From Actinomycetota bacterium (GTDB lineage: Bacteria > Actinomycetota > Acidimicrobiia > Acidimicrobiales > Ilumatobacteraceae), in contig VFYV01000011.1 of NCBI GenBank assembly GCA_016871395.1, positions 1 through 60,174 on the forward strand: a stretch of 60,174 bases of DNA, in the 5' to 3' direction. This document shows positions 1-60,174 of the stretch, one piece after another. The position numbers and the translations under genes were made by a program. Under the pieces are notes generated by a model that saw only the letters and a program-made list of their open reading frames with translations, made no database searches and was not told where the DNA came from. The stretch's first letter is position 1; every line of letters starts with the position of its first letter.

Positions 1-39
1 AGCACCACCGTTGCCGGTGGCACCACCACGAGCCCTTGA
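1..39 (+). CDS. C-terminal tail of an upstream gene (partial, Thr-rich)
   Basis: The frame open from base 1 reads a short Ser/Thr/Gly-rich tail (STTVAGGTTTSP) and stops at TGA 37-39. That stop shares one base with the ATG at 39 of the next gene (TGATG), the arrangement of translationally coupled genes. Thr-rich tails are common on exported actinobacterial envelope proteins such as LytR-CpsA-Psr enzymes, and such a gene lies near the manC-like gene in mycobacteria, but 12 residues cannot identify a family. Confidence rests on the overlap and on the absence of any other explanation for the first 38 bases. Confidence 0.4.
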   Translation, partial: STTVAGGTTTSP

Positions 40-1046
40 TGCGCGCGGTCGTCCTGGTGGGCGGGTTCGGCACCCGGCTGCGCCCCTTGACCCTGACGAC
101 CCCCAAGCCGATGTTGCCGGTCGGTCACCGACCGATGGTCGAGAATCTGGTGCGTACGTTGGCGGCGAGCGGTGTCACCGAAGTGGTGCTTGGACTCGGG
201 TTCAAGCCCGAACCCTTCATTCAGGCCTTCCCCAGCGGGGAGTGCGCCGGGGTTCGACTTCACTACGCCGTCGAGCCCGAACCTCTCGATACGGCCGGGG
301 CCATCAAGTTCGCGGCCGAGCACGCCGGCATCGACGACACGTTCGTGGTCGTGAACGGCGACGTGCTCACCGATCTGGACGTCTCCACCTTGATCGCCTT
401 CCATCGATCCTCGGGAGCCGAGGCCACCATTCACCTGACTCCGGTCGAGGATCCTTCCGCCTACGGGGTGGTGGTCTTGGCCGATGGTGGACGGGTGGAA
501 CGATTCGTCGAGAAGCCGGCGCCGGGCGCCGTTGCGAGCAATTCGATCAATGCCGGCACCTATGTTCTCGAACCATCGGTTCTCGGGCGCATTGCCTCGG
601 GACGCAAGGTGTCGATCGAGCGTGAGACGTTTCCTGGCGTTGTGGTCGACGGGCGGTTGTTCGCCCTGTCCACCGATGACTATTGGATCGACACCGGTCG
701 TCCCGAGCCCTACCGACGGGCCAACCTCGACATGATCGATGGAGTGCGCCGAACGTTGCGAGCCGACGCGATCGAGGACGGTGCTCGCGTGGACGGCAGT
801 GCGCGAGTCACGCACAGTTTGGTCTCCCGCGGAGCGGTGGTGGGCTCGGCAGCGGTGATCGAGGACTCCGTCATCCTCGGATCGGCGGTCATCGAAGCCG
901 GCGCGGTGGTCAAGGATTCCATCGTGATGGGTCACCTCGGTCGCTCGTCGGTCATCAGCCACACGGTGGTGGGCGCCCAAGGTCGGGTGAAGGACGGTGC
1001 CGTCTTGTCCCATGCGCTCGTGCCCGATCCCAACGCGGTGAAGTGA
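39..1046 (+). CDS. NDP-sugar pyrophosphorylase (mannose-1-phosphate guanylyltransferase type)
   Basis: This 335-residue nucleotidyltransferase probably transfers NMP to a hexose-1-phosphate to give an NDP-sugar in the cytoplasm. The N-terminus has the signature VLVGGFGTRLRPLTLTTPKP (nucleotide-binding loop plus catalytic Lys), followed by VVNGDVLTDLD near residue 105 (metal-binding Asp). From about residue 245 there are hexapeptide-like I/V-x-x-x-x repeats (left-handed beta-helix). The ATG at 39 is preferred over the TTG at 36 because it overlaps the upstream stop as TGATG. Phosphomannomutase at 18.2 kb and gmd at 4.9 kb favour GTP and mannose-1-phosphate as substrates, but glucose-1-phosphate enzymes share these motifs. 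The position near fbiA/fbiB matches the manC-like gene of mycobacteria. Confidence 0.85.
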   Translation: MRAVVLVGGFGTRLRPLTLTTPKPMLPVGHRPMVENLVRTLAASGVTEVVLGLGFKPEPFIQAFPSGECAGVRLHYAVEPEPLDTAGAIKFAAEHAGIDDTFVVVNGDVLTDLDVSTLIAFHRSSGAEATIHLTPVEDPSAYGVVVLADGGRVERFVEKPAPGAVASNSINAGTYVLEPSVLGRIASGRKVSIERETFPGVVVDGRLFALSTDDYWIDTGRPEPYRRANLDMIDGVRRTLRADAIEDGARVDGSARVTHSLVSRGAVVGSAAVIEDSVILGSAVIEAGAVVKDSIVMGHLGRSSVISHTVVGAQGRVKDGAVLSHALVPDPNAVK

Positions 1047-1049
1047 TTC

Positions 1050-1988
1050 ATGAAGAACGCTCCGAAGCCCCCGATGCCGACGTCGGTGATGGTCGTGGGT
1101 GGCGCGGGATTTCTCGGATCGCACACGGTCGATCGGCTCTTGTCCGAAGGCATTCGAGTCTCGGTGGTCGACGATCTGTCCTCCGGAAGCCTGCCCAACT
1201 TGTCCGAGGCCCGCGGGAACTCGGTTCAAGGATCACTGGGGATCGACACTCTGGATGCCACCGTCGGAGAATTCACGGAACTCGTACGACGTCGTTCCCC
1301 CGACGTGGTGGTGCTCTGCGCGGCTTTCCTCGGGCCCGGTGACGACGTCCGTGCGGCTGGTCGGTCGTACAGTCTGGTGCTGTCGGTGCTGGAGGCATGT
1401 CGGGCGACGAGAGTGGGCAAAGTCGTCGTCGTCATACCCGGTGATCTGTTGTACGGCGAGGTGCCCTCGCGCGAATTACCGGTGAAGGAAGACCGTCCCT
1501 TGCGCCCCGTGGGGTCGCTCGGAGTGACCGCCACGGCGACGCTGGAGTTACTGGATCTCTATCGACGCGATCACGGTCTCGATTTCACCGCTCTCGCTGT
1601 TTCGACGATTTATGGCCCACGACAGAGCTCCACGGGTGGCATCGTGGCCGAGTTCCTGACCGCGTTTCGGGACGGGGTGCCGCCAGTCGTACGAGGTGAC
1701 GGTCGGCGAACCCTCGACGTCTTGTACGTGGCCGATGCGGTCGATGCGATCTTTCGTGCACTCACGCGTGGCGGCGGCTTGTTGCTGCACGTGGCGTCAG
1801 GTGAGCAGACCGGACTGCGTTCGATCCTCCAGACGATCGGCATCGAAACGGTGGTACCCGAGAAAGTGACCGGCCGCACGGTTGCGCGCATGGCTCTGTC
1901 ACCGGCGCGAGCCCGACTGCACCTCGGTTGGGTGCCGTGGACCGGGCTGGCCGAGGGCATCGCCCTCACCGTCACGGCGAACGACTGA
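1050..1988 (+). CDS. NAD-dependent epimerase/dehydratase-fold protein, catalytic residues missing
   Basis: This 312-residue extended SDR protein starts 3 bases after the pyrophosphorylase. The dinucleotide-binding loop is intact (VVGGAGFLGSHTVDRLL, residues 12-28), the acidic residue after strand 2 is present (VVDDLSSGS), and the later family landmark IYGPRQ is present. In the place of the usual SSS-VYG and YxxxK motifs it reads VVIPGDLLYGE and GSLGVTATATLELL. Ser, Tyr and Lys of the usual catalytic triad therefore all appear substituted. It may bind NAD and a nucleotide sugar without normal epimerase chemistry, or use other residues. Its partner gene suggests a role in NDP-sugar supply for the envelope. 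Confidence 0.7.
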   Translation: MKNAPKPPMPTSVMVVGGAGFLGSHTVDRLLSEGIRVSVVDDLSSGSLPNLSEARGNSVQGSLGIDTLDATVGEFTELVRRRSPDVVVLCAAFLGPGDDVRAAGRSYSLVLSVLEACRATRVGKVVVVIPGDLLYGEVPSRELPVKEDRPLRPVGSLGVTATATLELLDLYRRDHGLDFTALAVSTIYGPRQSSTGGIVAEFLTAFRDGVPPVVRGDGRRTLDVLYVADAVDAIFRALTRGGGLLLHVASGEQTGLRSILQTIGIETVVPEKVTGRTVARMALSPARARLHLGWVPWTGLAEGIALTVTAND

Positions 1989-1994
1989 GGCACC

Positions 1995-2738
1995 TCAGCG
2001 AAAGAGATCCTCCTGCGGGGGTCGCACGATCTCACGCATCGACGACTCGCGAAACCAGGAGGGATCGAGGCCACGCACCACGGCCACCGGGATACCGCTC
2101 GATTTTCCCATCACCAATTCGGCGGCCGAGGCGATCTCGTCGGCCGCGCACACCTCGGTCACCTGCATCGTGCGTCCGAGGGCGTCCGGGGTGCCTCGAA
2201 GATCGACCACCGCCGCCACACCGGCGACGCCGATGGCCACGTCGGTCAATCCCTTGCGCCATGGTCGACCGAAGGTGTCCGAAATGATGACTCCAACCGA
2301 GACTCCCGATCGCGCCTTCACGATGTCGCGGATCCGTCGCGCCGAGCGGTCGCTGTCGATGGGGAGGAGGGCCGCCCAACCGCGCTCGACGTTGGAGAGG
2401 TCGATGCCGCTGTTGGCGCACACGAAGCCGTGCTTGGTCTCGGTGATGATCAGGTCGCCACGGCGACGCACGACCCGAACGGCTTCGTCCTCGACGAGTG
2501 CTTTGTGCGAGAGGGGATCGTCGGCGTCGATGGCAACCATGCGACCCTCGGCCTTGGACACCACCTTTTGGGTCACGACGAGCACATCGCCGTCTCGCAG
2601 TGGGCCGTTGGGCTCCTCGCGACACGCGTCGGCGATGATCTCTCCCAATTGATCGTCGGGTCGGATCTCGCCGATGCCAACGACTCCCCATGCGCTCAGG
2701 CGCATCGACGCGCTGGTTGGTGCGGGGTCAGCGGACAT
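1995..2738 (-). CDS. fbiB: Coenzyme F420-0:L-glutamate ligase, single CofE domain
   Basis: The 247-residue product carries the CofE fold: GDVLVVTQKVVSKAEGR near residues 48-64 and VGVIISDTFGRPWRKG near residues 145-160. CofE adds glutamates to F420-0 using GTP. Mycobacterial FbiB has about 450 residues because a C-terminal FMN-binding nitroreductase-like domain is fused to CofE; this protein ends after the CofE domain, as in archaeal CofE. Its start overlaps the end of fbiA by 11 bases, so the two are translated together. The C-terminal reductase function (dehydro-F420-0 reduction) would have to be encoded elsewhere or be unnecessary here. Confidence 0.88.
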   Translation of the reverse strand: MSADPAPTSASMRLSAWGVVGIGEIRPDDQLGEIIADACREEPNGPLRDGDVLVVTQKVVSKAEGRMVAIDADDPLSHKALVEDEAVRVVRRRGDLIITETKHGFVCANSGIDLSNVERGWAALLPIDSDRSARRIRDIVKARSGVSVGVIISDTFGRPWRKGLTDVAIGVAGVAAVVDLRGTPDALGRTMQVTEVCAADEIASAAELVMGKSSGIPVAVVRGLDPSWFRESSMREIVRPPQEDLFR

Positions 2739-3705
2739 GTTGGGCTCCCTCGTGAGCGGCGGTCAAGGTGATGTCGGCGAGTAATCGGGTGACGTCGGGA
2801 GTCCGCATGACGGTGTCGGCCACCACGCAACGGACTCCACACGCTTCGACCTCGGCTCGGCGGGCGGCATCGCGCTCATCGATGACGAGGGTGCCGCACA
2901 CCGGCGCGTACATGCGGGCGACGCCCACGACCGATGCCTCGAAGCCGAGTTCGGCGAGCATTCGATCGGCGGGGCCCTTCAGAGCCGCGCCGGCGACGAT
3001 CGGAGAGATGGCCACGACCCGCTCACGGTGGGCGGTCAAGGCATGATCCACTCCGTCGAGGGCCCGTATGGGGCCGATCGACACCAAGGGATTCGACGGT
3101 GCGATGATGACGGCTTCCGCCGAGGTGATGGTCTCGATGAATGTCGGTTTGGCATCGTTCGCTCCGTCGAATCGAATGCCGGTCACCGGCACGGCGTGGC
3201 GTCGCTTCACGAAGTATTCCTGGAAGCCCACGGTCGTGACGCCGCCGTCCTCGACGATGTCGATCATGGTGCGAACGCGATGGTCGGTCATCGGGACGAT
3301 CCGCACCGCCAGTCCCCAAGCGCGAGCGATCTCGTCGGTCACCTCGCTCAGCGTGGCACCCTCCCTCAGTCGGGCGGTTCGATAGAAGTGCGTGGCGAGG
3401 TCGCGGTCGCCGAGGTTGAACCAGTCGGGTGCGGCGGCGGATCCGGCCGGTCGAACGGCGGCGTAACGCGCCAAGTTTTCCATGGCGGTCCAGGACTCGT
3501 CGACCAGGCCCCATCCCCGCTCCGGGTCGATGGCCCCCGCCGCCGTGTACGTCACCGTGTCGATGTCGGGCGAAATGGAGAGTCCGTGCAACTCCGTGTC
3601 GTCGCCCGTGTTGACCACGGCGGTCACCCGGGACGGATCGACCGTCATCAGGAGTCCGCGCAGGAATCGCGCGGCACCGATGCCGCCGGCCAAAACTGTG
3701 ATCAC
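2728..3705 (-). CDS. fbiA: 2-phospho-L-lactate (phosphoenolpyruvate) transferase of F420 biosynthesis
   Basis: FbiA/CofD transfers the guanylyl-activated lactyl or enolpyruvyl phosphate to the riboflavin-like chromophore FO. The 325-residue protein opens with VLAGGIGAARFLRG, the glycine-rich signature of this family, then VVNTGDD near residue 33 and HGLSISPDIDT near residue 40. A further family landmark is PSNPLVSIGPI near residue 200, part of the nucleotide/phosphate site. Length is normal for the family. It starts at GTG 3705 and is first gene of a two-gene operon with fbiB. It shows that the organism makes deazaflavin F420 and so probably uses F420-dependent oxidoreductases. Confidence 0.92.
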   Translation of the reverse strand: MITVLAGGIGAARFLRGLLMTVDPSRVTAVVNTGDDTELHGLSISPDIDTVTYTAAGAIDPERGWGLVDESWTAMENLARYAAVRPAGSAAAPDWFNLGDRDLATHFYRTARLREGATLSEVTDEIARAWGLAVRIVPMTDHRVRTMIDIVEDGGVTTVGFQEYFVKRRHAVPVTGIRFDGANDAKPTFIETITSAEAVIIAPSNPLVSIGPIRALDGVDHALTAHRERVVAISPIVAGAALKGPADRMLAELGFEASVVGVARMYAPVCGTLVIDERDAARRAEVEACGVRCVVADTVMRTPDVTRLLADITLTAAHEGAQHVR

Positions 3706-3723
3706 GGAGCCATTCTTGCCGGT

Positions 3724-4869
3724 TCATGCGCCATTGGCGAGGTCCCGGTACAGATGTTCCAATTCGCGTGCGGTGCGCGACCAATCGAACAGAGCGGTTC
3801 GCTGTCGTCCACTTTCGATCATTCGGGCGCGGCGAACGTCATCGGTGAGGGCGGTCACGAGGGATTCGATCCACGTGACCCGGTCACCCGACGGGCACAG
3901 CAACGCGGCGTCTCCAGCGACCTCGGGGATGGATCCGACCGCCGAGGCCACGACGGGAACGCCCTCCGCCATGGCCTCCAGGACGGGGAACCCGAAACCC
4001 TCGTCGAGTGAGGGATACGCGACGACATTGGCCCGGTGGTAGAGCCGTCCGATCTCGGCGTCATCCACTCGTCCGAGCACGTGCACTCTCTCGCGCGCCG
4101 CGGAACCCAAGCGGTTCACCGCCGCGTGCACGGCGGCAGAACCGTCTCCGTCGCCACCGGCGATCACCAGCCGGGCCGACGGAACGACACCGATGAGATC
4201 GTCCATCAACGACACGAGGAACGCAAGATTCTTGCGTCGCTCCAATGTTCCGATGGAGACGATGACGTTCCCGTCGTACGGGACGCCACCTGTGATGTCA
4301 CCGCCCGTGATGTCACCGCCCGTGATGTCACCGCCCGTGATGTCACCGCCCGTGATGTCACGGCCCCGATCGCTGTTCGGCGACATGGCGTTCGGTGTAC
4401 CGAGGTGGATGACCGTGATGGGTGCATCGGGAAAGTGCGCTCGCAGACGATCGGCCGTGGCGTGCGACGACGCGTGCACGTGGGCGCCGGAGCCGACGGC
4501 ACGACGCAACACGTTCATCATCAGCCCGATGTCACGGTGCACCCCCTCCGGCTGATCGAGGGCCCAGCAGTCGTAGACCGAGACGAGGCGGGGGTGGCGC
4601 GACGGGGGGACCACGTAATTCGTTCCGTGGATCACGTCGACGTCTCGCAGACGGTGATCGGGACGTGGGCGGTCGAAACGACCCCAAGCCCGAAGGGCCA
4701 GGGCCGCCGGATACGGGAGACGAACGGTGTCGGCGCGCAACGCCGCGCGGAAACTCAAGACGTAGGGGACCAGATCGACAGTGCTGTGCGAGGCCATCGC
4801 CTCGACGGCGCGACCGACACCGGTGATGGGGCCGTGTAAGGGTCCGGTATCGAAGGCCACGCGCATCAT
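3724..4869 (-). CDS. GT-B glycosyltransferase (GT4-like) with repeat-bearing interdomain linker
   Basis: About 381 residues. The N-terminus FDTGPLHGPITGVGRAV is typical of GT4 enzymes. The C-terminal half has VSIGTLERRKNL, RVHVLGRVDDAEIGRLY and the donor-binding motif PSLDEGFGFPVLEAMAEGVPVVAS, with Glu residues of an E-x7-E arrangement. Between the Rossmann domains lie five tandem DITGG units encoded by a 15-bp minisatellite. The start is placed at ATG 4869 (ATG 4866 is equally possible); a GTG at 4905 would add 12 residues with no family resemblance. It faces away from gmd, so a mannose- or 6-deoxyhexose-derived donor is plausible but unproven. It acts at the cytoplasmic face; no membrane segments are visible. 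Confidence 0.85.
   Translation of the reverse strand: MMRVAFDTGPLHGPITGVGRAVEAMASHSTVDLVPYVLSFRAALRADTVRLPYPAALALRAWGRFDRPRPDHRLRDVDVIHGTNYVVPPSRHPRLVSVYDCWALDQPEGVHRDIGLMMNVLRRAVGSGAHVHASSHATADRLRAHFPDAPITVIHLGTPNAMSPNSDRGRDITGGDITGGDITGGDITGGDITGGVPYDGNVIVSIGTLERRKNLAFLVSLMDDLIGVVPSARLVIAGGDGDGSAAVHAAVNRLGSAARERVHVLGRVDDAEIGRLYHRANVVAYPSLDEGFGFPVLEAMAEGVPVVASAVGSIPEVAGDAALLCPSGDRVTWIESLVTALTDDVRRARMIESGRQRTALFDWSRTARELEHLYRDLANGA
4292..4366 (+). repeat. 15-bp in-frame minisatellite, five units
   Basis: The unit GTGATGTCACCGCCC is repeated head to tail at 4292, 4307, 4322, 4337 and 4352; only the last differs, by one base near its end (CACGGCCC). It lies inside the glycosyltransferase on the opposite strand and encodes DITGG repeats. 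Because the period is a multiple of three, gain or loss of units keeps the frame and changes only linker length. Near-perfect identity suggests recent slippage. Confidence 0.95.
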
Positions 4870-4895
4870 CAGGGGCGAGGCTAGGTCCCGCACCG

Positions 4896-4940
4896 TAGGA
4901 TGCACTCAAGTCAGCCCGGTCGGGTCGTTCACGAGGAGAA
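4896..4940 (+). promoter_or_regulatory. gmd -10 box and Shine-Dalgarno site
   Basis: TAGGAT at 4896-4901 fits an actinobacterial -10 element. Downstream, GAGGAGA at 4933-4939 is a strong Shine-Dalgarno sequence 4-5 bases before ATG 4944. This would give a leader of about 35 nt, unlike the leaderless starts elsewhere in the window. No clear -35 hexamer was seen. Assignment is by pattern only. Confidence 0.45.
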
Positions 4941-4943
4941 CTC

Positions 4944-5942
4944 ATGCCCCGCGCGTTCATCACTGGAGTCACCGGCCAGGATGGCCAACATCTGGCCGAG
5001 TTCCTGCATGGCCAGGGGTACCAAGTGTTCGGCATGGTCAAGGGGCAAAACAACCCCAGGGCCGACTTGTTGCGCGATCATTTCCCCTACGTCGAAATCG
5101 TTCCCGGTGACTTGGCCGATCTGCCGTCGCTGGTGAAGGCCATGGAGGTGGCCCAACCAGACGAGGTGTACAACCTGGCGGCTATCTCGTTCGTGGCCCT
5201 GTCGTGGAACCAGGCCGAATTGACGGCCAACCTCACCGGCACCGGCGTGTTGCGCATGCTCGAGGCGGTGCGCATGGTCGGTGGCGCCTCGGACAACAAA
5301 ATCCGCTTTTATCAAGCATCGTCGTCGGAGATGTTCGGCAAGGTGCGTGAGACTCCGCAAACGGAACGGACACCGTTCCATCCTCGCTCGCCGTACGGTT
5401 GCGCAAAGGTGTTCGGTCACAACATCACGGTCAATTACCGCGAGAGTTATGGATTGTGGGCCTGCTCGGGGATCCTCTTCAACCATGAGGGGCCCCGACG
5501 CGGCGTAGAATTCGTCACCCGGAAGGTCACCAACGCGGCCGCTCGAATCAAACTCGGGTTGCAAAGCGAGTTGGTGATGGGCAACCTCGATGCTCGGCGC
5601 GACTGGGGCTACGCCGGTGACTATGTGAAGGCCATGTGGCTGATGCTTCAACAAGAGGAGCCTGATGATTACGTCATCGCCACCGGCGAGACCCACACCA
5701 TCGGGGAGTTGGTGGAGCGAGCTTTCGCCGAAGTGGGTATCGATGATTGGAAGAGATACGTCCGACAGGATCCCAAGTTCTTCCGACCCGCTGAGGTCGA
5801 CCTGTTGATCGGAGACGCCTCCAAAGCGCGCGAGAAGCTCGGATGGACTCCCGAGGTCGACTTCGCATCCTTGGTCGAGATGATGGTGAGGAACGATCTG
5901 GTGATCGAGGCCACCCGCGCCGGTCTGGCGATCCCGTCCTGA
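4944..5942 (+). CDS. gmd: GDP-mannose 4,6-dehydratase
   Basis: This 332-residue extended SDR converts GDP-mannose to GDP-4-keto-6-deoxymannose. The N-terminus [17 protein letters not shown] is the Gmd signature around the NADP-binding loop. The catalytic set is intact: QASSSEMFG (Ser/Glu) near residues 129-137 and SPYGCAKVF (Tyr, Lys) near 150-158, followed by NHEGPRRG and [15 protein letters not shown], which contact the GDP moiety and tetramer interface in this family. Length is normal. A strong GAGGAGA site fixes the ATG. Products would feed GDP-rhamnose, GDP-fucose or related sugars; no second-step reductase is next to it, although the epimerase-fold gene at 1050 is nearby. Confidence 0.93.
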
Positions 5943-5967
5943 ACATCCCTCGCCCGGGGCGGCGCTG

Positions 5968-7308
5968 TCACGCCTCGAGGGGTCGATCCGACAACGCCTC
6001 CAGCACCGAGCCCTCGTCGATCGTGGCGCCGTGAGTCAGTAATTGTCGTAAGGAGCCCAAAAAGACCACGAGAGCCACCGATGAACTCACGACCAGACCG
6101 ATTTCGACGCGCAGAAAGAGGTCGCGGGCCGACAACCACGTGGTGACGAGGAAGGCGATCATGCCGGCCAGCCAACCGACGGCGACCCACGCGTGTCCGT
6201 GCAGGGCGATCACGGCTTGGGCGGTGGCCAGAGCGACCATGTAGATCGCGCTTCCGATGGCCAACATCGTCAGGGTTCGGCGATCGAGTCCTCCGTCGTA
6301 GAGGAGATCGAGAACGTCGGGTCCGATGGCGAACGATCCGCCGACACCGATGGCGCCGACGCTCAGGACGACGAACATCAACCGACGGAAGCCTCCGCGG
6401 AACTCGGCTAGGTCGCCGGCAGCGGCCAGCCGTGCCAATCGTGGAAGCAAGGAGGCCTGCACCGCCTGGAAGAGGAACAGCGGAATACGGGCCAGCAGAA
6501 CACCGTTACCGAAACGCGTGACCTCGTCGCGCTGTGAATCGGCGGCGAGCACGTCGATGGCGATCGGGCCCGCATTCACCAGACCGGCACCCATGATCGA
6601 CCCGACCAGGAGCCATCCGAGATTCGAGGTCACCTCGCTCCACTGCGCCGGTGGGCCATGGGAGGTGCGCAACTGTCCGCGCGAACCGACGATGAGAACG
6701 CCAGTGAGGGGCGCCACGGCCACGAGCATGGCGTAGGCGCCGACGTCGTGGACGTCGAGTTGCCACAAGACGACGCAGCCGACGATGCGCACGAATCCAT
6801 CGGCCCCGATCACCATTCCATAGGCCGAAAAACGACCTTCACCCGAACAGATTCCCCGTGCCAAGTGGGCGGGGGCGTACGAGATGAAGGCGATGATCAA
6901 GGCCACCGTGACGAGTCCGTAGCCCTCGAAGAACTCGCGAGTGGCCAGCGGGCCGAGTGCGGCCACGGTCCCCGAGACGGCCATGGTGATGGCGACACCG
7001 AGGGGGACGATCCGCCGAACCACCGGAGTGCCGCCCAACGAGAGGGCCCGACGGTGGGCCAAGGCGCGACCCATCTCTTGTTCCAAGGGCAAGAAGAAAC
7101 CAGGAGCCAGGGCGAAGGTGGCGAACCACAAGGCGACGATGGGTTTGAAGTCTTCTTTCCCCAAGGCCTCTTGGCCGATCTTGAAGAAGGCGTAACTGGA
7201 GATACCGGCCACGAGCAGGCCGATGCCCACCGCGATGGTGCCCTCGGGAAGAGGAACACCCGACGAGGCGTCGCTCGTCGAGGTGGGGGAGTCGGCAACA
7301 CCACTCAA
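5968..7308 (-). CDS. Multi-spanning flippase-like membrane protein (MATE/Wzx/MurJ superfamily)
   Basis: From a proposed TTG start at 7308 the protein has about 446 residues and roughly 12 hydrophobic segments, beginning with VGIGLLVAGISSYAFFKIG and ending with LVVSSSVALVVFLGS. Patterns such as FFLPLEQEMGRALAHRRAL and FQAVQASLLPRLARLAAAGD, where a Pro- or Gln-containing helix is followed by a basic loop, are like those of lipid-linked polysaccharide flippases. The open frame extends to 7566, but that extension is Arg/Pro-rich, unlike a membrane protein, and collides with the divergent gene at 7461, so a start near 7308 (or TTG 7317) is preferred. Neighbouring glycosyltransferases suggest export of a lipid-linked sugar. 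The substrate is unknown. Confidence 0.75.
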   Translation of the reverse strand: MSGVADSPTSTSDASSGVPLPEGTIAVGIGLLVAGISSYAFFKIGQEALGKEDFKPIVALWFATFALAPGFFLPLEQEMGRALAHRRALSLGGTPVVRRIVPLGVAITMAVSGTVAALGPLATREFFEGYGLVTVALIIAFISYAPAHLARGICSGEGRFSAYGMVIGADGFVRIVGCVVLWQLDVHDVGAYAMLVAVAPLTGVLIVGSRGQLRTSHGPPAQWSEVTSNLGWLLVGSIMGAGLVNAGPIAIDVLAADSQRDEVTRFGNGVLLARIPLFLFQAVQASLLPRLARLAAAGDLAEFRGGFRRLMFVVLSVGAIGVGGSFAIGPDVLDLLYDGGLDRRTLTMLAIGSAIYMVALATAQAVIALHGHAWVAVGWLAGMIAFLVTTWLSARDLFLRVEIGLVVSSSVALVVFLGSLRQLLTHGATIDEGSVLEALSDRPLEA

Positions 7309-7460
7309 GAACCTCAACCCTAGCGAGGGGGTCGGGGCACGGGGATGATGAAGGTCCTGCACAAAGGGTCGGTCTCTCGTGCTCAGAGCAGGGGTTCGGC
7401 GGGCACCGCACGCCGGGTGAACATGGCTCCTCGTGGTCGACGGGTAGCCTTCGACCCACC

Positions 7461-10400
7461 GTGGAGAACGAGTTGGAGCCTCCCTTGTCCGACGACGACC
7501 GCGAGGATGCCGTCGCCTCCGCACCTGCCGCCCCCGGCGTGGTGGCAGCGCTCGTCGTCCACGCACCTTCGGAGGCCCTCGGGGAATGCCTCGACTCCCT
7601 GAAGGCCCAGGTTTACCCCAATCTCCAGACTCTGGTGCTGGTGACCGGCTCGGCGCCAGAGGATCTGGCCCTTGTCAACGGCCTGGTCGAGGCCCGCTCG
7701 ATGGCGGTCCACGTGCGCCACGTCGGCTCGAACCCTGGCTTCGGGGCGACGGCCAACTCGGTGGCTCGGCTGGTTCAAGGCGACGGTGGTCTCTTTCTGT
7801 TCCTGCACGACGATGTGGCGCTCGAACCCGACGCGGTGCGCTTGATGGTGGAGGAGCTGTACCGCTCCAATGCGGGTCTCGTGGGCCCGAAGTTCGTCGA
7901 GTGGGACGACGTTCGTCGGTTGCAAATGGTCGGGTTCGACGCCGATCGCTTCGGCGAACTCGACAGTGCGGTCGAAGAACACGAGATCGACCAGGAGCAA
8001 CACGACGCGGTCCGTGACGTGTTCGTCCTGCCGAGTGCCTGCCTGCTCGTTCGAGCGGATCTCTTCCGCGAGATGGGTGGTTTCGAGGAGTCGATCGAGT
8101 TCCACGGTGAAGATCTCGATTTCTGCTGGCGCGCGCATCTGATGGGAGCACGCGTGGTGGTGGCTCCGGCGGCACGGGTACGACATCGAGGGGGACTGCG
8201 CGACCGACGCGACGACTTGTCGCACGTGGCGATGGACGCGCGTCACCGGTTGTCGACCGTCGCGTCCCTCACCGGGGCCGCTCGATCATTGGTCGTCATC
8301 CCCACTTTGATCGTGGTCACTCTGGTCGAGGCGATCGTTTCTCTTGTGACTGGCCACGTGCGACGGGCATCCACCGAGGTTCGTGCTCTGGTGGCGGTCC
8401 CGCGCGACATCGTGTCCATTCTGCGACGTCGTCGTCGTGTCGCGCTGCTGCGTCGCATTCCCGACCGTGAGATCGCCGATTTGCAGGTGCGGGGAAGCGT
8501 GCGCTGGCGACGGGTCGTGCGCGGTCGGCGACGGTCGAGTGGTTTCGCCGTCGGTCGTGGTGCGTCGGACAATTCAGGGTCGCGTGAGCCGATCGCCGTC
8601 GTGGCGTGGTTCGTTCTGTGGGCCGCGTTGCTCGTCGGCTCGCGCGATTTGATCGGCGGAGGTGTTGCGTCGATCGCCGACATGCTGCCGTGGTCCGACT
8701 CGCCTCGTGATCTCGCTCACTCGTACATGTCCGGCTGGTGGGACAAGGACCTCGGGGCCACGACAGCGCAACCGACCGGAAACATTCTGCTGGCTCTGGG
8801 CGGTGCACTCACGTTGGGCCATCCGGCCTTGGCCCAGACGATGGTGATCATCGGACTCGTGGCGGCGGGATGGCTGGGTGCCTGGCGTTTGTGTGCCGTG
8901 GCATCGGTGCCGCGGGCCCGTCTCATCGGCACCATCGCGTACGCGGCCGTTCCGCTTCCGTACGCCGCGGTGGCCGCGGGGCGTCTGCAAGCGTTGATCG
9001 CCTACGCCGTCCTGCCGTGGGCTTTGCACCTGATGCGGTTGTTCGGTGGTCTCGGTCTGCCGCGAGGTGCGGAGGAGTCGAGTCGGGCGGTGGGTGACGT
9101 CGTCGAACACCCTGACACCGCGACGAGAGTGCGCGTCGTCTCGTCTCTCGCTCTGCTTCTGAGTGTCACGGCGGCGTTCGCGCCCTCGGTGATGTTGATC
9201 GTCTTGGTGTGCGCGATTCTCTGGATCCTGGCGACACTGATGGCGGGTGGATCGTCGCGTGCGGCGGGTCTCGGGATCGCGTCGGTGTCGGTGTCCATGG
9301 TCGCCGCGGTCGTGGTCAACCTGCCGTGGATGACTCGCTACTTGGCCTCGGACGGCTGGCAGGCTTTCATCGGGTCGCGCACCGGATCCGATCTCGGGGT
9401 CTGGCAAGTCCTGCGCTTCGGTATCGGCCCGTCCGCCCTCGGCGGTTTGATCATCCTCCTCTTCGTTCCGGCGCTGGTGGCCCCCTTCGTGTCGAGGGGT
9501 TGGCGCTTCGTGTGGGCGGTGCGGGCGGCCGTGTTGATCGCCGGCTCGACGTTGTTGGCCGTTCTCGGACAGCGTGATTCGTTCCCCGTCGATCTACCCG
9601 AGCCCGGCGTGCTGCTGGCCCCGGCCGCGGTCGGTGTGGCCCTCGGGGTGTCGATGGTGTGGGTGGTTTTCGGGGCCGACGTTCGAGGAGCACGATTCGG
9701 TCTTCGTCAACCGGTGGCACTCGTCTCGTTGGCGTGTATCCCCGTCGGCCTCGTTCCGGTGTTGGCGGTGGCCGGCGATGGTCGATGGCAACAACCTGAG
9801 GCCACCTTCTCCGGGCAAATGACCGAGTTGTTGGCCACCGATGAACGGGGTGGATTCAGGGTCCTCATCATCGGCGATGAACGGCTGGTTCCTGGTGGAT
9901 CACACGAACTCGGCGTGGGTCTGCGTTACTCGGTCGTCGAATCTGGCCGACTCGGTGCCGACGATCTGTGGACCCCGACCCCCGACGACGTCGATCGTTA
10001 TCTCGAACCGCTGATCGAGGCGGTGGCGTCAGGAGCGACCGACCGTGTCGGGCGCTTGATGGCACCCCTCGGGGTGCGTTACGTCGTGATCCCCGTGGTG
10101 GATCGCGTCGTTTCGACCTCGCGTGATCCGCTCCCCGTTCCGGACGGCTTGGTGGATTCCTTCGGTGCTCAACTCGATTTCCGACGTAAGTTCTCTCCGG
10201 CCAGCATGATCGTCTTCGAAAATCAGCAAGCGATCCCCTCGGTGTCGATCCTGACCGCGGCGGGGTCCGAAGCCGCCTCATCGGGTGGCAATGAAGCCTT
10301 GGCGGTCGTCGACATGTCGGGAGCCAAACCGGTGTCATCACTGGCGCGGCCATGGAAATCCGTGTCCGAATCGGTTCCGTCGGGAACCCTCCATCTCGGT

Positions 10401-10688
10401 GTCCCGCTGGACGAAAGGTGGTCGGCCGTCCTCGACGGTCGAGCGATCGACCTCGGCGCCTCGTTCGGTTCGGTGATGTCGGCGACTGTCGACGAACCCG
10501 GAGTCCTCGAACTGTCCCACCACCGTCCCTTCTCGAGAATCCTGTGGGTGCTCGCCCAGTCGATGCTGTGGGTGATCCTCGTGTTGGGCTGGCGTCAGCC
10601 GAAGAACCTGCGACGGCGACGATCGTCTCGAACCCCGGCCGTGGTCGTGGACGACTCGCCGATCATCGCGATGGAGACTCGCCCGTGA
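7461..10688 (+). CDS. Large GT2 glycosyltransferase fused to a polytopic membrane domain
   Basis: At 1075 residues this is the longest gene here. Residues about 27-250 form a GT-A family 2 domain: a nucleotide-binding start (VVAALVVHAPSEALGECLDSL), the DxD-like metal site LFLHDDVALEPDA near residue 115, and the acceptor-side FHGEDLDFCWRAHLMGA near residue 215. From about residue 270 come many hydrophobic helices, then a soluble part (about 780-1020) and a last helix near 1035-1050. GTG 7461 is about 10 nt after a TAGCCT -10-like box at 7445. The stop overlaps the next gene by 4 bases (GTGA). Similar two-part proteins build actinobacterial cell-envelope glycans. Donor and acceptor cannot be told from sequence. 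Confidence 0.82.
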   Translation: MENELEPPLSDDDREDAVASAPAAPGVVAALVVHAPSEALGECLDSLKAQVYPNLQTLVLVTGSAPEDLALVNGLVEARSMAVHVRHVGSNPGFGATANSVARLVQGDGGLFLFLHDDVALEPDAVRLMVEELYRSNAGLVGPKFVEWDDVRRLQMVGFDADRFGELDSAVEEHEIDQEQHDAVRDVFVLPSACLLVRADLFREMGGFEESIEFHGEDLDFCWRAHLMGARVVVAPAARVRHRGGLRDRRDDLSHVAMDARHRLSTVASLTGAARSLVVIPTLIVVTLVEAIVSLVTGHVRRASTEVRALVAVPRDIVSILRRRRRVALLRRIPDREIADLQVRGSVRWRRVVRGRRRSSGFAVGRGASDNSGSREPIAVVAWFVLWAALLVGSRDLIGGGVASIADMLPWSDSPRDLAHSYMSGWWDKDLGATTAQPTGNILLALGGALTLGHPALAQTMVIIGLVAAGWLGAWRLCAVASVPRARLIGTIAYAAVPLPYAAVAAGRLQALIAYAVLPWALHLMRLFGGLGLPRGAEESSRAVGDVVEHPDTATRVRVVSSLALLLSVTAAFAPSVMLIVLVCAILWILATLMAGGSSRAAGLGIASVSVSMVAAVVVNLPWMTRYLASDGWQAFIGSRTGSDLGVWQVLRFGIGPSALGGLIILLFVPALVAPFVSRGWRFVWAVRAAVLIAGSTLLAVLGQRDSFPVDLPEPGVLLAPAAVGVALGVSMVWVVFGADVRGARFGLRQPVALVSLACIPVGLVPVLAVAGDGRWQQPEATFSGQMTELLATDERGGFRVLIIGDERLVPGGSHELGVGLRYSVVESGRLGADDLWTPTPDDVDRYLEPLIEAVASGATDRVGRLMAPLGVRYVVIPVVDRVVSTSRDPLPVPDGLVDSFGAQLDFRRKFSPASMIVFENQQAIPSVSILTAAGSEAASSGGNEALAVVDMSGAKPVSSLARPWKSVSESVPSGTLHLGVPLDERWSAVLDGRAIDLGASFGSVMSATVDEPGVLELSHHRPFSRILWVLAQSMLWVILVLGWRQPKNLRRRRSSRTPAVVVDDSPIIAMETRP

Positions 10689-12127
10689 GCCTGCGTCGCG
10701 TCACTCCTGTCGTGCTCGTCGCGATGGTGACAGGGACGATCGTCTATGCCGACGACGGCACGCGATCCGACGTCGCGCCGATCTTCTCCGTCTCGGGTTC
10801 GGCGGGCACCCCCGTCATTCCCGGTGACGATTCGTCGATCACCACATCGTGGTTCTGTGGTGGCACGTCGGCGGCCGGTGACAGTGGCGGTGGGCTCTAC
10901 TCCGGCGAGATCGTTCTTTCGAACCCCACCGAAGTCGGGGTGCGAGGGACCGTGACCGCCCTGACCACCGACGGGGAGCCCATCGAATCGCCCGTGGTCG
11001 TCGATCCGCGCGGTCTGACCATCATCGACGTACGTTCGCTCGTGAACTCGGCGTATGCATCGACGGTCGTCGAATTGGACTCCTCGTCTGTGGCGGTCGA
11101 GCAAAGAGCCATTCACCCTGCCGGCACGGCGGTGGCGCCATGCGCCAACGCGGCGTCTGACACGTGGCATTTCGCCGACGGTTTCACCTTCGACGGATCC
11201 GACTTCCGATTGATCCTCACCAACCCGTACCTGTCGGCCGCCGTCGTCAACGTGTCGGTGGCCACCGAGGGTGGTCCCCGCACACCGTCGAATCTTCAGG
11301 GCTACGTGATTCCCGCCCGCTCGATTCGGGTGGTGAATGTCGCTGAGGCCGGTTTCCGCGACGAAAAGGTGTTGGCGGTGTCGGTGGTGGCGGAGTCCGG
11401 TCGTTTCGTGGCGGCCAAAGATCAGCACTACCTCGGTGGAGGACGATTGGGACACATCAATGCGCTCGGCTCCCCGGCGACGTCCAGTCAGTGGTGGTTC
11501 GCCGATGGTGAGAAGGGCTCTGGAATCTCGGAGCGGTATTCGATTTACAACCCGACCGACGAGGTCGCCCAGGCCTCGGTGTTGATTCTGGGATTGGGTC
11601 AAGTCGAATCTATGTTGCCCCCGGCCTCGCTGTCGGTCCCGGCCCACGAAGTGGTCACCGTCGACACGGCAACCATCCAGGGCCTGCCTGCCGGTGCTCA
11701 CGCCATGCTGATCTCGAGCGAAACCGGATCGGACCTGGTGGTCGAGCGCGTGATCACGCGTCCCGCCGCCGATTACGTCGCAACCACCGCCGTGCTGGGA
11801 GTGATGGAGGGGTACACCTCGCAGCGATGGCGTGTACCGACGAGCACCTCCATCGCCATCGAGGATGCTCTGATCGTGTTGAACACCTCGGGTGAATCCG
11901 GAACCTTCACCGTTTATTCGGTGGGACCGGGAGGCGAGGAGCCGGTTCCCAATTTGACCGAGATCGATCTCGGTCCGAACTCCGTCGTCTCGGTCGACTT
12001 GGTCGATCCGCTCGCCCTCGGTCGACCACTGGTGCTCGCGGGCGATCGTGCGATGGTCGTCGAACGTCGTCTCGAGCGAAACACCTCCTTGCGCGGACGA
12101 AGTGGCTCGTTGGCGTTCCCGGAGTGA
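10685..12127 (+). CDS. Exported DUF5719-like protein, partner of the GT2 protein
   Basis: The start at GTG 10685 overlaps the upstream stop (GTGA) and gives 480 residues with an N-terminal signal or anchor segment (RRVTPVVLVAMVTGTIVYA). The rest is beta-rich with repeated blocks that each contain a W-x-F/x-A-D-G element (WHFADGFTFDG, WWFADGEKGSG) and N-P-x-x-x/Y-N-P-T turns, suggesting tandem immunoglobulin- or beta-sandwich-like repeats. Actinobacterial proteins annotated DUF5719 sit directly after a large GT2 membrane protein and have this build; the assignment is from memory of that context and is not proven. A role outside the membrane in helping the GT2 protein or binding its product is inference. 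Confidence 0.65.
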   Translation: MSLRRVTPVVLVAMVTGTIVYADDGTRSDVAPIFSVSGSAGTPVIPGDDSSITTSWFCGGTSAAGDSGGGLYSGEIVLSNPTEVGVRGTVTALTTDGEPIESPVVVDPRGLTIIDVRSLVNSAYASTVVELDSSSVAVEQRAIHPAGTAVAPCANAASDTWHFADGFTFDGSDFRLILTNPYLSAAVVNVSVATEGGPRTPSNLQGYVIPARSIRVVNVAEAGFRDEKVLAVSVVAESGRFVAAKDQHYLGGGRLGHINALGSPATSSQWWFADGEKGSGISERYSIYNPTDEVAQASVLILGLGQVESMLPPASLSVPAHEVVTVDTATIQGLPAGAHAMLISSETGSDLVVERVITRPAADYVATTAVLGVMEGYTSQRWRVPTSTSIAIEDALIVLNTSGESGTFTVYSVGPGGEEPVPNLTEIDLGPNSVVSVDLVDPLALGRPLVLAGDRAMVVERRLERNTSLRGRSGSLAFPE

Positions 12128-12582
12128 CCGACGTGCAGTTCCTCATCGCTGCTTCCATCGCCCTCGTGGTGTCCTCGGTGGCTCTACTCGTGCGTCGTTC
12201 TCGTCGAGTCGACGCCCCGACCCAGAAGACCTGGAATGTGCCGACGCAAATCGACCCCAGCGATCTGCTTTCCGGGAGTGCCGAATGGTCGATCGCCGTC
12301 TTCACCTCGGGGATTTGTCATGTGTGTGCCGACGTGGTCGCCAAGGCCGAAGCGTTGCGCAGTCACAAGGTGTCGGTTCATGAAATCGAATACGAGACGG
12401 ATCGAGCCGTGCACGAGAAGTATCGCATCGACGCGGTACCGACCTTGGTGGTCTGCGACCACCAGGGGGTGGTGCGATACTCGGTTCTCGGACCAGTGAC
12501 CGCCACCGATCTGTGGGCCGCCGTGGCGCGCGTTCGAGATCCCGCTTCAGCGGGCGACTCGGAGCAGTGCCGAAAAATCTGA
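12124..12582 (+). CDS. Membrane-anchored thioredoxin-fold protein with CHVC motif
   Basis: The 152-residue product starts at GTG 12124, overlapping the previous stop by 4 bases (GTGA). Residues 5-22 are a hydrophobic anchor (QFLIAASIALVVSSVALLV), followed by basic residues. The thioredoxin-like part has WSIAVFTSGICHVCADV with a C-x-x-C pair near residues 65-68, and the cis-Pro region AVPTLVVCDHQG near residue 104. If the anchor is N-in the domain would lie outside the membrane, but the run of Arg just after the anchor argues for a cytoplasmic domain. Operon position after an exported protein suggests a link to envelope redox state, which is inference. Confidence 0.75.
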   Translation: MTDVQFLIAASIALVVSSVALLVRRSRRVDAPTQKTWNVPTQIDPSDLLSGSAEWSIAVFTSGICHVCADVVAKAEALRSHKVSVHEIEYETDRAVHEKYRIDAVPTLVVCDHQGVVRYSVLGPVTATDLWAAVARVRDPASAGDSEQCRKI

Positions 12583-14550
12583 TCAGTCGGCGGCGTGGAC
12601 GGGCGCGCTCGAGGCATCGCCCAAGCCCTGTTGAACCAACGCGGCAACCTCGGAACCGTCGATCGTCTCTTTGTCCAGCAATGCCGTGGCCACCAGATCG
12701 AGACCCCGACGGTGCGCTTTCAGCAGATCCCCGGCCCGCTTTTCCTGGGTGGTGAGGATCTCGTTGATCTCTTCGTCCATCATGCGCGCGGTGTCGTCGC
12801 TGTACTCGCGTCCACCGGTCATCAGATCCTCGCCGAGGAAAACCTGCTGATTGTTGTGCCACGCCATCGGACCGACCTTGTCGCTCATGCCCCATTCGCG
12901 CACCATGCGGCGCGCCAAACCGGTGACGACCTCGAGGTCGTTGGCGGCACCAGTGGTCTGTTGCTGGAAGACCAGTTGCTCGGCAACTCGACCACCGAGC
13001 GCCATGCAAATGCGATCGAGGATGTAGTCCTTGGAGAAACTGTGCCGCTCCTCGGGGAGCGTCTGAGTGACGCCGAGAGCCATCCCGCGCGGGAGGATGG
13101 TCACCTTGTGGAGCGCATCGCCGTTCGGCAACACCGCCGCCAACACCGCGTGTCCTCCTTCGTGGTAGGCGGTCACGCGCTTTTCCTCCGCTGACAACAC
13201 CAGCGAATCGCGTCGTGCACCCATCATGATGCGATCGCGGGCCGACTCGAAGTCGATTCCTTCGATTTCGGCGCTGCCACGGCGCACCGCGAAGAGGGCG
13301 GCTTCGTTGACGAGGTTGGCCAAGTCGGCGCCGCTCATTCCGGGGGTGCCTTTGGCCATCACCTCGAGGTCGGCATCGGGTCCCATGCGCTTGTCGCGGC
13401 TGTGTACTTTGAGGATCGCCAAGCGTTCCTCGAACTCCGGAAGCGGCACGACGATCTGGCGATCGAAACGACCCGGACGGAGCAGGGCGGGGTCGAGGAT
13501 GTCGGGACGGTTCGTGGCGGCGAGGATCACGATCCCCTCCGAGGTTTCGAATCCGTCCATCTCGGCCAGCATCTGGTTGAGGGTCTGCTCGCGCTCATCG
13601 TGACCTCCACCGAGGCCGGCACCGCGCTTGCGACCGATCGAATCGATCTCGTCGATGAAGATGATGGCGCGGCCCATCTTGCGAGCCTGCTGGAACAGAT
13701 CACGCACACGACTGGCGCCCACGCCGACGAACATCTCCATGAAATCCGATCCGGTGACCGACAAGAAGCCCACACCGGCCTCGCCGGCCACCGCCCGCGC
13801 GAACAAGGTCTTGCCGGTGCCCGGGGGCCCGACCAACAGCAGTCCCTTGGGGACGCGAGCACCGATTTCCTTGAATCGCTCGGGCATTCGCAAGAAATCG
13901 ACCACTTCTTTGATCTCGGTCTTGACACCGTCGTAGCCGGCGACGTCGGCGAAGGTTGTCGAGGGCCGATCCGCGTTGTAGGCCTTGGCCCGACTACGAC
14001 CGATCGACATCACGTTGCCCATCTGTCCGGACGCGCGCCGATTCATCCAGACGAGGAATCCCATGATGAGTAGGAACGGCAACAAAAGTGGGATGAGGCT
14101 GACGAACCAGTTGGACTGCGGAGTGGTCGGGACGAAGTCGACGCCCTTGACGCGTAACAACTCGCGATCGTTCTCATTGGGGAAGCCGGGAGGGGCGGTG
14201 GTGGAAAACTCCGAACCATCGGTGAACGACCCGGTGATACCCAGCGTGGTGTTGTTCAACTTGACCTCGTCCACCATGCCGGCGTTGACCTGCGTGATGA
14301 ATTCCTCGAAGCCGATCTTTTCGCGGTCGGGTCCGGGAAGCAACTGCGGTCCGAAAATGAGAAGAAGGATGATCCCCAGCAGGACCCAGGGCGACCACTT
14401 GGGCATGGTGGGTCGACCGGTCCGGCCATCGGGGGAGTGATCGGACTTGTTGGAGCCCGACCTGTGTGCCGTGGGCGCCGGGCGACGGGTGCGACGCGGT
14501 GCCTCGGGCGACGGGGGAGGAGGGGGAGGAGGGGGAGTCGACTCGCTCAT
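12583..14550 (-). CDS. ftsH: ATP-dependent membrane zinc protease FtsH
   Basis: This 655-residue AAA protease degrades membrane and short-lived cytosolic proteins. The order is: a Pro-rich N-terminus with eight consecutive prolines (residues 6-13), TM1 near 50-68, an extracytoplasmic FtsH_ext segment, TM2 near 145-165, the AAA domain with Walker [14 protein letters not shown] near 240, Walker [12 protein letters not shown] near 300, and the second region of homology [13 protein letters not shown]. The peptidase domain has the zinc site [12 protein letters not shown] near 462 (HEGGH where HEAGH is commonest). The length fits. A TAGCAT box 6 bases before the ATG suggests a leaderless mRNA. It faces the thioredoxin-fold gene tail to tail without spacing. 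Confidence 0.96.
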
Positions 14551-14562
14551 GGCCTCATGCTA
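14551..14562 (-). promoter_or_regulatory. ftsH leaderless promoter (-10 box)
   Basis: On the minus strand TAGCAT (14562-14557) is followed by exactly six bases (GAGGCC) and the ftsH ATG (14550-14548). With the normal 6-7 base distance from -10 to the transcription start, the mRNA would begin at the start codon. No Shine-Dalgarno site lies at the proper distance. No convincing -35 was found. Confidence 0.45.
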
Positions 14563-14651
14563 CGACCACCCCGGGGCGACAGTGTTGGCGGAGCCCGCCT
14601 CGGACATGTGTCATTCGCTGCCCCATCCACCCCGCTCGCCCCTTCGTCACG

Positions 14652-14664
14652 TACCTTTTGGGCC
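14652..14664 (+). promoter_or_regulatory. Leaderless promoter of the DUF3499 gene (-10 box)
   Basis: TACCTT at 14652-14657 is seven bases before ATG 14665. This is the same geometry as for ftsH on the other side of the 114-base divergent spacer. No clear -35 hexamer was seen. Confidence 0.4.
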
Positions 14665-14892
14665 ATGCGTTCGTGCACGAGAAATGCGTGTCGGGAAGTG
14701 CCGCACGTGACGTTGGTCTTCCACTACCCCTCGTCGACGATTTGGGTCGACCAGCTGTCCGATGAGCGTCAGCCCAACGAGTACGAGTTCTGCGTGACGC
14801 ATTGGCAGCGTTTCCAACCCCCGAGTGGCTGGTCATTGGATGATCGCCGCCGTGCCGAGGTGTTGCCCTTCGTTCATCGTCTCGCCGGCTGA
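14665..14892 (+). CDS. DUF3499-like small zinc-ribbon protein
   Basis: This 75-residue protein starts at ATG 14665. It has two Cys near the N-terminus (SCTRNAC) and a C-x-x-H motif later (EFCVTHWQRF), followed by a W-x-L end region. This is the pattern of the actinobacterial DUF3499 family: C-S/T-R-x-x-C, a strand-rich middle, then C-x-x-H, likely a single zinc site. In mycobacteria the DUF3499 gene (Rv3258c) lies beside manB, and here a phosphomannomutase lies 3.3 kb downstream, which supports the assignment. The function of the family is unknown. Longer upstream frames overlap ftsH and are not needed. Confidence 0.75.
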   Translation: MRSCTRNACREVPHVTLVFHYPSSTIWVDQLSDERQPNEYEFCVTHWQRFQPPSGWSLDDRRRAEVLPFVHRLAG

Positions 14893-14898
14893 GCCGAC

Positions 14899-15615
14899 GT
14901 GAGGCGAACCCGTCGGGAAACGAACTCCACTCGATTCACCCTCGGGGTCGTCGCCGCGTTCTGGCTGGCGGCATACGTGGTCGCCATCCCCATCCAGGGC
15001 ATCATCATCGGGGTCAGCGGCTACGGAGGGGAATCGTCCGACACCTGGCCCACGGGAATCACCGCGCTGTCGGCGCTCTCGCTGTGGGTTTGCCTCATCG
15101 TGACCGCCGTCGTGTTGTCGCGCCGGTTCGGTACGGGACGCTTCGGCGAGGACTTTCGCCTGACGTTCCGGGTCCGCGACCTCATTGGATTACCGATCGG
15201 TGCGGCGTGCCAGGTTCTGGTGATCCCGGCCGTCTATTGGCCGCTCCAACGGGTGTGGTCGGAAACGTTTCGCTCCGAGGAACTTTCCGAGCGAGCCCAG
15301 GATCTCTGGGATCGGGCCGCGGGCACGTGGCTCGTCGTGTTGGTAGTGGTCGTGGCGGTGGGCGCCCCCTTGGTCGAGGAGATCATCTATCGAGGCATGA
15401 TCCAACAGGCGTTGCAGTCGCGTCTCGACGACGTCCTGGCCGTGGTGATTTCGGCTTTGTTCTTCGCGCTGATTCACCTCCAACCGGTGGAGATTCCGGG
15501 TTTGTTCGTGTTTGGACTGGTGTCAGGTGTGTGTTTCATGTGCACCGGTCGATTGGGAATGTCGATCATGGTTCATGTTGCGTTCAACGCGACGGGGCTC
15601 CTGCTCGTTGCCTGA
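14899..15615 (+). CDS. CPBP-family intramembrane glutamic endopeptidase
   Basis: The 238-residue membrane protein has about six hydrophobic helices. The hallmark motifs of CPBP/Abi proteases are visible: PLVEEIIYRGMIQQAL (E-E-x3-R) near residue 157, ALIHLQP (His) near 191, and MVHVAFNATGLL (H-x3-N) near 223. These residues form the glutamate protease site in the Rce1 family. The GTG start at 14899 follows the DUF3499 gene by 6 bases, so the two probably form an operon. Substrates of bacterial members are mostly unknown; processing of membrane peptides or immunity to peptides are the usual suggestions. Confidence 0.87.
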   Translation: MRRTRRETNSTRFTLGVVAAFWLAAYVVAIPIQGIIIGVSGYGGESSDTWPTGITALSALSLWVCLIVTAVVLSRRFGTGRFGEDFRLTFRVRDLIGLPIGAACQVLVIPAVYWPLQRVWSETFRSEELSERAQDLWDRAAGTWLVVLVVVVAVGAPLVEEIIYRGMIQQALQSRLDDVLAVVISALFFALIHLQPVEIPGLFVFGLVSGVCFMCTGRLGMSIMVHVAFNATGLLLVA

Positions 15616-15672
15616 GCCCTTTGGCGAGCTCGTACGAGGATTCCGGCCCCGTCATGGCAAGATTGTCTCCAT

Positions 15673-18195
15673 ATGACGAACCCCGAGGCTCCCGTGGGCC
15701 CCGAAGCGAACCAATCAGAGTCGGTCGACATCGTGGCCGACAGCGACCCGCCGAATGATTCGACCCCGCTTCGGGGATGGAACCCGTTCATCGGTTGGGG
15801 GCGGCAACGGCTGATCGTTTTCTGGGTCCGGGTGGTGTTGGTCGGAATCAGCACGATCGTGGCCGTCAAGGTGGTTCAACCCTCGATGGTGTTCGAGGAC
15901 ACCACCCCCACCGGTGGGGACATGGGGGCTCACGTGTGGGGTCCGGCCTACCTGCGCGACAACTTGCTGCCTTGGCGCCTGAGCGGCTGGTCGATGGACT
16001 GGTACTCGGGACTTCCCGTCTATCGCTTTTACATGGTGGTGCCGGCGATCTTCATTGTCTTGCTCAATGTCGTCTTGCCGTACGGAGTCGCGTTCAAAAT
16101 CGTCGCCGTCGCCGGCGTCGTCACGCTTCCCGTTTGTTGTTGGGCGTTCGGGCGTTTGGCGCGGTTCGCTTACCCGATCCCCGAGGTGTTCGCGGTCGTC
16201 GGGCTCGTCTACCTGCTCGACGAGAGTTACACCATCTACGGCGGGAATGTGGCGTCCACCATGGCCGGCGAGTTCTCGTTCTCGATCTCGTTGTCGTTCG
16301 CCATGTTGGCCTTTGGTTACTTCGCCCGTGGCCTGCAGACCGGCAAGCACCGGGTGGCGGCCGCGGTGTTCATGGCGCTGGCGGTGCTGTCCCACGGGAT
16401 CGTGGCCATTTATGTGGCCGTGGGTTTGCTGTTGATGGCGTTTCTCTCGATCGATCGCACGAAGTGGCGCTGGTTCGTCACCACCGCCGGCACCGGGGCC
16501 CTGTTGTCGGCCTTTTGGATCCTGCCCTTTCTCCTGAACCACGCCTACATGACCGACATGAAATACAAGGGCGAGCCGGGTAACGGATCCTTCACGTCGT
16601 ATTGGGGCATGTTCTTCGCCCTGCCACCATTTTGGAATTTCGTGATTCTCACCCTTGCCATCATCGGTTTCGCCGCCATGGCCGCCAAGCGGAACACTTC
16701 CGGGGTGTGGCTCGGTGTCACCGGACTGACGTTCGCCGCGTTCGTGTATCTCTTCAACGACAGCCTCCCGGTCATCGGGTTGCTTTGGAATCCTCGATTG
16801 CTTCCAATGCTCAACATGTGCCGATATCTGCTGGCCGCCATCGGCGTGGTCGAACTGGTGGCTGCGATCGTACGGTTGGTCGACCTGGAGGAATTGACGG
16901 CCCGTCTCCGCCGCGACGGTGAGGCTCCCGCACTCCTCGAGGAGCACCACGAATCTCGCATGTTCAACGCGCGCACGGGCGCTGCGATCGTGGGATCGCT
17001 CCTGGTGTTCATCACGTTGGGGTGGCGGTTCCAGGTACTCCCTTTCGGCTCTGTGACCGACGAGGGCCAAGGGGCCGAATACAACTGGGGTCCCTTCGAG
17101 GGCCCCGCGGGCAGTAAAGGCTTCGTCGATGGTTGGGCCCGATGGAACTTCAGTGGGTACGAGGGGCGTGCGTCGTATGGCGAGTACCACGACCTCGTGC
17201 AGACGATGAAGGGTCTGGGCGAGAGCCGAGGGTGCGGGCGCGCCCTGTGGGAGAACTACGAAGGCAACGACAAGTACGGAACCACCATGGCCCTCATGTT
17301 GCTGCCCTTTTGGACCGATGGTTGCGTCGGATCGAGTGAGGGGCTCTTTTTCGAGGCCGCCGGCACGACGCCGTATCACTTCCTAGCGGCGGGAGCGATG
17401 TCCAAGCAATCGTCGAACCCGGTTCGCGAACTTCGATACGTGAACAACAACCCCTCCATCGGGGTCTCCTACATGCGAGAACTTGGAATTCGCTATTACA
17501 TGGCCGTCACACCCGAAGCCATCTCCAAGGCTGACGAATTGGAGCTCGCCGGCGGCGGGCTCGCCACGATCGCGACCTCGGGGCCGTGGAAGGTGTACGA
17601 GGTGGCCGAATCCGAGATCGTCGTGCCGCTCGACACCCAGCCTGTAGTGATCGAGGGTCGGTCGGGCGATCAGCGTGAACGCTGGTTGGAGCTCGGTAGC
17701 AGTTGGTTGCAGAACCGCTCCGATTGGCTCGCCTTGCCGGCGGCCGATGGTCCGGCCAATTGGCAGCGGGTAGTGGTCGACATCGACGCGGTGCGACGCG
17801 AGGGAGAGCCGGGCTCGGACGCTCGCAAGGTGGACGTGGTGGTGCCCGCCGATGCGATCGAAGTTGTCGACCTCGACGAGGTGACGGTGTCCAACGTCGA
17901 CATTGGTCAGCAGTCCGTGTCGTTCGACGTCGACCAGGTCGGGGTACCCGTTCTGGTGCGCGTGAGTTTCTTTCCCAACTGGAACGTGGCGGGAGCCGAG
18001 GGTCCGTACCGGGTGGCGCCGAACATGATGGTGGTGATTCCCACCTCGACCTCGGTCTCGATGTCCTTCGAACCCAGCATCGTGGACCGCCTCGCCTACG
18101 GGCTGACAGCCGTCGGCATCGGGGTGACGGTCGTGATTTTCCGTCGCGACCGACGGGCAAACCGGCAGGTCATGGTCGACCCGTCGACGACCTGA
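15673..18195 (+). CDS. GT-C-like polytopic membrane protein (6-pyruvoyl-tetrahydropterin-synthase-related type)
   Basis: 840 residues: about 12 membrane helices in residues 45-455 and again near 800-820, with a large extracytoplasmic region between. The first loop has TPTGGDMGAHVWGPAYLRD, with an Asp placed as in GT-C enzymes that use polyprenyl-phosphate sugars, and later GGNVASTMAGEFSFSISL, a motif I associate with the membrane family labelled PTPS-related. The C-terminal part around 640-780 is beta-rich. It lies just before phosphomannomutase, so transfer of a mannose-type residue outside the membrane is a reasonable guess. No close homologue of known function is recognised. Confidence 0.65.
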   Translation: MTNPEAPVGPEANQSESVDIVADSDPPNDSTPLRGWNPFIGWGRQRLIVFWVRVVLVGISTIVAVKVVQPSMVFEDTTPTGGDMGAHVWGPAYLRDNLLPWRLSGWSMDWYSGLPVYRFYMVVPAIFIVLLNVVLPYGVAFKIVAVAGVVTLPVCCWAFGRLARFAYPIPEVFAVVGLVYLLDESYTIYGGNVASTMAGEFSFSISLSFAMLAFGYFARGLQTGKHRVAAAVFMALAVLSHGIVAIYVAVGLLLMAFLSIDRTKWRWFVTTAGTGALLSAFWILPFLLNHAYMTDMKYKGEPGNGSFTSYWGMFFALPPFWNFVILTLAIIGFAAMAAKRNTSGVWLGVTGLTFAAFVYLFNDSLPVIGLLWNPRLLPMLNMCRYLLAAIGVVELVAAIVRLVDLEELTARLRRDGEAPALLEEHHESRMFNARTGAAIVGSLLVFITLGWRFQVLPFGSVTDEGQGAEYNWGPFEGPAGSKGFVDGWARWNFSGYEGRASYGEYHDLVQTMKGLGESRGCGRALWENYEGNDKYGTTMALMLLPFWTDGCVGSSEGLFFEAAGTTPYHFLAAGAMSKQSSNPVRELRYVNNNPSIGVSYMRELGIRYYMAVTPEAISKADELELAGGGLATIATSGPWKVYEVAESEIVVPLDTQPVVIEGRSGDQRERWLELGSSWLQNRSDWLALPAADGPANWQRVVVDIDAVRREGEPGSDARKVDVVVPADAIEVVDLDEVTVSNVDIGQQSVSFDVDQVGVPVLVRVSFFPNWNVAGAEGPYRVAPNMMVVIPTSTSVSMSFEPSIVDRLAYGLTAVGIGVTVVIFRRDRRANRQVMVDPSTT

Positions 18196-18236
18196 ACCGA
18201 GCCGGTCGAAGGCTCCCGATAGGGTGAAAAGTCGTC

Positions 18237-19601
18237 ATGACCTCCAGTTCTCGACTCGACCAGATCGTCAAGGCCTATGACATTCGCGGAACCGTCCCCG
18301 ACCAGTTCGACACCGACATCGCCCACGCGCTGGGCGTGGGATTCGCCAAGTTCACCTCCGCCTCGGTCGCCATCATCGGACGCGACATGCGTCCGTCGGG
18401 GCCCGAATTGTCCGAGGCGTTCGCTCGTGGATTGATGGAGCATGGCATCGACGTCATCGACATCGGACTCGCCTCCACCGACATGATCTACTTCGCGGCG
18501 GGCCGCCTCGACGCTCCGGGGGTCGTCTTCACCGCATCCCACAATCCCGCGCAGTACAACGGGGCGAAATTGTGTCTGGCCGGAGCCCGTCCCATCGGCG
18601 CTGATACCGGCCTGTCGCAAATCAAGGACATCGCTCGTCGAGTTCTCGACGGGGAAACCTTCGCCCCAGCGGTCAAAGCCGGTCGCACGACCGAGCGCGA
18701 TCTGTTGTCGTCGTTCGTCGATCATGTGGTGTCCTTCATCGACCCCGCAACATTGCGACCGATGCGGGTGGTGGCCGACACGGCCAATGGAATGGGTGGA
18801 CTCGTGGTGCCTGCGGTGTTCGAGCGTTTGCCCCGGATCGAGATCGAAGTGATGTACGGCGAACTCGACGGTACCTTCCCCAACCACCCGGCGGACCCGT
18901 TGCAGTCCGTGAATCAGCGCGATCTACAGGCGCGGGTCACCTCGGGTGGTTTCGACGTGGGTTTGGCTTTCGACGGTGATGCCGATCGGGTGTTCGTCGT
19001 CGACGAACTGGGACGTGGTTTGTCCGGTTCGACTACCACGGCGATTCTCGCGGCGGGCATGTTGCGCAAGAACCCCGGAGCGACCATTCTTCACAACCTC
19101 ATATGCAGTCGTTCGGTTCCCGAAGTCGTGCGTGAGAATGGTGGTGTCCCGGTGCGTACCAAGGTCGGTCACTCGTTCATCAAACAGGTCATGGCCGAGA
19201 CCGGAGCGGTTTTCGGTGGAGAGCACTCGGCGCACTACTACTTTCGGGACAACTATCGTGCCGACAGTGGCCTGATCGCGACCATGCTGATGCTCGAGGA
19301 GATGAGTCGAGCGGGAGAGCCCTTGTCCGTCATGCGGGTTCCGTACGAGCGGTACTCATCGAGTGGTGAGATCAACACCCAGGTCGATGATCCGGCGGCG
19401 GTCATCGATGCCGTGTCGCGTAGCCTCTCGTCGTTCCCGCAGGATCGCCTGGACGGTCTCACGGTCGACTGCGGTGATTGGTGGTTCAACCTGCGGCCGT
19501 CGAACACCGAACCTCTTCTTCGTCTGAATCTCGAGGCGCCCGATCGCGACTCGTGCGACGACAAGGTGGCCGAACTGTTGGCCGCCATCACCTCGGCCTG
19601 A
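18237..19601 (+). CDS. manB: Phosphomannomutase/phosphoglucomutase
   Basis: This 454-residue alpha-D-phosphohexomutase interconverts hexose-6-phosphate and hexose-1-phosphate. The N-terminal KAYDIRGTVP is typical; the phosphoserine loop is FTASHNPAQYNGAK near residue 100; the magnesium loop is AFDGDADRVFVVD near residue 245; the sugar-specificity loop GEHSAHYYFRD is near 326; and the phosphate-binding region RPSNTEPLLRLN is near 422. GEHSAHYYF is the form usual in actinobacterial ManB. With the pyrophosphorylase at the window start and gmd it completes a GDP-mannose supply route. A TAGGGT box at 18220 may be its promoter. Confidence 0.92.
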   Translation: MTSSSRLDQIVKAYDIRGTVPDQFDTDIAHALGVGFAKFTSASVAIIGRDMRPSGPELSEAFARGLMEHGIDVIDIGLASTDMIYFAAGRLDAPGVVFTASHNPAQYNGAKLCLAGARPIGADTGLSQIKDIARRVLDGETFAPAVKAGRTTERDLLSSFVDHVVSFIDPATLRPMRVVADTANGMGGLVVPAVFERLPRIEIEVMYGELDGTFPNHPADPLQSVNQRDLQARVTSGGFDVGLAFDGDADRVFVVDELGRGLSGSTTTAILAAGMLRKNPGATILHNLICSRSVPEVVRENGGVPVRTKVGHSFIKQVMAETGAVFGGEHSAHYYFRDNYRADSGLIATMLMLEEMSRAGEPLSVMRVPYERYSSSGEINTQVDDPAAVIDAVSRSLSSFPQDRLDGLTVDCGDWWFNLRPSNTEPLLRLNLEAPDRDSCDDKVAELLAAITSA

Positions 19602-19624
19602 GGTTGGTACCATCGGGGACGACC

Positions 19625-19861
19625 ATGGCTCTCGATCCGGAACTTCTCACCGTCCTCGCCTGTCCGATCGACAAGGGACCGCTTCATGTTCTCGAGGACG
19701 AGGACATGCTGTACAACGCCCGATTGAAGCGCCGGTACCACGTACGAGAGGGCATCGCGATCATGTTGGTGGACGAGTCCGAGGTGGTCTCTGACACCGA
19801 GCACGAGCGAATCATGGCCAAAATCGACGCGACCGGCGCGCGCACGACCGGCCCGTCCTGA
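19625..19861 (+). CDS. Trm112-like small protein
   Basis: This 78-residue protein (ATG 19625) reads ELLTVLACPIDKGPLHVLED near its N-terminus and RRYHVREGIAIML in its second half, the pattern of the Trm112/YcaR family. These are small zinc-ribbon-like partners of methyltransferases in eukaryotes and archaea, mostly uncharacterised in bacteria. Only one Cys (ACP) remains where zinc-binding members have two pairs, so it probably binds no zinc through the usual ligands. It follows phosphomannomutase by 23 bases. A TACCAT at 19608 could be a -10 box. Confidence 0.8.
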   Translation: MALDPELLTVLACPIDKGPLHVLEDEDMLYNARLKRRYHVREGIAIMLVDESEVVSDTEHERIMAKIDATGARTTGPS

Positions 19862-19867
19862 GGCCCC

Positions 19868-19896
19868 AAACGTCCGCCCGGGCGGCGTCGGCGTTT
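19868..19896 (+). terminator. Possible hairpin between the Trm112-like gene and ahcY
   Basis: A GC-rich self-complementary core (CCGCCCGGGCGG, 19874-19885) lies within AAACG and CGTTT arms. There is no T-run after it, so a simple intrinsic terminator is uncertain. It may instead be part of the ahcY leader. Confidence 0.25.
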
Positions 19897-19993
19897 AGAC
19901 TGAGGGGATCGGGCTGACAGATCGGTGCCAGCAGGCCCCGGCCCGGGAGAGTCTTCGTCTCGTCCGTCCCCACCCATCTCCCGAGGAGAAATC

Positions 19994-21456
<1,463 letters not shown>

Positions 21457-21457
<1 letters not shown>

Positions 21458-22056
21458 TGAGATTCCTCGAGCGACTGACCCGATGCATCATCGGGTTGGC
21501 CTGCTTCGGAACCGGCATCACATTTTTCCTGCATTCGCATCTGGGACTACCCCCGTGGGATGTGTTCCACAAGGGCGTGTCCGAGAAGATCGACATCTCC
21601 ATCGGAACGGTCATCATCGTTACCGGGTTGTTGCTCCTGCTGCTGTGGATTCCCCTACGTCAGCGGCCCGGGTTGGGCACCGTGTTGAATGCGGTGGAGA
21701 TCGGTCTGGTGGTGAACCTGGCTGAGGAATTCGTGGGTGAACCCGACCCGTTGTGGGCGCGGGTGGCGATGCTCGTCATGGGCTTGCTGCTCGTCGCTTT
21801 CGGTTCGGCGCTCTACATCGGGGCCGGGCTGGGTCCGGGTCCGCGGGACGGGCTGATGATGGGATTGGCTGAACGAGGGATCAGTGTGCGCGTGGCCCGC
21901 ACAATCGTCGAGGTGGTCGTGGTGGTCGCCGGCATCTTGCTGGGTGGTTCGGTGGGAGTGGGCACGATGGTGTTCGCCGTGGGTATCGGTCCCTTGGTGC
22001 AGGTGCTGTTGCCGCGTTTCGACACCCGACCGGTGGCCGAACGCACCGCTCACTGA
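21457..22056 (+). CDS. YczE/YitT-like integral membrane protein
   Basis: This 199-residue protein has about five hydrophobic segments, among them CIIGLACFGTGITFFLHS, VIIVTGLLLLLLWIPL and LVMGLLLVAFGSALYI. The phrases SHLGLPPWDVFHKG and GAGLGPGPRDGLMMGL are repeated versions of the G-x-x-P-W/R-D element characteristic of YczE-type membrane proteins and point to an internal duplication. Its ATG overlaps the ahcY stop (TGATG), so it is translationally coupled to ahcY. Function is unknown; the coupling suggests transport connected with methionine/SAH metabolism only weakly. Confidence 0.72.
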
Positions 22057-22075
22057 TGGAGGGGAGTCCTCTCCA
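22057..22075 (+). terminator. Hairpin directly after the ahcY-yczE-like operon
   Basis: TGGAGGGG-AGT-CCTCTCCA forms an eight-pair stem (one G-T pair) with a three-base loop, starting at the base after the stop codon. There is no T-run, as is common for actinobacterial stem-loop terminators. Confidence 0.45.
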
Positions 22076-22376
22076 CGAGTGACGAGAGAATTCGCTGACT
22101 GATCGTCGCGCCCCCGAATGCGGCCTTGGGAAAGGACCGAGGGTGCGAGCCGGACTCGACCGAGGCGGCCACCATCGCGTCGTCAGCCCGCCGAGTTCGG
22201 CGTCCCTCGGATTGGAAATGAGCCACCTTGCCCGTCGTGGGAAAAGTCGGGAAATCCTCCGGACTGTTCGCTTCGCAGTCCTTTCTGCGACCGATGGTTC
22301 GCACATCTGCGGTTGGATGGGTAAGACTGAAACCAGGTGGTGGGATGCCCGTCATCGACAGGAAAGGGAGAGGGCT
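22076..22376 (+). other. Non-coding stretch before the first amidohydrolase
   Basis: With the hairpin before it this is a 320-base gene-free stretch, the longest in the window. I see a second small stem (GGACTG at 22261-22266 and CAGTCC at 22276-22281) followed by TTTC, and a purine-rich GGAAAGGGAG region shortly before ATG 22377 that can serve as ribosome binding site. The amidohydrolase frame stays open back to 22143, but that extension is Arg-rich and has no family similarity. No tRNA, riboswitch or strong -35/-10 pair was recognised. Confidence 0.4.
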
Positions 22377-23645
22377 ATGGGGTCGACGTCGACGAATGTG
22401 CGGTCCGAACAAACTGTCGATGAGCGGTACACGGTGATCTCAGCCGACTGCCACGCGGGGGGAAACCTCACCGACTATCGACCGTTTTTGGCCGAGGAGT
22501 ATCGACGCGAGTTCGATGCCTGGGTGGAGACGTACGAGATTCCGTACGAGGACCTCAAGGGTCCCGACGGAGGTCGCAATTGGGACTCGGACCGGCGACT
22601 CGCCGACATGGAAAACGACGGCATCGTGGCCGAGGTGATCTATCCCAACACCATCCCTCCCTTCTACCCCAAGAGCTCGCTGACGTATCAGCCTCCGGCC
22701 GTCAACGTGGGGGACGCCAACCGTCGATGGGCTGGACTACAGGCGCACAACCGTTGGCTCGCCGATTTCTGTGGTCGCACACCGGGGCGCCGGGCCGGCA
22801 TCTGTCAGATCAATCTCTACGACATCGGTGCGTCGGTGAGGGAGATCGAATGGGCCAAGAAAGCCGGTTTGAGTGGCGGAGTCCTGCTACCCGGTGTACC
22901 GCCCGGGGTCGGCCTGCCTGAGTTGTACGACATCGACTACTACGGCCCTCTGTGGGAGGTCTGCGAGAGGCTTTCGATGCCGGTGAATCACCACGGCGGT
23001 AGTGCCAGTCCGGCCATGACCGAGGCGGTGGAGTCCCCCGTGATCTTCTTGCTCGAGATCACCTGGTGGTCGCACCGTGCGTTGCCACACCTCATCGTGT
23101 CGGGGGCGCTGGAAAGGCATCCCGAGATGAAATGCGTCTTTACCGAGCAGGGCACCGAGTGGGTGCCCGGCGAGTTGATGCGACTCGACTACTTCTTCGA
23201 TCGCATGCGCCACGCGGTGGGCTCGCAAGAGCACATCTGGGGCGAACCCGTCATGGCCAAGTTGCCCCTGCAGCCGAGCGAATACTGGGCTCGACAGTGT
23301 TACACCGGCTCGAGTTTCATGCGTGCCCACGAGGTTCCCTCGCGTCACCAGGTTGGAGTCGACAGCATCATGTGGGGCAGTGATTATCCCCACAAAGAGG
23401 CCAGTTTCCCCTACAGCACGGAGGCGTTACGGGCGGCGTTCTCGGGTTGTGAGCGTGCCGAAATCGAGCAGATGTTGGGCACCACGGCGGCCGACGTTTA
23501 CGGGTTCGACTTGAAGAGGTTGGCACCCATCGCGGCCAAGGTTGGTCCCCGTATCGGAGACGTGGCGACGCCGCTGCTCAAGGGCGACGTACCCAAGGAC
23601 GCGGAAAGATGTCCGGCCTTCGTCGGATTCACCGCGGACGTGTGA
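22377..23645 (+). CDS. Amidohydrolase-family (ACMSD-like TIM barrel) metalloenzyme, copy 1
   Basis: 422 residues from ATG 22377, chosen because it follows GGGAGAGGG and because sequence upstream is not protein-like. The family start YTVISADCHAGG gives the D-x-H metal pair near residue 22. A later conserved His region is MPVNHHGGS, followed by ITWWSHRALPHLIVSG (His) and the barrel end SIMWGSDYPHKEASFPYS, where Asp and His complete the active site. Proteins of this build include decarboxylases and hydrolases of aromatic or lactone-type acids; the substrate cannot be assigned. It is followed by an SDR (10 bases) and a paralogue (24580), probably one operon for degrading a single compound. Confidence 0.8.
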   Translation: MGSTSTNVRSEQTVDERYTVISADCHAGGNLTDYRPFLAEEYRREFDAWVETYEIPYEDLKGPDGGRNWDSDRRLADMENDGIVAEVIYPNTIPPFYPKSSLTYQPPAVNVGDANRRWAGLQAHNRWLADFCGRTPGRRAGICQINLYDIGASVREIEWAKKAGLSGGVLLPGVPPGVGLPELYDIDYYGPLWEVCERLSMPVNHHGGSASPAMTEAVESPVIFLLEITWWSHRALPHLIVSGALERHPEMKCVFTEQGTEWVPGELMRLDYFFDRMRHAVGSQEHIWGEPVMAKLPLQPSEYWARQCYTGSSFMRAHEVPSRHQVGVDSIMWGSDYPHKEASFPYSTEALRAAFSGCERAEIEQMLGTTAADVYGFDLKRLAPIAAKVGPRIGDVATPLLKGDVPKDAERCPAFVGFTADV

Positions 23646-23655
23646 CGGTCGAATC

Positions 23656-24537
23656 ATGGAGAACCTGAGGGAACGGGTCGCCGTTGTAACCGGCGGCGGC
23701 GGCGGGTTGGGCCGGGCCATGGGGGAGCGATTCGCCGCTGAGGGTATGAGAGTGGTTCTGGCCGACGTGCAGGCCGATTTGCTCGAGACTTCCGTTGCCG
23801 AGTGTCGTGAACGAGGACTGGAAGTCGCTGGATTCGTCACCGATGTCACCAAACAGGAGTCGGTCGATGCGCTGCGCGACTTCACCCTGAACACCTACGG
23901 CTCGGTTCACGTGGTGTGCAACAATGCGGGAATCGGGGCCGGTGCTGAAGGTCGTATGTGGGAGCACGAACTGAACGATTGGAAGTGGGCTATCGCCGTC
24001 AATGTGATGGGCGTCGTGCACGGCATCAACTCCTTCGTCCCCGCGATGCTGGAGCACGGAGAACCAGCACACGTGGTGAACACCTCGTCGGGCAACGGCG
24101 GTGTGTCGCCCTTGTCGGGCACGCCCCAGTACGCGGCGACGAAAGCGGCCGTCGTCACGGTGTCCGAGTGCCTGTACGCCCAGTTGCAGGAGATCGATGC
24201 CAAGATCGGGGTCTCGGTGCTGTTTCCCGGTCCGAACATCTTGCGCACGGGGCTGTTCGAATCGTGGCGCTCACGTACGCAAGAGTTTGCCAAACAACGC
24301 CCCCGTAAGACGCCGTACACGACAGTCGAGCAGTTGGAGGCGCAGATGAGGGCGGCCGGTCGCGAGATCGCCTACACACCGGTGGAGGAAGTGGCCGGCG
24401 TCGTCGTGGAGGGCATTCGCGCCAACCGTTTCTGGATGATGCCGGCCAGCGATCGAGGTGACGAGTCGATGAGACTCCGCTATGAATCCATGCGCTCGCG
24501 GGCCAACCCTTCGTACCTTCGACAGGTGCCGGGCTGA
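23656..24537 (+). CDS. Short-chain dehydrogenase between two amidohydrolases
   Basis: A classical SDR of 293 residues from ATG 23656. The cofactor loop is VVTGGGGGLGRAMGERF, a common variant of TGxxxGxG, then NNAGIGAG near 91, VNTSSGNGG (Ser) near 140 and YAATKAA (Tyr, Lys) near 157. The C-terminal extension (about 40 residues beyond the core) ends in LRYESMRSRANPSYLRQVPG and probably helps bind a substrate or cap. Absence of an Arg or Lys after the loop does not decide NAD versus NADP. It most likely oxidises or reduces an alcohol/ketone in the pathway of the flanking amidohydrolases. Confidence 0.87.
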   Translation: MENLRERVAVVTGGGGGLGRAMGERFAAEGMRVVLADVQADLLETSVAECRERGLEVAGFVTDVTKQESVDALRDFTLNTYGSVHVVCNNAGIGAGAEGRMWEHELNDWKWAIAVNVMGVVHGINSFVPAMLEHGEPAHVVNTSSGNGGVSPLSGTPQYAATKAAVVTVSECLYAQLQEIDAKIGVSVLFPGPNILRTGLFESWRSRTQEFAKQRPRKTPYTTVEQLEAQMRAAGREIAYTPVEEVAGVVVEGIRANRFWMMPASDRGDESMRLRYESMRSRANPSYLRQVPG

Positions 24538-24579
24538 CGCCCCCACCACCACCACCATTCACGACACCAGGAGTACACC

Positions 24580-25923
24580 ATGACCACCACCGAAAGCCGC
24601 CCGGACCAGACGACATCCACGGTCGATCACGGGAGCGTGAACGATCCGTACATGATCATCGCCGCCGACAGCCATGCCGGTCTGCCGACGGAGCAGTACC
24701 GCACGTACTTGGAGAAGAAGTACTGGCCCCGACTCGACGAATTCCTTGCTGAGCAAGCGGCGCTCATCGAAGCGTCGACGAAGTTGGGTGTGCGCGATTC
24801 CAAGTTCGCGCAGAAGTGGTTCGACGAACTCGGCGAGGAGTTGGCGGGAGGTTGGGATGCCGACCGCCGCGATCTGACCCTCGATGCCGATGGCGTGGCC
24901 GCCGAAGTGGTGTACCCGGATGCCGATGCGGTGGAGAGTCGCACAGCGGTGCCCTTTGGTGCGGGACTCGGTCTGTCGGGTGACCTCGACCCGGAACTCG
25001 GCTTGGCGGGGTCCAAGGCTCACAACCGTTGGCTGGCCGAGTTGGTGGCCACCAGCCCGAACCGTCGTTGCGGGGTGGCTTTGGTTCCCATCACCGGTGA
25101 CCTGGACGACGTTTTGGCCGAGATCGATTGGGCCAAGGAACACGGACTCGGGGCCGTCATGATCCCGGCGCGCTGGTGCAACCAGACCCCGTATCACGAT
25201 CGTCGGTATGACCCGGTTTGGGCGCGTTGCGAGGAGTACAACATGCCGATCGTGACGCACTCGGGTTCGGCCGAGCGCGACCAGTATGGAGACAACCTTG
25301 GTATCTACGTGACCGAGGTGACCTGGTTCCCGGCGCGACCGATGTGGTTCATGCTGTGGTCGGGCGTTTTCACTCGGTTCCCCGGGTTGAAGTTCTGCGC
25401 CACCGAGGGTGGATGTTGGTGGTTGCCCCAACTGTTGTGGTCGTGGGATCGCCTGTGGATGGGCCAAAAGGGTGCCGAGAAACTGGGCAAGGGTGCTTTC
25501 GCCGGCAAGGTGGAGATGCTTCCGAGCGAGATCGTGGACCGAAACTGCTTCACCGGTTTGGCCAATGTGAAGCGACGCGAGTTGGGCATGCGCTACGAGA
25601 TCGGAATCGACAACATGCTGTGGGGCACGGACTTCCCACATCCGGAGGGCACGTGGCCGGCGACGTTCCAAGCGTTGAAGTCGACCTTCCACGACATCCC
25701 GGTTCACGAGACACGCCGGATGTTGGGCGAGTCGGCGGCCAACGTTTTCTCGTTCGATCCGAAGGCTCTGGCGCCCATCGTGGAGCGCATCGGCGTACGT
25801 CCCACCGATCTGGGCCAACTCACGGATCAGCGGACCGAGGCCGACCTGGTCGCTCGGTGGGCACCGATGAGGGAAGTCGGCCGTCATTGGTTGACCGGTC
25901 ACGACTTCCCGTTGATTCCCTGA
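24580..25923 (+). CDS. Amidohydrolase-family metalloenzyme, copy 2
   Basis: A 447-residue paralogue of the gene at 22377. It has the same landmarks: YMIIAADSHAGLPTE (D-x-H) near residue 25, MPIVTHSGSAERD (His) near 223, TEVTWFPARPMWFMLWSG where copy 1 has a His in the equivalent ITWWSHRALPHL, and NMLWGTDFPHPEGTWP near 347. The replaced His suggests changed specificity or loss of one ligand. An AGGAG site lies 5 bases before ATG 24580. It follows the SDR by 42 bases and ends before comF, so the three form one probable operon. Confidence 0.8.
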   Translation: MTTTESRPDQTTSTVDHGSVNDPYMIIAADSHAGLPTEQYRTYLEKKYWPRLDEFLAEQAALIEASTKLGVRDSKFAQKWFDELGEELAGGWDADRRDLTLDADGVAAEVVYPDADAVESRTAVPFGAGLGLSGDLDPELGLAGSKAHNRWLAELVATSPNRRCGVALVPITGDLDDVLAEIDWAKEHGLGAVMIPARWCNQTPYHDRRYDPVWARCEEYNMPIVTHSGSAERDQYGDNLGIYVTEVTWFPARPMWFMLWSGVFTRFPGLKFCATEGGCWWLPQLLWSWDRLWMGQKGAEKLGKGAFAGKVEMLPSEIVDRNCFTGLANVKRRELGMRYEIGIDNMLWGTDFPHPEGTWPATFQALKSTFHDIPVHETRRMLGESAANVFSFDPKALAPIVERIGVRPTDLGQLTDQRTEADLVARWAPMREVGRHWLTGHDFPLIP

Positions 25924-25966
25924 TCGACCGCCCTTTCGCGCCACACCCCTGTGGTTCGATGACGAC

Positions 25967-26587
25967 GTGTTCGTCGCGATCCGCTGTCGCCAATGTCGTC
26001 GTCTCTTTCGTTGTCCTGGTGGTGGTCCCGTGACGCGTTCGTGTCCTGAGTGTGAGGTCTTGCAACGCACTCCTCGTTCGCCGAACCCGCGGGCGGTCGT
26101 GGTCTATGACGGACCGGTCCGCCGGGTCATCGCCGATTACAAGTTCCGCTCGCGACGCCGTGTCGCCCGCGCCCTCGCCGCTCGGTTGGTGGCCGACATC
26201 GAGGCCGATCCCGAATCACCACGATTCGACGTCGTCACCTGGGCGCCTACGTCGTCTCGTCGAGCCGCGGGGCGCGGATTCGATCAGAGTGAATTGTTGG
26301 CGCGTCACGTGGCTCGGCGGCTGAACTTGCCGTGTCGTCGACTGTTGGAGCGCTCGCGCGGATCGGCCCAAACCGGTCGACGACGTTCCGAGCGTTTGCA
26401 CGGGCCGGTGTTTCGCTCGCGTCCGTTGCCGCGGGCGCAGATCGTCTTGATAATCGACGACGTCGTCACCACCGGCGCCACCTTCGCGGCCGCGGCGCAC
26501 GCCTTACGGCTGGCTGGAGCCCGCGAGGTTCGATCCCGGGCGGTGGCCGCTACGCCCGCCCGCAGTCGAGGCCGCTCAGACGCCTGA
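25967..26587 (+). CDS. comF: ComF-family phosphoribosyltransferase-like protein
   Basis: This 206-residue protein has an N-terminal zinc-finger-like part (IRCRQCRRLFRCP and RSCPECEVL, four Cys as two C-x-x-C pairs plus one extra), then the PRT core: AVVVYDGPVRRVIADYKFR, GRGFDQSELLARH, SAQTGRRRSERL, and the PRPP loop VLIIDDVVTTGATFAAAA near residue 160. ComF proteins are needed for DNA uptake or fork restart in some bacteria; the exact reaction is not established. The GTG 25967 start is used since no ATG lies near. The 3' end overlaps the convergent HAD gene by 38 bases. Confidence 0.86.
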   Translation: MFVAIRCRQCRRLFRCPGGGPVTRSCPECEVLQRTPRSPNPRAVVVYDGPVRRVIADYKFRSRRRVARALAARLVADIEADPESPRFDVVTWAPTSSRRAAGRGFDQSELLARHVARRLNLPCRRLLERSRGSAQTGRRRSERLHGPVFRSRPLPRAQIVLIIDDVVTTGATFAAAAHALRLAGAREVRSRAVAATPARSRGRSDA

Positions 26588-27242
26588 TGGTGGCCACCGC
26601 CGATGTGGGGTCCTCTTCCACCAACACTGCATGAATACCGACGTCGATGGCGGCCGACACGTTCGACTGCGCATCATCGAGGAACGCCGTTCGATGGGCC
26701 TCCACCCCCAACCGAGCCAGTGCCAAGCGGTAGATCGCCGGATTGGGCTTGCGCATGCCAACCTCGTGGCTGTCGACGATGTCGTGGAAGACACTGGCGA
26801 AGTCCATCATCGGCCACCATCGCTCACGGAGTTCGCGCACGTTGTTCGTCAGCACACCCAGACGAAATCCGGCCGCGCGCAATTCGTGCACCAGCGCGAT
26901 GACTGGTTCGTTGGCGATGAAGTCGAACGGAATCGCTTGGCCCGACTCGAAACTGGGTGAGGCCACGGGGGTCAGACCGGCCTCGATGACCAGAGGAGCG
27001 AGGGCGGTGCGGTACTCCGACATGGTGATTTCGCCGCGTTCGAGACGATGCCACGGATGATTCGTGTCCTCTCCGTAGTGACCCATCATCACCCGCATCA
27101 CAACGTCGACCGGGTCGTGGGGGAAACGACGCACCACGTCCGATGGTCGACCGTTGCTGGCCAGAACCCCACCGAAGTCGAAGATGACCGCGTCGATCGA
27201 CCGTGATTCGGGACGCAGAGACGAGTCGTGGTCGGTGTTCAC
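26550..27242 (-). CDS. HAD-superfamily hydrolase (HAD-IA, epoxide-hydrolase-N/phosphatase-like)
   Basis: About 230 residues from GTG 27242. Motif I is IDAVIFDFGGVLAS (first Asp nucleophile; the usual second Asp is replaced by Gly in FDFGG, as in many HAD-IA proteins), motif II is GVLTNNVRE, motif III HEVGMRKPNPAIYRLAL, and motif IV FLDDAQSNVSAA. The cap sequence between I and II is mostly helical. FDFGGV is the form seen in the N-terminal domain of soluble epoxide hydrolases and relatives. The substrate is not identifiable. Frames running to 27335 would overlap the SecA promoter. It diverges from secA. Confidence 0.83.
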   Translation of the reverse strand: MNTDHDSSLRPESRSIDAVIFDFGGVLASNGRPSDVVRRFPHDPVDVVMRVMMGHYGEDTNHPWHRLERGEITMSEYRTALAPLVIEAGLTPVASPSFESGQAIPFDFIANEPVIALVHELRAAGFRLGVLTNNVRELRERWWPMMDFASVFHDIVDSHEVGMRKPNPAIYRLALARLGVEAHRTAFLDDAQSNVSAAIDVGIHAVLVEEDPTSAVATIRRLSGLDCGRA

Positions 27243-27312
27243 CGTCAGAGTTTGCTCGTCACGCTGGTTCGTTGCCAACCGAGACGACCCCGAGCCCGAA
27301 CGAATGTGACGG

Positions 27313-27318
27313 TAGGAT
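27313..27318 (+). promoter_or_regulatory. secA -10 box
   Basis: TAGGAT ends 10 bases before ATG 27329, giving a leader of only about 3-4 nt, too short for a Shine-Dalgarno interaction. No -35 match at a normal distance was found. Confidence 0.4.
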
Positions 27319-27328
27319 CGTTGTCTGC

Positions 27329-30085
27329 ATGGCAATACTCGATCGCATCCTGCGTGCCGGAGAAGGCAAGAAGCTCAAGGCCCTCGAGGGCCTGGTGCCG
27401 GACATCAACGCCGAGGAATCGAACTTGTCGACCTTGTCCGACGATGCGCTTCGAGCCAAGACCGCCGAGTTCCGTCAGCGTATCGAGCGGGGGGAGAGCC
27501 TGGACGACCTGTTGGTCGAGTCCTTCGCCGTGGTGCGCGAGGCCGCGCAGCGGGTGATCGGCCAGCGTCACTATGACGTGCAGTTGATGGGCGGGGCCGC
27601 GCTGCACTTCGGCTGGGTCGCCGAAATGAAAACTGGTGAGGGGAAAACCCTCGTCTCGACGTTGCCGGCGTACCTCAACGGACTGTCGGGACAGGGTGTT
27701 CACCTCGTCACCGTCAACGATTACTTGGCGCGTCGCGACTCCGAGTGGATGGGGCGCGTTCACCGCTGGCTCGGACTCGATGTTGGACTGGTCATCCCGG
27801 GTCACCGTGAGCGCTCGGAACTCAAGCGACAGGATTACTCGGCCGACATCACCTACGGCACGAACAACGAGTTCGGTTTCGACTATCTGCGCGACAACAT
27901 GGCGCCGACCAAGGCCAGCAAGGTTCAGCGGGGCCACAACTTCGCCATCGTCGACGAGGTGGACTCGATCCTCATCGACGAAGCCCGGACGCCGCTCATC
28001 ATCTCGGGTCGTGTGGCCGACGCCGCCAACCTGTACTACCGCTTCGCCAGCATCGCGCGCGCTCTGAAGCGCGACGTGGATTACGAGGTCGTCGAGGACA
28101 AGCGCATCGTCATGCCCACCGAGAAGGGTATCGAGCGAGTCGAGCAGGAACTCGGTATCGAAAACCTCTACGACGAGGTGCAACGCAATCTCGTGCACCA
28201 ACTGCAGGTGGCGTTGCGGGCCAAGGAGTTGTATCGCCGCGACAAGGACTACATCGTTCAGGGCGGCGACGTGAAGATCGTGGACGAGTTCACCGGCCGT
28301 ATCCTCGAGGGTCGCCGTTGGAGTGAGGGCATCCACCAGGCCGTCGAGGCCAAAGAGGGTGTGAAGATCAAAGAGGAGAACCAGACCCTCGCCACCATCA
28401 CCTTGCAGAACTACTTCCGGATGTACTCGAAGTTGGCGGGGATGACCGGCACCGCTCAAACCGAAGCCGCCGAACTCATGAACACCTACGGATTGCAGGT
28501 GGTGCCGGTTCCCACCAATCGTCCGGTCGCTCGCGCCGACGATGCTGACCTCATCTACAAGTCAGAAGACGCCAAGTTCGGAGCGGTGGTCGACGACATC
28601 GTGGAGCGCAACGCCAACGGTCAGCCGATCTTGGTCGGAACCGTGAGTGTCATGAAGAGTGAGCACCTCTCGCGACTGCTCACCAAGCGGGGAGTCAAGC
28701 ACGAGGTTCTGAACGCCAAGCAGCACACCCGTGAGGCCGAGATCGTCACGCAAGCTGGTCGCCTCGGTGCGGTGACCGTGGCCACCAACATGGCCGGTCG
28801 TGGTGTCGACATTCTTCTCGGCGGCAACCCCGAGGGTCTGGCGCGCCGCTCGGTGCTGGCCGAGGGTTTCTCGGCCGACACGTTGGTCGACGAGTTCACG
28901 CTTCCGGTACCGCTCGATCAGATGCCCGAGGAGTACCGCGTCGATCGCGCCAAGGCCCAGGCTCGTTACGCCGAGTTGCTCGAATCGGTCACCGCCGACT
29001 GTCACGCCGAGGGCGAGAAGGTGCGCGCGGTCGGGGGGCTCTACGTCATCGGTTCCGAGCGCCACGAGAGCCGTCGTATCGACAATCAGTTGCGCGGGCG
29101 CGCCGGACGTCAAGGCGATCCGGGTGCCAGCCGCTTTTATCTGAGCCTCGACGATGAGTTGATGCGATTGTTCGCCACCGGCGCGTTGAACTGGGTGATG
29201 GGGCGCGCCTTGCCCGAAGACGAGGCAATCGAGCACAAGATGGTCACCAAAGCGATCGAGCGGGCTCAGAGCACCGTCGAGCAGCGCAATGGAGAGATTC
29301 GCAAAAACGTCCTGAAGTACGACGAAGTCATGAACGAGCAGCGCAAGGTGATCTACCAGCGTCGAGATCAGATCCTCGATGGCGTCGACTTGAAGTCGGC
29401 AGCCATGGAGTATCTCGCCGAGGCCGTCGATTCGCTCATCGAGACCCACTGTGTCAGCGAGGCCGACGACGAATGGGATCTCGAGGGTCTGGCCAAGGAA
29501 CTGCGCACGTTCTGGCCCACCGAGCTGAGTGCTGACGCTCTGGCCCGCTCGCGCAGCACCAACGACATGTACGACCTCGTGATGGCCGATTCGTCGTCCT
29601 TTTACGAGCGTCGAGAATCCGAACTCGGCAGCAGTGTCATGCGCGACGTCGAGCGTCAGGTGATGTTGCGGATCATCGACCAACGTTGGCGAGAGCATTT
29701 GGAGGAAATGGATTATCTCCAGGAAGGAATCAACTTGCGCGCGATGGGTCAGAAAGACCCGTTGGCCGAATGGCAGCGCGAGGGTTACGAGATGTTCGGC
29801 GCCATGATGAAGGGGATAGCCCAAGACTTCGTGCGCTACGTGATGCACGTGCAGGTGGTCCGAAATGACGCGCCCGCTCCCACGGTCCAAAACCTGCAGC
29901 AGACGAAGTCCGAGGCTCCTTCGGCGGCGACTGGTCCCGCCCCCGACCCGCATGGGGCGACCAGCGCTCCGGCGCCGACCAAGCAGAGGCCGGTGGTGAA
30001 CGACGAGTGGTCCAAGGTCCCGCGCAACGCTCCGTGTCCCTGTGGCTCGGGGAAGAAATTCAAGTTGTGCCACGGCGCGAACTGA
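27329..30085 (+). CDS. secA: Preprotein translocase ATPase SecA
   Basis: 918 residues from ATG 27329. Nucleotide-binding fold 1 has MKTGEGKTLVSTLPAY (Walker A) near 103 and the DEAD-like VDEVDSILIDEARTPL near 208; the preprotein cross-linking domain follows; fold 2 has TNMAGRGVDILLGGNPEG near 490 and QLRGRAGRQGDPG near 590. The C-terminus ends in CPCGSGKKFKLCHGAN, the zinc-binding SEC-C motif that binds SecB-like partners or ribosomes. The preceding 80 residues are low complexity (Ala/Pro/Thr). A TAGGAT box at 27313 ends ten bases before the ATG. Spacing to prfB is 6 bases. Confidence 0.97.
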   Translation: MAILDRILRAGEGKKLKALEGLVPDINAEESNLSTLSDDALRAKTAEFRQRIERGESLDDLLVESFAVVREAAQRVIGQRHYDVQLMGGAALHFGWVAEMKTGEGKTLVSTLPAYLNGLSGQGVHLVTVNDYLARRDSEWMGRVHRWLGLDVGLVIPGHRERSELKRQDYSADITYGTNNEFGFDYLRDNMAPTKASKVQRGHNFAIVDEVDSILIDEARTPLIISGRVADAANLYYRFASIARALKRDVDYEVVEDKRIVMPTEKGIERVEQELGIENLYDEVQRNLVHQLQVALRAKELYRRDKDYIVQGGDVKIVDEFTGRILEGRRWSEGIHQAVEAKEGVKIKEENQTLATITLQNYFRMYSKLAGMTGTAQTEAAELMNTYGLQVVPVPTNRPVARADDADLIYKSEDAKFGAVVDDIVERNANGQPILVGTVSVMKSEHLSRLLTKRGVKHEVLNAKQHTREAEIVTQAGRLGAVTVATNMAGRGVDILLGGNPEGLARRSVLAEGFSADTLVDEFTLPVPLDQMPEEYRVDRAKAQARYAELLESVTADCHAEGEKVRAVGGLYVIGSERHESRRIDNQLRGRAGRQGDPGASRFYLSLDDELMRLFATGALNWVMGRALPEDEAIEHKMVTKAIERAQSTVEQRNGEIRKNVLKYDEVMNEQRKVIYQRRDQILDGVDLKSAAMEYLAEAVDSLIETHCVSEADDEWDLEGLAKELRTFWPTELSADALARSRSTNDMYDLVMADSSSFYERRESELGSSVMRDVERQVMLRIIDQRWREHLEEMDYLQEGINLRAMGQKDPLAEWQREGYEMFGAMMKGIAQDFVRYVMHVQVVRNDAPAPTVQNLQQTKSEAPSAATGPAPDPHGATSAPAPTKQRPVVNDEWSKVPRNAPCPCGSGKKFKLCHGAN

Positions 30086-30091
30086 GCGACC

Positions 30092-31195
30092 ATGCGCGAT
30101 TTTTCCGATGATTTGAAGGAGATCGGTCGCCGTTTGGCTGAGGCCCGGGTCTACCTGAGGATCGATACTCAAAGAGAGCGCTTTCGTGAGTTGGAAGTGG
30201 AAGTGTCGCGTCCGGACCTTTGGGACGACCAAGAGAACGCCAAGCGACTGAGCACCGAGTACGCCAACGTGAAAGGCGACATCGATCAATTCGACTCGCT
30301 GTCACGGCAATTCGAGGACGTCGAGGTTCTGCACGAGTTGGCCCGCGAGATCGACGACGCGTCGCAAGAGTCCGACATCGAAGCCGGTCTCACGACGATC
30401 GCCGATGCTCTGGGTGTTCTCGAGATGCGCAGCCTTTTCACCGGTGAACACGATGAGGCGGACTGCATCGTGCAGATCAACGCCAAGGACGGGGGAGTCG
30501 ACGCCCAAGATTGGAGCGAAATCCTGTTGCGCATGTATCAACGCTGGGCCGAGCGTCGTGGTTTTTCCGTCGAAATCGACGACATTTCGCCGGCGACCGA
30601 GGCCGGGATCATGTCGGCGGAGTTCACACTCAAGGGTCGTTACGCCTACGGGCTGATGACATCTGAACGGGGCACCCATCGCTTGGTGCGTATAAGTCCC
30701 TTCGACAATCAAGGTCGACGTCAGACCAGCTTCGCCGCGGTGCAAGTGTGGCCCGCCATGGATGATCCGAATGTCGAGATCAACGAGACCGACGTGCGCA
30801 TGGAAGTGTTTCGTGCTTCTGGTGCCGGGGGTCAGCACGTGAACAAGACGTCATCGGCTGTCCGACTCATCCACGAGCCCACTGGACTGGTCTCGTCGTC
30901 GCAGGAGGAACGTAGTCAACTGCAGAATCGTGAGAAGGCGATGAACCGATTGAAGGCCATGGTCGCGGCCCGCATCGAGGAGGAGCATCAGGCCGAACTG
31001 GATCGCATCGCGGGCAAGCAGGCCACCGTCGGATGGGGTAGTCAGATCCGCAGTTATGTTTTGCAGCCGTATCAGATGGTCAAGGACCTGCGTACGAATG
31101 TCGAATCGAGCAACGTCGAAGGTGTCCTCGATGGTGCCATCGACGAATTCATGGAGGGCTACCTACGTTGGCGTCGCTCGGGTGACGATTCCTGA
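30092..31195 (+). CDS. prfB: Peptide chain release factor 2
   Basis: The 367-residue product recognises UGA/UAA stop codons. The tripeptide anticodon SPF is present (RISPFDNQGRR, near residue 208) and the catalytic loop is GAGGQHVNKTSSAVRLIH near residue 248. Most bacterial prfB genes carry a programmed +1 frameshift at about codon 26; here one frame is open from ATG 30092 throughout, as usual in actinobacteria. It follows secA by 6 bases and precedes ftsE by 73. Confidence 0.96.
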   Translation: MRDFSDDLKEIGRRLAEARVYLRIDTQRERFRELEVEVSRPDLWDDQENAKRLSTEYANVKGDIDQFDSLSRQFEDVEVLHELAREIDDASQESDIEAGLTTIADALGVLEMRSLFTGEHDEADCIVQINAKDGGVDAQDWSEILLRMYQRWAERRGFSVEIDDISPATEAGIMSAEFTLKGRYAYGLMTSERGTHRLVRISPFDNQGRRQTSFAAVQVWPAMDDPNVEINETDVRMEVFRASGAGGQHVNKTSSAVRLIHEPTGLVSSSQEERSQLQNREKAMNRLKAMVAARIEEEHQAELDRIAGKQATVGWGSQIRSYVLQPYQMVKDLRTNVESSNVEGVLDGAIDEFMEGYLRWRRSGDDS

Positions 31196-31209
31196 ATGCG
31201 ACGCGCTGG

Positions 31210-31267
31210 TAGCCTGACGTCGTCCTCATGAAATTGACCTTCCGGTCGCCAACTGCCCGAGGAGCAG
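31210..31267 (+). promoter_or_regulatory. ftsEX promoter -10 and ribosome binding site
   Basis: TAGCCT at 31210-31215 may be a -10 box. CGAGGAGCAGC directly before ATG 31269 contains a GAGGAG Shine-Dalgarno site (31259-31264), so ftsE uses a leadered mRNA. Confidence 0.35.
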
Positions 31268-31268
31268 C

Positions 31269-31946
31269 ATGATCCGTCTCGAGAGCGTGACGAAGTCCTA
31301 CAACCCGGAGGTGACGGCTCTTCGTGACGCCTCGTTCGAGGTCGCCAAGGGCGAATTCGTCTTCCTCGTCGGTCCATCGGGGTCCGGGAAGTCGACCATC
31401 TTGCGTCTCATGAACCGCCAGGAGCAGCCCGAAAAGGGCGAGGTCTGGGTGGCGGGCAAGGACATCAACTCGATGCCCGACTCCAACATCCCCTTCCTGC
31501 GTCGCAAGATCGGCAACATCTTCCAGGATTACAAGTTGCTGCTGAACAAGACGGTTTTCGAAAATGTGGCTTTCGCCCTCGAGGTGATAGGCCGACCCAA
31601 ACACGTGATCGGGCAGCAGGTGCCCGCCGTACTCGACTTGGTTGGCCTGTCCGACAAGGAAGACCGTTTCCCGCATCAGTTGTCGGGTGGCGAACAGCAA
31701 CGGGTGTCCATCGCGCGTGCTTTCGTCAATCGACCCTTGATTCTTTTGGCCGATGAGCCCACGGGAAATCTGGACCCGGCCACCGGTGAGGGCATCATGC
31801 GATTGTTGGACCGCATCAATGGCACGGGCACGACCGTCGTCATGGCCACCCACGATCAGCGCATCGTCAATCAGATGCGCAAACGAGTCGTACAACTCGA
31901 TCGGGGTGTCATCGTCCGCGACCAGGAACGTGGGGTGTACGACTGA
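31269..31946 (+). CDS. ftsE: Cell-division ABC ATPase FtsE
   Basis: The 225-residue ATPase powers FtsX-dependent activation of peptidoglycan hydrolases at the septum. Walker A is GPSGSGKSTILRLM near 37, the Q-loop NIFQDYKLL near 85 has the FtsE-type QDYKLL, the signature LSGGEQQRVSIARA is near 138, Walker B LILLADEPTGNLD near 158 and the switch His ATHDQ near 196. It overlaps ftsX by one base (TGATG). The order prfB-ftsE-ftsX is canonical in actinobacteria. Confidence 0.96.
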   Translation: MIRLESVTKSYNPEVTALRDASFEVAKGEFVFLVGPSGSGKSTILRLMNRQEQPEKGEVWVAGKDINSMPDSNIPFLRRKIGNIFQDYKLLLNKTVFENVAFALEVIGRPKHVIGQQVPAVLDLVGLSDKEDRFPHQLSGGEQQRVSIARAFVNRPLILLADEPTGNLDPATGEGIMRLLDRINGTGTTVVMATHDQRIVNQMRKRVVQLDRGVIVRDQERGVYD

Positions 31947-32848
31947 TGTTGGCGAGAATCAGTTACGCCTTCCGTGAGACGTGGGCGAGTTTCAAGAGAA
32001 ACGTCACCCTCACCGCCGCGGCGGTCGTCACGTCGGCTGTATCGCTCTTGTTGGTGGGTTCCACGTTCCTCATTCAGCGCGCCTTCGACAACTTGCTCAC
32101 CCGATGGAAAGGTGACGTCGAATTGATCGTGTACGTTCGCTCGGATGCATCGCCCGAACAGATCGCTTTCATTCAGGAGGCCATCGAATCGCAGCCGACG
32201 ATCATCGACGTATCCAAGGTGCGTTACCTCAATCAAGCCGAGAGCTATGCCGAGGCCCAGAAGTTGTTCGCGGGAGATCCGGGCACGCTTCGTTTGCTGA
32301 CCCCCGAGAACATTCCCTCGCAATTCAAGGTGGTACCCATCTCTGACGACTCCAACCTGATTCGCGAACTGGGGGAGTCATTCCGGGGCGTGGAGGGTGT
32401 GCGTGAGGTGGCCTACGCTCAGGACGTCTTCGACGTTGTATCGCGGGTGTCCCAGTTCATCCGTGTGTCGACCACCGTGATGTCGGTCGTCCTGCTCTTG
32501 GTGGCTATCGGATTGATCTGGAACACCATTCGAACCGCGATGTTCGCGCGCCGACGCGAGATCGAGGTGATGAAATTGGTGGGGGCCACGAATTGGTTCA
32601 TCCGCATTCCGTTCATGCTCGAGGGCCTGCTGCAGGGTCTCATCGGAGGGGTGTTGAGTTGTGCCGGCCTCTGGGGTCTGAACACGGCTTGGTCCAACGC
32701 GGTGACAGAGTTCAACGACACCGAGTTGGCCGCGCTGGTGGTTTCCGACGGTTACGCCCGTTGGGTCATGGTGACTCTCCTGGTCATCGGGGCGGTGGCG
32801 GGGGCCATCGGTTCGGGCATCGCGGCTTCGCGCTTCCTCGACGTCTGA
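31946..32848 (+). CDS. ftsX: Cell-division transmembrane protein FtsX
   Basis: A 300-residue permease-like protein with four TM helices: AAAVVTSAVSLLLVGSTFLI near 25-45, STTVMSVVLLLVAIGLIW near 173-190, GLLQGLIGGVLSCAGLWGL near 230-248 and VMVTLLVIGAVAGAIGSGIA near 272-292. An extracellular domain of about 120 residues lies between the first two (contains VELIVYVRSDASPEQIAF). It forms the FtsEX complex. In most actinobacteria smpB follows; here the next gene is an enoyl-CoA hydratase with its own promoter, so smpB has moved. Confidence 0.94.
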   Translation: MLARISYAFRETWASFKRNVTLTAAAVVTSAVSLLLVGSTFLIQRAFDNLLTRWKGDVELIVYVRSDASPEQIAFIQEAIESQPTIIDVSKVRYLNQAESYAEAQKLFAGDPGTLRLLTPENIPSQFKVVPISDDSNLIRELGESFRGVEGVREVAYAQDVFDVVSRVSQFIRVSTTVMSVVLLLVAIGLIWNTIRTAMFARRREIEVMKLVGATNWFIRIPFMLEGLLQGLIGGVLSCAGLWGLNTAWSNAVTEFNDTELAALVVSDGYARWVMVTLLVIGAVAGAIGSGIAASRFLDV

Positions 32849-32862
32849 TCGCCCCGGTTGGC

Positions 32863-32874
32863 TACTGTCGGATC
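32863..32874 (+). promoter_or_regulatory. Leaderless promoter of the enoyl-CoA hydratase gene
   Basis: TACTGT (32863-32868) is six bases before ATG 32875; TCGACG (32838-32843) 19 bases upstream is a possible weak -35. The region between ftsX and the ATG is only 26 bases, so the promoter overlaps the ftsX end. Confidence 0.4.
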
Positions 32875-33735
32875 ATGAAATTCGACGAGATCATCTACGA
32901 GGTGTCCGACCGGGTGGCGACAATCACGCTTCATCGGCCCGACAAACTGAACGCTTTTACCAATCTGATGATGAGAGAGATCATCGCCGCGATGGATCTC
33001 GCCGATGCCGATGACGAGGTGCGGGTGATCATCTTCACCGGTTCCGGCAAGGCCTATTGCGCCGGGGCCGATCTGTCCGGTGGAGGTGACACGTTCGCCA
33101 AGGGGGGAAGCGACGTGGCCGCACGAGCCGGAGTGGTGCGAGACGGCGGTGGTCTGGTCGCGCTTCGTATCTTCGAGAGCACGAAGCCGGTCATCGGCGC
33201 GATCAACGGAGCCGCCGTGGGTGTCGGGGTGACCATGACCCTGCCGATGGACATTCGGCTGGCGAGCGAGTCGGCCAAATTCGGATTCGTCTTCGCTCGT
33301 CGTGGCATCGTGCCCGAAGCGGCCAGTAGCTGGTTCCTGCCTCGCTTGGTGGGAATTTCCCAGGCGGCTGAGTGGTGCTACACCGGGCGCATGGTCTCGG
33401 CTACCGAAGCCCGCGATGCTCGGCTGGTGCGAAGCACCCATACCCCCGACGAGTTGTTGCCCGCGGCCCGGGCGATCGCGACGGAGATCGCGGAAAATTC
33501 GGCGCCGGTGTCGGTTGCCCTGTCTCGACGAATGCTGTGGCGCATGTTGGGTGCGGATCACCCGATGCAGGCCCATCGGGTGGATTCGCGGGCCATCAAC
33601 TCTCGCGGAGCGAGCGATGACGCACGTGAGGGTGTGATGAGTTTCCTCGAGAAGCGTCCCGCCAAGTTCTCGGTGAAGGTGAGTGACGGTTTACCCGATG
33701 TGTTCCCCGGTTGGTCGGATCCCGAGTTCTCGTGA
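32875..33735 (+). CDS. Enoyl-CoA hydratase/isomerase family protein
   Basis: The 286-residue crotonase fold protein starts ITLHRPDKLNAFTNLMMRE and has the oxyanion-hole strand IIFTGSGKAYCAGADLSGGG near 60 and GAAVGVGVTMTLPMDIRLAS near 108. The catalytic region GIVPEAASSWFLPRLVG near 142 keeps a Glu. It hydrates or isomerises an acyl-CoA double bond, in fatty-acid or related acid degradation. A 4-base overlap (GTGA) couples it to the globin gene. The specific substrate is unknown. Confidence 0.9.
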   Translation: MKFDEIIYEVSDRVATITLHRPDKLNAFTNLMMREIIAAMDLADADDEVRVIIFTGSGKAYCAGADLSGGGDTFAKGGSDVAARAGVVRDGGGLVALRIFESTKPVIGAINGAAVGVGVTMTLPMDIRLASESAKFGFVFARRGIVPEAASSWFLPRLVGISQAAEWCYTGRMVSATEARDARLVRSTHTPDELLPAARAIATEIAENSAPVSVALSRRMLWRMLGADHPMQAHRVDSRAINSRGASDDAREGVMSFLEKRPAKFSVKVSDGLPDVFPGWSDPEFS

Positions 33736-34142
33736 ACGAAGAGCCGATGCTCTACGACCGTGTCGGTGGCATGGACTTCTTCGTTCGTCTGGTGGACGAG
33801 TTCTACGGCGGAGTGGTCAGCGACGAGGTGCTGTGGCCGTTGTACCCCGAGCAGAGTGACCTGGTGGGGGCGAAGCATCGCCTGACCACCTTTCTCGCTC
33901 AATACTGGGGAGGTCCGGCGACGTACACGCAGGAGCGTGGTCACCCGAAGTTACGAATGCGCCACCTGCCGTTTCACCTCGGACCGTTGGAGCGCGATCG
34001 TTGGTTGGTCCACATGGCGGCCGCGGTCGAGGCGGTAACCGTCGACGCGAATGTGCGTGTCGAATTGATGAACTACTTCGTGCCCGCGGCCGAGCACCTG
34101 CGCAACGACACCGGACTGCCCATCAGCTCGCGCAAACCCTGA
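33732..34142 (+). CDS. Group II truncated haemoglobin (GlbO-like)
   Basis: This 136-residue protein starts at GTG 33732 and opens with MLYDRVGGMDFFVRLVDEFY, the signature of truncated globins (B10 region Tyr in EFYGG). The proximal-His stretch is RHLPFHLGPLERDRWLVHM near 80-98, with the group II Trp (G8) in RDRWL. It binds haem and probably deals with oxygen, nitric oxide or peroxide. The length is typical. The GTGA overlap with the acyl-CoA gene suggests co-translation. Confidence 0.9.
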   Translation: MNEEPMLYDRVGGMDFFVRLVDEFYGGVVSDEVLWPLYPEQSDLVGAKHRLTTFLAQYWGGPATYTQERGHPKLRMRHLPFHLGPLERDRWLVHMAAAVEAVTVDANVRVELMNYFVPAAEHLRNDTGLPISSRKP

Positions 34143-34152
34143 CGAAGATGCT

Positions 34153-35007
34153 TCAGCCGAAGACGACCGTCTTGCGCCCGTACACGAGTACACGATGCTC
34201 GAGGTGCGCTCGAACCGCGCGCGCCAGGACGATGGTCTCGAGGTCACGACCCTTGCGGGTGAGGTCGGCGACCGAGTCGCGATGCGAGACCCGAATGACC
34301 TCCTGATCGAGGATCGGGCCTTCGTCGAGGTCCTCGGTGACGTAGTGCGCGGTGGCGCCAATGATCTTCACCCCGCGGTCGTGCGCTTGCCGGTAGGGGT
34401 TCGCGCCGACGAAGGCGGGTAGGAAGGAGTGGTGGATGTTGATGATGCGAGATCGGTAGGCGTTCACCACGAGGGGGGAAAGGATCTGCATGTAGCGGGC
34501 CAGCACCACCAGGTCGACGGAATGCTCGTGGAGTCGATGTAACACCGCACGTTCCTGGGTTGCCTTCGTGCTCGGTGTGACGGGCAGGTGCACGTAGGGA
34601 ACCCCCATGTGCTCGACGAGATCGGCGTGATCCGGATGGTTGTCGACGACCAGGGCGACGTGGGCGGGCAACTCGCCGCTACGCCAACGGGACAACAGAT
34701 CGAAGAGGCAATGGGACTGCTTCGAAGCGAGGATACCCACTCGTGGAAGGACGTCGGTGAACTTCAAGTCCACGGACATGTCGAAGCGCGACGAGACGGT
34801 CGAGAAGGCGTCCAAGACCTCGTCGCGACCGAGCCCGAAGCCGTCGAGCTCGAATTCGACGCGCTGGAAGAAAACTTTCTCCACGTCGTCGGTGTGTTGC
34901 TCGGCGTGGACGATGTTCCCACCGTTCTGGGCGATGAAATCGGCAACGGCGGCCACCACGCCCCGTTGGTCGGGGCAGGAGAGCAGGAGGACGGCGGTGG
35001 GGGTCAC
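34153..35007 (-). CDS. purU: Formyltetrahydrofolate deformylase
   Basis: PurU releases formate from 10-formyl-THF. From GTG 35007 the protein has 284 residues, the usual length: an N-terminal ACT domain (TAVLLLSCPDQRGVVAAVADF and FFQRVEFELDGF), then the formyltransferase fold with VDLVVLARYMQILSPLVVNAY, IINIHHSFLPAFVGANPY and ATAHYVTEDLDEGPILDQ (His and Asp of the hydrolase site). It overlaps the stop of the rRNA methyltransferase by four bases (GTGA), which fixes this start over longer frames. It is the last gene of a menB-methyltransferase-purU operon. Confidence 0.94.
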   Translation of the reverse strand: MTPTAVLLLSCPDQRGVVAAVADFIAQNGGNIVHAEQHTDDVEKVFFQRVEFELDGFGLGRDEVLDAFSTVSSRFDMSVDLKFTDVLPRVGILASKQSHCLFDLLSRWRSGELPAHVALVVDNHPDHADLVEHMGVPYVHLPVTPSTKATQERAVLHRLHEHSVDLVVLARYMQILSPLVVNAYRSRIINIHHSFLPAFVGANPYRQAHDRGVKIIGATAHYVTEDLDEGPILDQEVIRVSHRDSVADLTRKGRDLETIVLARAVRAHLEHRVLVYGRKTVVFG

Positions 35008-35861
35008 GCGGAGAGTGTACGGGCGAGCAACGAATGACACGCCACGGCGGCCGCGGCAGCAACGTTCAATGAGTCGATCCCCGCGGCCATGGGGATGCGA
35101 ACCGAATGGTCGAGGGCGTCCAGTGTGCGCGCGTTCAGACCGTCGCGTTCGGATCCGAGCACGATTGCCACCCGGGTCGATGCGGAAAATTGTCGACCGA
35201 CGTCGGTGATGTCCGCGGCGGTCGATCGGGGGGTGAGTCCGCACAACACGAAACCGTTCGCGCGCAGCAGGGGAACGATGGACGCGATGTCCTGGACCCG
35301 CGCGTGACGCATGTGCAGAGCAGTCCCCATCGAGACGCGCAGAGCCCGTCGTGCCAAGGGGTCCGCACTGTTGCGATCCAGAATCAGACCGTCGACTCCG
35401 AAAGCGACGGCACTTCGAGCGATGGCACCGATGTTCGTGGGGTTGTCCACGTCCTCGGCGAGTAACAAGTGGTGCGAAGTCGGAACCATGTCTTCGACCG
35501 CCCTGGTCGGCGGTCGTTGGAACAAGCCGATCACGTCGAGAGCCACACCCAATCCGGTGAGTATGCGTCGGGCCTCGGCGCGCGCGGCGAAAACCGGAAC
35601 GCTCGGAGGCATTTCGCCAGCCACGGCCGCGGGCGCCTCGGCATCGGTCAAGAGAGCCACCGGTTCGCAGCCAGCGGCCAGAGCACGCTCGACGACGAGA
35701 TCTCCCTCGGCGACGAAGTGACCGGCGCTCACCCGTTCGAGATCGGCCGGCGTCATCCCCTTGGCTAGTCGGGCCGGTGGACGCCGAGGACGAAGCTCCC
35801 GTTCGCGCAGCCTGAATTGATCGAGACGGGGGTCGTCGATCGAGTCGATCAGTAGTACCAC
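35004..35861 (-). CDS. TrmH/SpoU-family RNA 2'-O-methyltransferase
   Basis: About 285 residues. The N-terminal substrate-binding part contains MTPADLERVSAGHFVAEGDLVVERAL, and the SPOUT domain has LLLAEDVDNPTNIGAIARSA near 135-154 (motif 1, with the conserved N and R), VAIVLGSERDGLNARTLD near 228 (motif 2) and RIPMAAGIDSLNVAAAAAV near 250 (motif 3). These form the knotted SAM-binding site. The methylation target is not known from sequence; 23S rRNA is usual. GTG 35861 overlaps the menB stop by 13 bases; a TTG at 35876 is an alternative. Role: ribosome maturation. Confidence 0.9.
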   Translation of the reverse strand: MVLLIDSIDDPRLDQFRLRERELRPRRPPARLAKGMTPADLERVSAGHFVAEGDLVVERALAAGCEPVALLTDAEAPAAVAGEMPPSVPVFAARAEARRILTGLGVALDVIGLFQRPPTRAVEDMVPTSHHLLLAEDVDNPTNIGAIARSAVAFGVDGLILDRNSADPLARRALRVSMGTALHMRHARVQDIASIVPLLRANGFVLCGLTPRSTAADITDVGRQFSASTRVAIVLGSERDGLNARTLDALDHSVRIPMAAGIDSLNVAAAAAVACHSLLARTLSA

Positions 35862-36754
35862 GGATATGACGACCAATCGGGATCGCGCTTCTCGAGGAAC
35901 GCCGTGCGGCCCTCGTGGGCTTCGTCGGTCATGTATGCCAGACGCGTGGCCTCACCTGCGAACACCTGTTGGCCCACGAGCCCGTCATCGATGAGATTGA
36001 ACGCGAACTTCAACATGCGTTGGGCCGTCGGGCTTTTGCCGTTGATCTCGCGGGCCCACTGCAGGGCGGTGTGCTCGAGGTCGGCGTGGTCGACGACGGC
36101 GTTCACCATTCCCATTCGGTGCGCGTCCTCGGCGCTGTACTCGCGCCCGAGGAAAAAGATCTCCCGGGCGAACTTTTGACCCACTTGACGCGCGAGGTAA
36201 GCGGATCCGAAACCGCCGTCGAAACTGGCGACGTCGGCGTCGGTCTGCTTGAACCGAGCGTGCTCGCGGCTGGCCAGCGTGAGATCGGCGACGACGTGCA
36301 GACTGTGGCCGCCGCCGGCGGCCCATCCCGGCACGACGCAGATGACGATCTTGGGCATGAAGCGGATCAGTCGCTGGATCTCCAAGATGTGCAGACGACC
36401 GCTCTTGCCGGGGTCGATGGTCGCGGCGGTGTCACCCTCGGCGTACCTGTAACCGTCACGCCCGCGGATGCGCTGGTCACCACCACTGCAGAACGCCCAG
36501 CCGCCGTCCTTCGGGGACGGTCCGTTGCCGGTGAGGATGACACAGCCGACATCGGTCGATCCGCGGGCGTGTTCGAGCGCGGTGTACAACTCGTCGACGG
36601 TGTGCGGCCGGAACGCGTTGCGCACTTCGGGACGGTTGAAGGCGATGCGAACCGTCCCTTGGTCCGAGGCGCGGTGATAGGTGATGTCGGTGAAGTCGAA
36701 ACCCGGCACGACCGTCCAGGCCGCCGGGTCGAAGATCTCGGAAACTCGGTTCAC
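35849..36754 (-). CDS. menB: 1,4-dihydroxy-2-naphthoyl-CoA synthase
   Basis: MenB closes the second ring in menaquinone biosynthesis. The 301-residue protein (GTG 36754) shows FTDITYHRASDQGTVRIAFN, the MenB-specific CSGGDQRIRGRDGY (oxyanion and substrate loop), VPGWAAGGGHSLHVVADLTLA, FKQTDADVASFDGGFGSA (Asp involved in ring closure) and the C-terminal FLEKRDPDWSSYPWYY typical of MenB. The bicarbonate-dependence residues are not judged. An open frame continues far upstream across the divergent L,D-transpeptidase gene but codes an Arg/Pro-rich artefact. It is first of an operon with the rRNA methyltransferase and purU. It shows that the organism makes menaquinone. Confidence 0.95.
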   Translation of the reverse strand: MNRVSEIFDPAAWTVVPGFDFTDITYHRASDQGTVRIAFNRPEVRNAFRPHTVDELYTALEHARGSTDVGCVILTGNGPSPKDGGWAFCSGGDQRIRGRDGYRYAEGDTAATIDPGKSGRLHILEIQRLIRFMPKIVICVVPGWAAGGGHSLHVVADLTLASREHARFKQTDADVASFDGGFGSAYLARQVGQKFAREIFFLGREYSAEDAHRMGMVNAVVDHADLEHTALQWAREINGKSPTAQRMLKFAFNLIDDGLVGQQVFAGEATRLAYMTDEAHEGRTAFLEKRDPDWSSYPWYY

Positions 36755-36838
36755 GGGGGCAGTCTCGCAGGCGAAGAGGAGATTTGCGTCGTCGTTCGGG
36801 ACTGCCAACACCTGACGGGGGCCGGTCGGTACCTTGAG

Positions 36839-37870
36839 ATGGTGATCGATTCGGGCCGAGCGAGAGGTGTGGCGATGGTCGCCGCGTGCATGAGCCTGTT
36901 GTTGTCGTGCGGTGGCAGCGCGGCGGAGGGCTCGACCGTGCCGGCCGTGGCCACCTCGACGTCGGTAGCACCGACCACCACCTCGACCACCACCTCGACG
37001 TCGACCACGACCACCACGGTCGCTGCGACCTCGACCACCACCGTGACGTCCACCTCCGTTCCGGCCCCCGAAGTGTCGGTGTTGAGCGGGCCGCTGCCCG
37101 CGGTCGGCACGCGTGGCGGACTGGGGACGGCTCTCGTCCAGCACCGATTGATGGAACTGGGGTTCTGGTTGTACGGCGTCGATGGGGAGTACGGGCCGAC
37201 GACGAAGCAGGCGGTGATGGCTTTCCAGAAGTGGACCGGCCTCGACCCGACAGGCTCGGTGAACCAGGCAACCGCTGACGCGCTGACGTTGGCGATGGCT
37301 CGGCCGGTTGGTCGAAGTACGTCGTCGGGGGTGGTGGTGGAGATCGACAAGACGAGGCAGGTGATGCTCATCACCGCCGGGGGAAAACTCGTGTGGGCGA
37401 TCAATGTCTCGACGGGCAGCGGGCAGTACTACCTCGAGAAGAATCAGAAGGATCCGAACAAGTGGGAGACGGGACGCTCGCTCACTCCCTCGGGCAAGTT
37501 CAAGGTTCAGCGCGAGCGTGCCGAGGGCTGGTGGGACGGCGATCTGGGCAAGATCTACCGGCCGAAGTATTTCAACGGAGGAATTGCGATTCACGGGTCG
37601 ACGTCGATTCCGAATTACGCGGCGTCCCACGGTTGCGTGCGGGTGAGCGTGGCGGCGATGGACATGATCTGGGCGTCGGGACTGGTCCCCGTGAAGGCAG
37701 CGGTGTGGGTGTACGGCGAGGACATCGAGGCCGAGGGGGAGCCACCGGTGATTCCGACGACGACCACCACGACGACGGTGGTGCCGGACCCGTCGGAGCC
37801 GGTCGCGACACCATCACCGGGGACGACGACGGTTCCGGCCCTTGCTCCGGCGAACGCCCCCATCCCCTGA
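36839..37870 (+). CDS. L,D-transpeptidase lipoprotein with peptidoglycan-binding domain
   Basis: 343 residues. A signal sequence leads to SLLLSCGG (lipobox LLSC near residue 24), then a Thr/Ser-rich linker (about 30-65), a peptidoglycan-binding-1 domain (ALVQHRLMELGFWLYGVDGEYG, AFQKWTGLDPTG), and a YkuD catalytic domain with AIHGSTSIPNYAASHGCVRV near 270-285, including the catalytic Cys. A Thr/Pro-rich tail of about 35 residues follows the domain. It would cross-link peptidoglycan 3-3 outside the membrane. The start is ATG 36839; a TACCTT box at 36830 is six bases before an alternative GTG at 36842, which could mark a leaderless start. Confidence 0.88.
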   Translation: MVIDSGRARGVAMVAACMSLLLSCGGSAAEGSTVPAVATSTSVAPTTTSTTTSTSTTTTTVAATSTTTVTSTSVPAPEVSVLSGPLPAVGTRGGLGTALVQHRLMELGFWLYGVDGEYGPTTKQAVMAFQKWTGLDPTGSVNQATADALTLAMARPVGRSTSSGVVVEIDKTRQVMLITAGGKLVWAINVSTGSGQYYLEKNQKDPNKWETGRSLTPSGKFKVQRERAEGWWDGDLGKIYRPKYFNGGIAIHGSTSIPNYAASHGCVRVSVAAMDMIWASGLVPVKAAVWVYGEDIEAEGEPPVIPTTTTTTTVVPDPSEPVATPSPGTTTVPALAPANAPIP

Positions 37871-37893
37871 GCGCGCCAAATCGTCGCTTTTGG

Positions 37894-37899
37894 TACATT
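37894..37899 (+). promoter_or_regulatory. -10 box before the second enoyl-CoA hydratase
   Basis: TACATT at 37894-37899 would give a leader of about 40 bases, and GGGGGAG (37940-37946) lies just before ATG 37950. No -35 was recognised. Confidence 0.3.
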
Positions 37900-37949
37900 C
37901 CCGATGGTCGTGAGGCGACACCGGATCGCGATGTGGTCGAGGGGGAGAC

Positions 37950-38783
37950 ATGGGCAACAGTGGGCACATTCGTTATGAGCGGGTGCCCGCTCGTCTCGGC
38001 GGTGCCGATCATTCCCGGAGCGTCGGCGATCCCCTTGTTGGGCTCATCACCATCGACCGGCCGGCCAAGCGCAACGCCATGTCCTTCGCCGTGCTCGCCG
38101 ATTTCATCGAGACCGTCGGTGAGGCCGGTCGCGATCCCGACACCGCGGTGGTCGTTGTCACCGGTGTTCCGGGCAACTTCTGTGCCGGTACCGACCTGGC
38201 CGATCTCTCGACGATTCCCGGTGAGTCACGGGGTTTGCGCGGCTCGGCCGAACAGACCGACAGGTGGTGGCCACTCGTCGAGTGCCCCAAGCCCACCATT
38301 TGCGCCATCGATGGCCCGGCGGTCGGAATGGGCGCCGAGTTCACCTCGCAGTGCGACCTGCGGATCGCCTCGACGAACGCCCGCTTCGCCTGGAACTTCG
38401 TCCATCGTGGTCTCGTCCCCGACACGGGAGCCGGCACGTGGCTGTTGCCGCGGATCATCGGACTTCAGAACGCGCTGCGTCTGACCTACACCGGCGACAT
38501 GATCGACGCGTCGACGGCGCTCGAACTCGGCTACGTGCTCGACGTGGTCTCGCCCGACGCGTTGATGACTCGGGTCTTCGAGCTCGCGACCCGGATCGCC
38601 GAGGGATCCCCACACAGTCACCGACTCGTCAAGAGCCTGACGTATGAGGGGCTGTCCTCCAGCGTTCCAGAGCACATGGAACGCCATACCGCCGCCATGT
38701 CCGCCAGTTTCAAGAGCGCCGATCATCGCGAGGGTGTTGCCGCGTTCCTCGAGCGTCGCCCGGCACGTTTTACCGGCCGTTAG
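37950..38783 (+). CDS. Enoyl-CoA hydratase/isomerase family protein with Asp at the usual Glu position
   Basis: 277 residues from ATG 37950, with GLITIDRPAKRNAMSFAVLA, VTGVPGNFCAGTDLADLS (oxyanion hole) near 72 and GPAVGMGAEFTSQCDLRIAS near 119. The catalytic stretch reads HRGLVPDTGAGTWLLPRIIG, so Asp takes the place of the hydratase Glu; many isomerase-type crotonases have that Asp/Gly pattern. This suggests isomerisation or other CoA-ester chemistry rather than plain hydration. The gene stands alone between an L,D-transpeptidase and surE. Confidence 0.88.
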   Translation: MGNSGHIRYERVPARLGGADHSRSVGDPLVGLITIDRPAKRNAMSFAVLADFIETVGEAGRDPDTAVVVVTGVPGNFCAGTDLADLSTIPGESRGLRGSAEQTDRWWPLVECPKPTICAIDGPAVGMGAEFTSQCDLRIASTNARFAWNFVHRGLVPDTGAGTWLLPRIIGLQNALRLTYTGDMIDASTALELGYVLDVVSPDALMTRVFELATRIAEGSPHSHRLVKSLTYEGLSSSVPEHMERHTAAMSASFKSADHREGVAAFLERRPARFTGR

Positions 38784-38839
38784 CCGTCCGTCCACCTCTT
38801 GATGCCAACCGGACGGTCGTGATGGGTAACGATGTGGTC

Positions 38840-39670
38840 ATGCGCATACTTCTGACCAACGACGACGGCATCGACTCGGTGGGACTCCACGTTCTCGCCC
38901 GCGCCATGAAGCCGTTCGGTCACGTCGTGATCGTCGCACCGGACCGTGAGTTCTCGGGAGCCGGAGCCGCACTCGGCGCATTACACCTGATGCAGCCGGA
39001 GGTTCATCGGGTTCACGTCGACGGGATCGACGAGGCGTGGTCGGTCTCCGGACCGCCCGCCCTGTGCGTGATGTTCTCTCGTCTCGGTGCCTTCGGTGAG
39101 CCCTTCGACCTCGTCGTGTCGGGGATCAACCCCGGGGCGAACGTCGGGCGATCCGTCTACCACTCGGGCACGGTGGGGGCCGCTCTCACGGCGCGCAACG
39201 GACGCCTCTCGGGAATCGCCGTGAGCCAAGCGGTCACGGGTTTCGGGGTCGAGGGCCAAGGTTGGGACGAAATGCTGGTGGGTCAGAAATGGGAGAGTGC
39301 GGCTGCTGTCGCTGCGGCCTTCGTCGATGGTTTCGTGCGCGACATGCCCAGTGAACCGGTCGTGGTCAACATCAACGTGCCGAACAAGGACATCACCGAC
39401 ATCAAAGGTTGGAAGTCGGCTCGGTTGGGTCACGAGCCCCCTCGGCGCATGAGCACCGCCCGTCTCGAGCCCAAAGTGGGCCACGAGGGATCCTTCCACG
39501 TTCGAATGGCATGGGGCGAAGCAGCCGAGTTGCCCGACGACACCGATGGCGGGATGGTGGAAAACGATTATGTGTCGGTGAGTTATCTGGGACCGATCCT
39601 CAACATCGATCGTGACGACGTACCGTGTGCGGAGCGAACCTTGACGGAATTGATCGCCGACGCACGCTGA
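38840..39670 (+). CDS. surE: 5'-nucleotidase SurE
   Basis: SurE removes phosphate from nucleoside monophosphates and is linked to stationary-phase survival. The N-terminal motif RILLTNDDGIDSVG supplies the metal-binding Asp pair, followed by VIVAPDREFSGAGAAL (Ser of the metal site), SGPPALCVMFS and VVSGINPGANVGRSVYHSGTVGAA, all family landmarks. ATG 38840 is preferred over GTG 38819 since SurE normally begins directly before RILLTNDDG; 276 residues result. It ends tail to tail with the second L,D-transpeptidase (TGATCA). Confidence 0.93.
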   Translation: MRILLTNDDGIDSVGLHVLARAMKPFGHVVIVAPDREFSGAGAALGALHLMQPEVHRVHVDGIDEAWSVSGPPALCVMFSRLGAFGEPFDLVVSGINPGANVGRSVYHSGTVGAALTARNGRLSGIAVSQAVTGFGVEGQGWDEMLVGQKWESAAAVAAAFVDGFVRDMPSEPVVVNINVPNKDITDIKGWKSARLGHEPPRRMSTARLEPKVGHEGSFHVRMAWGEAAELPDDTDGGMVENDYVSVSYLGPILNIDRDDVPCAERTLTELIADAR

Positions 39671-40654
39671 TCAGACGACGACGACCGGGGTGCCGACCTG
39701 GGCGAACTCCCACGTGAATTCGGCGTCGAGGGTCGCCTGCCGCTGGCAACCCACCGACAGGCGTTGTCCGAGTTCGGCCTCGGTTTGATAGAGCGAGTTG
39801 TCCGCCACCTTGATCGGTAGAGCGTGGAAGCCGATTGCGTCATCGCTCGTTTTCAACCAACGAACCATCAAGTTGAAGTAGGACTCACCATCCCCCGCGA
39901 CGCTCGACTCGGACCGACTGTAGACCCTGTGTATGCCGGGCAACTCGTTGTCGTATTTGCTTCCTGACACCAGCCACGAGCGGATGACGACCTCGTTCTC
40001 GTCGACCGCCCACACGCGCTGTCCGGCTCGCTGATAGACGAGTCGGCGACCCGAGCCCGAGTCGGGTGGCAGTGGGGGTGCATCGGGGCCACTGGTGGCC
40101 ACACTCGACAAGGGGTACCCCAGAAGGTCGACAGCACCCGGGGCCGGCTTCGGAGTCCTGACCACCAGGGATATCTCCTCGGGCCAAATCCCCAATGACA
40201 ACGCCGTCTCACGGCCCGTCAGGCCGTCGACGAAGAGATTCCGCTCGGTTTGCAGTTTCTTCACTGCCCCGACCGTGGCGTTGTCGTACACCCCGGAGGG
40301 GGCGCCCGTCAGGTAGGTGGCCTCGATGAGCGAGCGTTGCAGACAAAGGACGTCGTCACCTGAATCGCCAACCCTCAGCGAGCGCGCTCGTATGGTGCAC
40401 TGGGTCGGTGTGACCGGGTCGAGGTCGCCTGGTCCGGGCAGCGTACCGGAGTCCGCCGAGCCGGGGTTGGTAGCCGACGAATCCACGGGATCGGCCACCG
40501 TCGTGGTCGACACGGCCATCGTCATCGGGTCCTCGTCGGCTCCGGCCGAGGGGGACCCGAAGTCGTTCGACCGAAAGATCGCCACGAGCACGCACGCGAC
40601 GGCGATGGTCCCGAGACCGGCCAGGGTGGTGGTGCGTCGGTGAGAGGTCTGCAT
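39671..40654 (-). CDS. Exported L,D-transpeptidase-like protein with atypical active-site motif
   Basis: 327 residues: N-terminal TM/signal TLAGLGTIAVACVLVAIF, a Thr/Ser/Asp-rich linker, a peptidoglycan-binding-like domain (SLRVGDSGDDVLCLQRSL, GAVKKLQTERNLFVDGLTG, residues about 90-150), and a YkuD-like domain with DAIGFHALP near 275 and GQRLSVGCQRQ near 298. The common SHGCVR becomes SVGCQR: Ser, Gly, Cys and Arg stay, but the His/x pair and V/M position change, and the HG element is FHALP. It could still be a Cys transpeptidase with altered acceptor use. It ends tail to tail with surE. Confidence 0.75.
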   Translation of the reverse strand: MQTSHRRTTTLAGLGTIAVACVLVAIFRSNDFGSPSAGADEDPMTMAVSTTTVADPVDSSATNPGSADSGTLPGPGDLDPVTPTQCTIRARSLRVGDSGDDVLCLQRSLIEATYLTGAPSGVYDNATVGAVKKLQTERNLFVDGLTGRETALSLGIWPEEISLVVRTPKPAPGAVDLLGYPLSSVATSGPDAPPLPPDSGSGRRLVYQRAGQRVWAVDENEVVIRSWLVSGSKYDNELPGIHRVYSRSESSVAGDGESYFNLMVRWLKTSDDAIGFHALPIKVADNSLYQTEAELGQRLSVGCQRQATLDAEFTWEFAQVGTPVVVV

Positions 40655-40821
40655 GTCGAAGTCTTACGGGACGGCTCTCAGATTACCGACGTGCCGAGAC
40701 CTCCGCCGAGCACTCTGGCTGGTTGGGTGGTGGTTTCCCGTGTCGATTCGTCGTCGCGCGGATCGATGTTTCGCTCGGTACGTTCAGCAGGCACCGATCA
40801 CGAAATCATTCGCGATGATCT

Positions 40822-40842
40822 CTACGTCGGTAACTTACGTAG
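40822..40842 (+). promoter_or_regulatory. Inverted repeat overlapping the promoter of the SDR-amidotransferase operon
   Basis: CTACGT and ACGTAG (40822-40827 and 40837-40842) are perfect inverted arms with 9 bases between. A possible promoter TTACGT (40835) - 18 bases - TAGCCT (40859) overlaps the right arm, so a bound dimeric repressor (TetR-like geometry) would block it. The cognate regulator is not in view. Confidence 0.4.
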
Positions 40843-40886
40843 GTGCGCCCGGAATCAATAGCCTGCTGGTTGTCGAGGAGAACACG

Positions 40887-40907
40887 ATGAGGTGCGTACG
40901 AAATTGA
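40887..40907 (+). other. Six-codon open frame with the best ribosome binding site, at the SDR start
   Basis: ATG AGG TGC GTA CGA AAT TGA (MRCVRN) lies six bases after a strong GAGGAG site (40875-40880). Its stop overlaps an in-frame TTG at 40904 of the SDR (TTGA), and it runs over the GTG at 40892. It may be a leader peptide giving coupled translation of the SDR, or a trace of a start-codon frameshift in the assembly. Confidence 0.35.
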
Positions 40908-41848
40908 GTATCAACGAGAGAACCTGGACCGTCGACGACATGCCCGAACTTCGTGGGAGGCGGATCGTGGTCACGGGAGCGAATTCGGGTATCGGTCTGG
41001 AAGCCACACGGAACCTGCATCGTCGTGGGGCTCACGTGGTCATGGCCTGTCGAAACATGGGGAAGGCCCGTCCGGTGGCTGATGCGATCGAGCGTGGCGG
41101 AGGGCCCGGGACTCTGGAGGTGTATCGGCTCGATTTGGCCGACCTCGTGTCGGTCAGGGCTTTTGCGGAAACGATGCTGCAATCGGGGCGAATCATCGAC
41201 GTGTTGATGAACAATGCCGGCGTGATGGCCCTCGACCGAAGTCGTACCGTCGATGGTTTCGAGTCCCAGTTCGGTACGAACCATTTGGGCCATTTCGCGT
41301 TGACCGGACTGTTGATGCCGATCATCGGTGGTGAGAACGGGGGCCGGATCGTGACCGTCACGAGCATCGCGCATCGTTCGGGACAGGTTCACCTCGACGA
41401 CCCGTACTACGAACGGCGCCGTTACAATCGGTGGGGAGCCTACTTTCAGAGCAAGTTGGCCAACGTCCACTTCGGGTTGGAACTCGATCGACGTCTTCGA
41501 ATGTCGGCCTCGTCGGTCCTCTCGGTGCTCGCACATCCGGGTACGGCGCGTACCGAACTGGGCAAGAATGGTTCGGCGGCCACCAACATCGTGATGCGCC
41601 GATTCACCCCGGTCCTGATGCGCTCGGGTGTTCAAGGATGCGAAGCACAGTTGCGCGCTGCGGTCGATCCGGCGGTGGTTGGCGGTGAGATGTACGGCCC
41701 GCGATGGATGGCTTTCGGCCCTCCACAGGTGGAGGTGCCCAGTCGCCGTGGTCGTGACGCAGAGGCCGCACGACGACTCTGGGAATTCAGCGAGCGTGCG
41801 ACGGGTGTCGTCTATCGGCTCGGCGGGTCCGGAACTTCGAGTCGATGA
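40892..41848 (+). CDS. Short-chain dehydrogenase (retinol dehydrogenase/protochlorophyllide reductase-like)
   Basis: 318 residues from GTG 40892. The N-terminal WTVDDMPELRGRRIVVTG followed by ANSGIGLEATRNL is the typical opening of this SDR group, with an Arg/Lys-rich strand 2 end (ACRNMGKAR) that suggests NADP. Later come NNAGVMAL near 108, TSIAHRSG (Ser) near 152 and AYFQSKLAN (Tyr, Lys) near 183. The length of 318 is normal. The start is uncertain: TTG 40904 is possible. Its stop overlaps the amidotransferase ATG by 4 bases. Substrate is unknown. Confidence 0.85.
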   Translation: MRTKLSINERTWTVDDMPELRGRRIVVTGANSGIGLEATRNLHRRGAHVVMACRNMGKARPVADAIERGGGPGTLEVYRLDLADLVSVRAFAETMLQSGRIIDVLMNNAGVMALDRSRTVDGFESQFGTNHLGHFALTGLLMPIIGGENGGRIVTVTSIAHRSGQVHLDDPYYERRRYNRWGAYFQSKLANVHFGLELDRRLRMSASSVLSVLAHPGTARTELGKNGSAATNIVMRRFTPVLMRSGVQGCEAQLRAAVDPAVVGGEMYGPRWMAFGPPQVEVPSRRGRDAEAARRLWEFSERATGVVYRLGGSGTSSR

Positions 41849-42522
41849 GCTCGGACAGAGCTCGCACACGATCGCGGGTGACCGTCCTGTCCCATCGTGG
41901 AGTCGCCGACGAACTCGGCCACATCGGTGATTGGTTGGCCACGTCGGGGTTCTCCGTGAAGCGCATCTACCGAGAGGATTCCCCGTCGCTTCCCGATGCC
42001 GACGTGCTGATCGTGCTCGGCTCGCCCACCTCGGTCGCCGCGGGCCATTGTCGCCGACCGGCGCAATCGGAGGTCGACGTGGTGCGCGAATGGGTGGCAT
42101 CGGATCGGCCGTACATCGGTGTTTGCTTCGGTGCCCAGGTTCTGGCGCGTGCTCTCGGCGGCTCGGTGACACGAATGGATCAGACGTTCCGGTCCTACGT
42201 GGAGTTGGACGTCTCCGATGGGGCGCCGAGGGAGATGGCTGGCCCGTGGGCGGTCTGGCACGAGGACGCCATCACCGCACCGGGCGATGCCGACGTGTTG
42301 GCTCGCTTGCCCCATGCCGACGCGGTGTTTCGTCGGGGTCGGGCGTGGGGGCTGCAGCCTCACATCGAGTTCGACGCGACGATCGTTCGCAACTTGGCGA
42401 CCATCGTCGACATTCCCGAGGAACAGTGGGTTTCTCTGCACGACGCGCTGCGTGACGACGCCGGTGGACACGCCACTCGTGCCCGCGCGCTGCTCGACCG
42501 CATCGCGGCCGAGATTCTCTGA
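41845..42522 (+). CDS. Class I glutamine amidotransferase-like protein
   Basis: This 225-residue protein has the nucleophile elbow YIGVCFGAQVLARALGG (Cys near residue 93) and the His-Glu region GLQPHIEFD near 172, equal to the GxQxHxE pattern of class I GATases of the GuaA-like type. An earlier oxyanion piece is VLIVLGSPTSVAAG. Stand-alone members of this group include gamma-glutamyl hydrolases and GMP-synthase-like proteins acting on unknown substrates. It starts with ATGA overlap to the SDR. It ends 6 bases from the convergent esterase. Confidence 0.82.
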   Translation: MSSDRARTRSRVTVLSHRGVADELGHIGDWLATSGFSVKRIYREDSPSLPDADVLIVLGSPTSVAAGHCRRPAQSEVDVVREWVASDRPYIGVCFGAQVLARALGGSVTRMDQTFRSYVELDVSDGAPREMAGPWAVWHEDAITAPGDADVLARLPHADAVFRRGRAWGLQPHIEFDATIVRNLATIVDIPEEQWVSLHDALRDDAGGHATRARALLDRIAAEIL

Positions 42523-42528
42523 ACGACG

Positions 42529-43485
42529 TCAGACCACCCGGGCAGCCAACCATTCGTCGACGTCTCGGTTGCAACGTCGTGAGACCGTGGTGAGATCTCC
42601 GAACGTGTCGAATCCGTGTGGTGCTCCTGCGTAGACGTTGAGATCGGTCGGCACTCCGGCGTGACGCAGACGTTTCGCGTAGTCGATGTCCTCGTCCGAG
42701 AACCCGTCGAGTGCCCCGACCACGACGAGGGCACGTGGAAGGCCACGCAGGTCGGTGGCTCGGGCCACCGCGGCGTACGGGGCGACAGTGTCAGTGCCCT
42801 TGTCGGACCCGAGATACGACGTCCAACCGAAGGTGTTCGCCGCTGGTGACCAGATCGGGTCGATCCACGAGCTGGATCTGGTGATCTGACGGTCGTCGAT
42901 CATGGGATAGACGAGCAACTGGAAGTCGACGGCGAACTCGGCGCGATCGCGCGCCAAAAGGGCCAGACCCGCGGCGAGTCCGGCGCCCGCGCTGGCGCCG
43001 CCGATGCCGATGCGCATCGGATCCACGCCGAGCGAAGCCGCGTTGCGGTGGGTCCATGCGAGAGCCGCGTAACAGTCCTCGAGGGGCGTGGGATAGGGAT
43101 GCTCGGGGGCCAAGCGATACTCGACGGACACCCCGACGATGCCGAGTTCGCGACACCACTTGTCGAAGCGCGCGTCATCCATGCGGTTGTCGCCGAGGAC
43201 GAGACCACCTCCGTGCATCCAGACGACGCATGGCGTGTTCGTACGTTGAACGCGTGGTCGATGCACGCGAACGGATGCGGTGCCACGGCCCTCGAGCGAC
43301 ACGTCCTCGCGGGTCACCTCATCGGAGAGCGGCGGGGGAGGAGTGGCGGCGAACATCTCGCGAATCGTCACCACCGACTCCGGGGTGAGGCCGCCGAGGA
43401 TCTCGCCGATGTTCACCGGCGACGCCGCCAGCATCGCGGCGATCTCGGAATCGAGCAAGGAAGAGACGTCGTTGGATTCGATCAT
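42529..43485 (-). CDS. Alpha/beta hydrolase, hormone-sensitive lipase family esterase
   Basis: 318 residues from ATG 43485, preferred over a longer frame to 43788 that lacks resemblance and overlaps the oxygenase. It has the HGGG oxyanion motif in VVWMHGGGLVLGD near 88, the nucleophile GGASAGAGLA (GxSxG) near 161, the acid in VGALDGFSDEDI near 254, and the His in YAGAPHGFDTFG near 284, i.e. a full Ser-Asp-His triad. It likely cleaves short-chain esters. It is 38 bases after the 2OG oxygenase on the same strand. Confidence 0.9.
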   Translation of the reverse strand: MIESNDVSSLLDSEIAAMLAASPVNIGEILGGLTPESVVTIREMFAATPPPPLSDEVTREDVSLEGRGTASVRVHRPRVQRTNTPCVVWMHGGGLVLGDNRMDDARFDKWCRELGIVGVSVEYRLAPEHPYPTPLEDCYAALAWTHRNAASLGVDPMRIGIGGASAGAGLAAGLALLARDRAEFAVDFQLLVYPMIDDRQITRSSSWIDPIWSPAANTFGWTSYLGSDKGTDTVAPYAAVARATDLRGLPRALVVVGALDGFSDEDIDYAKRLRHAGVPTDLNVYAGAPHGFDTFGDLTTVSRRCNRDVDEWLAARVV

Positions 43486-43523
43486 GCCCCAGTATCGCAC
43501 GGCGTGATGGTCGCCGAAACAGG

Positions 43524-44486
43524 TCAGCGGTCGAGGCGGAAGTCGGTGACTTGGGTGTCGTCGGCGCCGAGGTCGGTGAAATTGTCGTAGGCCCGAGCAG
43601 CCATGAATTCCTTCCACGCGAACGATCGGTAAAGCGCCCCGGATTCGCTCAATTCCGGCACGGGTTCGATGACCGAGTTCCGGGCCGGATTCTGGAAGTA
43701 GGGAATACTGAAACGGCGTCGATGGGTCATCGGTACCACGCGATGAACCGCCGCTCGGTAGCGATCGTTGGTCCAAGCCTGCATGCAATCTCCGAGATTG
43801 ACCACGATCGTTCCCGATGTGGGAGGAACATCGATCCAGCCATCGTCGAGCGACTCGGCCTGTAAACCCCCGGTGTCGTCCTGCAAGAGCAAGGTGAGTG
43901 TGCCGGGGTCGGTGTGATAGCCGAGTGCGGTTTCACCCAGTTCGGGTAGGCCCTCTCGTTCGGATTCTGGTACCGGATCACCGACCGGATAACAGTTCAG
44001 CCGAATCATGCTGCTGTGGCGGCTACCAGCGACCTTCGACCGCGAGTCGATTCGTAGGTCGAGGGCCCCGTGGATGAGGCTCATGGCCCGATCAGCCAGG
44101 CCGCTCAGTTCATCGAACAATTCGGTCATGGTCTCGCGGAAGCCCGGAAGCCCGCGGGGCCAACGGTTGCGGACGTCGATGGCGGCCACGGTCGGATCCA
44201 AAAAGTCGAACACTTCCTTGCTGTCACGCTTGCGCTTGGTGAGTTCGCGATCGAAGTAGCCCATGGGATTCTGGAGGTCGCGGACGATCTCGTTCTTGAT
44301 GCTCCGTTCGGCGTCGAAGAAGCGCTCGGTCTCGTGCCATGTTCGTTGGATCAACCCGTCCAGTCCGTGACCGCTCAGAAAGAAAAAGCCGTGATCCCGA
44401 CAGGCCGAGTCGAGGGCAAACATGGACGTTGTCGAAGGGTTCGAGATGTCGACGGTGGGCACGATGGACACGCCGTATGTTGCCAT
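43524..44486 (-). CDS. 2-oxoglutarate/Fe(II)-dependent oxygenase, isopenicillin-N-synthase-like
   Basis: 320 residues. The N-terminal DIOX_N-type domain (VSIVPTVDISNP, DHGFFFLSGHGLDG) is followed by the 2OG-Fe(II) domain. The iron ligands are in LGYHTDPGTLTLLLQDDTGG (H-x-D) near 195 and YRAAVHRVVPM (His) near 250, with RRRFSIPYF (R-x-S, 2OG binding) just after. GLQ/WIDVPP and VVNLGDCMQAWTN are further landmarks. Substrates of bacterial homologues are mostly unknown. ATG 44486 is used; ATG 44528 would add 14 residues and leave only 8 bases before the divergent CoA ligase. Confidence 0.9.
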   Translation of the reverse strand: MATYGVSIVPTVDISNPSTTSMFALDSACRDHGFFFLSGHGLDGLIQRTWHETERFFDAERSIKNEIVRDLQNPMGYFDRELTKRKRDSKEVFDFLDPTVAAIDVRNRWPRGLPGFRETMTELFDELSGLADRAMSLIHGALDLRIDSRSKVAGSRHSSMIRLNCYPVGDPVPESEREGLPELGETALGYHTDPGTLTLLLQDDTGGLQAESLDDGWIDVPPTSGTIVVNLGDCMQAWTNDRYRAAVHRVVPMTHRRRFSIPYFQNPARNSVIEPVPELSESGALYRSFAWKEFMAARAYDNFTDLGADDTQVTDFRLDR

Positions 44487-44536
44487 ACTTCGTTTGGTCG
44501 AACTCGTCTTGTGTATCAGTGGATTCATCGGCCAGA

Positions 44537-46258
44537 ATGAACGCCGTGATCCACCACTACCTCGCCGCCCGGGCTGAACTCGACTCTCCGGGCTCGCCCT
44601 TCGCCACTCACATGACCACCATCCGCGGGGTGCCCGCCAAATCCTTCGTGGCGGCACCGCCCACCATGCGGGCCATCTGGGAGACGACGGTGGTGCATGG
44701 CGACAAGGACTACTTGATCTATGAGGACGAGCGACACACGTATGCCGAGGTGCACGCGCAGGTGCGCAAGTTGGCGTCGTATCTGGTGGCCAACGGCGTT
44801 ACTCCCGGAAGTCGCGTGGCCATCGCCATGCGCAACTACCCCGAGTGGGTCGTGGGCTATTGGGCGGGCGTGTCCGTCGGAGCCGCGGTGGTGGGAATGA
44901 ACGCCTGGTGGACCCCGCCCGAGATGGAGTACGCGTTGAATGACAGTGAGCCGAGGGTGCTGATCGCCGACGACGAACGTCTGGAGCGTCTGGCGCAGAT
45001 GACCAGCCATCGCCCGATGCACGTCATCTCGGTGCGCTCCGACCGCGGCGTGTCCGGCGAGGGAACGACTTGGAGCGCCATCATGTCGGCCGCCGATCCG
45101 GGGATCCTTCCCGATGTCGCCATCGACACCGACGACGATGCCACCATTTTCTACACCTCGGGCACGACGGGTTTCCCCAAGGGCGCGCAGTTGACCAACC
45201 GTGGGTCGGTACACAACATCTTGAACATCGCGGCTATGACCACCGCGGTCGCCATGGCCGAGCAGAAGGCCATCGCCGCTGGTGATGTTCCACCCCCGCC
45301 GCCCCCGCCCCCGGTATTGCCGGCCGCTTTCATGGCACCCACCCCTTTGTTCCACGTGACCGCGTGCAACTGCATCTTGCATCCGGCCACTCTCACCGGA
45401 GCCAAGGTCGTGTTGATGTACAAGTGGGATCCGGGTCGCGCACTGGAGTTGATAGAGCGCGAGAAGGTCACCAATTTCTCCGGGGTGCCCACCATGAGTC
45501 GCGAGATGCTGATGCACCCCGACTGGGGTCGGCGCGACACGTCGTCGTTGGCCGGCCTCGGTGGCGGAGGCGCGGCGCTGCAACCGGACCTGGTGCACAA
45601 GATCGCCGGTGCATTGAAGAACGGTCAACCGTCGACCGGATATGGCATGACCGAGACGCATGGAATCATCACCGCGAACTCGTCGCGCTGGTTCATGGCC
45701 AAGCCCGAGTCATGCGGTCCCGCCGTCCCCACCCTCGAGACCAAATTGGTCGACGAGGAGGGTCGCGACCTCCCAGCCGGTCCGAACACCGTGGGCGTCC
45801 TGTGCGTGCGTGGGTCGGTCACCATCAAGGGCTACCTGAACCGATCAGAAGCCACCGCCGACACCATCAAGGACGGCTGGTTGAACACCGGTGACATCGC
45901 CCGAATCGACGAAGACGGTTTCATCTACATCGTGGACCGCGCCAAGGACATGGTGATCCGAGGTGGTGAGAATGTGTACTGCAGCGAGGTGGAGACCGCT
46001 ATCTACCACCACGATGCTGTTGCCGAGGCCTGCGTTTTTGGAATACCAGAGGAACGTTTGGGCGAGGAAGTGGCGGCGGTGCTGGTGCTTCGACCCGGCG
46101 CGTCACTCACCGAGGACGAATTGCGTCAGTTCCTGACCGTCAGCCTGGCCAAGCACAAGATTCCCACCAAGATCTGGTTCCGCACCGAGCCCGTCCCCCG
46201 CAACGCGAACGGGAAGTTCCTGAAGCGCGAACTGAAGAAGGAGCTCACCGGCTCCTGA
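44537..46258 (+). CDS. Acyl-CoA synthetase (AMP-forming), polyproline insertion
   Basis: 573 residues from ATG 44537. The enzyme activates a carboxylic acid to acyl-AMP and acyl-CoA. Motifs: P-loop IFYTSGTTGFPKGAQLTN near 202, GYGMTETHG near 370, GWLNTGDIARIDEDGF near 450, RAKDMVIRGGENVY near 471 and NANGKFLKREL with the catalytic Lys at the C-terminus. Near residue 252 is a run of eight prolines, which would require elongation factor P. The N-terminal extension reads HYLAARAELDSPGSPF. It resembles long-chain or medium-chain acyl-CoA ligases of actinobacteria; the acid is not known. Confidence 0.91.
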   Translation: MNAVIHHYLAARAELDSPGSPFATHMTTIRGVPAKSFVAAPPTMRAIWETTVVHGDKDYLIYEDERHTYAEVHAQVRKLASYLVANGVTPGSRVAIAMRNYPEWVVGYWAGVSVGAAVVGMNAWWTPPEMEYALNDSEPRVLIADDERLERLAQMTSHRPMHVISVRSDRGVSGEGTTWSAIMSAADPGILPDVAIDTDDDATIFYTSGTTGFPKGAQLTNRGSVHNILNIAAMTTAVAMAEQKAIAAGDVPPPPPPPPVLPAAFMAPTPLFHVTACNCILHPATLTGAKVVLMYKWDPGRALELIEREKVTNFSGVPTMSREMLMHPDWGRRDTSSLAGLGGGGAALQPDLVHKIAGALKNGQPSTGYGMTETHGIITANSSRWFMAKPESCGPAVPTLETKLVDEEGRDLPAGPNTVGVLCVRGSVTIKGYLNRSEATADTIKDGWLNTGDIARIDEDGFIYIVDRAKDMVIRGGENVYCSEVETAIYHHDAVAEACVFGIPEERLGEEVAAVLVLRPGASLTEDELRQFLTVSLAKHKIPTKIWFRTEPVPRNANGKFLKRELKKELTGS

Positions 46259-46270
46259 GCCGCGCGGTCT

Positions 46271-46672
46271 TCAGTCCTCGCTCGGTTCGAGTCCGCACGT
46301 CTCGACACCGAACTCCTCGATTGATTCGCCCGCGGCAACGACATCGGGATCCGTCAAGATTTCCATCATCTCACTCATGGCAGCAGGATCGTTCTCGTCG
46401 AGTTCCGCGAGCACGGTCATTATCGGAGTGAGGGTCAAAACCGCGTCCCGCAATTCAGCAGAGGGTGCGACGTCGGCCAATTCCTCGACGATCTCCGTCA
46501 ACTTGGACATATCGTCCGAGAGTGGATCAAGGTCATCGAGGCTCGAGAGCTTGGCACAGAACGCCTCATTCGACAAAGCGGAACCCGAGCCCGAGTCGTC
46601 CCCTCCGCACGACGCGCCGATGAGCGCGAGGCACACGGTGAGGGCGGACAGGGATCGGGAACGTTGGGTCAT
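46271..46672 (-). CDS. Small secreted (probable) lipoprotein
   Basis: From ATG 46672 the product has 133 residues with a hydrophobic leader (LSALTVCLALIGASCGG) that contains a Cys at the end of a signal peptide. The lipobox is imperfect (GASC with Gly at -3), but the following Gly/Asp/Ser-rich linker is typical of lipoproteins. The mature part is acidic and helical and has two further Cys (FCAKL and ETCGLEP) that may pair. No family was recognised. It shares its intergenic region with the divergent TetR gene. Confidence 0.6.
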   Translation of the reverse strand: MTQRSRSLSALTVCLALIGASCGGDDSGSGSALSNEAFCAKLSSLDDLDPLSDDMSKLTEIVEELADVAPSAELRDAVLTLTPIMTVLAELDENDPAAMSEMMEILTDPDVVAAGESIEEFGVETCGLEPSED

Positions 46673-46718
46673 TTCCCAACAGTAACGGTCATCAGCGTCG
46701 GGTCGGGGTGATGTCTTC

Positions 46719-46741
46719 GTAGTGATCGCTACAGTGCTGAC
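46719..46741 (+). promoter_or_regulatory. TetR gene promoter with operator
   Basis: GTAGTGATCGCTAC (46719-46732) is an inverted repeat with one mismatch pair. It overlaps TACAGT (46730-46735), a -10 box six bases before GTG 46742, so the mRNA is probably leaderless and autorepressed. The same operator sequence occurs before the opposite operon at 48135. Confidence 0.6.
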
Positions 46742-47281
46742 GTGGGATATCGCCATGACCGTGACGACATCGTTCGGGCCGGGATCGACGTCGTGCTGGG
46801 CGAAGGACTGGCTTCGCTGTCGTTCGGCAAGGTGGCCAGAGCGCTCGGAATCTCCGATCGCATGGTGGTGTACTACTTCCCGACCAAGAACGAGTTGATC
46901 AACGCGATCGTGGTGGCAATGGGTGTGCAGCTGCAGGAGTTGCTGGAGGGCGCCTTCACCCAGGAGGCATCACCTGACGAGTTGTTGCGCAAGGCGTGGC
47001 CCGTCCTGGCTGGCAACAAGGTGGACGCGCTCATGGCCGTGTACTTCGAGGTCGTGGGTCTGGCGAGCGCACGCAAGGAGCCCTTCGTGGCCTTGGCGGC
47101 CGAGTTAGTGGAGTCCTGGGTCGCGTGGATCAGTGAATTGATCCGAGGCGACAGCCCGGTGGAACGTCGACGTCTGGCCTGGTCGATCGTGGCGCGAATC
47201 GACGGGCTGTTGATGGTGCGTCAGGTGTGCGGGGCCCGTGCCGCCAACGAGGCTGCCCGAGCGTTGGGCATCATCGACTGA
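46742..47281 (+). CDS. TetR-family transcriptional regulator
   Basis: The 179-residue protein has the N-terminal TetR DNA-binding domain: DIVRAGIDVVLGEGLASLSF, then helix-turn-helix KVARALGISDRMVVYYFPTK near 32-50, followed by a C-terminal ligand-binding helical domain. The proposed targets are its own promoter (46719) and that of the gene pair at 47304-48145, on the basis of matching inverted repeats. Effector is unknown; given the epoxide-hydrolase-like target, a hydrophobic or xenobiotic ligand is likely. It ends 22 bases from the convergent gene. Confidence 0.9.
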   Translation: MGYRHDRDDIVRAGIDVVLGEGLASLSFGKVARALGISDRMVVYYFPTKNELINAIVVAMGVQLQELLEGAFTQEASPDELLRKAWPVLAGNKVDALMAVYFEVVGLASARKEPFVALAAELVESWVAWISELIRGDSPVERRRLAWSIVARIDGLLMVRQVCGARAANEAARALGIID

Positions 47282-47303
47282 TCCCGGATCGGGAGCGAGT
47301 TCG

Positions 47304-47699
47304 TCAGGCCAGAGCGGCCATCTGGGTGGCGAACACGTTCATGTCGAAGTAGTCGCGCCAGTGGGTGATCTTGCCGTCGCGAACGGTGAAGACCCCGGTG
47401 ACGGGCAGCTCGACCCAACCGTTGGCGAGACGATGACGGTCGAGGCGTTCGACGAACACGGTGTCGGCGTTGGTGGCGGTGGTGCGCACGATGAACTCGT
47501 TGCGGATGACGCCGGCGAAGGCCGGGATGAGCACCGCGCGCATTCCGTCGGGTCCGATCACGGTGCCGGCCTCGAAACCGAAGGGGACGTTGACGTACTC
47601 CATGTCGTCGGCGACGAATCTCACCGCCTCCTCGACGTCGTTGCCCTCGAAGGAGCGAAAGAAGTCGAGGACGGTGCTCAGAGGATCGTTCGTGGTCAT
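47304..47699 (-). CDS. Limonene-1,2-epoxide-hydrolase-like NTF2-fold protein
   Basis: 131 residues from ATG 47699. The core YVNVPFGFEAGTVIGPDG and RLDRHRLANGWVELPVTGVFTVRDGKITHWRDYFDM are characteristic of limonene-epoxide hydrolases, with Asp and Arg residues (LDRHR, WRDYFD) that form the D-R-D triad in this family. It would open an epoxide ring with water. The ATG overlaps the upstream membrane-protein stop (ATGA), so the two are one operon. Confidence 0.83.
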   Translation of the reverse strand: MTTNDPLSTVLDFFRSFEGNDVEEAVRFVADDMEYVNVPFGFEAGTVIGPDGMRAVLIPAFAGVIRNEFIVRTTATNADTVFVERLDRHRLANGWVELPVTGVFTVRDGKITHWRDYFDMNVFATQMAALA

Positions 47700-48145
47700 G
47701 TGGCGTTTCCTTTCCGACGGGGGAGCGTGTTCACCGATACCAATTGGTCGGAGACGAGGATGGCGGCCAATCCGAACAGGATCAGGGCCGCGACGTTGGC
47801 GAGTGCTGCACCCTCGTGGCCGTAGACGTCGGGCCACAACCCGACGAACAACCCGTCGAAGGTGACGGCACCCGCACTGGCGATCACCACGAACCGACGA
47901 CGGTCGAGGGCCAAACGATCGGCGAGGAATCGCAGGATCGCCACCGTCACCGGTCCGAGGGCGGCGGCCAGGGCGTACAGACCGAGTTTCGGCGCGGTCT
48001 GCGACAGCGCGTCGTCGGGGACAACGGTGAAGAAGAGCGCGAACGCCAAGGCGAAAACCATCCCCACCGGGTGGGCGATCCAGATTGCGCAGATCGAGCT
48101 CCGACGTGCCGAGACGGGGCCGTTCGAATCGTGTGTAGTGACCAC
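47696..48145 (-). CDS. Small membrane protein of unknown function
   Basis: With a GTG start at 48145 the product has 149 residues and four hydrophobic segments (PVGMVFALAFALFFTVV, LGLYALAAALGPVTVAIL, VIASAGAVTFDGLFVGL and ANVAALILFGLAAILVS). The GTG sits exactly at the predicted transcription start of TTGACG/TACGTT. No family was recognised. It is co-translated with the epoxide-hydrolase-like gene and probably repressed by the TetR protein, so a role in uptake or export of the same ligand is possible. Confidence 0.6.
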   Translation of the reverse strand: MVTTHDSNGPVSARRSSICAIWIAHPVGMVFALAFALFFTVVPDDALSQTAPKLGLYALAAALGPVTVAILRFLADRLALDRRRFVVIASAGAVTFDGLFVGLWPDVYGHEGAALANVAALILFGLAAILVSDQLVSVNTLPRRKGNAT

Positions 48146-48148
48146 TAC
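48135..48148 (-). promoter_or_regulatory. TetR operator at the start of the membrane protein-epoxide hydrolase operon
   Basis: GTAGTGACCACTAC is a perfect inverted repeat (6+6 arms, 2-base spacer). It differs at only two central positions from GTAGTGATCGCTAC before the TetR gene. It overlaps the proposed transcription start at 48145. Confidence 0.65.
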
Positions 48149-48151
48149 AAA

Positions 48152-48181
48152 AACGTAACCCGATGGGAGGGCTCGCGTCAA
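48152..48181 (-). promoter_or_regulatory. Promoter of the 48145-47304 operon
   Basis: On the minus strand TTGACG (48181-48176), 18 bases, TACGTT (48157-48152), then 6 bases and GTG at 48145: a near-consensus sigma-70-type promoter producing a leaderless message. It is the best -35/-10 pair seen in the window. Confidence 0.65.
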
Positions 48182-48261
48182 GGGTTCCGGATCGGTGGTG
48201 CCAAGAGTTTGTTGTCGAAAGGCGGTGCTTCGAACCGGGGTTTCGTATCCTTTATGTTCTT

Positions 48262-49668
48262 GTGACCACGAAACCGACCGCCGCCTTCTCTATCGCCCTC
48301 GACTGCCAGTTGGACAACGTTCCGGGCACCCTCGGACGCCTGTGCACCGCCATCGGCGAGGCCGGTGGCAACATCGGTGCTCTTGATGGTTTCGACGTGC
48401 GAGGACCCGTGTTGCGCCGCAGCCTGGTGGTGCACTGTCGCGACGAGGCCCACCAGGCCAAGGTCGTCGACGCAGTGAAGAAGCTTTCAGGCGTCACCCT
48501 GCTTGGTTGGTGGGACCGTACCTTCAAGATGCACGAGTCGGGCAAGATCCAGGTCATCTCGACGGCGCCGGTGAACGACCGCGACGATTTGTCGATGGCG
48601 TACACCCCCGGCGTGGCCCGCGTATGCACGGCGATCGAGAACGATCCGGGCTTGTCACACGAGTACACCATCCGCAAGAACACCGTGGCCATCGTCAGCA
48701 ACGGCACGGCGGTGCTCGGTCTCGGCGACATCGGTCCCGAGGGGGCCATGCCGGTGATGGAGGGTAAGGCTCTGCTGTTCAAGGAGTTCGGTGGCGTCGA
48801 CGGATTCCCGGTGTGCATCAACGCCCGCACCGCCGACGAGGTGGTCGATTTCGTCCAGCGCATCGCTCCCACCTTCGGTGGTATCAACCTCGAGGACATC
48901 AAGGCCCCCGAGTGCTTCGAGATCGAGGAGCGTCTGCGCGCCAGCCTCGACATCCCCGTCTTCCACGACGACCAGCACGGAACCGCGGTCGTCACCCTGG
49001 CCGCGCTGTGGAACTCCCTGAAGATCGCCGGCAAGAAGATGGAGGACCTCACAGTCGTCATCGCCGGTGTGGGTGCCGCCGGTGTGGCTATCGGCAAGAT
49101 CTTGTTGAACGCCGGCGTCGGCGAGGTGATCGGTTGCGACCGGGTGGGCGCCATTTACACCGGCCGAGGGGAAATGAACTCGGCCAAGGAGTGGTTTGCC
49201 GAGAACACCAATCGTTCGCGCCGCATGGGAACCATCAGCGACATCATGAAGGGCACCGACGTGTTCGTCGGGGTGAGTGGACCCGACCTCATCACCGCGG
49301 CCGACGTACGCTCGATGGCCAAAAACCCCATCGTGTTCGCCATGGCGAACCCGAACCCCGAGATCCGCCCCGAGCAGTGCGACGGGTTGGCGTCGGTCAT
49401 GGCCACCGGTCGTAGCGACTACCCCAATCAGATCAACAACGTTCTGGCGTTCCCTGGCATCTTCCGTGGAGCACTGGACGCCCGTGCCACCGACATCACC
49501 GAGGGAATGAAGTTGGCGGCGGCCATCGCCATCGCCGAGTCGGTGACCGAGGCCGAATTGAAGCCCGAGTTCGTCGTACCGTCGGTGTTCGATCGCTCGG
49601 TGGTGGCCCGCGTGGCACCCGCCGTGGCTGCCGCCGCCGTGGCCGACGGTGTGATTCGCAAGAGATGA
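48262..49668 (+). CDS. Malic enzyme with N-terminal ACT domain
   Basis: Converts malate to pyruvate and CO2 with NAD(P). From GTG 48262 the protein has 468 residues. Residues about 10-85 form an ACT domain (IALDCQLDNVPGTLGRLCTA, then GVTLLGWWDRTF), probably allosteric. The malic N domain has SMAYTPGVARVC (catalytic Tyr) and GKALLFKEFGGVDGFPVCIN (catalytic Lys), DIPVFHDDQHGTA gives metal ligands, and the NAD domain has VVIAGVGAAGVAIGKIL, FVGVSGPDLITAADV and FAMANPNPEI. ACT fusion is known in actinobacteria and related phyla. Cofactor choice is not clear. A TATCCT box at 48246 may be its -10. Confidence 0.92.
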   Translation: MTTKPTAAFSIALDCQLDNVPGTLGRLCTAIGEAGGNIGALDGFDVRGPVLRRSLVVHCRDEAHQAKVVDAVKKLSGVTLLGWWDRTFKMHESGKIQVISTAPVNDRDDLSMAYTPGVARVCTAIENDPGLSHEYTIRKNTVAIVSNGTAVLGLGDIGPEGAMPVMEGKALLFKEFGGVDGFPVCINARTADEVVDFVQRIAPTFGGINLEDIKAPECFEIEERLRASLDIPVFHDDQHGTAVVTLAALWNSLKIAGKKMEDLTVVIAGVGAAGVAIGKILLNAGVGEVIGCDRVGAIYTGRGEMNSAKEWFAENTNRSRRMGTISDIMKGTDVFVGVSGPDLITAADVRSMAKNPIVFAMANPNPEIRPEQCDGLASVMATGRSDYPNQINNVLAFPGIFRGALDARATDITEGMKLAAAIAIAESVTEAELKPEFVVPSVFDRSVVARVAPAVAAAAVADGVIRKR

Positions 49669-49682
49669 GCGGGACACCCGCT
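49668..49682 (+). terminator. Hairpin after malic enzyme
   Basis: AGCGGG-ACA-CCCGCT, a six-pair perfect stem with three-base loop, begins at the last base of the stop codon. No T-run follows. Confidence 0.45.
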
Positions 49683-49850
49683 GCGTGGACCGAGCGCGAG
49701 GCTCCGATGAGTGTTGACGAGTTGCGCGGGAGTCGTTAGCGCCGAGTTTCGAAATGTACCATGTGGAGCGGTGGGTTTCATGACCTTTCGTCATCATCGA
49801 TGTCGGTCCCACCGCCGTGACTCGGGGAGGGGTGGCTCGTGGAGCAACGA
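49683..49850 (+). other. Intergenic stretch before the Gfo/Idh cluster
   Basis: No coding signal is seen. With the flanking hairpin, palindrome and promoter it makes a 242-base gap, the boundary between the housekeeping malic enzyme and the accessory sulfation-type cluster. Confidence 0.35.
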
Positions 49851-49868
49851 CTCATGTCGTGACATGAG
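49851..49868 (+). promoter_or_regulatory. Perfect 18-bp palindrome upstream of the Gfo/Idh pair
   Basis: CTCATGTC-GT-GACATGAG has 8-base perfect arms and a 2-base centre, 43 bases before the ATG at 49911 and just upstream of the -35 position. It looks like an operator of a dimeric regulator. No regulator gene is within the cluster part that is visible. Confidence 0.5.
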
Positions 49869-49898
49869 CATCATCTCTCTCGAGTCGCGGCGCTGAGT

Positions 49899-49910
49899 TA
49901 GGATCACATC
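49899..49910 (+). promoter_or_regulatory. Leaderless promoter of the first Gfo/Idh gene
   Basis: TAGGAT (49899-49904) plus six bases leads to ATG 49911, which places the transcription start on the start codon. No Shine-Dalgarno site is visible. Confidence 0.45.
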
Positions 49911-50936
49911 ATGGGCGATGCAAAGCGGGTGGGGCTTCTGGCGTACGGTGCGATCGGGCACGAGCACAATGTGGCTGTTCAGAGCACCGACGGATTGGAA
50001 TTGGTCGCGGTGTGTGACACCAATCCCGATCGTCTCAAGGTCGCACTCGATCTCGCTCCGCGAGCATCGACGTTTCTGGACGCGACGGAGATGCTGGACT
50101 CCGGACTCCTCGACCTGGTGGTGATCTCGACACCTCCGAACACGCATTTTCGTTGGGCGAAGGAGGCGCTCTCGCGAGGTATCGACGTGGTTCTCGAGAA
50201 GCCCATGGCTCTCACCTCCGACGAATGTGACGAGTTGAGGAGCCTCGCCAAGGCTATGAACCTTTTGCTCGTCGTCTATCAGAATCGCAGGTTCGATGCG
50301 GATTTCGTCACGATGCGGGAGATCGCTCGGTCCGGAGAAATCGGTGAAGTCTTCCAATTCGACACCTTCATCGGCGGGTATTCGCGACCGTGCGACTATT
50401 GGCACTCGAATGCGGAGATTTCGGGTGGGGCGATCTTCGACTGGGGAAGCCATTTCATCGACCAAATTCTGAACATCATTCCCGACGAGGTGGCTCACGT
50501 GAGTGCGGTCAACCACAAACGTGTTTGGACTCACGCGACGAACGCCGATCACGCCCAGGTCGTGGTGACGTTCGTTGACGGCAAGCAGGCGACTTTCATC
50601 CACTCCGATTTGGCGGCCGCGCGTAAGCCCAAGTTCTTCCTCCTCGGGACGCAGGGTGCCGTCGTTGGTGATTGGGATTCCGCTGCTGAGCCAGCCGTCG
50701 CCGATCTACCGGCGATCCTCACCGTGCATGGCACCAACGGAATCTCACGGGTCGTTCCTCTGCGGGTCGACCCTCCCCATGAGTTCCATCGGTCGATCGT
50801 CGAGTTGATTCGATGTGGAACTCCGATGGAGGTCGATGCTCTCCAGTCCCGCAATGTCGTGGCCATCATGCAGGCCGCTGAGCAGTCCGCGGTGCAGAAC
50901 GGTCTCCCGGTGGTTCCGGACCTCCGGCGGTCCTGA
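49911..50936 (+). CDS. Gfo/Idh/MocA-family oxidoreductase 1
   Basis: 341 residues. The Rossmann start VGLLAYGAIGHEHNVAVQ has A-x-G-x-x-G instead of the usual GxGxxG; the family EKP motif is present as VVLEKPMALTSDE near residue 98 (Lys binds the substrate), and ISGGAIFDWGSHFIDQIL near 175 gives the catalytic Asp/His pair. It probably oxidises a hydroxyl of a sugar, inositol or their derivative with NAD(P). It is followed after 3 bases by a second family member, a pair typical of polyol pathways. Confidence 0.86.
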   Translation: MGDAKRVGLLAYGAIGHEHNVAVQSTDGLELVAVCDTNPDRLKVALDLAPRASTFLDATEMLDSGLLDLVVISTPPNTHFRWAKEALSRGIDVVLEKPMALTSDECDELRSLAKAMNLLLVVYQNRRFDADFVTMREIARSGEIGEVFQFDTFIGGYSRPCDYWHSNAEISGGAIFDWGSHFIDQILNIIPDEVAHVSAVNHKRVWTHATNADHAQVVVTFVDGKQATFIHSDLAAARKPKFFLLGTQGAVVGDWDSAAEPAVADLPAILTVHGTNGISRVVPLRVDPPHEFHRSIVELIRCGTPMEVDALQSRNVVAIMQAAEQSAVQNGLPVVPDLRRS

Positions 50937-50939
50937 CCC

Positions 50940-51890
50940 ATGACGGTGCGCTGGGGCTTTCTCGGCGCCGGCTTCGTTGCCAGTCGGGGCCTGGCCCCTG
51001 CCGTGCATCTCTCGCGGGGAGCAACCCTGTATGCCGTGGCGAGCAGAGATGAGAAGCGGTCGGAGTCACTCGAACCGGAGCGGGTGCACGCAAACTATGA
51101 CGAACTCCTTTCCGACGAGCGGGTCGATGCCGTGTACATCAGTCTCTCGAATGTTCAGCACGACGAATGGGTGACGAAATCGCTCGAGGCCGGAAAGCAC
51201 GTTCTGTGCGAGAAGCCTCTTGGTCTGAACGCCGCCGAGGTCGAGACGATGTTCGAATGCGCCTCTCGTCACGGACGCCTTCTGGTGGAAGCGGTGTGGG
51301 GAAGATGGCATCCACGATTTGCGCGACTGGTCGGGGTTGTCGAGAGCGGGGCGATCGGCGGGATCGAACACATCGAGACGTCATTCACCTTCGTCTCGGA
51401 GATGACCGACAACTATCGGTTGAACCCGAAAATGGGTGGAGGCGCGTTGCTCGACGTGGGCTGTTACCAGGCTCATGCTTGGGTCGCGCTGACGTCTGGT
51501 GCCCCCGATGTGGAGATCACTCGGGTCTCGCGAATGATCGGTCCGACGGGCGTCGATCTGACGACCGATGTCGCGGTTCGAATTCGCGATTCGATCACCG
51601 CCCGTGCGGTGAGTTCGTTCGCCATGCCCGGCGGGCAACAGTTCATCGTTCGTGGTTCTCATGGTCAGGTCAGCACCGAGTCGGGGGAGTCCTTCACGAC
51701 ATGGAACGAAAGCAGCTCGCTGAGGGTCAACGGCCTGCTCGAGGAATTCGATGTTTCGAACGCTTTCATCGAGATGGTCGAGAACGTGAGCCGGGTCATC
51801 GTGGGTGACCAAGGTTGGATCGTCCCGTCCTCAGACTCGATGCGGGTTGCCGAAATTCTCGATCTCATCGCGGGTCATCCGCAGACGTAG
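50940..51890 (+). CDS. Gfo/Idh/MocA-family oxidoreductase 2 (dihydrodiol dehydrogenase-like)
   Basis: 316 residues from ATG 50940. GFLGAGFVASRGLAPAVHL binds the dinucleotide; VLCEKPLGLNAAEVETM near 92 is the EKP motif; KMGGGALLDVGCYQAHAWVAL near 162 has the D-V-G-C-Y form known from dimeric dihydrodiol dehydrogenase/glucose-fructose oxidoreductase-like members, without the usual final His. EAVWGRWHPR near 118 has the Trp typical for them. It differs clearly from its neighbour and so may act on another step or isomer. It is the second gene of the operon. Confidence 0.86.
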   Translation: MTVRWGFLGAGFVASRGLAPAVHLSRGATLYAVASRDEKRSESLEPERVHANYDELLSDERVDAVYISLSNVQHDEWVTKSLEAGKHVLCEKPLGLNAAEVETMFECASRHGRLLVEAVWGRWHPRFARLVGVVESGAIGGIEHIETSFTFVSEMTDNYRLNPKMGGGALLDVGCYQAHAWVALTSGAPDVEITRVSRMIGPTGVDLTTDVAVRIRDSITARAVSSFAMPGGQQFIVRGSHGQVSTESGESFTTWNESSSLRVNGLLEEFDVSNAFIEMVENVSRVIVGDQGWIVPSSDSMRVAEILDLIAGHPQT

Positions 51891-52037
51891 TTTCTTCGTG
51901 GGCCGGTGTCAAAAACCCGATGCCGAGGTTCGCCTCCTCTGATCCACGTGCTCGGGATTGTTCGGAAATCAGTGAGCGGCGCCCACCCACCGCTGGTTAT
52001 GGTCCGTGCCGCGCCGACCGGACCACAGTCCCGCGTG
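51891..52037. other. Convergent intergenic gap
   Basis: Between the Gfo/Idh pair and the convergent PhyH operon. AGCGG (51975) and CCGCT (51990) can form a short stem that may act as terminator for one or both sides. Nothing else was recognised. Confidence 0.25.
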
Positions 52038-52907
52038 TCAGCCGCGTCGCCACACGATCGGGCAGTCGTCGTCGTGCAACTCGGCACCCTCCACGACATT
52101 GTGATGATGCGCCTTCTTCGGTGAGCCCGGCCGGGTGAGATACACGGTGTCATCACCGCAATAGCGCAGGCTGATCGCTCGTCGTTGACGAGTCGAGGTG
52201 TTCGGTCCCGCACCGTGAATCGTGCGGGCATGATGGATTGTGACGTCGCCCGGCTCGGTGTCGAAGGTGACGATCTGGCACTCACCTCGTTGTGACATCG
52301 ACTCCACATCGGGCACGGCGGTTCCCTCGGTTCCGGGAATAACCATGGACGAGACGAAAAAATTGGGCTGATAGATGTCGGGCCACGAGTGCGAACCGAC
52401 GACGAAGCGCACCGCACCGGAGTCCTCGGTCACAGAATCGAGTGGGCACCACATCGTACAGATCTTGGTCCCATCGCAGTGGAAGTAGCCGAGATCCTGA
52501 TGCCAAGCCGTCCGCTCGACCGTGCCCGATTCCTTGAACAGCACGCTGTCTTCCCACAAGTGAATCCGAGTCGACCTCATGATCCGCCCAGCGATGGCCG
52601 GAAGTGCGGAGTGGCACGAAAAGTCCCGAAACTCCCGGTGTTCCAGCCAATGATCGACTCCGGCGAAGAATTTGCCGCGCCCCGAGTCGGGGACGTCTTC
52701 GCGTTGGACCCTCTGCCCGCTCGCTGCGATGGCGTCACCCATCGCCGACAGATCGGCGACACCGTTCGTCTGCACGAGAGTGGCCACTGGATCGCTCATG
52801 TCGTGCAGCAACTTCGGATCGAGTAGGCCCCTCAGGCAAACGATCCCGTCACGCCAGAAAGTATCGACCTCGTCGTCGGTCACATCACGAAGCATCGAGC
52901 CATTCAT
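52038..52907 (-). CDS. Phytanoyl-CoA dioxygenase (PhyH)-family oxygenase
   Basis: 289 residues. PhyH enzymes are Fe(II)/2-oxoglutarate hydroxylases or halogenase relatives. Metal ligands are visible in TAWHQDLGYFHCDG (H-x-D) near 133 and HHARTIHGAGPNTS (His) near 228, followed by RRAISLRYCGDD with the Arg for 2OG. DWHQ and GSHSWPDI are usual landmarks. It would hydroxylate a small molecule, and the neighbouring Gfo/Idh and SDR could oxidise the new hydroxyl. It is the last gene of a three-gene operon on this strand, 2 bases after the SDR. Confidence 0.87.
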   Translation of the reverse strand: MNGSMLRDVTDDEVDTFWRDGIVCLRGLLDPKLLHDMSDPVATLVQTNGVADLSAMGDAIAASGQRVQREDVPDSGRGKFFAGVDHWLEHREFRDFSCHSALPAIAGRIMRSTRIHLWEDSVLFKESGTVERTAWHQDLGYFHCDGTKICTMWCPLDSVTEDSGAVRFVVGSHSWPDIYQPNFFVSSMVIPGTEGTAVPDVESMSQRGECQIVTFDTEPGDVTIHHARTIHGAGPNTSTRQRRAISLRYCGDDTVYLTRPGSPKKAHHHNVVEGAELHDDDCPIVWRRG

Positions 52908-52909
52908 AA

Positions 52910-53659
52910 TTACCCTTTCGCTGAAAATCCACCGTCCACGACGAGGGTGTGTCCCGTCATGAATCGACTCGCACTCGAGGCGAGAAACAAGACCGCGGGG
53001 GCGATTTCGTCGGGCTCGCCTATACGCCCCAGAGGTGTCCGGTCGAGATGGGGGCGCGTCAGCGCGTCGAGAGTCAGCATCGGTGCGGTCATCTTCGAAG
53101 CCACCAAGCCGGGAGCAATCGCATTCACACGAATGTTGCTACCGGCGTATCTGACCGCCAGCGTCTTCGTCATCTGAACGACCGCAGCTTTCGCCGCACC
53201 GTATCCAGGAACGAACTCGACGGCGAAAAAGGATGCGAGTGAGGCCAAATTGATCACGGCGGCGCCCCCCGCCAATTTGGAACGGCTCAAAGACGGTTGG
53301 AGTAATCGTGCCAAGCGAAACGCCGCCGAGACGTTTATCTGCAGGGACTCCTCGAAAACATCAGGGTCGTACTCGTCTCGCCCATTGGGCATCACCTGAC
53401 CCGCATTGTTCACGAGAACGTCGAGAGCGTCGATGGACCCGGCCAGGTCGCAAATCTGTTGCCGATCGCTCATGATGCACTGCCGGTAATCGAATCGTCT
53501 CAGATCACTTTCGTAGTCGTCGGTCGAACTGCGTGTTCCCGTGACGATGACGTGAGCCCCCGCAGCAGCGAAGGCCGAAGCAATCGCCAAGCCGATCCCG
53601 CTCGACCCACCTGTGACCAGTACCTCTGATCCGGTGAAATCGAAGTCGACGCTGTTCAC
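52910..53659 (-). CDS. Short-chain dehydrogenase of the sulfotransferase locus
   Basis: 249 residues from GTG 53659, chosen because GTGA overlaps the stop of the Gfo/Idh gene and AAAAGG precedes it (ATG 53674 would add 5 residues). Motifs: VLVTGGSSGIGLAIASAF (TGxxxGIG), NNAGQVMPNG near 87, LASLASFFA (Ser) near 133 and GYGAAKAAVVQMTK (Tyr, Lys) near 149, then APGLVASKM and the C-terminal TGHTLVVDGGFS. It likely interconverts a hydroxyl and ketone. Typical core length, with no extension. Confidence 0.9.
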   Translation of the reverse strand: MNSVDFDFTGSEVLVTGGSSGIGLAIASAFAAAGAHVIVTGTRSSTDDYESDLRRFDYRQCIMSDRQQICDLAGSIDALDVLVNNAGQVMPNGRDEYDPDVFEESLQINVSAAFRLARLLQPSLSRSKLAGGAAVINLASLASFFAVEFVPGYGAAKAAVVQMTKTLAVRYAGSNIRVNAIAPGLVASKMTAPMLTLDALTRPHLDRTPLGRIGEPDEIAPAVLFLASSASRFMTGHTLVVDGGFSAKG

Positions 53660-54654
53660 CAGACCTTTTCCCATTTCCTCGATCGCGCACTACGGACGAT
53701 GGCGTTGGCCGCCGCCACCTCTCCGAGAGAGTAGCGAGCATCAGCGTCCAAAGGTTTTCCATCGAGGATCGCGGCCTCGAAATCCCTCCAGACACCCCCG
53801 TAACTGTCCATGTAATTCCCGCGTCCGACGACCGTGCCCTGCCAGTCCTTGCCGTCGAACAATCTGACTTCACCCAATGCCGAGATCACGATCTCACCCG
53901 TAGTGCCGGTGAATTGGAAGTGGGGTTGCAGTCCGACAGCACCGGTCGCCAAGATCACGTCGAAACTGGCCACCACGCCCGACTGGAAAAGACACAGAGA
54001 ACGAACCAGGGATTCGCCCTCCATCTTCTCCCACAGACGACCGGTGACCGCGACAACCTCGTCGATCTCACCCAAGATCATCCGGAGAGGTCGCATCCAG
54101 TGGGAGCCAGTGTCCAAGGCGACTCCGCCGCCGGCAGACGCCTGGCGAAAACGCCACGATTGATCGCTGGGGTAGAACTCTTTGGTGATGCCAAAGTTGT
54201 GCCACGAGCGCGCAGTCACGATTTCGCCGATCGCTCCCTCGGCGACGAGCTTTTGCGCCATGACGACTTCGGGCCAATACTGGGCGTTCTCGGTCAGCAT
54301 GAAAACACGATCGCCGTGCCGAGCGGCAGTCGCCAAGATTCGTTCACAAGCATCCAGTGTCGGGGCCATTGGTTTCTCCAAAGCGACGTGAACGCCCGCC
54401 TCCAGAGCTTCGGTGACCAACTTTTCGTGAAGATCGTGAGGAACCAAAATCGCCAATGCGTCGACGCCGACGTCCAGTGCTTCGGTGATCGACGAGCAAG
54501 CGACACTATTGGTCGACGTCGCCAGTGTTTCGGCTTGGGCGGGCACGACGTCGACACAGGCGGTGATGGTCGTGCGTTCAGCATGTTTCAGTGCCGTCGC
54601 GTGCCATTGGGCGATGGCTCCACAACCGACGATTCCGAGCCGAACGCTCTCCAC
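53656..54654 (-). CDS. Gfo/Idh/MocA-family oxidoreductase 3
   Basis: 332 residues from GTG 54654. The N-terminus GIVGCGAIAQWHATALKHAE is a standard cofactor loop; VALEKPMAPTLDACERI near 92 is the EKP motif; AGGGVALDTGSHWMRPLRMIL near 171 gives Asp and His of the site. It is closest in style to sugar dehydrogenases of the family. First gene of the operon with the SDR and PhyH oxygenase; it diverges from the sulfotransferase across 48 bases. A TAGTCT box seven bases before the GTG suggests a leaderless message. Confidence 0.87.
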   Translation of the reverse strand: MESVRLGIVGCGAIAQWHATALKHAERTTITACVDVVPAQAETLATSTNSVACSSITEALDVGVDALAILVPHDLHEKLVTEALEAGVHVALEKPMAPTLDACERILATAARHGDRVFMLTENAQYWPEVVMAQKLVAEGAIGEIVTARSWHNFGITKEFYPSDQSWRFRQASAGGGVALDTGSHWMRPLRMILGEIDEVVAVTGRLWEKMEGESLVRSLCLFQSGVVASFDVILATGAVGLQPHFQFTGTTGEIVISALGEVRLFDGKDWQGTVVGRGNYMDSYGGVWRDFEAAILDGKPLDADARYSLGEVAAANAIVRSARSRKWEKVW

Positions 54655-54702
54655 CTCGGGCAGACTACTATCTGGTGGAAGTCACCGGAACAATGGGGCC
54701 CA
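54655..54702. promoter_or_regulatory. Short divergent promoter region with overlapping -10 boxes
   Basis: In the 48 bases between the Gfo/Idh and the sulfotransferase genes TACTAT (54666-54671, plus) and TAGTCT (54667-54662, minus) share two positions. On the minus strand TTCCGG lies 17 bases upstream. RNA polymerase can therefore occupy only one side at a time, which couples the two operons. Confidence 0.45.
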
Positions 54703-55956
54703 ATGCCGACGAAAATCCGCATCTCCGATCTGGGCGATCCGCAGTTGAGCGACATTCAACAAATGGCTCGAGATTATGGAGACAGCCTGTCCCTGGACAT
54801 GTCGTCAGCGGGCGTCTTGGGAGATGCCATCGCTCGTACCGGACTCGATGACTTTGGTCCGATGGACTTCGTCGACCGACTCGACATGTGGCTGGAAGAA
54901 GTTGCGAGCGACCCGGATCGTCTCGGTATCGGCCAGCTTTCCCTGCGGAACAGTTGTGTGCGTTACGCGGCGAATCGTCTCTTGACGCGTGATCTACTCC
55001 GTCGTCATCCCGAGATCCACGACATCAAGATCACCCGACCGATAATCATCGTCGGATTACCGAGAACAGGTACGACCCACCTGTTGAACGTCCTCTCAGC
55101 CGACACCAGGCTGCGCTCGATGCCTCTGTGGGAGAGTTACGAACCGATCGCGATGCCTCATGAGGCGCCCGGGGACGATGGTGTCGACCCACGCTATGCG
55201 CGGTGTGCCCGGGAGTGGGAGCAGATGCAGATGGTGACGCCGCACGTCGCCTTGATGCACCCGATGGACCCGGATCACGTGCACGAGGAAATCGAGTTGA
55301 TGCTGCCGGACTTTTCCTCCTACAACCTGGAGTGGGTCGCGCGCTGCCCACGTTGGCGGGATTACTACCTCTCCCACGATCAGCAGCCCCATTACGACTA
55401 CATGCACACGATGCTCAAAGTGCTGACGTTTCTACGTCCGCGAAGCCGCTGGATCCTCAAGTCACCGCAACACTTCGAGCAAATCGGTCCTTTGCTCAGG
55501 ACCTTTCCCGATGCAACCATTGTCATGACTCATCGTGACCCGGTGTCGGTGATTCAGTCCGCGGCCACGATGATGACCTACGCGGCGCGTATGGCGTATC
55601 GAACGATCGATCCTGGTTGGTACATCGACTACTGGACCGACCGGATCGAGAAGCTGCTGACGGCCGCGGTGCGTGACGTGCATCTGATCCCCGAGGGTCG
55701 ACGAGTCGACGTGCGTTTCCAGGATTTCATGGCTGATGATCGAGCGACGATTCAGCGGGTGTTCGAGTTCGCCGGCCACTCCCTCGATGAGCAGGCGACG
55801 CGACAGATCGAGCAGAGACTCGAGAATCGTTCGCGAGAGGGGCAGGCGACCGTGGAGTACGACGTGCGAGCGGATTTCGGGCGTCAGCCAGCAGAGATTC
55901 GGGAGCGATTCGTGGCCTACATGGAGAAATTCGGCGTCGACGCGGAGGTGAGATGA
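54703..55956 (+). CDS. PAPS-dependent sulfotransferase family protein
   Basis: 417 residues from ATG 54703. IIVGLPRTGTTHLLNVLS near 118 is the 5'-phosphosulfate binding loop, and ATIVMTHRDPVSVIQSAATM near 270 is the 3'-phosphate motif (Arg, Ser). The central helical part WESYEPIAMPHEAPGDDG and the WILKSPQHFEQIGPLL stretch are typical of the bacterial Sulfotransfer_3 family. It would transfer sulfate from PAPS, made by the cysD/cysNC proteins nearby. The acceptor is unknown. Ends one base before the MBL-gene start. Confidence 0.88.
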   Translation: MPTKIRISDLGDPQLSDIQQMARDYGDSLSLDMSSAGVLGDAIARTGLDDFGPMDFVDRLDMWLEEVASDPDRLGIGQLSLRNSCVRYAANRLLTRDLLRRHPEIHDIKITRPIIIVGLPRTGTTHLLNVLSADTRLRSMPLWESYEPIAMPHEAPGDDGVDPRYARCAREWEQMQMVTPHVALMHPMDPDHVHEEIELMLPDFSSYNLEWVARCPRWRDYYLSHDQQPHYDYMHTMLKVLTFLRPRSRWILKSPQHFEQIGPLLRTFPDATIVMTHRDPVSVIQSAATMMTYAARMAYRTIDPGWYIDYWTDRIEKLLTAAVRDVHLIPEGRRVDVRFQDFMADDRATIQRVFEFAGHSLDEQATRQIEQRLENRSREGQATVEYDVRADFGRQPAEIRERFVAYMEKFGVDAEVR

Positions 55957-55957
55957 G

Positions 55958-57229
55958 ATGGGCGTGGGTGAGGTCGAGCAGCAGGTCGATGTTCTCATCG
56001 ATACCCGTCCGGGCAAGGAGTTGTTGGAGCCCAAGTACGAAGATGTCGCGTATGAAGTCGCTCCGAACATCTACCGCTCAGGGGGTTCGACTGCCGCCTA
56101 CATGATCGTCCACGACGCTGGACGCATCATCGTCAACACCGGTATGGGCTTCGAGGCGGTGCACCACAAGGCGGTTTTCGACGCGATTTGTCCGGGACCT
56201 ACGACCCACATCTTGACGACGCAGGCCCACGTGGACCATGTCGGAGGGGTCGGGTTGTTTCGTGAACCCGAAACGGTTTACATCGCCCAGGCCAACAACC
56301 CGGCATGTCAGGGGGACGACGCGCGAATCGCCAGCCTGCGCTTGCGAACCGCCCAAGTGTGGTTCGACGTTTCGGGGGCCGCCGCGCAGCGGTTCGCTCG
56401 GCAACATCCCGGAATTCCGATGCGACAGGACAAACCGGTACCCGATGTCATGTTCGGGGATTTCCACGAATTCACGACGGGAAATCTCGAGGTTCAGCTG
56501 ATTGCCGCGTCGGGCGAGACCATCGATTCGATGATTGTTTTTCTGCCTCGAAGTCGCATCGCCCTCATTTCGAATCTGCTCGGACCCCTTTTCCCGCACT
56601 TTCCGAATTTGAACACGTTGCGCGGTGATCGCTACCGCCTCGTCGAGCCCTACTTGGCGACCGTGGACAAGTTGCGCTCTTTGCATCCGCGGATGATCAT
56701 CCCTGGACGGCATCTGCCGATCGAAGGAACCGAGTTGCTCGATGCCTGTTTGGCCCGTTTGCATGGCGCGGTCGATTTCGTCCATCGCAAAACCTTGGAG
56801 GGAATGAACGCGGGCACGGATGTCTTCACGTTGATGAAGGAAATCGTCTTACCACCCGAACTTCGGGTCGGGCAGGGCTATGGCAAGGTCGCGTGGGCGG
56901 TGCGAACGATTTGGGAGACCTACATGGGATGGTTCCACCTGCAGTCGTCGACCGAGTTGTACCCCGTTCAGTCGAGGGAGGCCACGAGTGAGTTGGTGCA
57001 ACTCGTGGGGGTGGAGGCGGCCTGCGATCGGGCGGCGGTGTTGGCCGCCTCGGGAGAGCCGGTTTTGGCGATTCACATCGCTGAGGCCATCTTGTCGATA
57101 GCGCCCGCGCACGAGGGGGCGGCCAAGGTCATGGTGACGGCCCATGAGGTCCTTTTGGCAACCGGAGGGGACGTGAGCTTTTGGGAATCGGGCTGGCTTC
57201 GTAGCCAGGCCGACAAGTGGCGATCGTAG
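55958..57229 (+). CDS. Metallo-beta-lactamase-fold protein resembling alkylsulfatases
   Basis: 423 residues. The MBL part has THILTTQAHVDHVGGVGLF near 85-104: H-x-D-H is kept, but the first His of T-H-x-H-x-D-H is Gln. Later come LIAASGETIDSMIVFLP and NLNTLRGDRYRLVEPYL, which line up with the T-P-G-T-E-A and N-L-Y-T-L-R-G stretches of SdsA1-type alkylsulfatases. A C-terminal helical part (ETYMGWFHLQSSTEL, then TSELVQLVGVEAACDRA) resembles the alkylsulfatase dimerisation domain. It begins one base after the sulfotransferase. A sulfatase, or another hydrolase with a changed metal site, are both possible. Confidence 0.75.
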   Translation: MGVGEVEQQVDVLIDTRPGKELLEPKYEDVAYEVAPNIYRSGGSTAAYMIVHDAGRIIVNTGMGFEAVHHKAVFDAICPGPTTHILTTQAHVDHVGGVGLFREPETVYIAQANNPACQGDDARIASLRLRTAQVWFDVSGAAAQRFARQHPGIPMRQDKPVPDVMFGDFHEFTTGNLEVQLIAASGETIDSMIVFLPRSRIALISNLLGPLFPHFPNLNTLRGDRYRLVEPYLATVDKLRSLHPRMIIPGRHLPIEGTELLDACLARLHGAVDFVHRKTLEGMNAGTDVFTLMKEIVLPPELRVGQGYGKVAWAVRTIWETYMGWFHLQSSTELYPVQSREATSELVQLVGVEAACDRAAVLAASGEPVLAIHIAEAILSIAPAHEGAAKVMVTAHEVLLATGGDVSFWESGWLRSQADKWRS

Positions 57230-57310
57230 GGAGACTCGGCGATCGTCGCGGTGATCGACCCTGTCATTCGTGAGGCGATTGCCCGACTCATTCGACCGAC
57301 CACGGCTCCC
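57230..57310. other. Convergent gap between MBL gene and cysNC
   Basis: 81 bases; a small self-complementary element (GCGATCGTCGC) is the only structure seen. Confidence 0.25.
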
Positions 57311-59218
57311 TCATCGCTGGTCGAAAACACCTCGTGAATCCAGCACGGTAAGCAGGACTCGCACACACTCATCGACGCTCGAGGCCGACGTGTCGAGCCG
57401 TACATCGGGGTTGGTGGGAGTCTCGTACGGCGAGTTCACTCCGGTGAAGTTCGGGATGAGCCCCGCCTTGGCCTTCGCGTACAAGCCCTTCGGATCGCGA
57501 CTCTCGACCAAATCGAGGGGAGCATCGACGAAAACCTCGATGAAATCGGACGATCCGATGATTTCGGCGGCTCGCTCCCGTTCGGATCGAAAGGGTGAAA
57601 TGAACGAAACGATGGTGACGATCCCCGCATCGACGAAAAGCTTCGCGACTTCCGCCACCCGCCGGATGTTTTCTGCTCGGTCAGCCTCCGTGAAACCCAA
57701 ATCGGCGTTGAGCCCGTGTCTGACGTTGTCTCCATCGAGAACGAACGTGCGAAGGCCCCGGCGATGGAGATCGACTTCGAGAGCGTTCGCAATCGTCGAC
57801 TTCCCGCTTCCGGACAGGCCGGTGAGCCAGATCACCAAGGCTTTTTGCTGGTTCAGTTGCTCGCGTTGTTCACGACCGACCGACAACTCCTGCCACCGAA
57901 TGTTCTCGGCCCGGCGCAACGAGTGTTGGATCATTCCGGCCCCAACGGTGCTGTTGCTTCTCCGATCGATCAACACGAAGGCCCCGGTGTTTCGATCGAC
58001 GTCGTACGGGTCGAAAGCGATCGGGGCGGCAGTCGAAACATTGCAGAGTCCGATTTCGTTCAAGCCGAGAGTGAGCGCCGGTACCTGCTCGTTCGAATTG
58101 ACGTCGATTCGACATTTCAAACGATCGACGTGTGCCCGCACCTCCTTGCTCCCGATCTTCAGGAGATACGAGCGTTGAGGAATCATCTCACTCTCCGCCA
58201 ACCACACCAATCGGGCCTCGAAATGATCGGTGATCGTGGGTGGCTCCACGACCCCCGACAGAAGATCACCCCGGCTGACATCGATCTCATCTTCGAGGAG
58301 GATGCACACACTCTCGCCGGCGACGGCCACCTCACGGACCCCGTCGAAGTCGGCGAAGTCGGCGACGGCGGTTTCGCGACCACTCGGGTTCACGCGAACA
58401 CGATCGCCCCGCGAAATGATTCCGCTGGAGATCGTTCCCATGTAACCACGAAAGTCGGGGTTCGGACGAGAGACTCCTTGGACCGACATTCGGAACGGAC
58501 GGGAAGAATCGTGCCCGCGCACGGGCAGGGTCTCAGCGATTTCGAGGACCGAAGGTCCGGTGTACCAGGGCATGTTCGTCGAGGGGAGCGACAGATTTTC
58601 ACCGGTCAACGCGCACACCGGAACCACATGGACACCCTCGAAACGCAGTGATCGAGCGAATTCGAGAAACTGCGTGGAGACGGCGGCGAAAACGTCCTCG
58701 TGGTAGCCGACGAGATCGAGTTTGTTCACCGCCACGACCACGTTCTTGATACCGAGAATATCGACGAGTAACGAGTGTCGCCGTGTCTGGGTCGACACAC
58801 CTTTACGAGCGTCGATCAAGATGACCGCAAGTTCGGCGGTGGATGCCCCGGTCACCATGTTGCGGGTGTACTGCTCGTGACCCGGCGTGTCGGCAACGAT
58901 GAAGGCGCGTTTGTCGGTGGCGAAAAATCGATACGCCACATCGATCGTGATTCCCTGTTCGCGCTCCGCCTGTAGACCGTCAGTCAGGAGTGCGAAGTCG
59001 ATCGTGTCCCCTTGGGTGCCGTGATGCCGTGAATCGTCCGCCAACGACGCCAGTTGATCGTCGAAGATCTGTTTCGAGTCGTAAAGAAGGCGACCGATCA
59101 TCGTGCTCTTCCCGTCGTCCACGCTTCCACAGACGAGCAAGCGCAGAAGGTCCTTTGCTTGTTGGGTTTCGATGAAGTCAGCGACGGCATCGGCGGCCTG
59201 CTCGGGCGCGGACCGCAT
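57311..59218 (-). CDS. cysNC: Sulfate adenylyltransferase large subunit fused to APS kinase
   Basis: 635 residues. Residues 1-430 are CysN: GTPase P-loop CGSVDDGKSTMIGRLL near 31, DTPGHEQYTRNM (G3), NKLDLVGY (G4), then the beta-barrel domains. From about 450, CysC: LTGLSGSGKSTIANAL, VLDGDNVRHGLNADLGF, RAENIRRVAEVA, and SFISPFRSERERAAEI (the phosphorylated Ser position), and the closing GVNSPYETPTNPDV. With CysD it makes APS at the cost of GTP, then PAPS. The fusion is usual in actinobacteria. One-base overlap with cysD (TGATG). Confidence 0.95.
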   Translation of the reverse strand: MRSAPEQAADAVADFIETQQAKDLLRLLVCGSVDDGKSTMIGRLLYDSKQIFDDQLASLADDSRHHGTQGDTIDFALLTDGLQAEREQGITIDVAYRFFATDKRAFIVADTPGHEQYTRNMVTGASTAELAVILIDARKGVSTQTRRHSLLVDILGIKNVVVAVNKLDLVGYHEDVFAAVSTQFLEFARSLRFEGVHVVPVCALTGENLSLPSTNMPWYTGPSVLEIAETLPVRGHDSSRPFRMSVQGVSRPNPDFRGYMGTISSGIISRGDRVRVNPSGRETAVADFADFDGVREVAVAGESVCILLEDEIDVSRGDLLSGVVEPPTITDHFEARLVWLAESEMIPQRSYLLKIGSKEVRAHVDRLKCRIDVNSNEQVPALTLGLNEIGLCNVSTAAPIAFDPYDVDRNTGAFVLIDRRSNSTVGAGMIQHSLRRAENIRWQELSVGREQREQLNQQKALVIWLTGLSGSGKSTIANALEVDLHRRGLRTFVLDGDNVRHGLNADLGFTEADRAENIRRVAEVAKLFVDAGIVTIVSFISPFRSERERAAEIIGSSDFIEVFVDAPLDLVESRDPKGLYAKAKAGLIPNFTGVNSPYETPTNPDVRLDTSASSVDECVRVLLTVLDSRGVFDQR

Positions 59219-60111
59219 CAGAAGTAACCTTCGGCTTTCTTCTTCTCCATCGAGCCCGTTTGGTCGTGATCGATCATGCGACCTTGACGCTCGGAGGTTC
59301 GGCTCGTGAACATCTCGGCGAGGATCATCGATAAGTCGGTCGCCTCGCTTTCCACTGCGCCGGTGAGCGGATAGCAGCCCAGGGTTCGAAATCTGACCAT
59401 CTTTTCCTCGACAACCTCGTCGGCCCGTAATTTCATCCGTTCATCATCGACCATGATCATCATCCCGTCTCGCACGACGATGGGGCGCTTCTTGGCGAAA
59501 TAAAGGGGCACGACCGGAATGTCTTCGGCGTGGACGTATTGCCAAACGTCGAGCTCCGTCCAGTTGGACAGGGGGAAGACTCGGATGGACTCTCCGGGAG
59601 CGTGTCGGGCGTTGTAGATGTTCCACAACTCCGGTCTTTGATTTTTCGGATCCCACGCATGTTGCGACGTTCGGAAGGAGAAGACCCTCTCCTTGGCCCG
59701 TGACCTCTCCTCGTCTCGACGTGCACCCCCGAAAGCGAGGTCGAAGCCTCCTTGGTCCAGTGCCTGTCTGAGACCCTCCGTTTTCCAAAGATCGGTGTGC
59801 ATCGACGAGCCGTGTTCGAACGGGTTGATGTTCAGCCGTACGCACTCGGGGTTGATGTGGACGATGAGATCGATACCGGGATCATTCGCCATCTCGTCGC
59901 GAAAGGTGATCATCTCCTTGAACTTCCAGGTCGTGTCGACGTGCAGGAGCGGAAAAGGCAACGGTGCCGGAAAAAACGCCTTCCGGGCGAGGTGCAACAT
60001 CACCGAACTGTCCTTGCCGATCGAATACAACATGACGGGCTTTTCAGCTTGCGCGACGGCTTCTCGAATGATGAACATCGCCTCGGCTTCCAAGGACCGC
60101 AGGTAACTCAT
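59218..60111 (-). CDS. cysD: Sulfate adenylyltransferase small subunit
   Basis: 297 residues. The PP-loop [20 protein letters not shown] (SxGKDS) near 27 binds [40 protein letters not shown] near 150 and [14 protein letters not shown] near 203 are strong family landmarks. The C-terminal [21 protein letters not shown] is typical CysD. It activates sulfate with CysN. No transporter, PAPS reductase (cysH) or sulfite reductase is next to it in the window, so PAPS for sulfation is a likely use. A purine-rich ACGAGGGGACGA before the ATG is a ribosome binding site. Confidence 0.96.
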
Positions 60112-60174
60112 GTGTCGTCCCCTCGTCCCCGACAGAACACGGTCGTATCCGTGCCGGCGGACGGTGTGATGGTG
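60112..60174 (-). promoter_or_regulatory. Upstream region of cysD (incomplete)
   Basis: The last 63 bases lie upstream of cysD. GAGGGG (60125-60120 minus) is a good Shine-Dalgarno site; the promoter is beyond or near the window edge. No other gene is visible. Confidence 0.3.

Follow-up and report, generated by a model that had tools for sequence, protein, structure and literature searches.

A conserved sulfotransferase-containing gene unit in an actinobacterial contig and a possible temporary role for sulfate

Introduction

What does a bacterium do with a sulfotransferase, an alkylsulfatase-like protein, several oxidoreductases and genes expected to supply PAPS, all encoded side by side? The locus considered here lies in a 60,174-nucleotide stretch of Ilumatobacteraceae DNA (the window), which is one whole contig and ends 63 bp before cysD, so that the region upstream of cysD is beyond reach. 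Because a sulfatase-like partner accompanies the sulfotransferase, a sulfated compound could be either the end product or an intermediate. We tentatively favour, with somewhat less than even confidence, a sulfation-dependent small-molecule pathway in which sulfate is not a decoration but a temporary activating group on an alcohol. A search of the literature (open-licence full texts; titles and the beginnings of abstracts) returned no description of such a locus, in agreement with the preliminary description, which knew of no pathway with just this set.

The locus and its gene content

All nine genes are intact (Table 1), and the earlier inventory of three Gfo/Idh/MocA proteins, an SDR, a PhyH oxygenase, a sulfotransferase, a metallo-beta-lactamase-fold (MBL) protein and cysD/cysNC in one 10-kb block holds in full. 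Gfo3, SDR and PhyH run on the minus strand, divergent from STF and MBL on the plus strand, with cysD-cysNC completing the layout. The genes show operon linkage; SDR overlaps the end of Gfo3 by 19 bp, the MBL gene lies directly 3′ of STF, and 48 bp separate the ATG of STF from the divergent Gfo3 start. PAPS production is a family property of CysD and CysNC, which together are expected to yield PAPS here.

Table 1. Genes of the locus, with coordinates in the window
Feature	Coordinates	Strand	Remarks
Gfo1, Gfo/Idh/MocA protein	49911-50936	+	neighbour, judged outside the conserved unit
Gfo2, Gfo/Idh/MocA protein	50940-51890	+	adjoins Gfo1, judged outside the conserved unit
PhyH-type Fe/2-oxoglutarate oxygenase	52038-52907	-	nearest solved relative MysH
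SDR dehydrogenase	52910-53674	-	relatives adjoin STF in several phyla
Gfo3, Gfo/Idh/MocA dehydrogenase	53656-54654	-	Gfo/Idh protein co-occurring with STF
STF, PAPS-dependent sulfotransferase, 417 aa	54703-55956	+	PF13469
MBL, alkylsulfatase-like metallo-beta-lactamase-fold protein, 423 aa	55958-57229	+	PF14863 48.8 bits, PF00753 27.7 bits
CysNC, ATP sulfurylase large subunit-APS kinase fusion	57311-59218	-	NF004035 932.6 bits, cut-off 715
CysD, ATP sulfurylase small subunit	59218-60111	-	TIGR02039 503.3 bits

Conservation of the unit

Orthologues of Gfo3 occur in 8 of 150 genomes of the family, all of them among the nine that carry an STF orthologue, and in two of the eight the two genes sit on separate contigs; one genome (G080) has STF without Gfo3. 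At the level of the class, STF is present in 14 of 16 Gfo3 genomes, and the other two carry a distant PF13469-type sulfotransferase in the STF slot (four or five candidates were scored per genome, so these counts may be low; overlaps and intergene distances in the class lists were counted by eye). Within the class, the gene set is kept despite changes in gene order and replacement of the sulfotransferase. Co-conservation of the sulfotransferase with the oxidoreductases, which the preliminary description had proposed as a test, is borne out by these counts for Gfo3. Among 12 paralogous STF loci, several of them on short contigs, none matches MBL, Gfo3 or PhyH, and five have some SDR at 27-34% identity.

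Most of the genes (Gfo3-SDR-PhyH, STF-MBL and cysD-cysNC) form a real unit, beyond what chance would give. The notion that they are chance neighbours without a common pathway is true of Gfo1 and probably of Gfo2; for the locus at large its probability is close to negligible, given that Gfo3 and STF co-occur even when unlinked, that the sulfotransferase has been replaced in the same slot and that the paralogous loci hold no match to MBL, Gfo3 or PhyH. Gfo1 occurs in 41 of the 150 genomes of the family (identity at least 66%) and in four of the nine STF genomes (Fisher p = 0.26); with so wide a spread in the family it is judged not to belong to the pathway. Of the nine further STF loci in the first comparison (L028-L036), only L028 has Gfo2, beside Gfo1, and Gfo2 is set aside only because it accompanies Gfo1. 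Of the three Gfo/Idh proteins formerly assigned to one pathway, only Gfo3 is tied to the unit.

Beyond this phylum, SDR and MBL often remain with STF, and the culturable, non-pathogenic species Nocardioides alcanivorans, Actinocorallia populi and Parahaliea mediterranea are among the carriers of these genes. Among 80 wider STF loci, 27 have no member of the MBL cluster and 29 none of the SDR cluster, some being cut by contig ends; of the 49 that extend 3 kb to either side of STF, 14 have neither. G099, whose STF is the next closest in the family (44%), has no partners on its 6.4 kb contig and was left out of the nine-genome count, and G294 was left out of the comparison. In relatives, genes were called with a home-made program. 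L034 and L082 denote one contig, and several further pairs of loci likewise appear under both a genome and a locus name.

PAPS supply and sulfate assimilation

One APS kinase and one sulfotransferase were found in the genome (87% complete; the sulfotransferase search covered PF13469 and PF00685), both at this locus. No cysH occurs in the window, as had been noted before; elsewhere in the genome, contig C20 carries a cysH-cysD-cysN operon, whose cysD-cysN has no APS kinase, together with a sulfite/nitrite-reductase-like gene. The single APS kinase and this separate operon favour the earlier proposal that the PAPS genes serve sulfation, and the cysD-cysNC of the window do look devoted to it. In other loci the linkage is looser: only 6 of 80 have CysD/CysNC within roughly 10 kb of STF, and the sister genome G143 carries them on a contig other than that of STF.

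We also weighed ordinary assimilation, with cysD-cysNC merely placed beside STF, and judge it very improbable. CysD/CysNC do lie beside cysH in two genomes (G043 and G025), and the CysH of the present genome passes the NCBIfam phosphoadenylyl-sulfate reductase models NF002537 (237.6 versus 154) and TIGR00434 (175.8 versus 165.1). However, the cysH operon of this genome has its own, separate cysD-cysN; its CysH fits the APS model better than the PAPS model (188.9 versus 161.1, neither score reaching the cut-off) and has the CC...CxxC pattern, which is taken as diagnostic; and of nine genomes from the same genus that lack APS kinase, six have a CysH orthologue, interrupted in two of them by an in-frame stop.

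The sulfotransferase and its alkylsulfatase-like partner

STF belongs to the PF13469 family (146.7 bits, cut-off 27). The motifs G114-L-P-R-x-G-T-T and H273-R-D-P with S282, which we take to be the 5′ and 3′ PAPS motifs, are invariant in all 40 aligned STFs, so that the preliminary description was right to credit the protein with both. (The STF tree excludes rows shorter than 380 residues.) The folds of STF and MBL are predicted, and their comparisons cover only the matches ranked by Foldseek. By this measure MBL is predicted to adopt the alkylsulfatase fold over 385 residues, spanning the MBL and dimerisation domains. The protein ends after the dimerisation domain, with no family match to an SCP-2-like C-terminal domain.

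The zinc ligand set of SdsAP comprises His192, His194, Asp196, His197, Glu303, Glu322 and His367, as given in PMC5426288. MBL does not carry the full set: the first zinc histidine, His192, is replaced by Gln and the bridging Glu322 by Ser or Gly in 54 of 54 MBLs, and His367 by Arg in 48 of 54 (the SdsAP numbers were transferred from SdsA1 by a constant offset; the 54 rows are a 53-member cluster plus the window MBL). The L067 protein (32% identity) is outside this cluster and count but is a row of the alignment (A6) used for the model. Relatives such as the MBL of L154 still have His where Arg251 stands. What had been called an alkylsulfatase-like MBL is thus alkylsulfatase-like in predicted fold but is missing three of the class's zinc ligands. 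Given the altered site, MBL may not be a sulfatase, and sulfate removal is not assured. MBL residues His91, Asp93, His94 and Glu187 are kept in all 54. GOB-type lactamases are working one-metal enzymes, and by analogy the retained residues would fit a working one-metal enzyme of that kind.

It is in this light that the main rival to a temporary sulfate has to be considered, namely a sulfated end product: PhyH, Gfo3 and SDR would tailor the molecule, STF would cap it, and MBL would be a non-hydrolytic helper or trim excess. Apart from leaving out Gfo1 and Gfo2, this is the view of the preliminary description. We regard it as possible, if on balance unlikely. The intact PAPS motifs, the PAPS supply alongside and the altered zinc site are all in keeping with it, as is the UTP-glucose-1-phosphate uridylyltransferase cluster member (one was tested and gave 407 bits for PF01704) that adjoins STF in six loci lacking the MBL cluster (records titled Deltaproteobacteria, Myxococcota or bacterium) and hints at a sugar context in those six. 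Less easily reconciled with it are the predicted alkylsulfatase fold and the four invariant residues of MBL, and the recurrent neighbour families tested include no exporter, glycosyltransferase, polyketide synthetase or peptide synthetase, though 8 of the 80 wider loci share an ABC ATPase cluster (identified by eye).

The oxidoreductases and the substrate

A sugar, cyclitol or glycan-unit substrate, as first suggested, would rest on the names of the families. Among named NCBIfam models, Gfo3 scores best against IolG (84.7 bits versus a cut-off of 355), and the levoglucosan dehydrogenase model gives 82.6 bits versus 650; Gfo1 and Gfo2 likewise fall below every listed named Gfo/Idh cut-off. Assignment of Gfo3 as an inositol, levoglucosan or UDP-GlcNAc dehydrogenase is unsupported, as its scores lie far below the curated cut-offs. 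A zinc-type dehydrogenase directly precedes SDR in 20 of the 80 wider loci, a place taken by Gfo3 in some others.

In PhyH, His136, Asp138, His231 and Arg243, presumably the iron and 2-oxoglutarate residues, are invariant in nine sequences. Its nearest solved relative is MysH (101 bits versus 41 for the next distinct enzyme; 136 bits with a profile), an Fe/2OG dioxygenase of mycosporine-like amino acids. The match is distant, and a mycosporine link would be a weak lead.

TetR, P450, old-yellow-enzyme, FAD_binding_2 and luciferase-like genes lie near the unit in single lineages.

Such neighbours, together with the patchy spread of the unit and the closeness of PhyH to MysH among solved proteins, could suit a route that breaks down or detoxifies a foreign alicyclic alcohol (terpenoid, steroid-like or mycosporine-like), in which sulfation would open or dehydrate the alcohol. 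PMC5870055 points the same way: alkyl sulfates are the substrates of class III enzymes, and only arylsulfatases were known to hydrolyse sulfated sugars. We consider this route decidedly unlikely, however, as the neighbours in question vary between lineages and the MysH match is remote.

Proposed mechanism and significance

For the favoured pathway with a temporary sulfate, we infer the reactions and their order as follows. PAPS would be made by CysD and CysNC. PhyH would hydroxylate the substrate, perhaps a small hydroxylated and possibly alicyclic compound, a step that a P450 may take over in other lineages; Gfo3, perhaps replaced there by the zinc-type dehydrogenase, and SDR would oxidise it. 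STF would transfer sulfate onto an alcohol of the substrate, and MBL would act on that sulfate ester, with sulfate as the leaving group at carbon. A more specific version, to which we give only a small chance, is that STF and MBL edit an alcohol in two steps: once it is sulfated, MBL, as a one-metal sulfatase-like enzyme, would attack at carbon, and the inverted or eliminated product would be used by the dehydrogenases.

A compact set joining sulfate transfer with a sulfatase-like partner occurs in several phyla. If the sulfate is temporary, PAPS gains a use in small-molecule metabolism outside the known polyketide-type cases, and if the two-step editing is real, bacteria would have a new general means of inverting or removing hydroxyl groups, paid for in PAPS. 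Should the sulfated compound prove to be the end product, the locus would point to a new class of sulfated actinobacterial metabolites.

Comparison with known systems

PAPS supply of the cysDNC/nodPQ type beside a sulfotransferase is a known arrangement, and the present locus resembles it in keeping PAPS genes apart from assimilation; it differs in that no glycan-building gene is found among the named neighbours in the window. STF shares 23-24% identity with the mycobacterial PF13469 sulfotransferases STF9 (2z6v) and STF1 (2zq5). The curacin and olefin synthase sulfotransferases (4gbm, 4gox) belong as domains to polyketide-type megaenzymes and have a thioesterase as partner, whereas here both enzymes are free and the partner is MBL. 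Relative to the class III alkylsulfatases SdsA1, SdsAP and Pisa1, MBL has no SCP-2-like third domain, the window protein has three zinc ligands changed, and its gene adjoins that of a sulfotransferase, an enzyme of the opposite activity.

A conserved sulfotransferase unit

Gfo3 (a Gfo/Idh/MocA protein), SDR (a dehydrogenase), STF (a PF13469 PAPS sulfotransferase) and MBL (an alkylsulfatase-like metallo-beta-lactamase-fold protein) form a conserved unit in Acidimicrobiia, often together with a PhyH (Fe/2-oxoglutarate oxygenase), and in the window's genome the PAPS supply, CysD and CysNC, adjoins this unit. The window is the entire contig C11 of a genome of 1.95 Mb in 43 contigs (87% complete), and the nine genes of the preliminary description are all intact, with the extents first assigned to them. 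The starts of STF and Gfo3 lie 48 bp apart.

Features of the window and of compared loci, with gene orders
Genome or locus	Coordinates	Genes	Arrangement
Window		Gfo1, Gfo2	+ strand
Window		PhyH, SDR, Gfo3	minus strand; SDR/Gfo3 overlap 19 bp
Window		STF, MBL	+ strand; one base apart
Window		CysNC, CysD	minus strand; one-base overlap; 81 bp past MBL
Window	43524-44657	2-oxoglutarate oxygenase of another family than PhyH (PF03171/PF14226)	2-6 kb ahead of locus
Window	47304-47837	limonene-epoxide-hydrolase-like protein (PF07858)	2-6 kb ahead of locus
G375			Gfo3-SDR-STF-MBL
G166, G250, G305			MBL-STF-Gfo3-SDR
G193, G273, G228			Gfo3-SDR-PhyH-MBL-STF
G025, G231, G043			divergent, as in window (G043 MBL truncated at contig end)
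L102, Nocardioides alcanivorans	8512-13758	old-yellow-enzyme gene tested as PF00724	TetR, SDR-STF-MBL, old-yellow-enzyme gene
L115, Rhodococcus hoagii	4902-13748	CysNC-CysD-CysQ-like additionally beside unit	order as in L102
L154	12177-12683	glyoxalase-fold (VOC) gene, tested as PF13669	beside unit
L109	9537-9989	VOC gene, tested as PF13669	beside unit
L068	12568-13434	protein with weak match to xylose-isomerase-like TIM barrel	
L034	481-1347	protein with weak match to xylose-isomerase-like TIM barrel	

Among 150 genomes of the family, nine hold an STF orthologue (at least 55% identity); a tenth relative, at 44% identity, has no partner gene on its 6.4 kb contig (G099). MBL and Gfo3 each occur in eight genomes, every one among these nine (Fisher p = 1.7e-12 for each pairing with STF, uncorrected for common descent), and for Gfo3 this bears out the co-conservation of sulfotransferase and oxidoreductases that had been put forward as a check. 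The STF genome without MBL is G082, whose STF starts at base 31 of its contig, and the one without Gfo3 is G080; in G040 and G102 the Gfo3-SDR-PhyH operon and STF lie on separate contigs. The idea of three Gfo/Idh genes in one pathway is not supported: Gfo1 (at least 66% identity) occurs in 41/150 genomes and four of the nine with STF (p = 0.26). In the sister genome G143 a stretch of about 3.5 kb containing further genes separates Gfo1 and Gfo2 from PhyH.

Across 395 genomes of the class, Gfo3 is found in 16 and STF in 63. Both are present in 14 of the 16 Gfo3 genomes (p = 1.7e-10), less than 3 kb apart in 11 of the 16, and at least three changes on the STF tree are needed for the Gfo3-partnered rows. 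G319 and G477 have no STF orthologue; a protein about 27% identical to STF sits between MBL and Gfo3, belongs to PF13469 in G477 (114.5 bits), and has motifs that look alike in the two genomes. STF is on another contig in G320 and G323, MBL adjoining Gfo3 in the latter, and is unlinked to Gfo3 in G294. G250 carries a different PhyH protein two genes ahead of MBL.

Wider spread among named genomes

Of 193 STF loci from the scan of named genomes, the 80 best (at least 51% identity to STF) make up the wider set. By home-made gene calls, MBL of one cluster occurs in 53 of these 80 and SDR of one cluster in 51; where 3 kb is available on both sides (49 loci), MBL lies within 3 kb in 29, SDR in 32, both in 26 and neither in 14. 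A zinc-type dehydrogenase cluster is present in 23 of the 80, immediately before SDR in 20. Nine loci have Gfo3, none of them with the zinc-type dehydrogenase; likewise P450 and PhyH occur in nine each and never together. CysD and CysNC accompany six of the 80, including Rhodococcus hoagii, Actinomadura and Actinocorallia, and L034 (same contig as L082) has an unbroken row STF-MBL-CysD-CysNC-CysQ-like.

Over 54 loci the pairwise identities of MBL track those of STF (r = 0.83); this fits co-inheritance, but species descent alone yields such values too. Around 12 control loci of paralogous STFs (24-31% identity) there was no MBL, Gfo3 or PhyH match; some SDR (27-34% identity) occurs in five. In six loci (L053, L057, L077, L078, L093, L095) a UTP-glucose-1-phosphate uridylyltransferase cluster adjoins STF and the MBL cluster is absent, which speaks against one uniform pathway and may reflect a different role for this sulfotransferase family.

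Other neighbours recur. The small VOC gene is often beside the unit (also in L153, L155, L156, L049 and L108), divergent or downstream in Acidimicrobiia; in loci of Myxococcota and Halieaceae it precedes STF. The TIM-barrel-like protein, a weak sub-cut-off match (E 0.0002), occurs in nine loci among the best 80 of 193. L128 (G091:C161), one of the 12 control loci, pairs a sulfotransferase paralogue (29%) with its own CysNC-CysD-CysQ-like set about 2 kb away, possibly a different sulfation locus within the same family. L038, L047, L061, L062, L079 and L080 are Acidimicrobiia-type loci under Bifidobacterium breve or Ferrithrix group titles that look mislabelled; L038 agrees in length and match position with contig C55 of G143, a genome of the window's genus.

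PAPS supply versus sulfate assimilation

The 87% complete genome has one APS kinase, within CysNC of the locus, and, in searches of PF13469 and PF00685, one sulfotransferase, STF by both families. Contig C20 bears a separate assimilation operon with cysH, cysD and a 420-residue cysN without APS kinase. The operon further includes two genes assigned by eye to the siroheme type and a sulfite/nitrite reductase-like gene that scores under its cut-offs. This operon and the position of the sole APS kinase found support the earlier claim that the PAPS genes appear to serve sulfation. A point against a sulfation-only reading of CysD-CysNC is that CysH exceeds the cut-off of two NCBIfam models bearing the name phosphoadenylyl-sulfate reductase. 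CysH has the CC...CxxC pattern and scores 188.9 bits with the APS-reductase model versus 161.1 with the PAPS-reductase model, both under cut-off. APS kinase is absent from 9 of 12 genomes examined in the genus; of these nine, six have a cysH orthologue (two with an in-frame stop) and three have neither. Because of the C20 operon, the CysH scores and pattern, and this distribution, CysD-CysNC is best read as sulfation supply. In the family, an APS kinase match is found in 9/9 STF genomes versus 93/141 others, some of them weak matches (p = 0.058). CysD-CysNC and STF lie on different contigs in G143, and CysD-CysNC adjoins cysH in G043 and G025.

Proposed role of the locus

The substrate would be hydroxylated, oxidized and sulfated, and MBL may then act on the sulfate ester. 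A sugar or cyclitol, as the preliminary description proposed from family names, is a possible substrate. The strongest point against transient sulfation is the altered metal site of MBL, in which some zinc ligands of class III alkylsulfatases are changed; a locus that makes a sulfated end product thus stays a serious rival. We favor transient sulfation because MBL, a steady partner of STF, has the alkylsulfatase fold.
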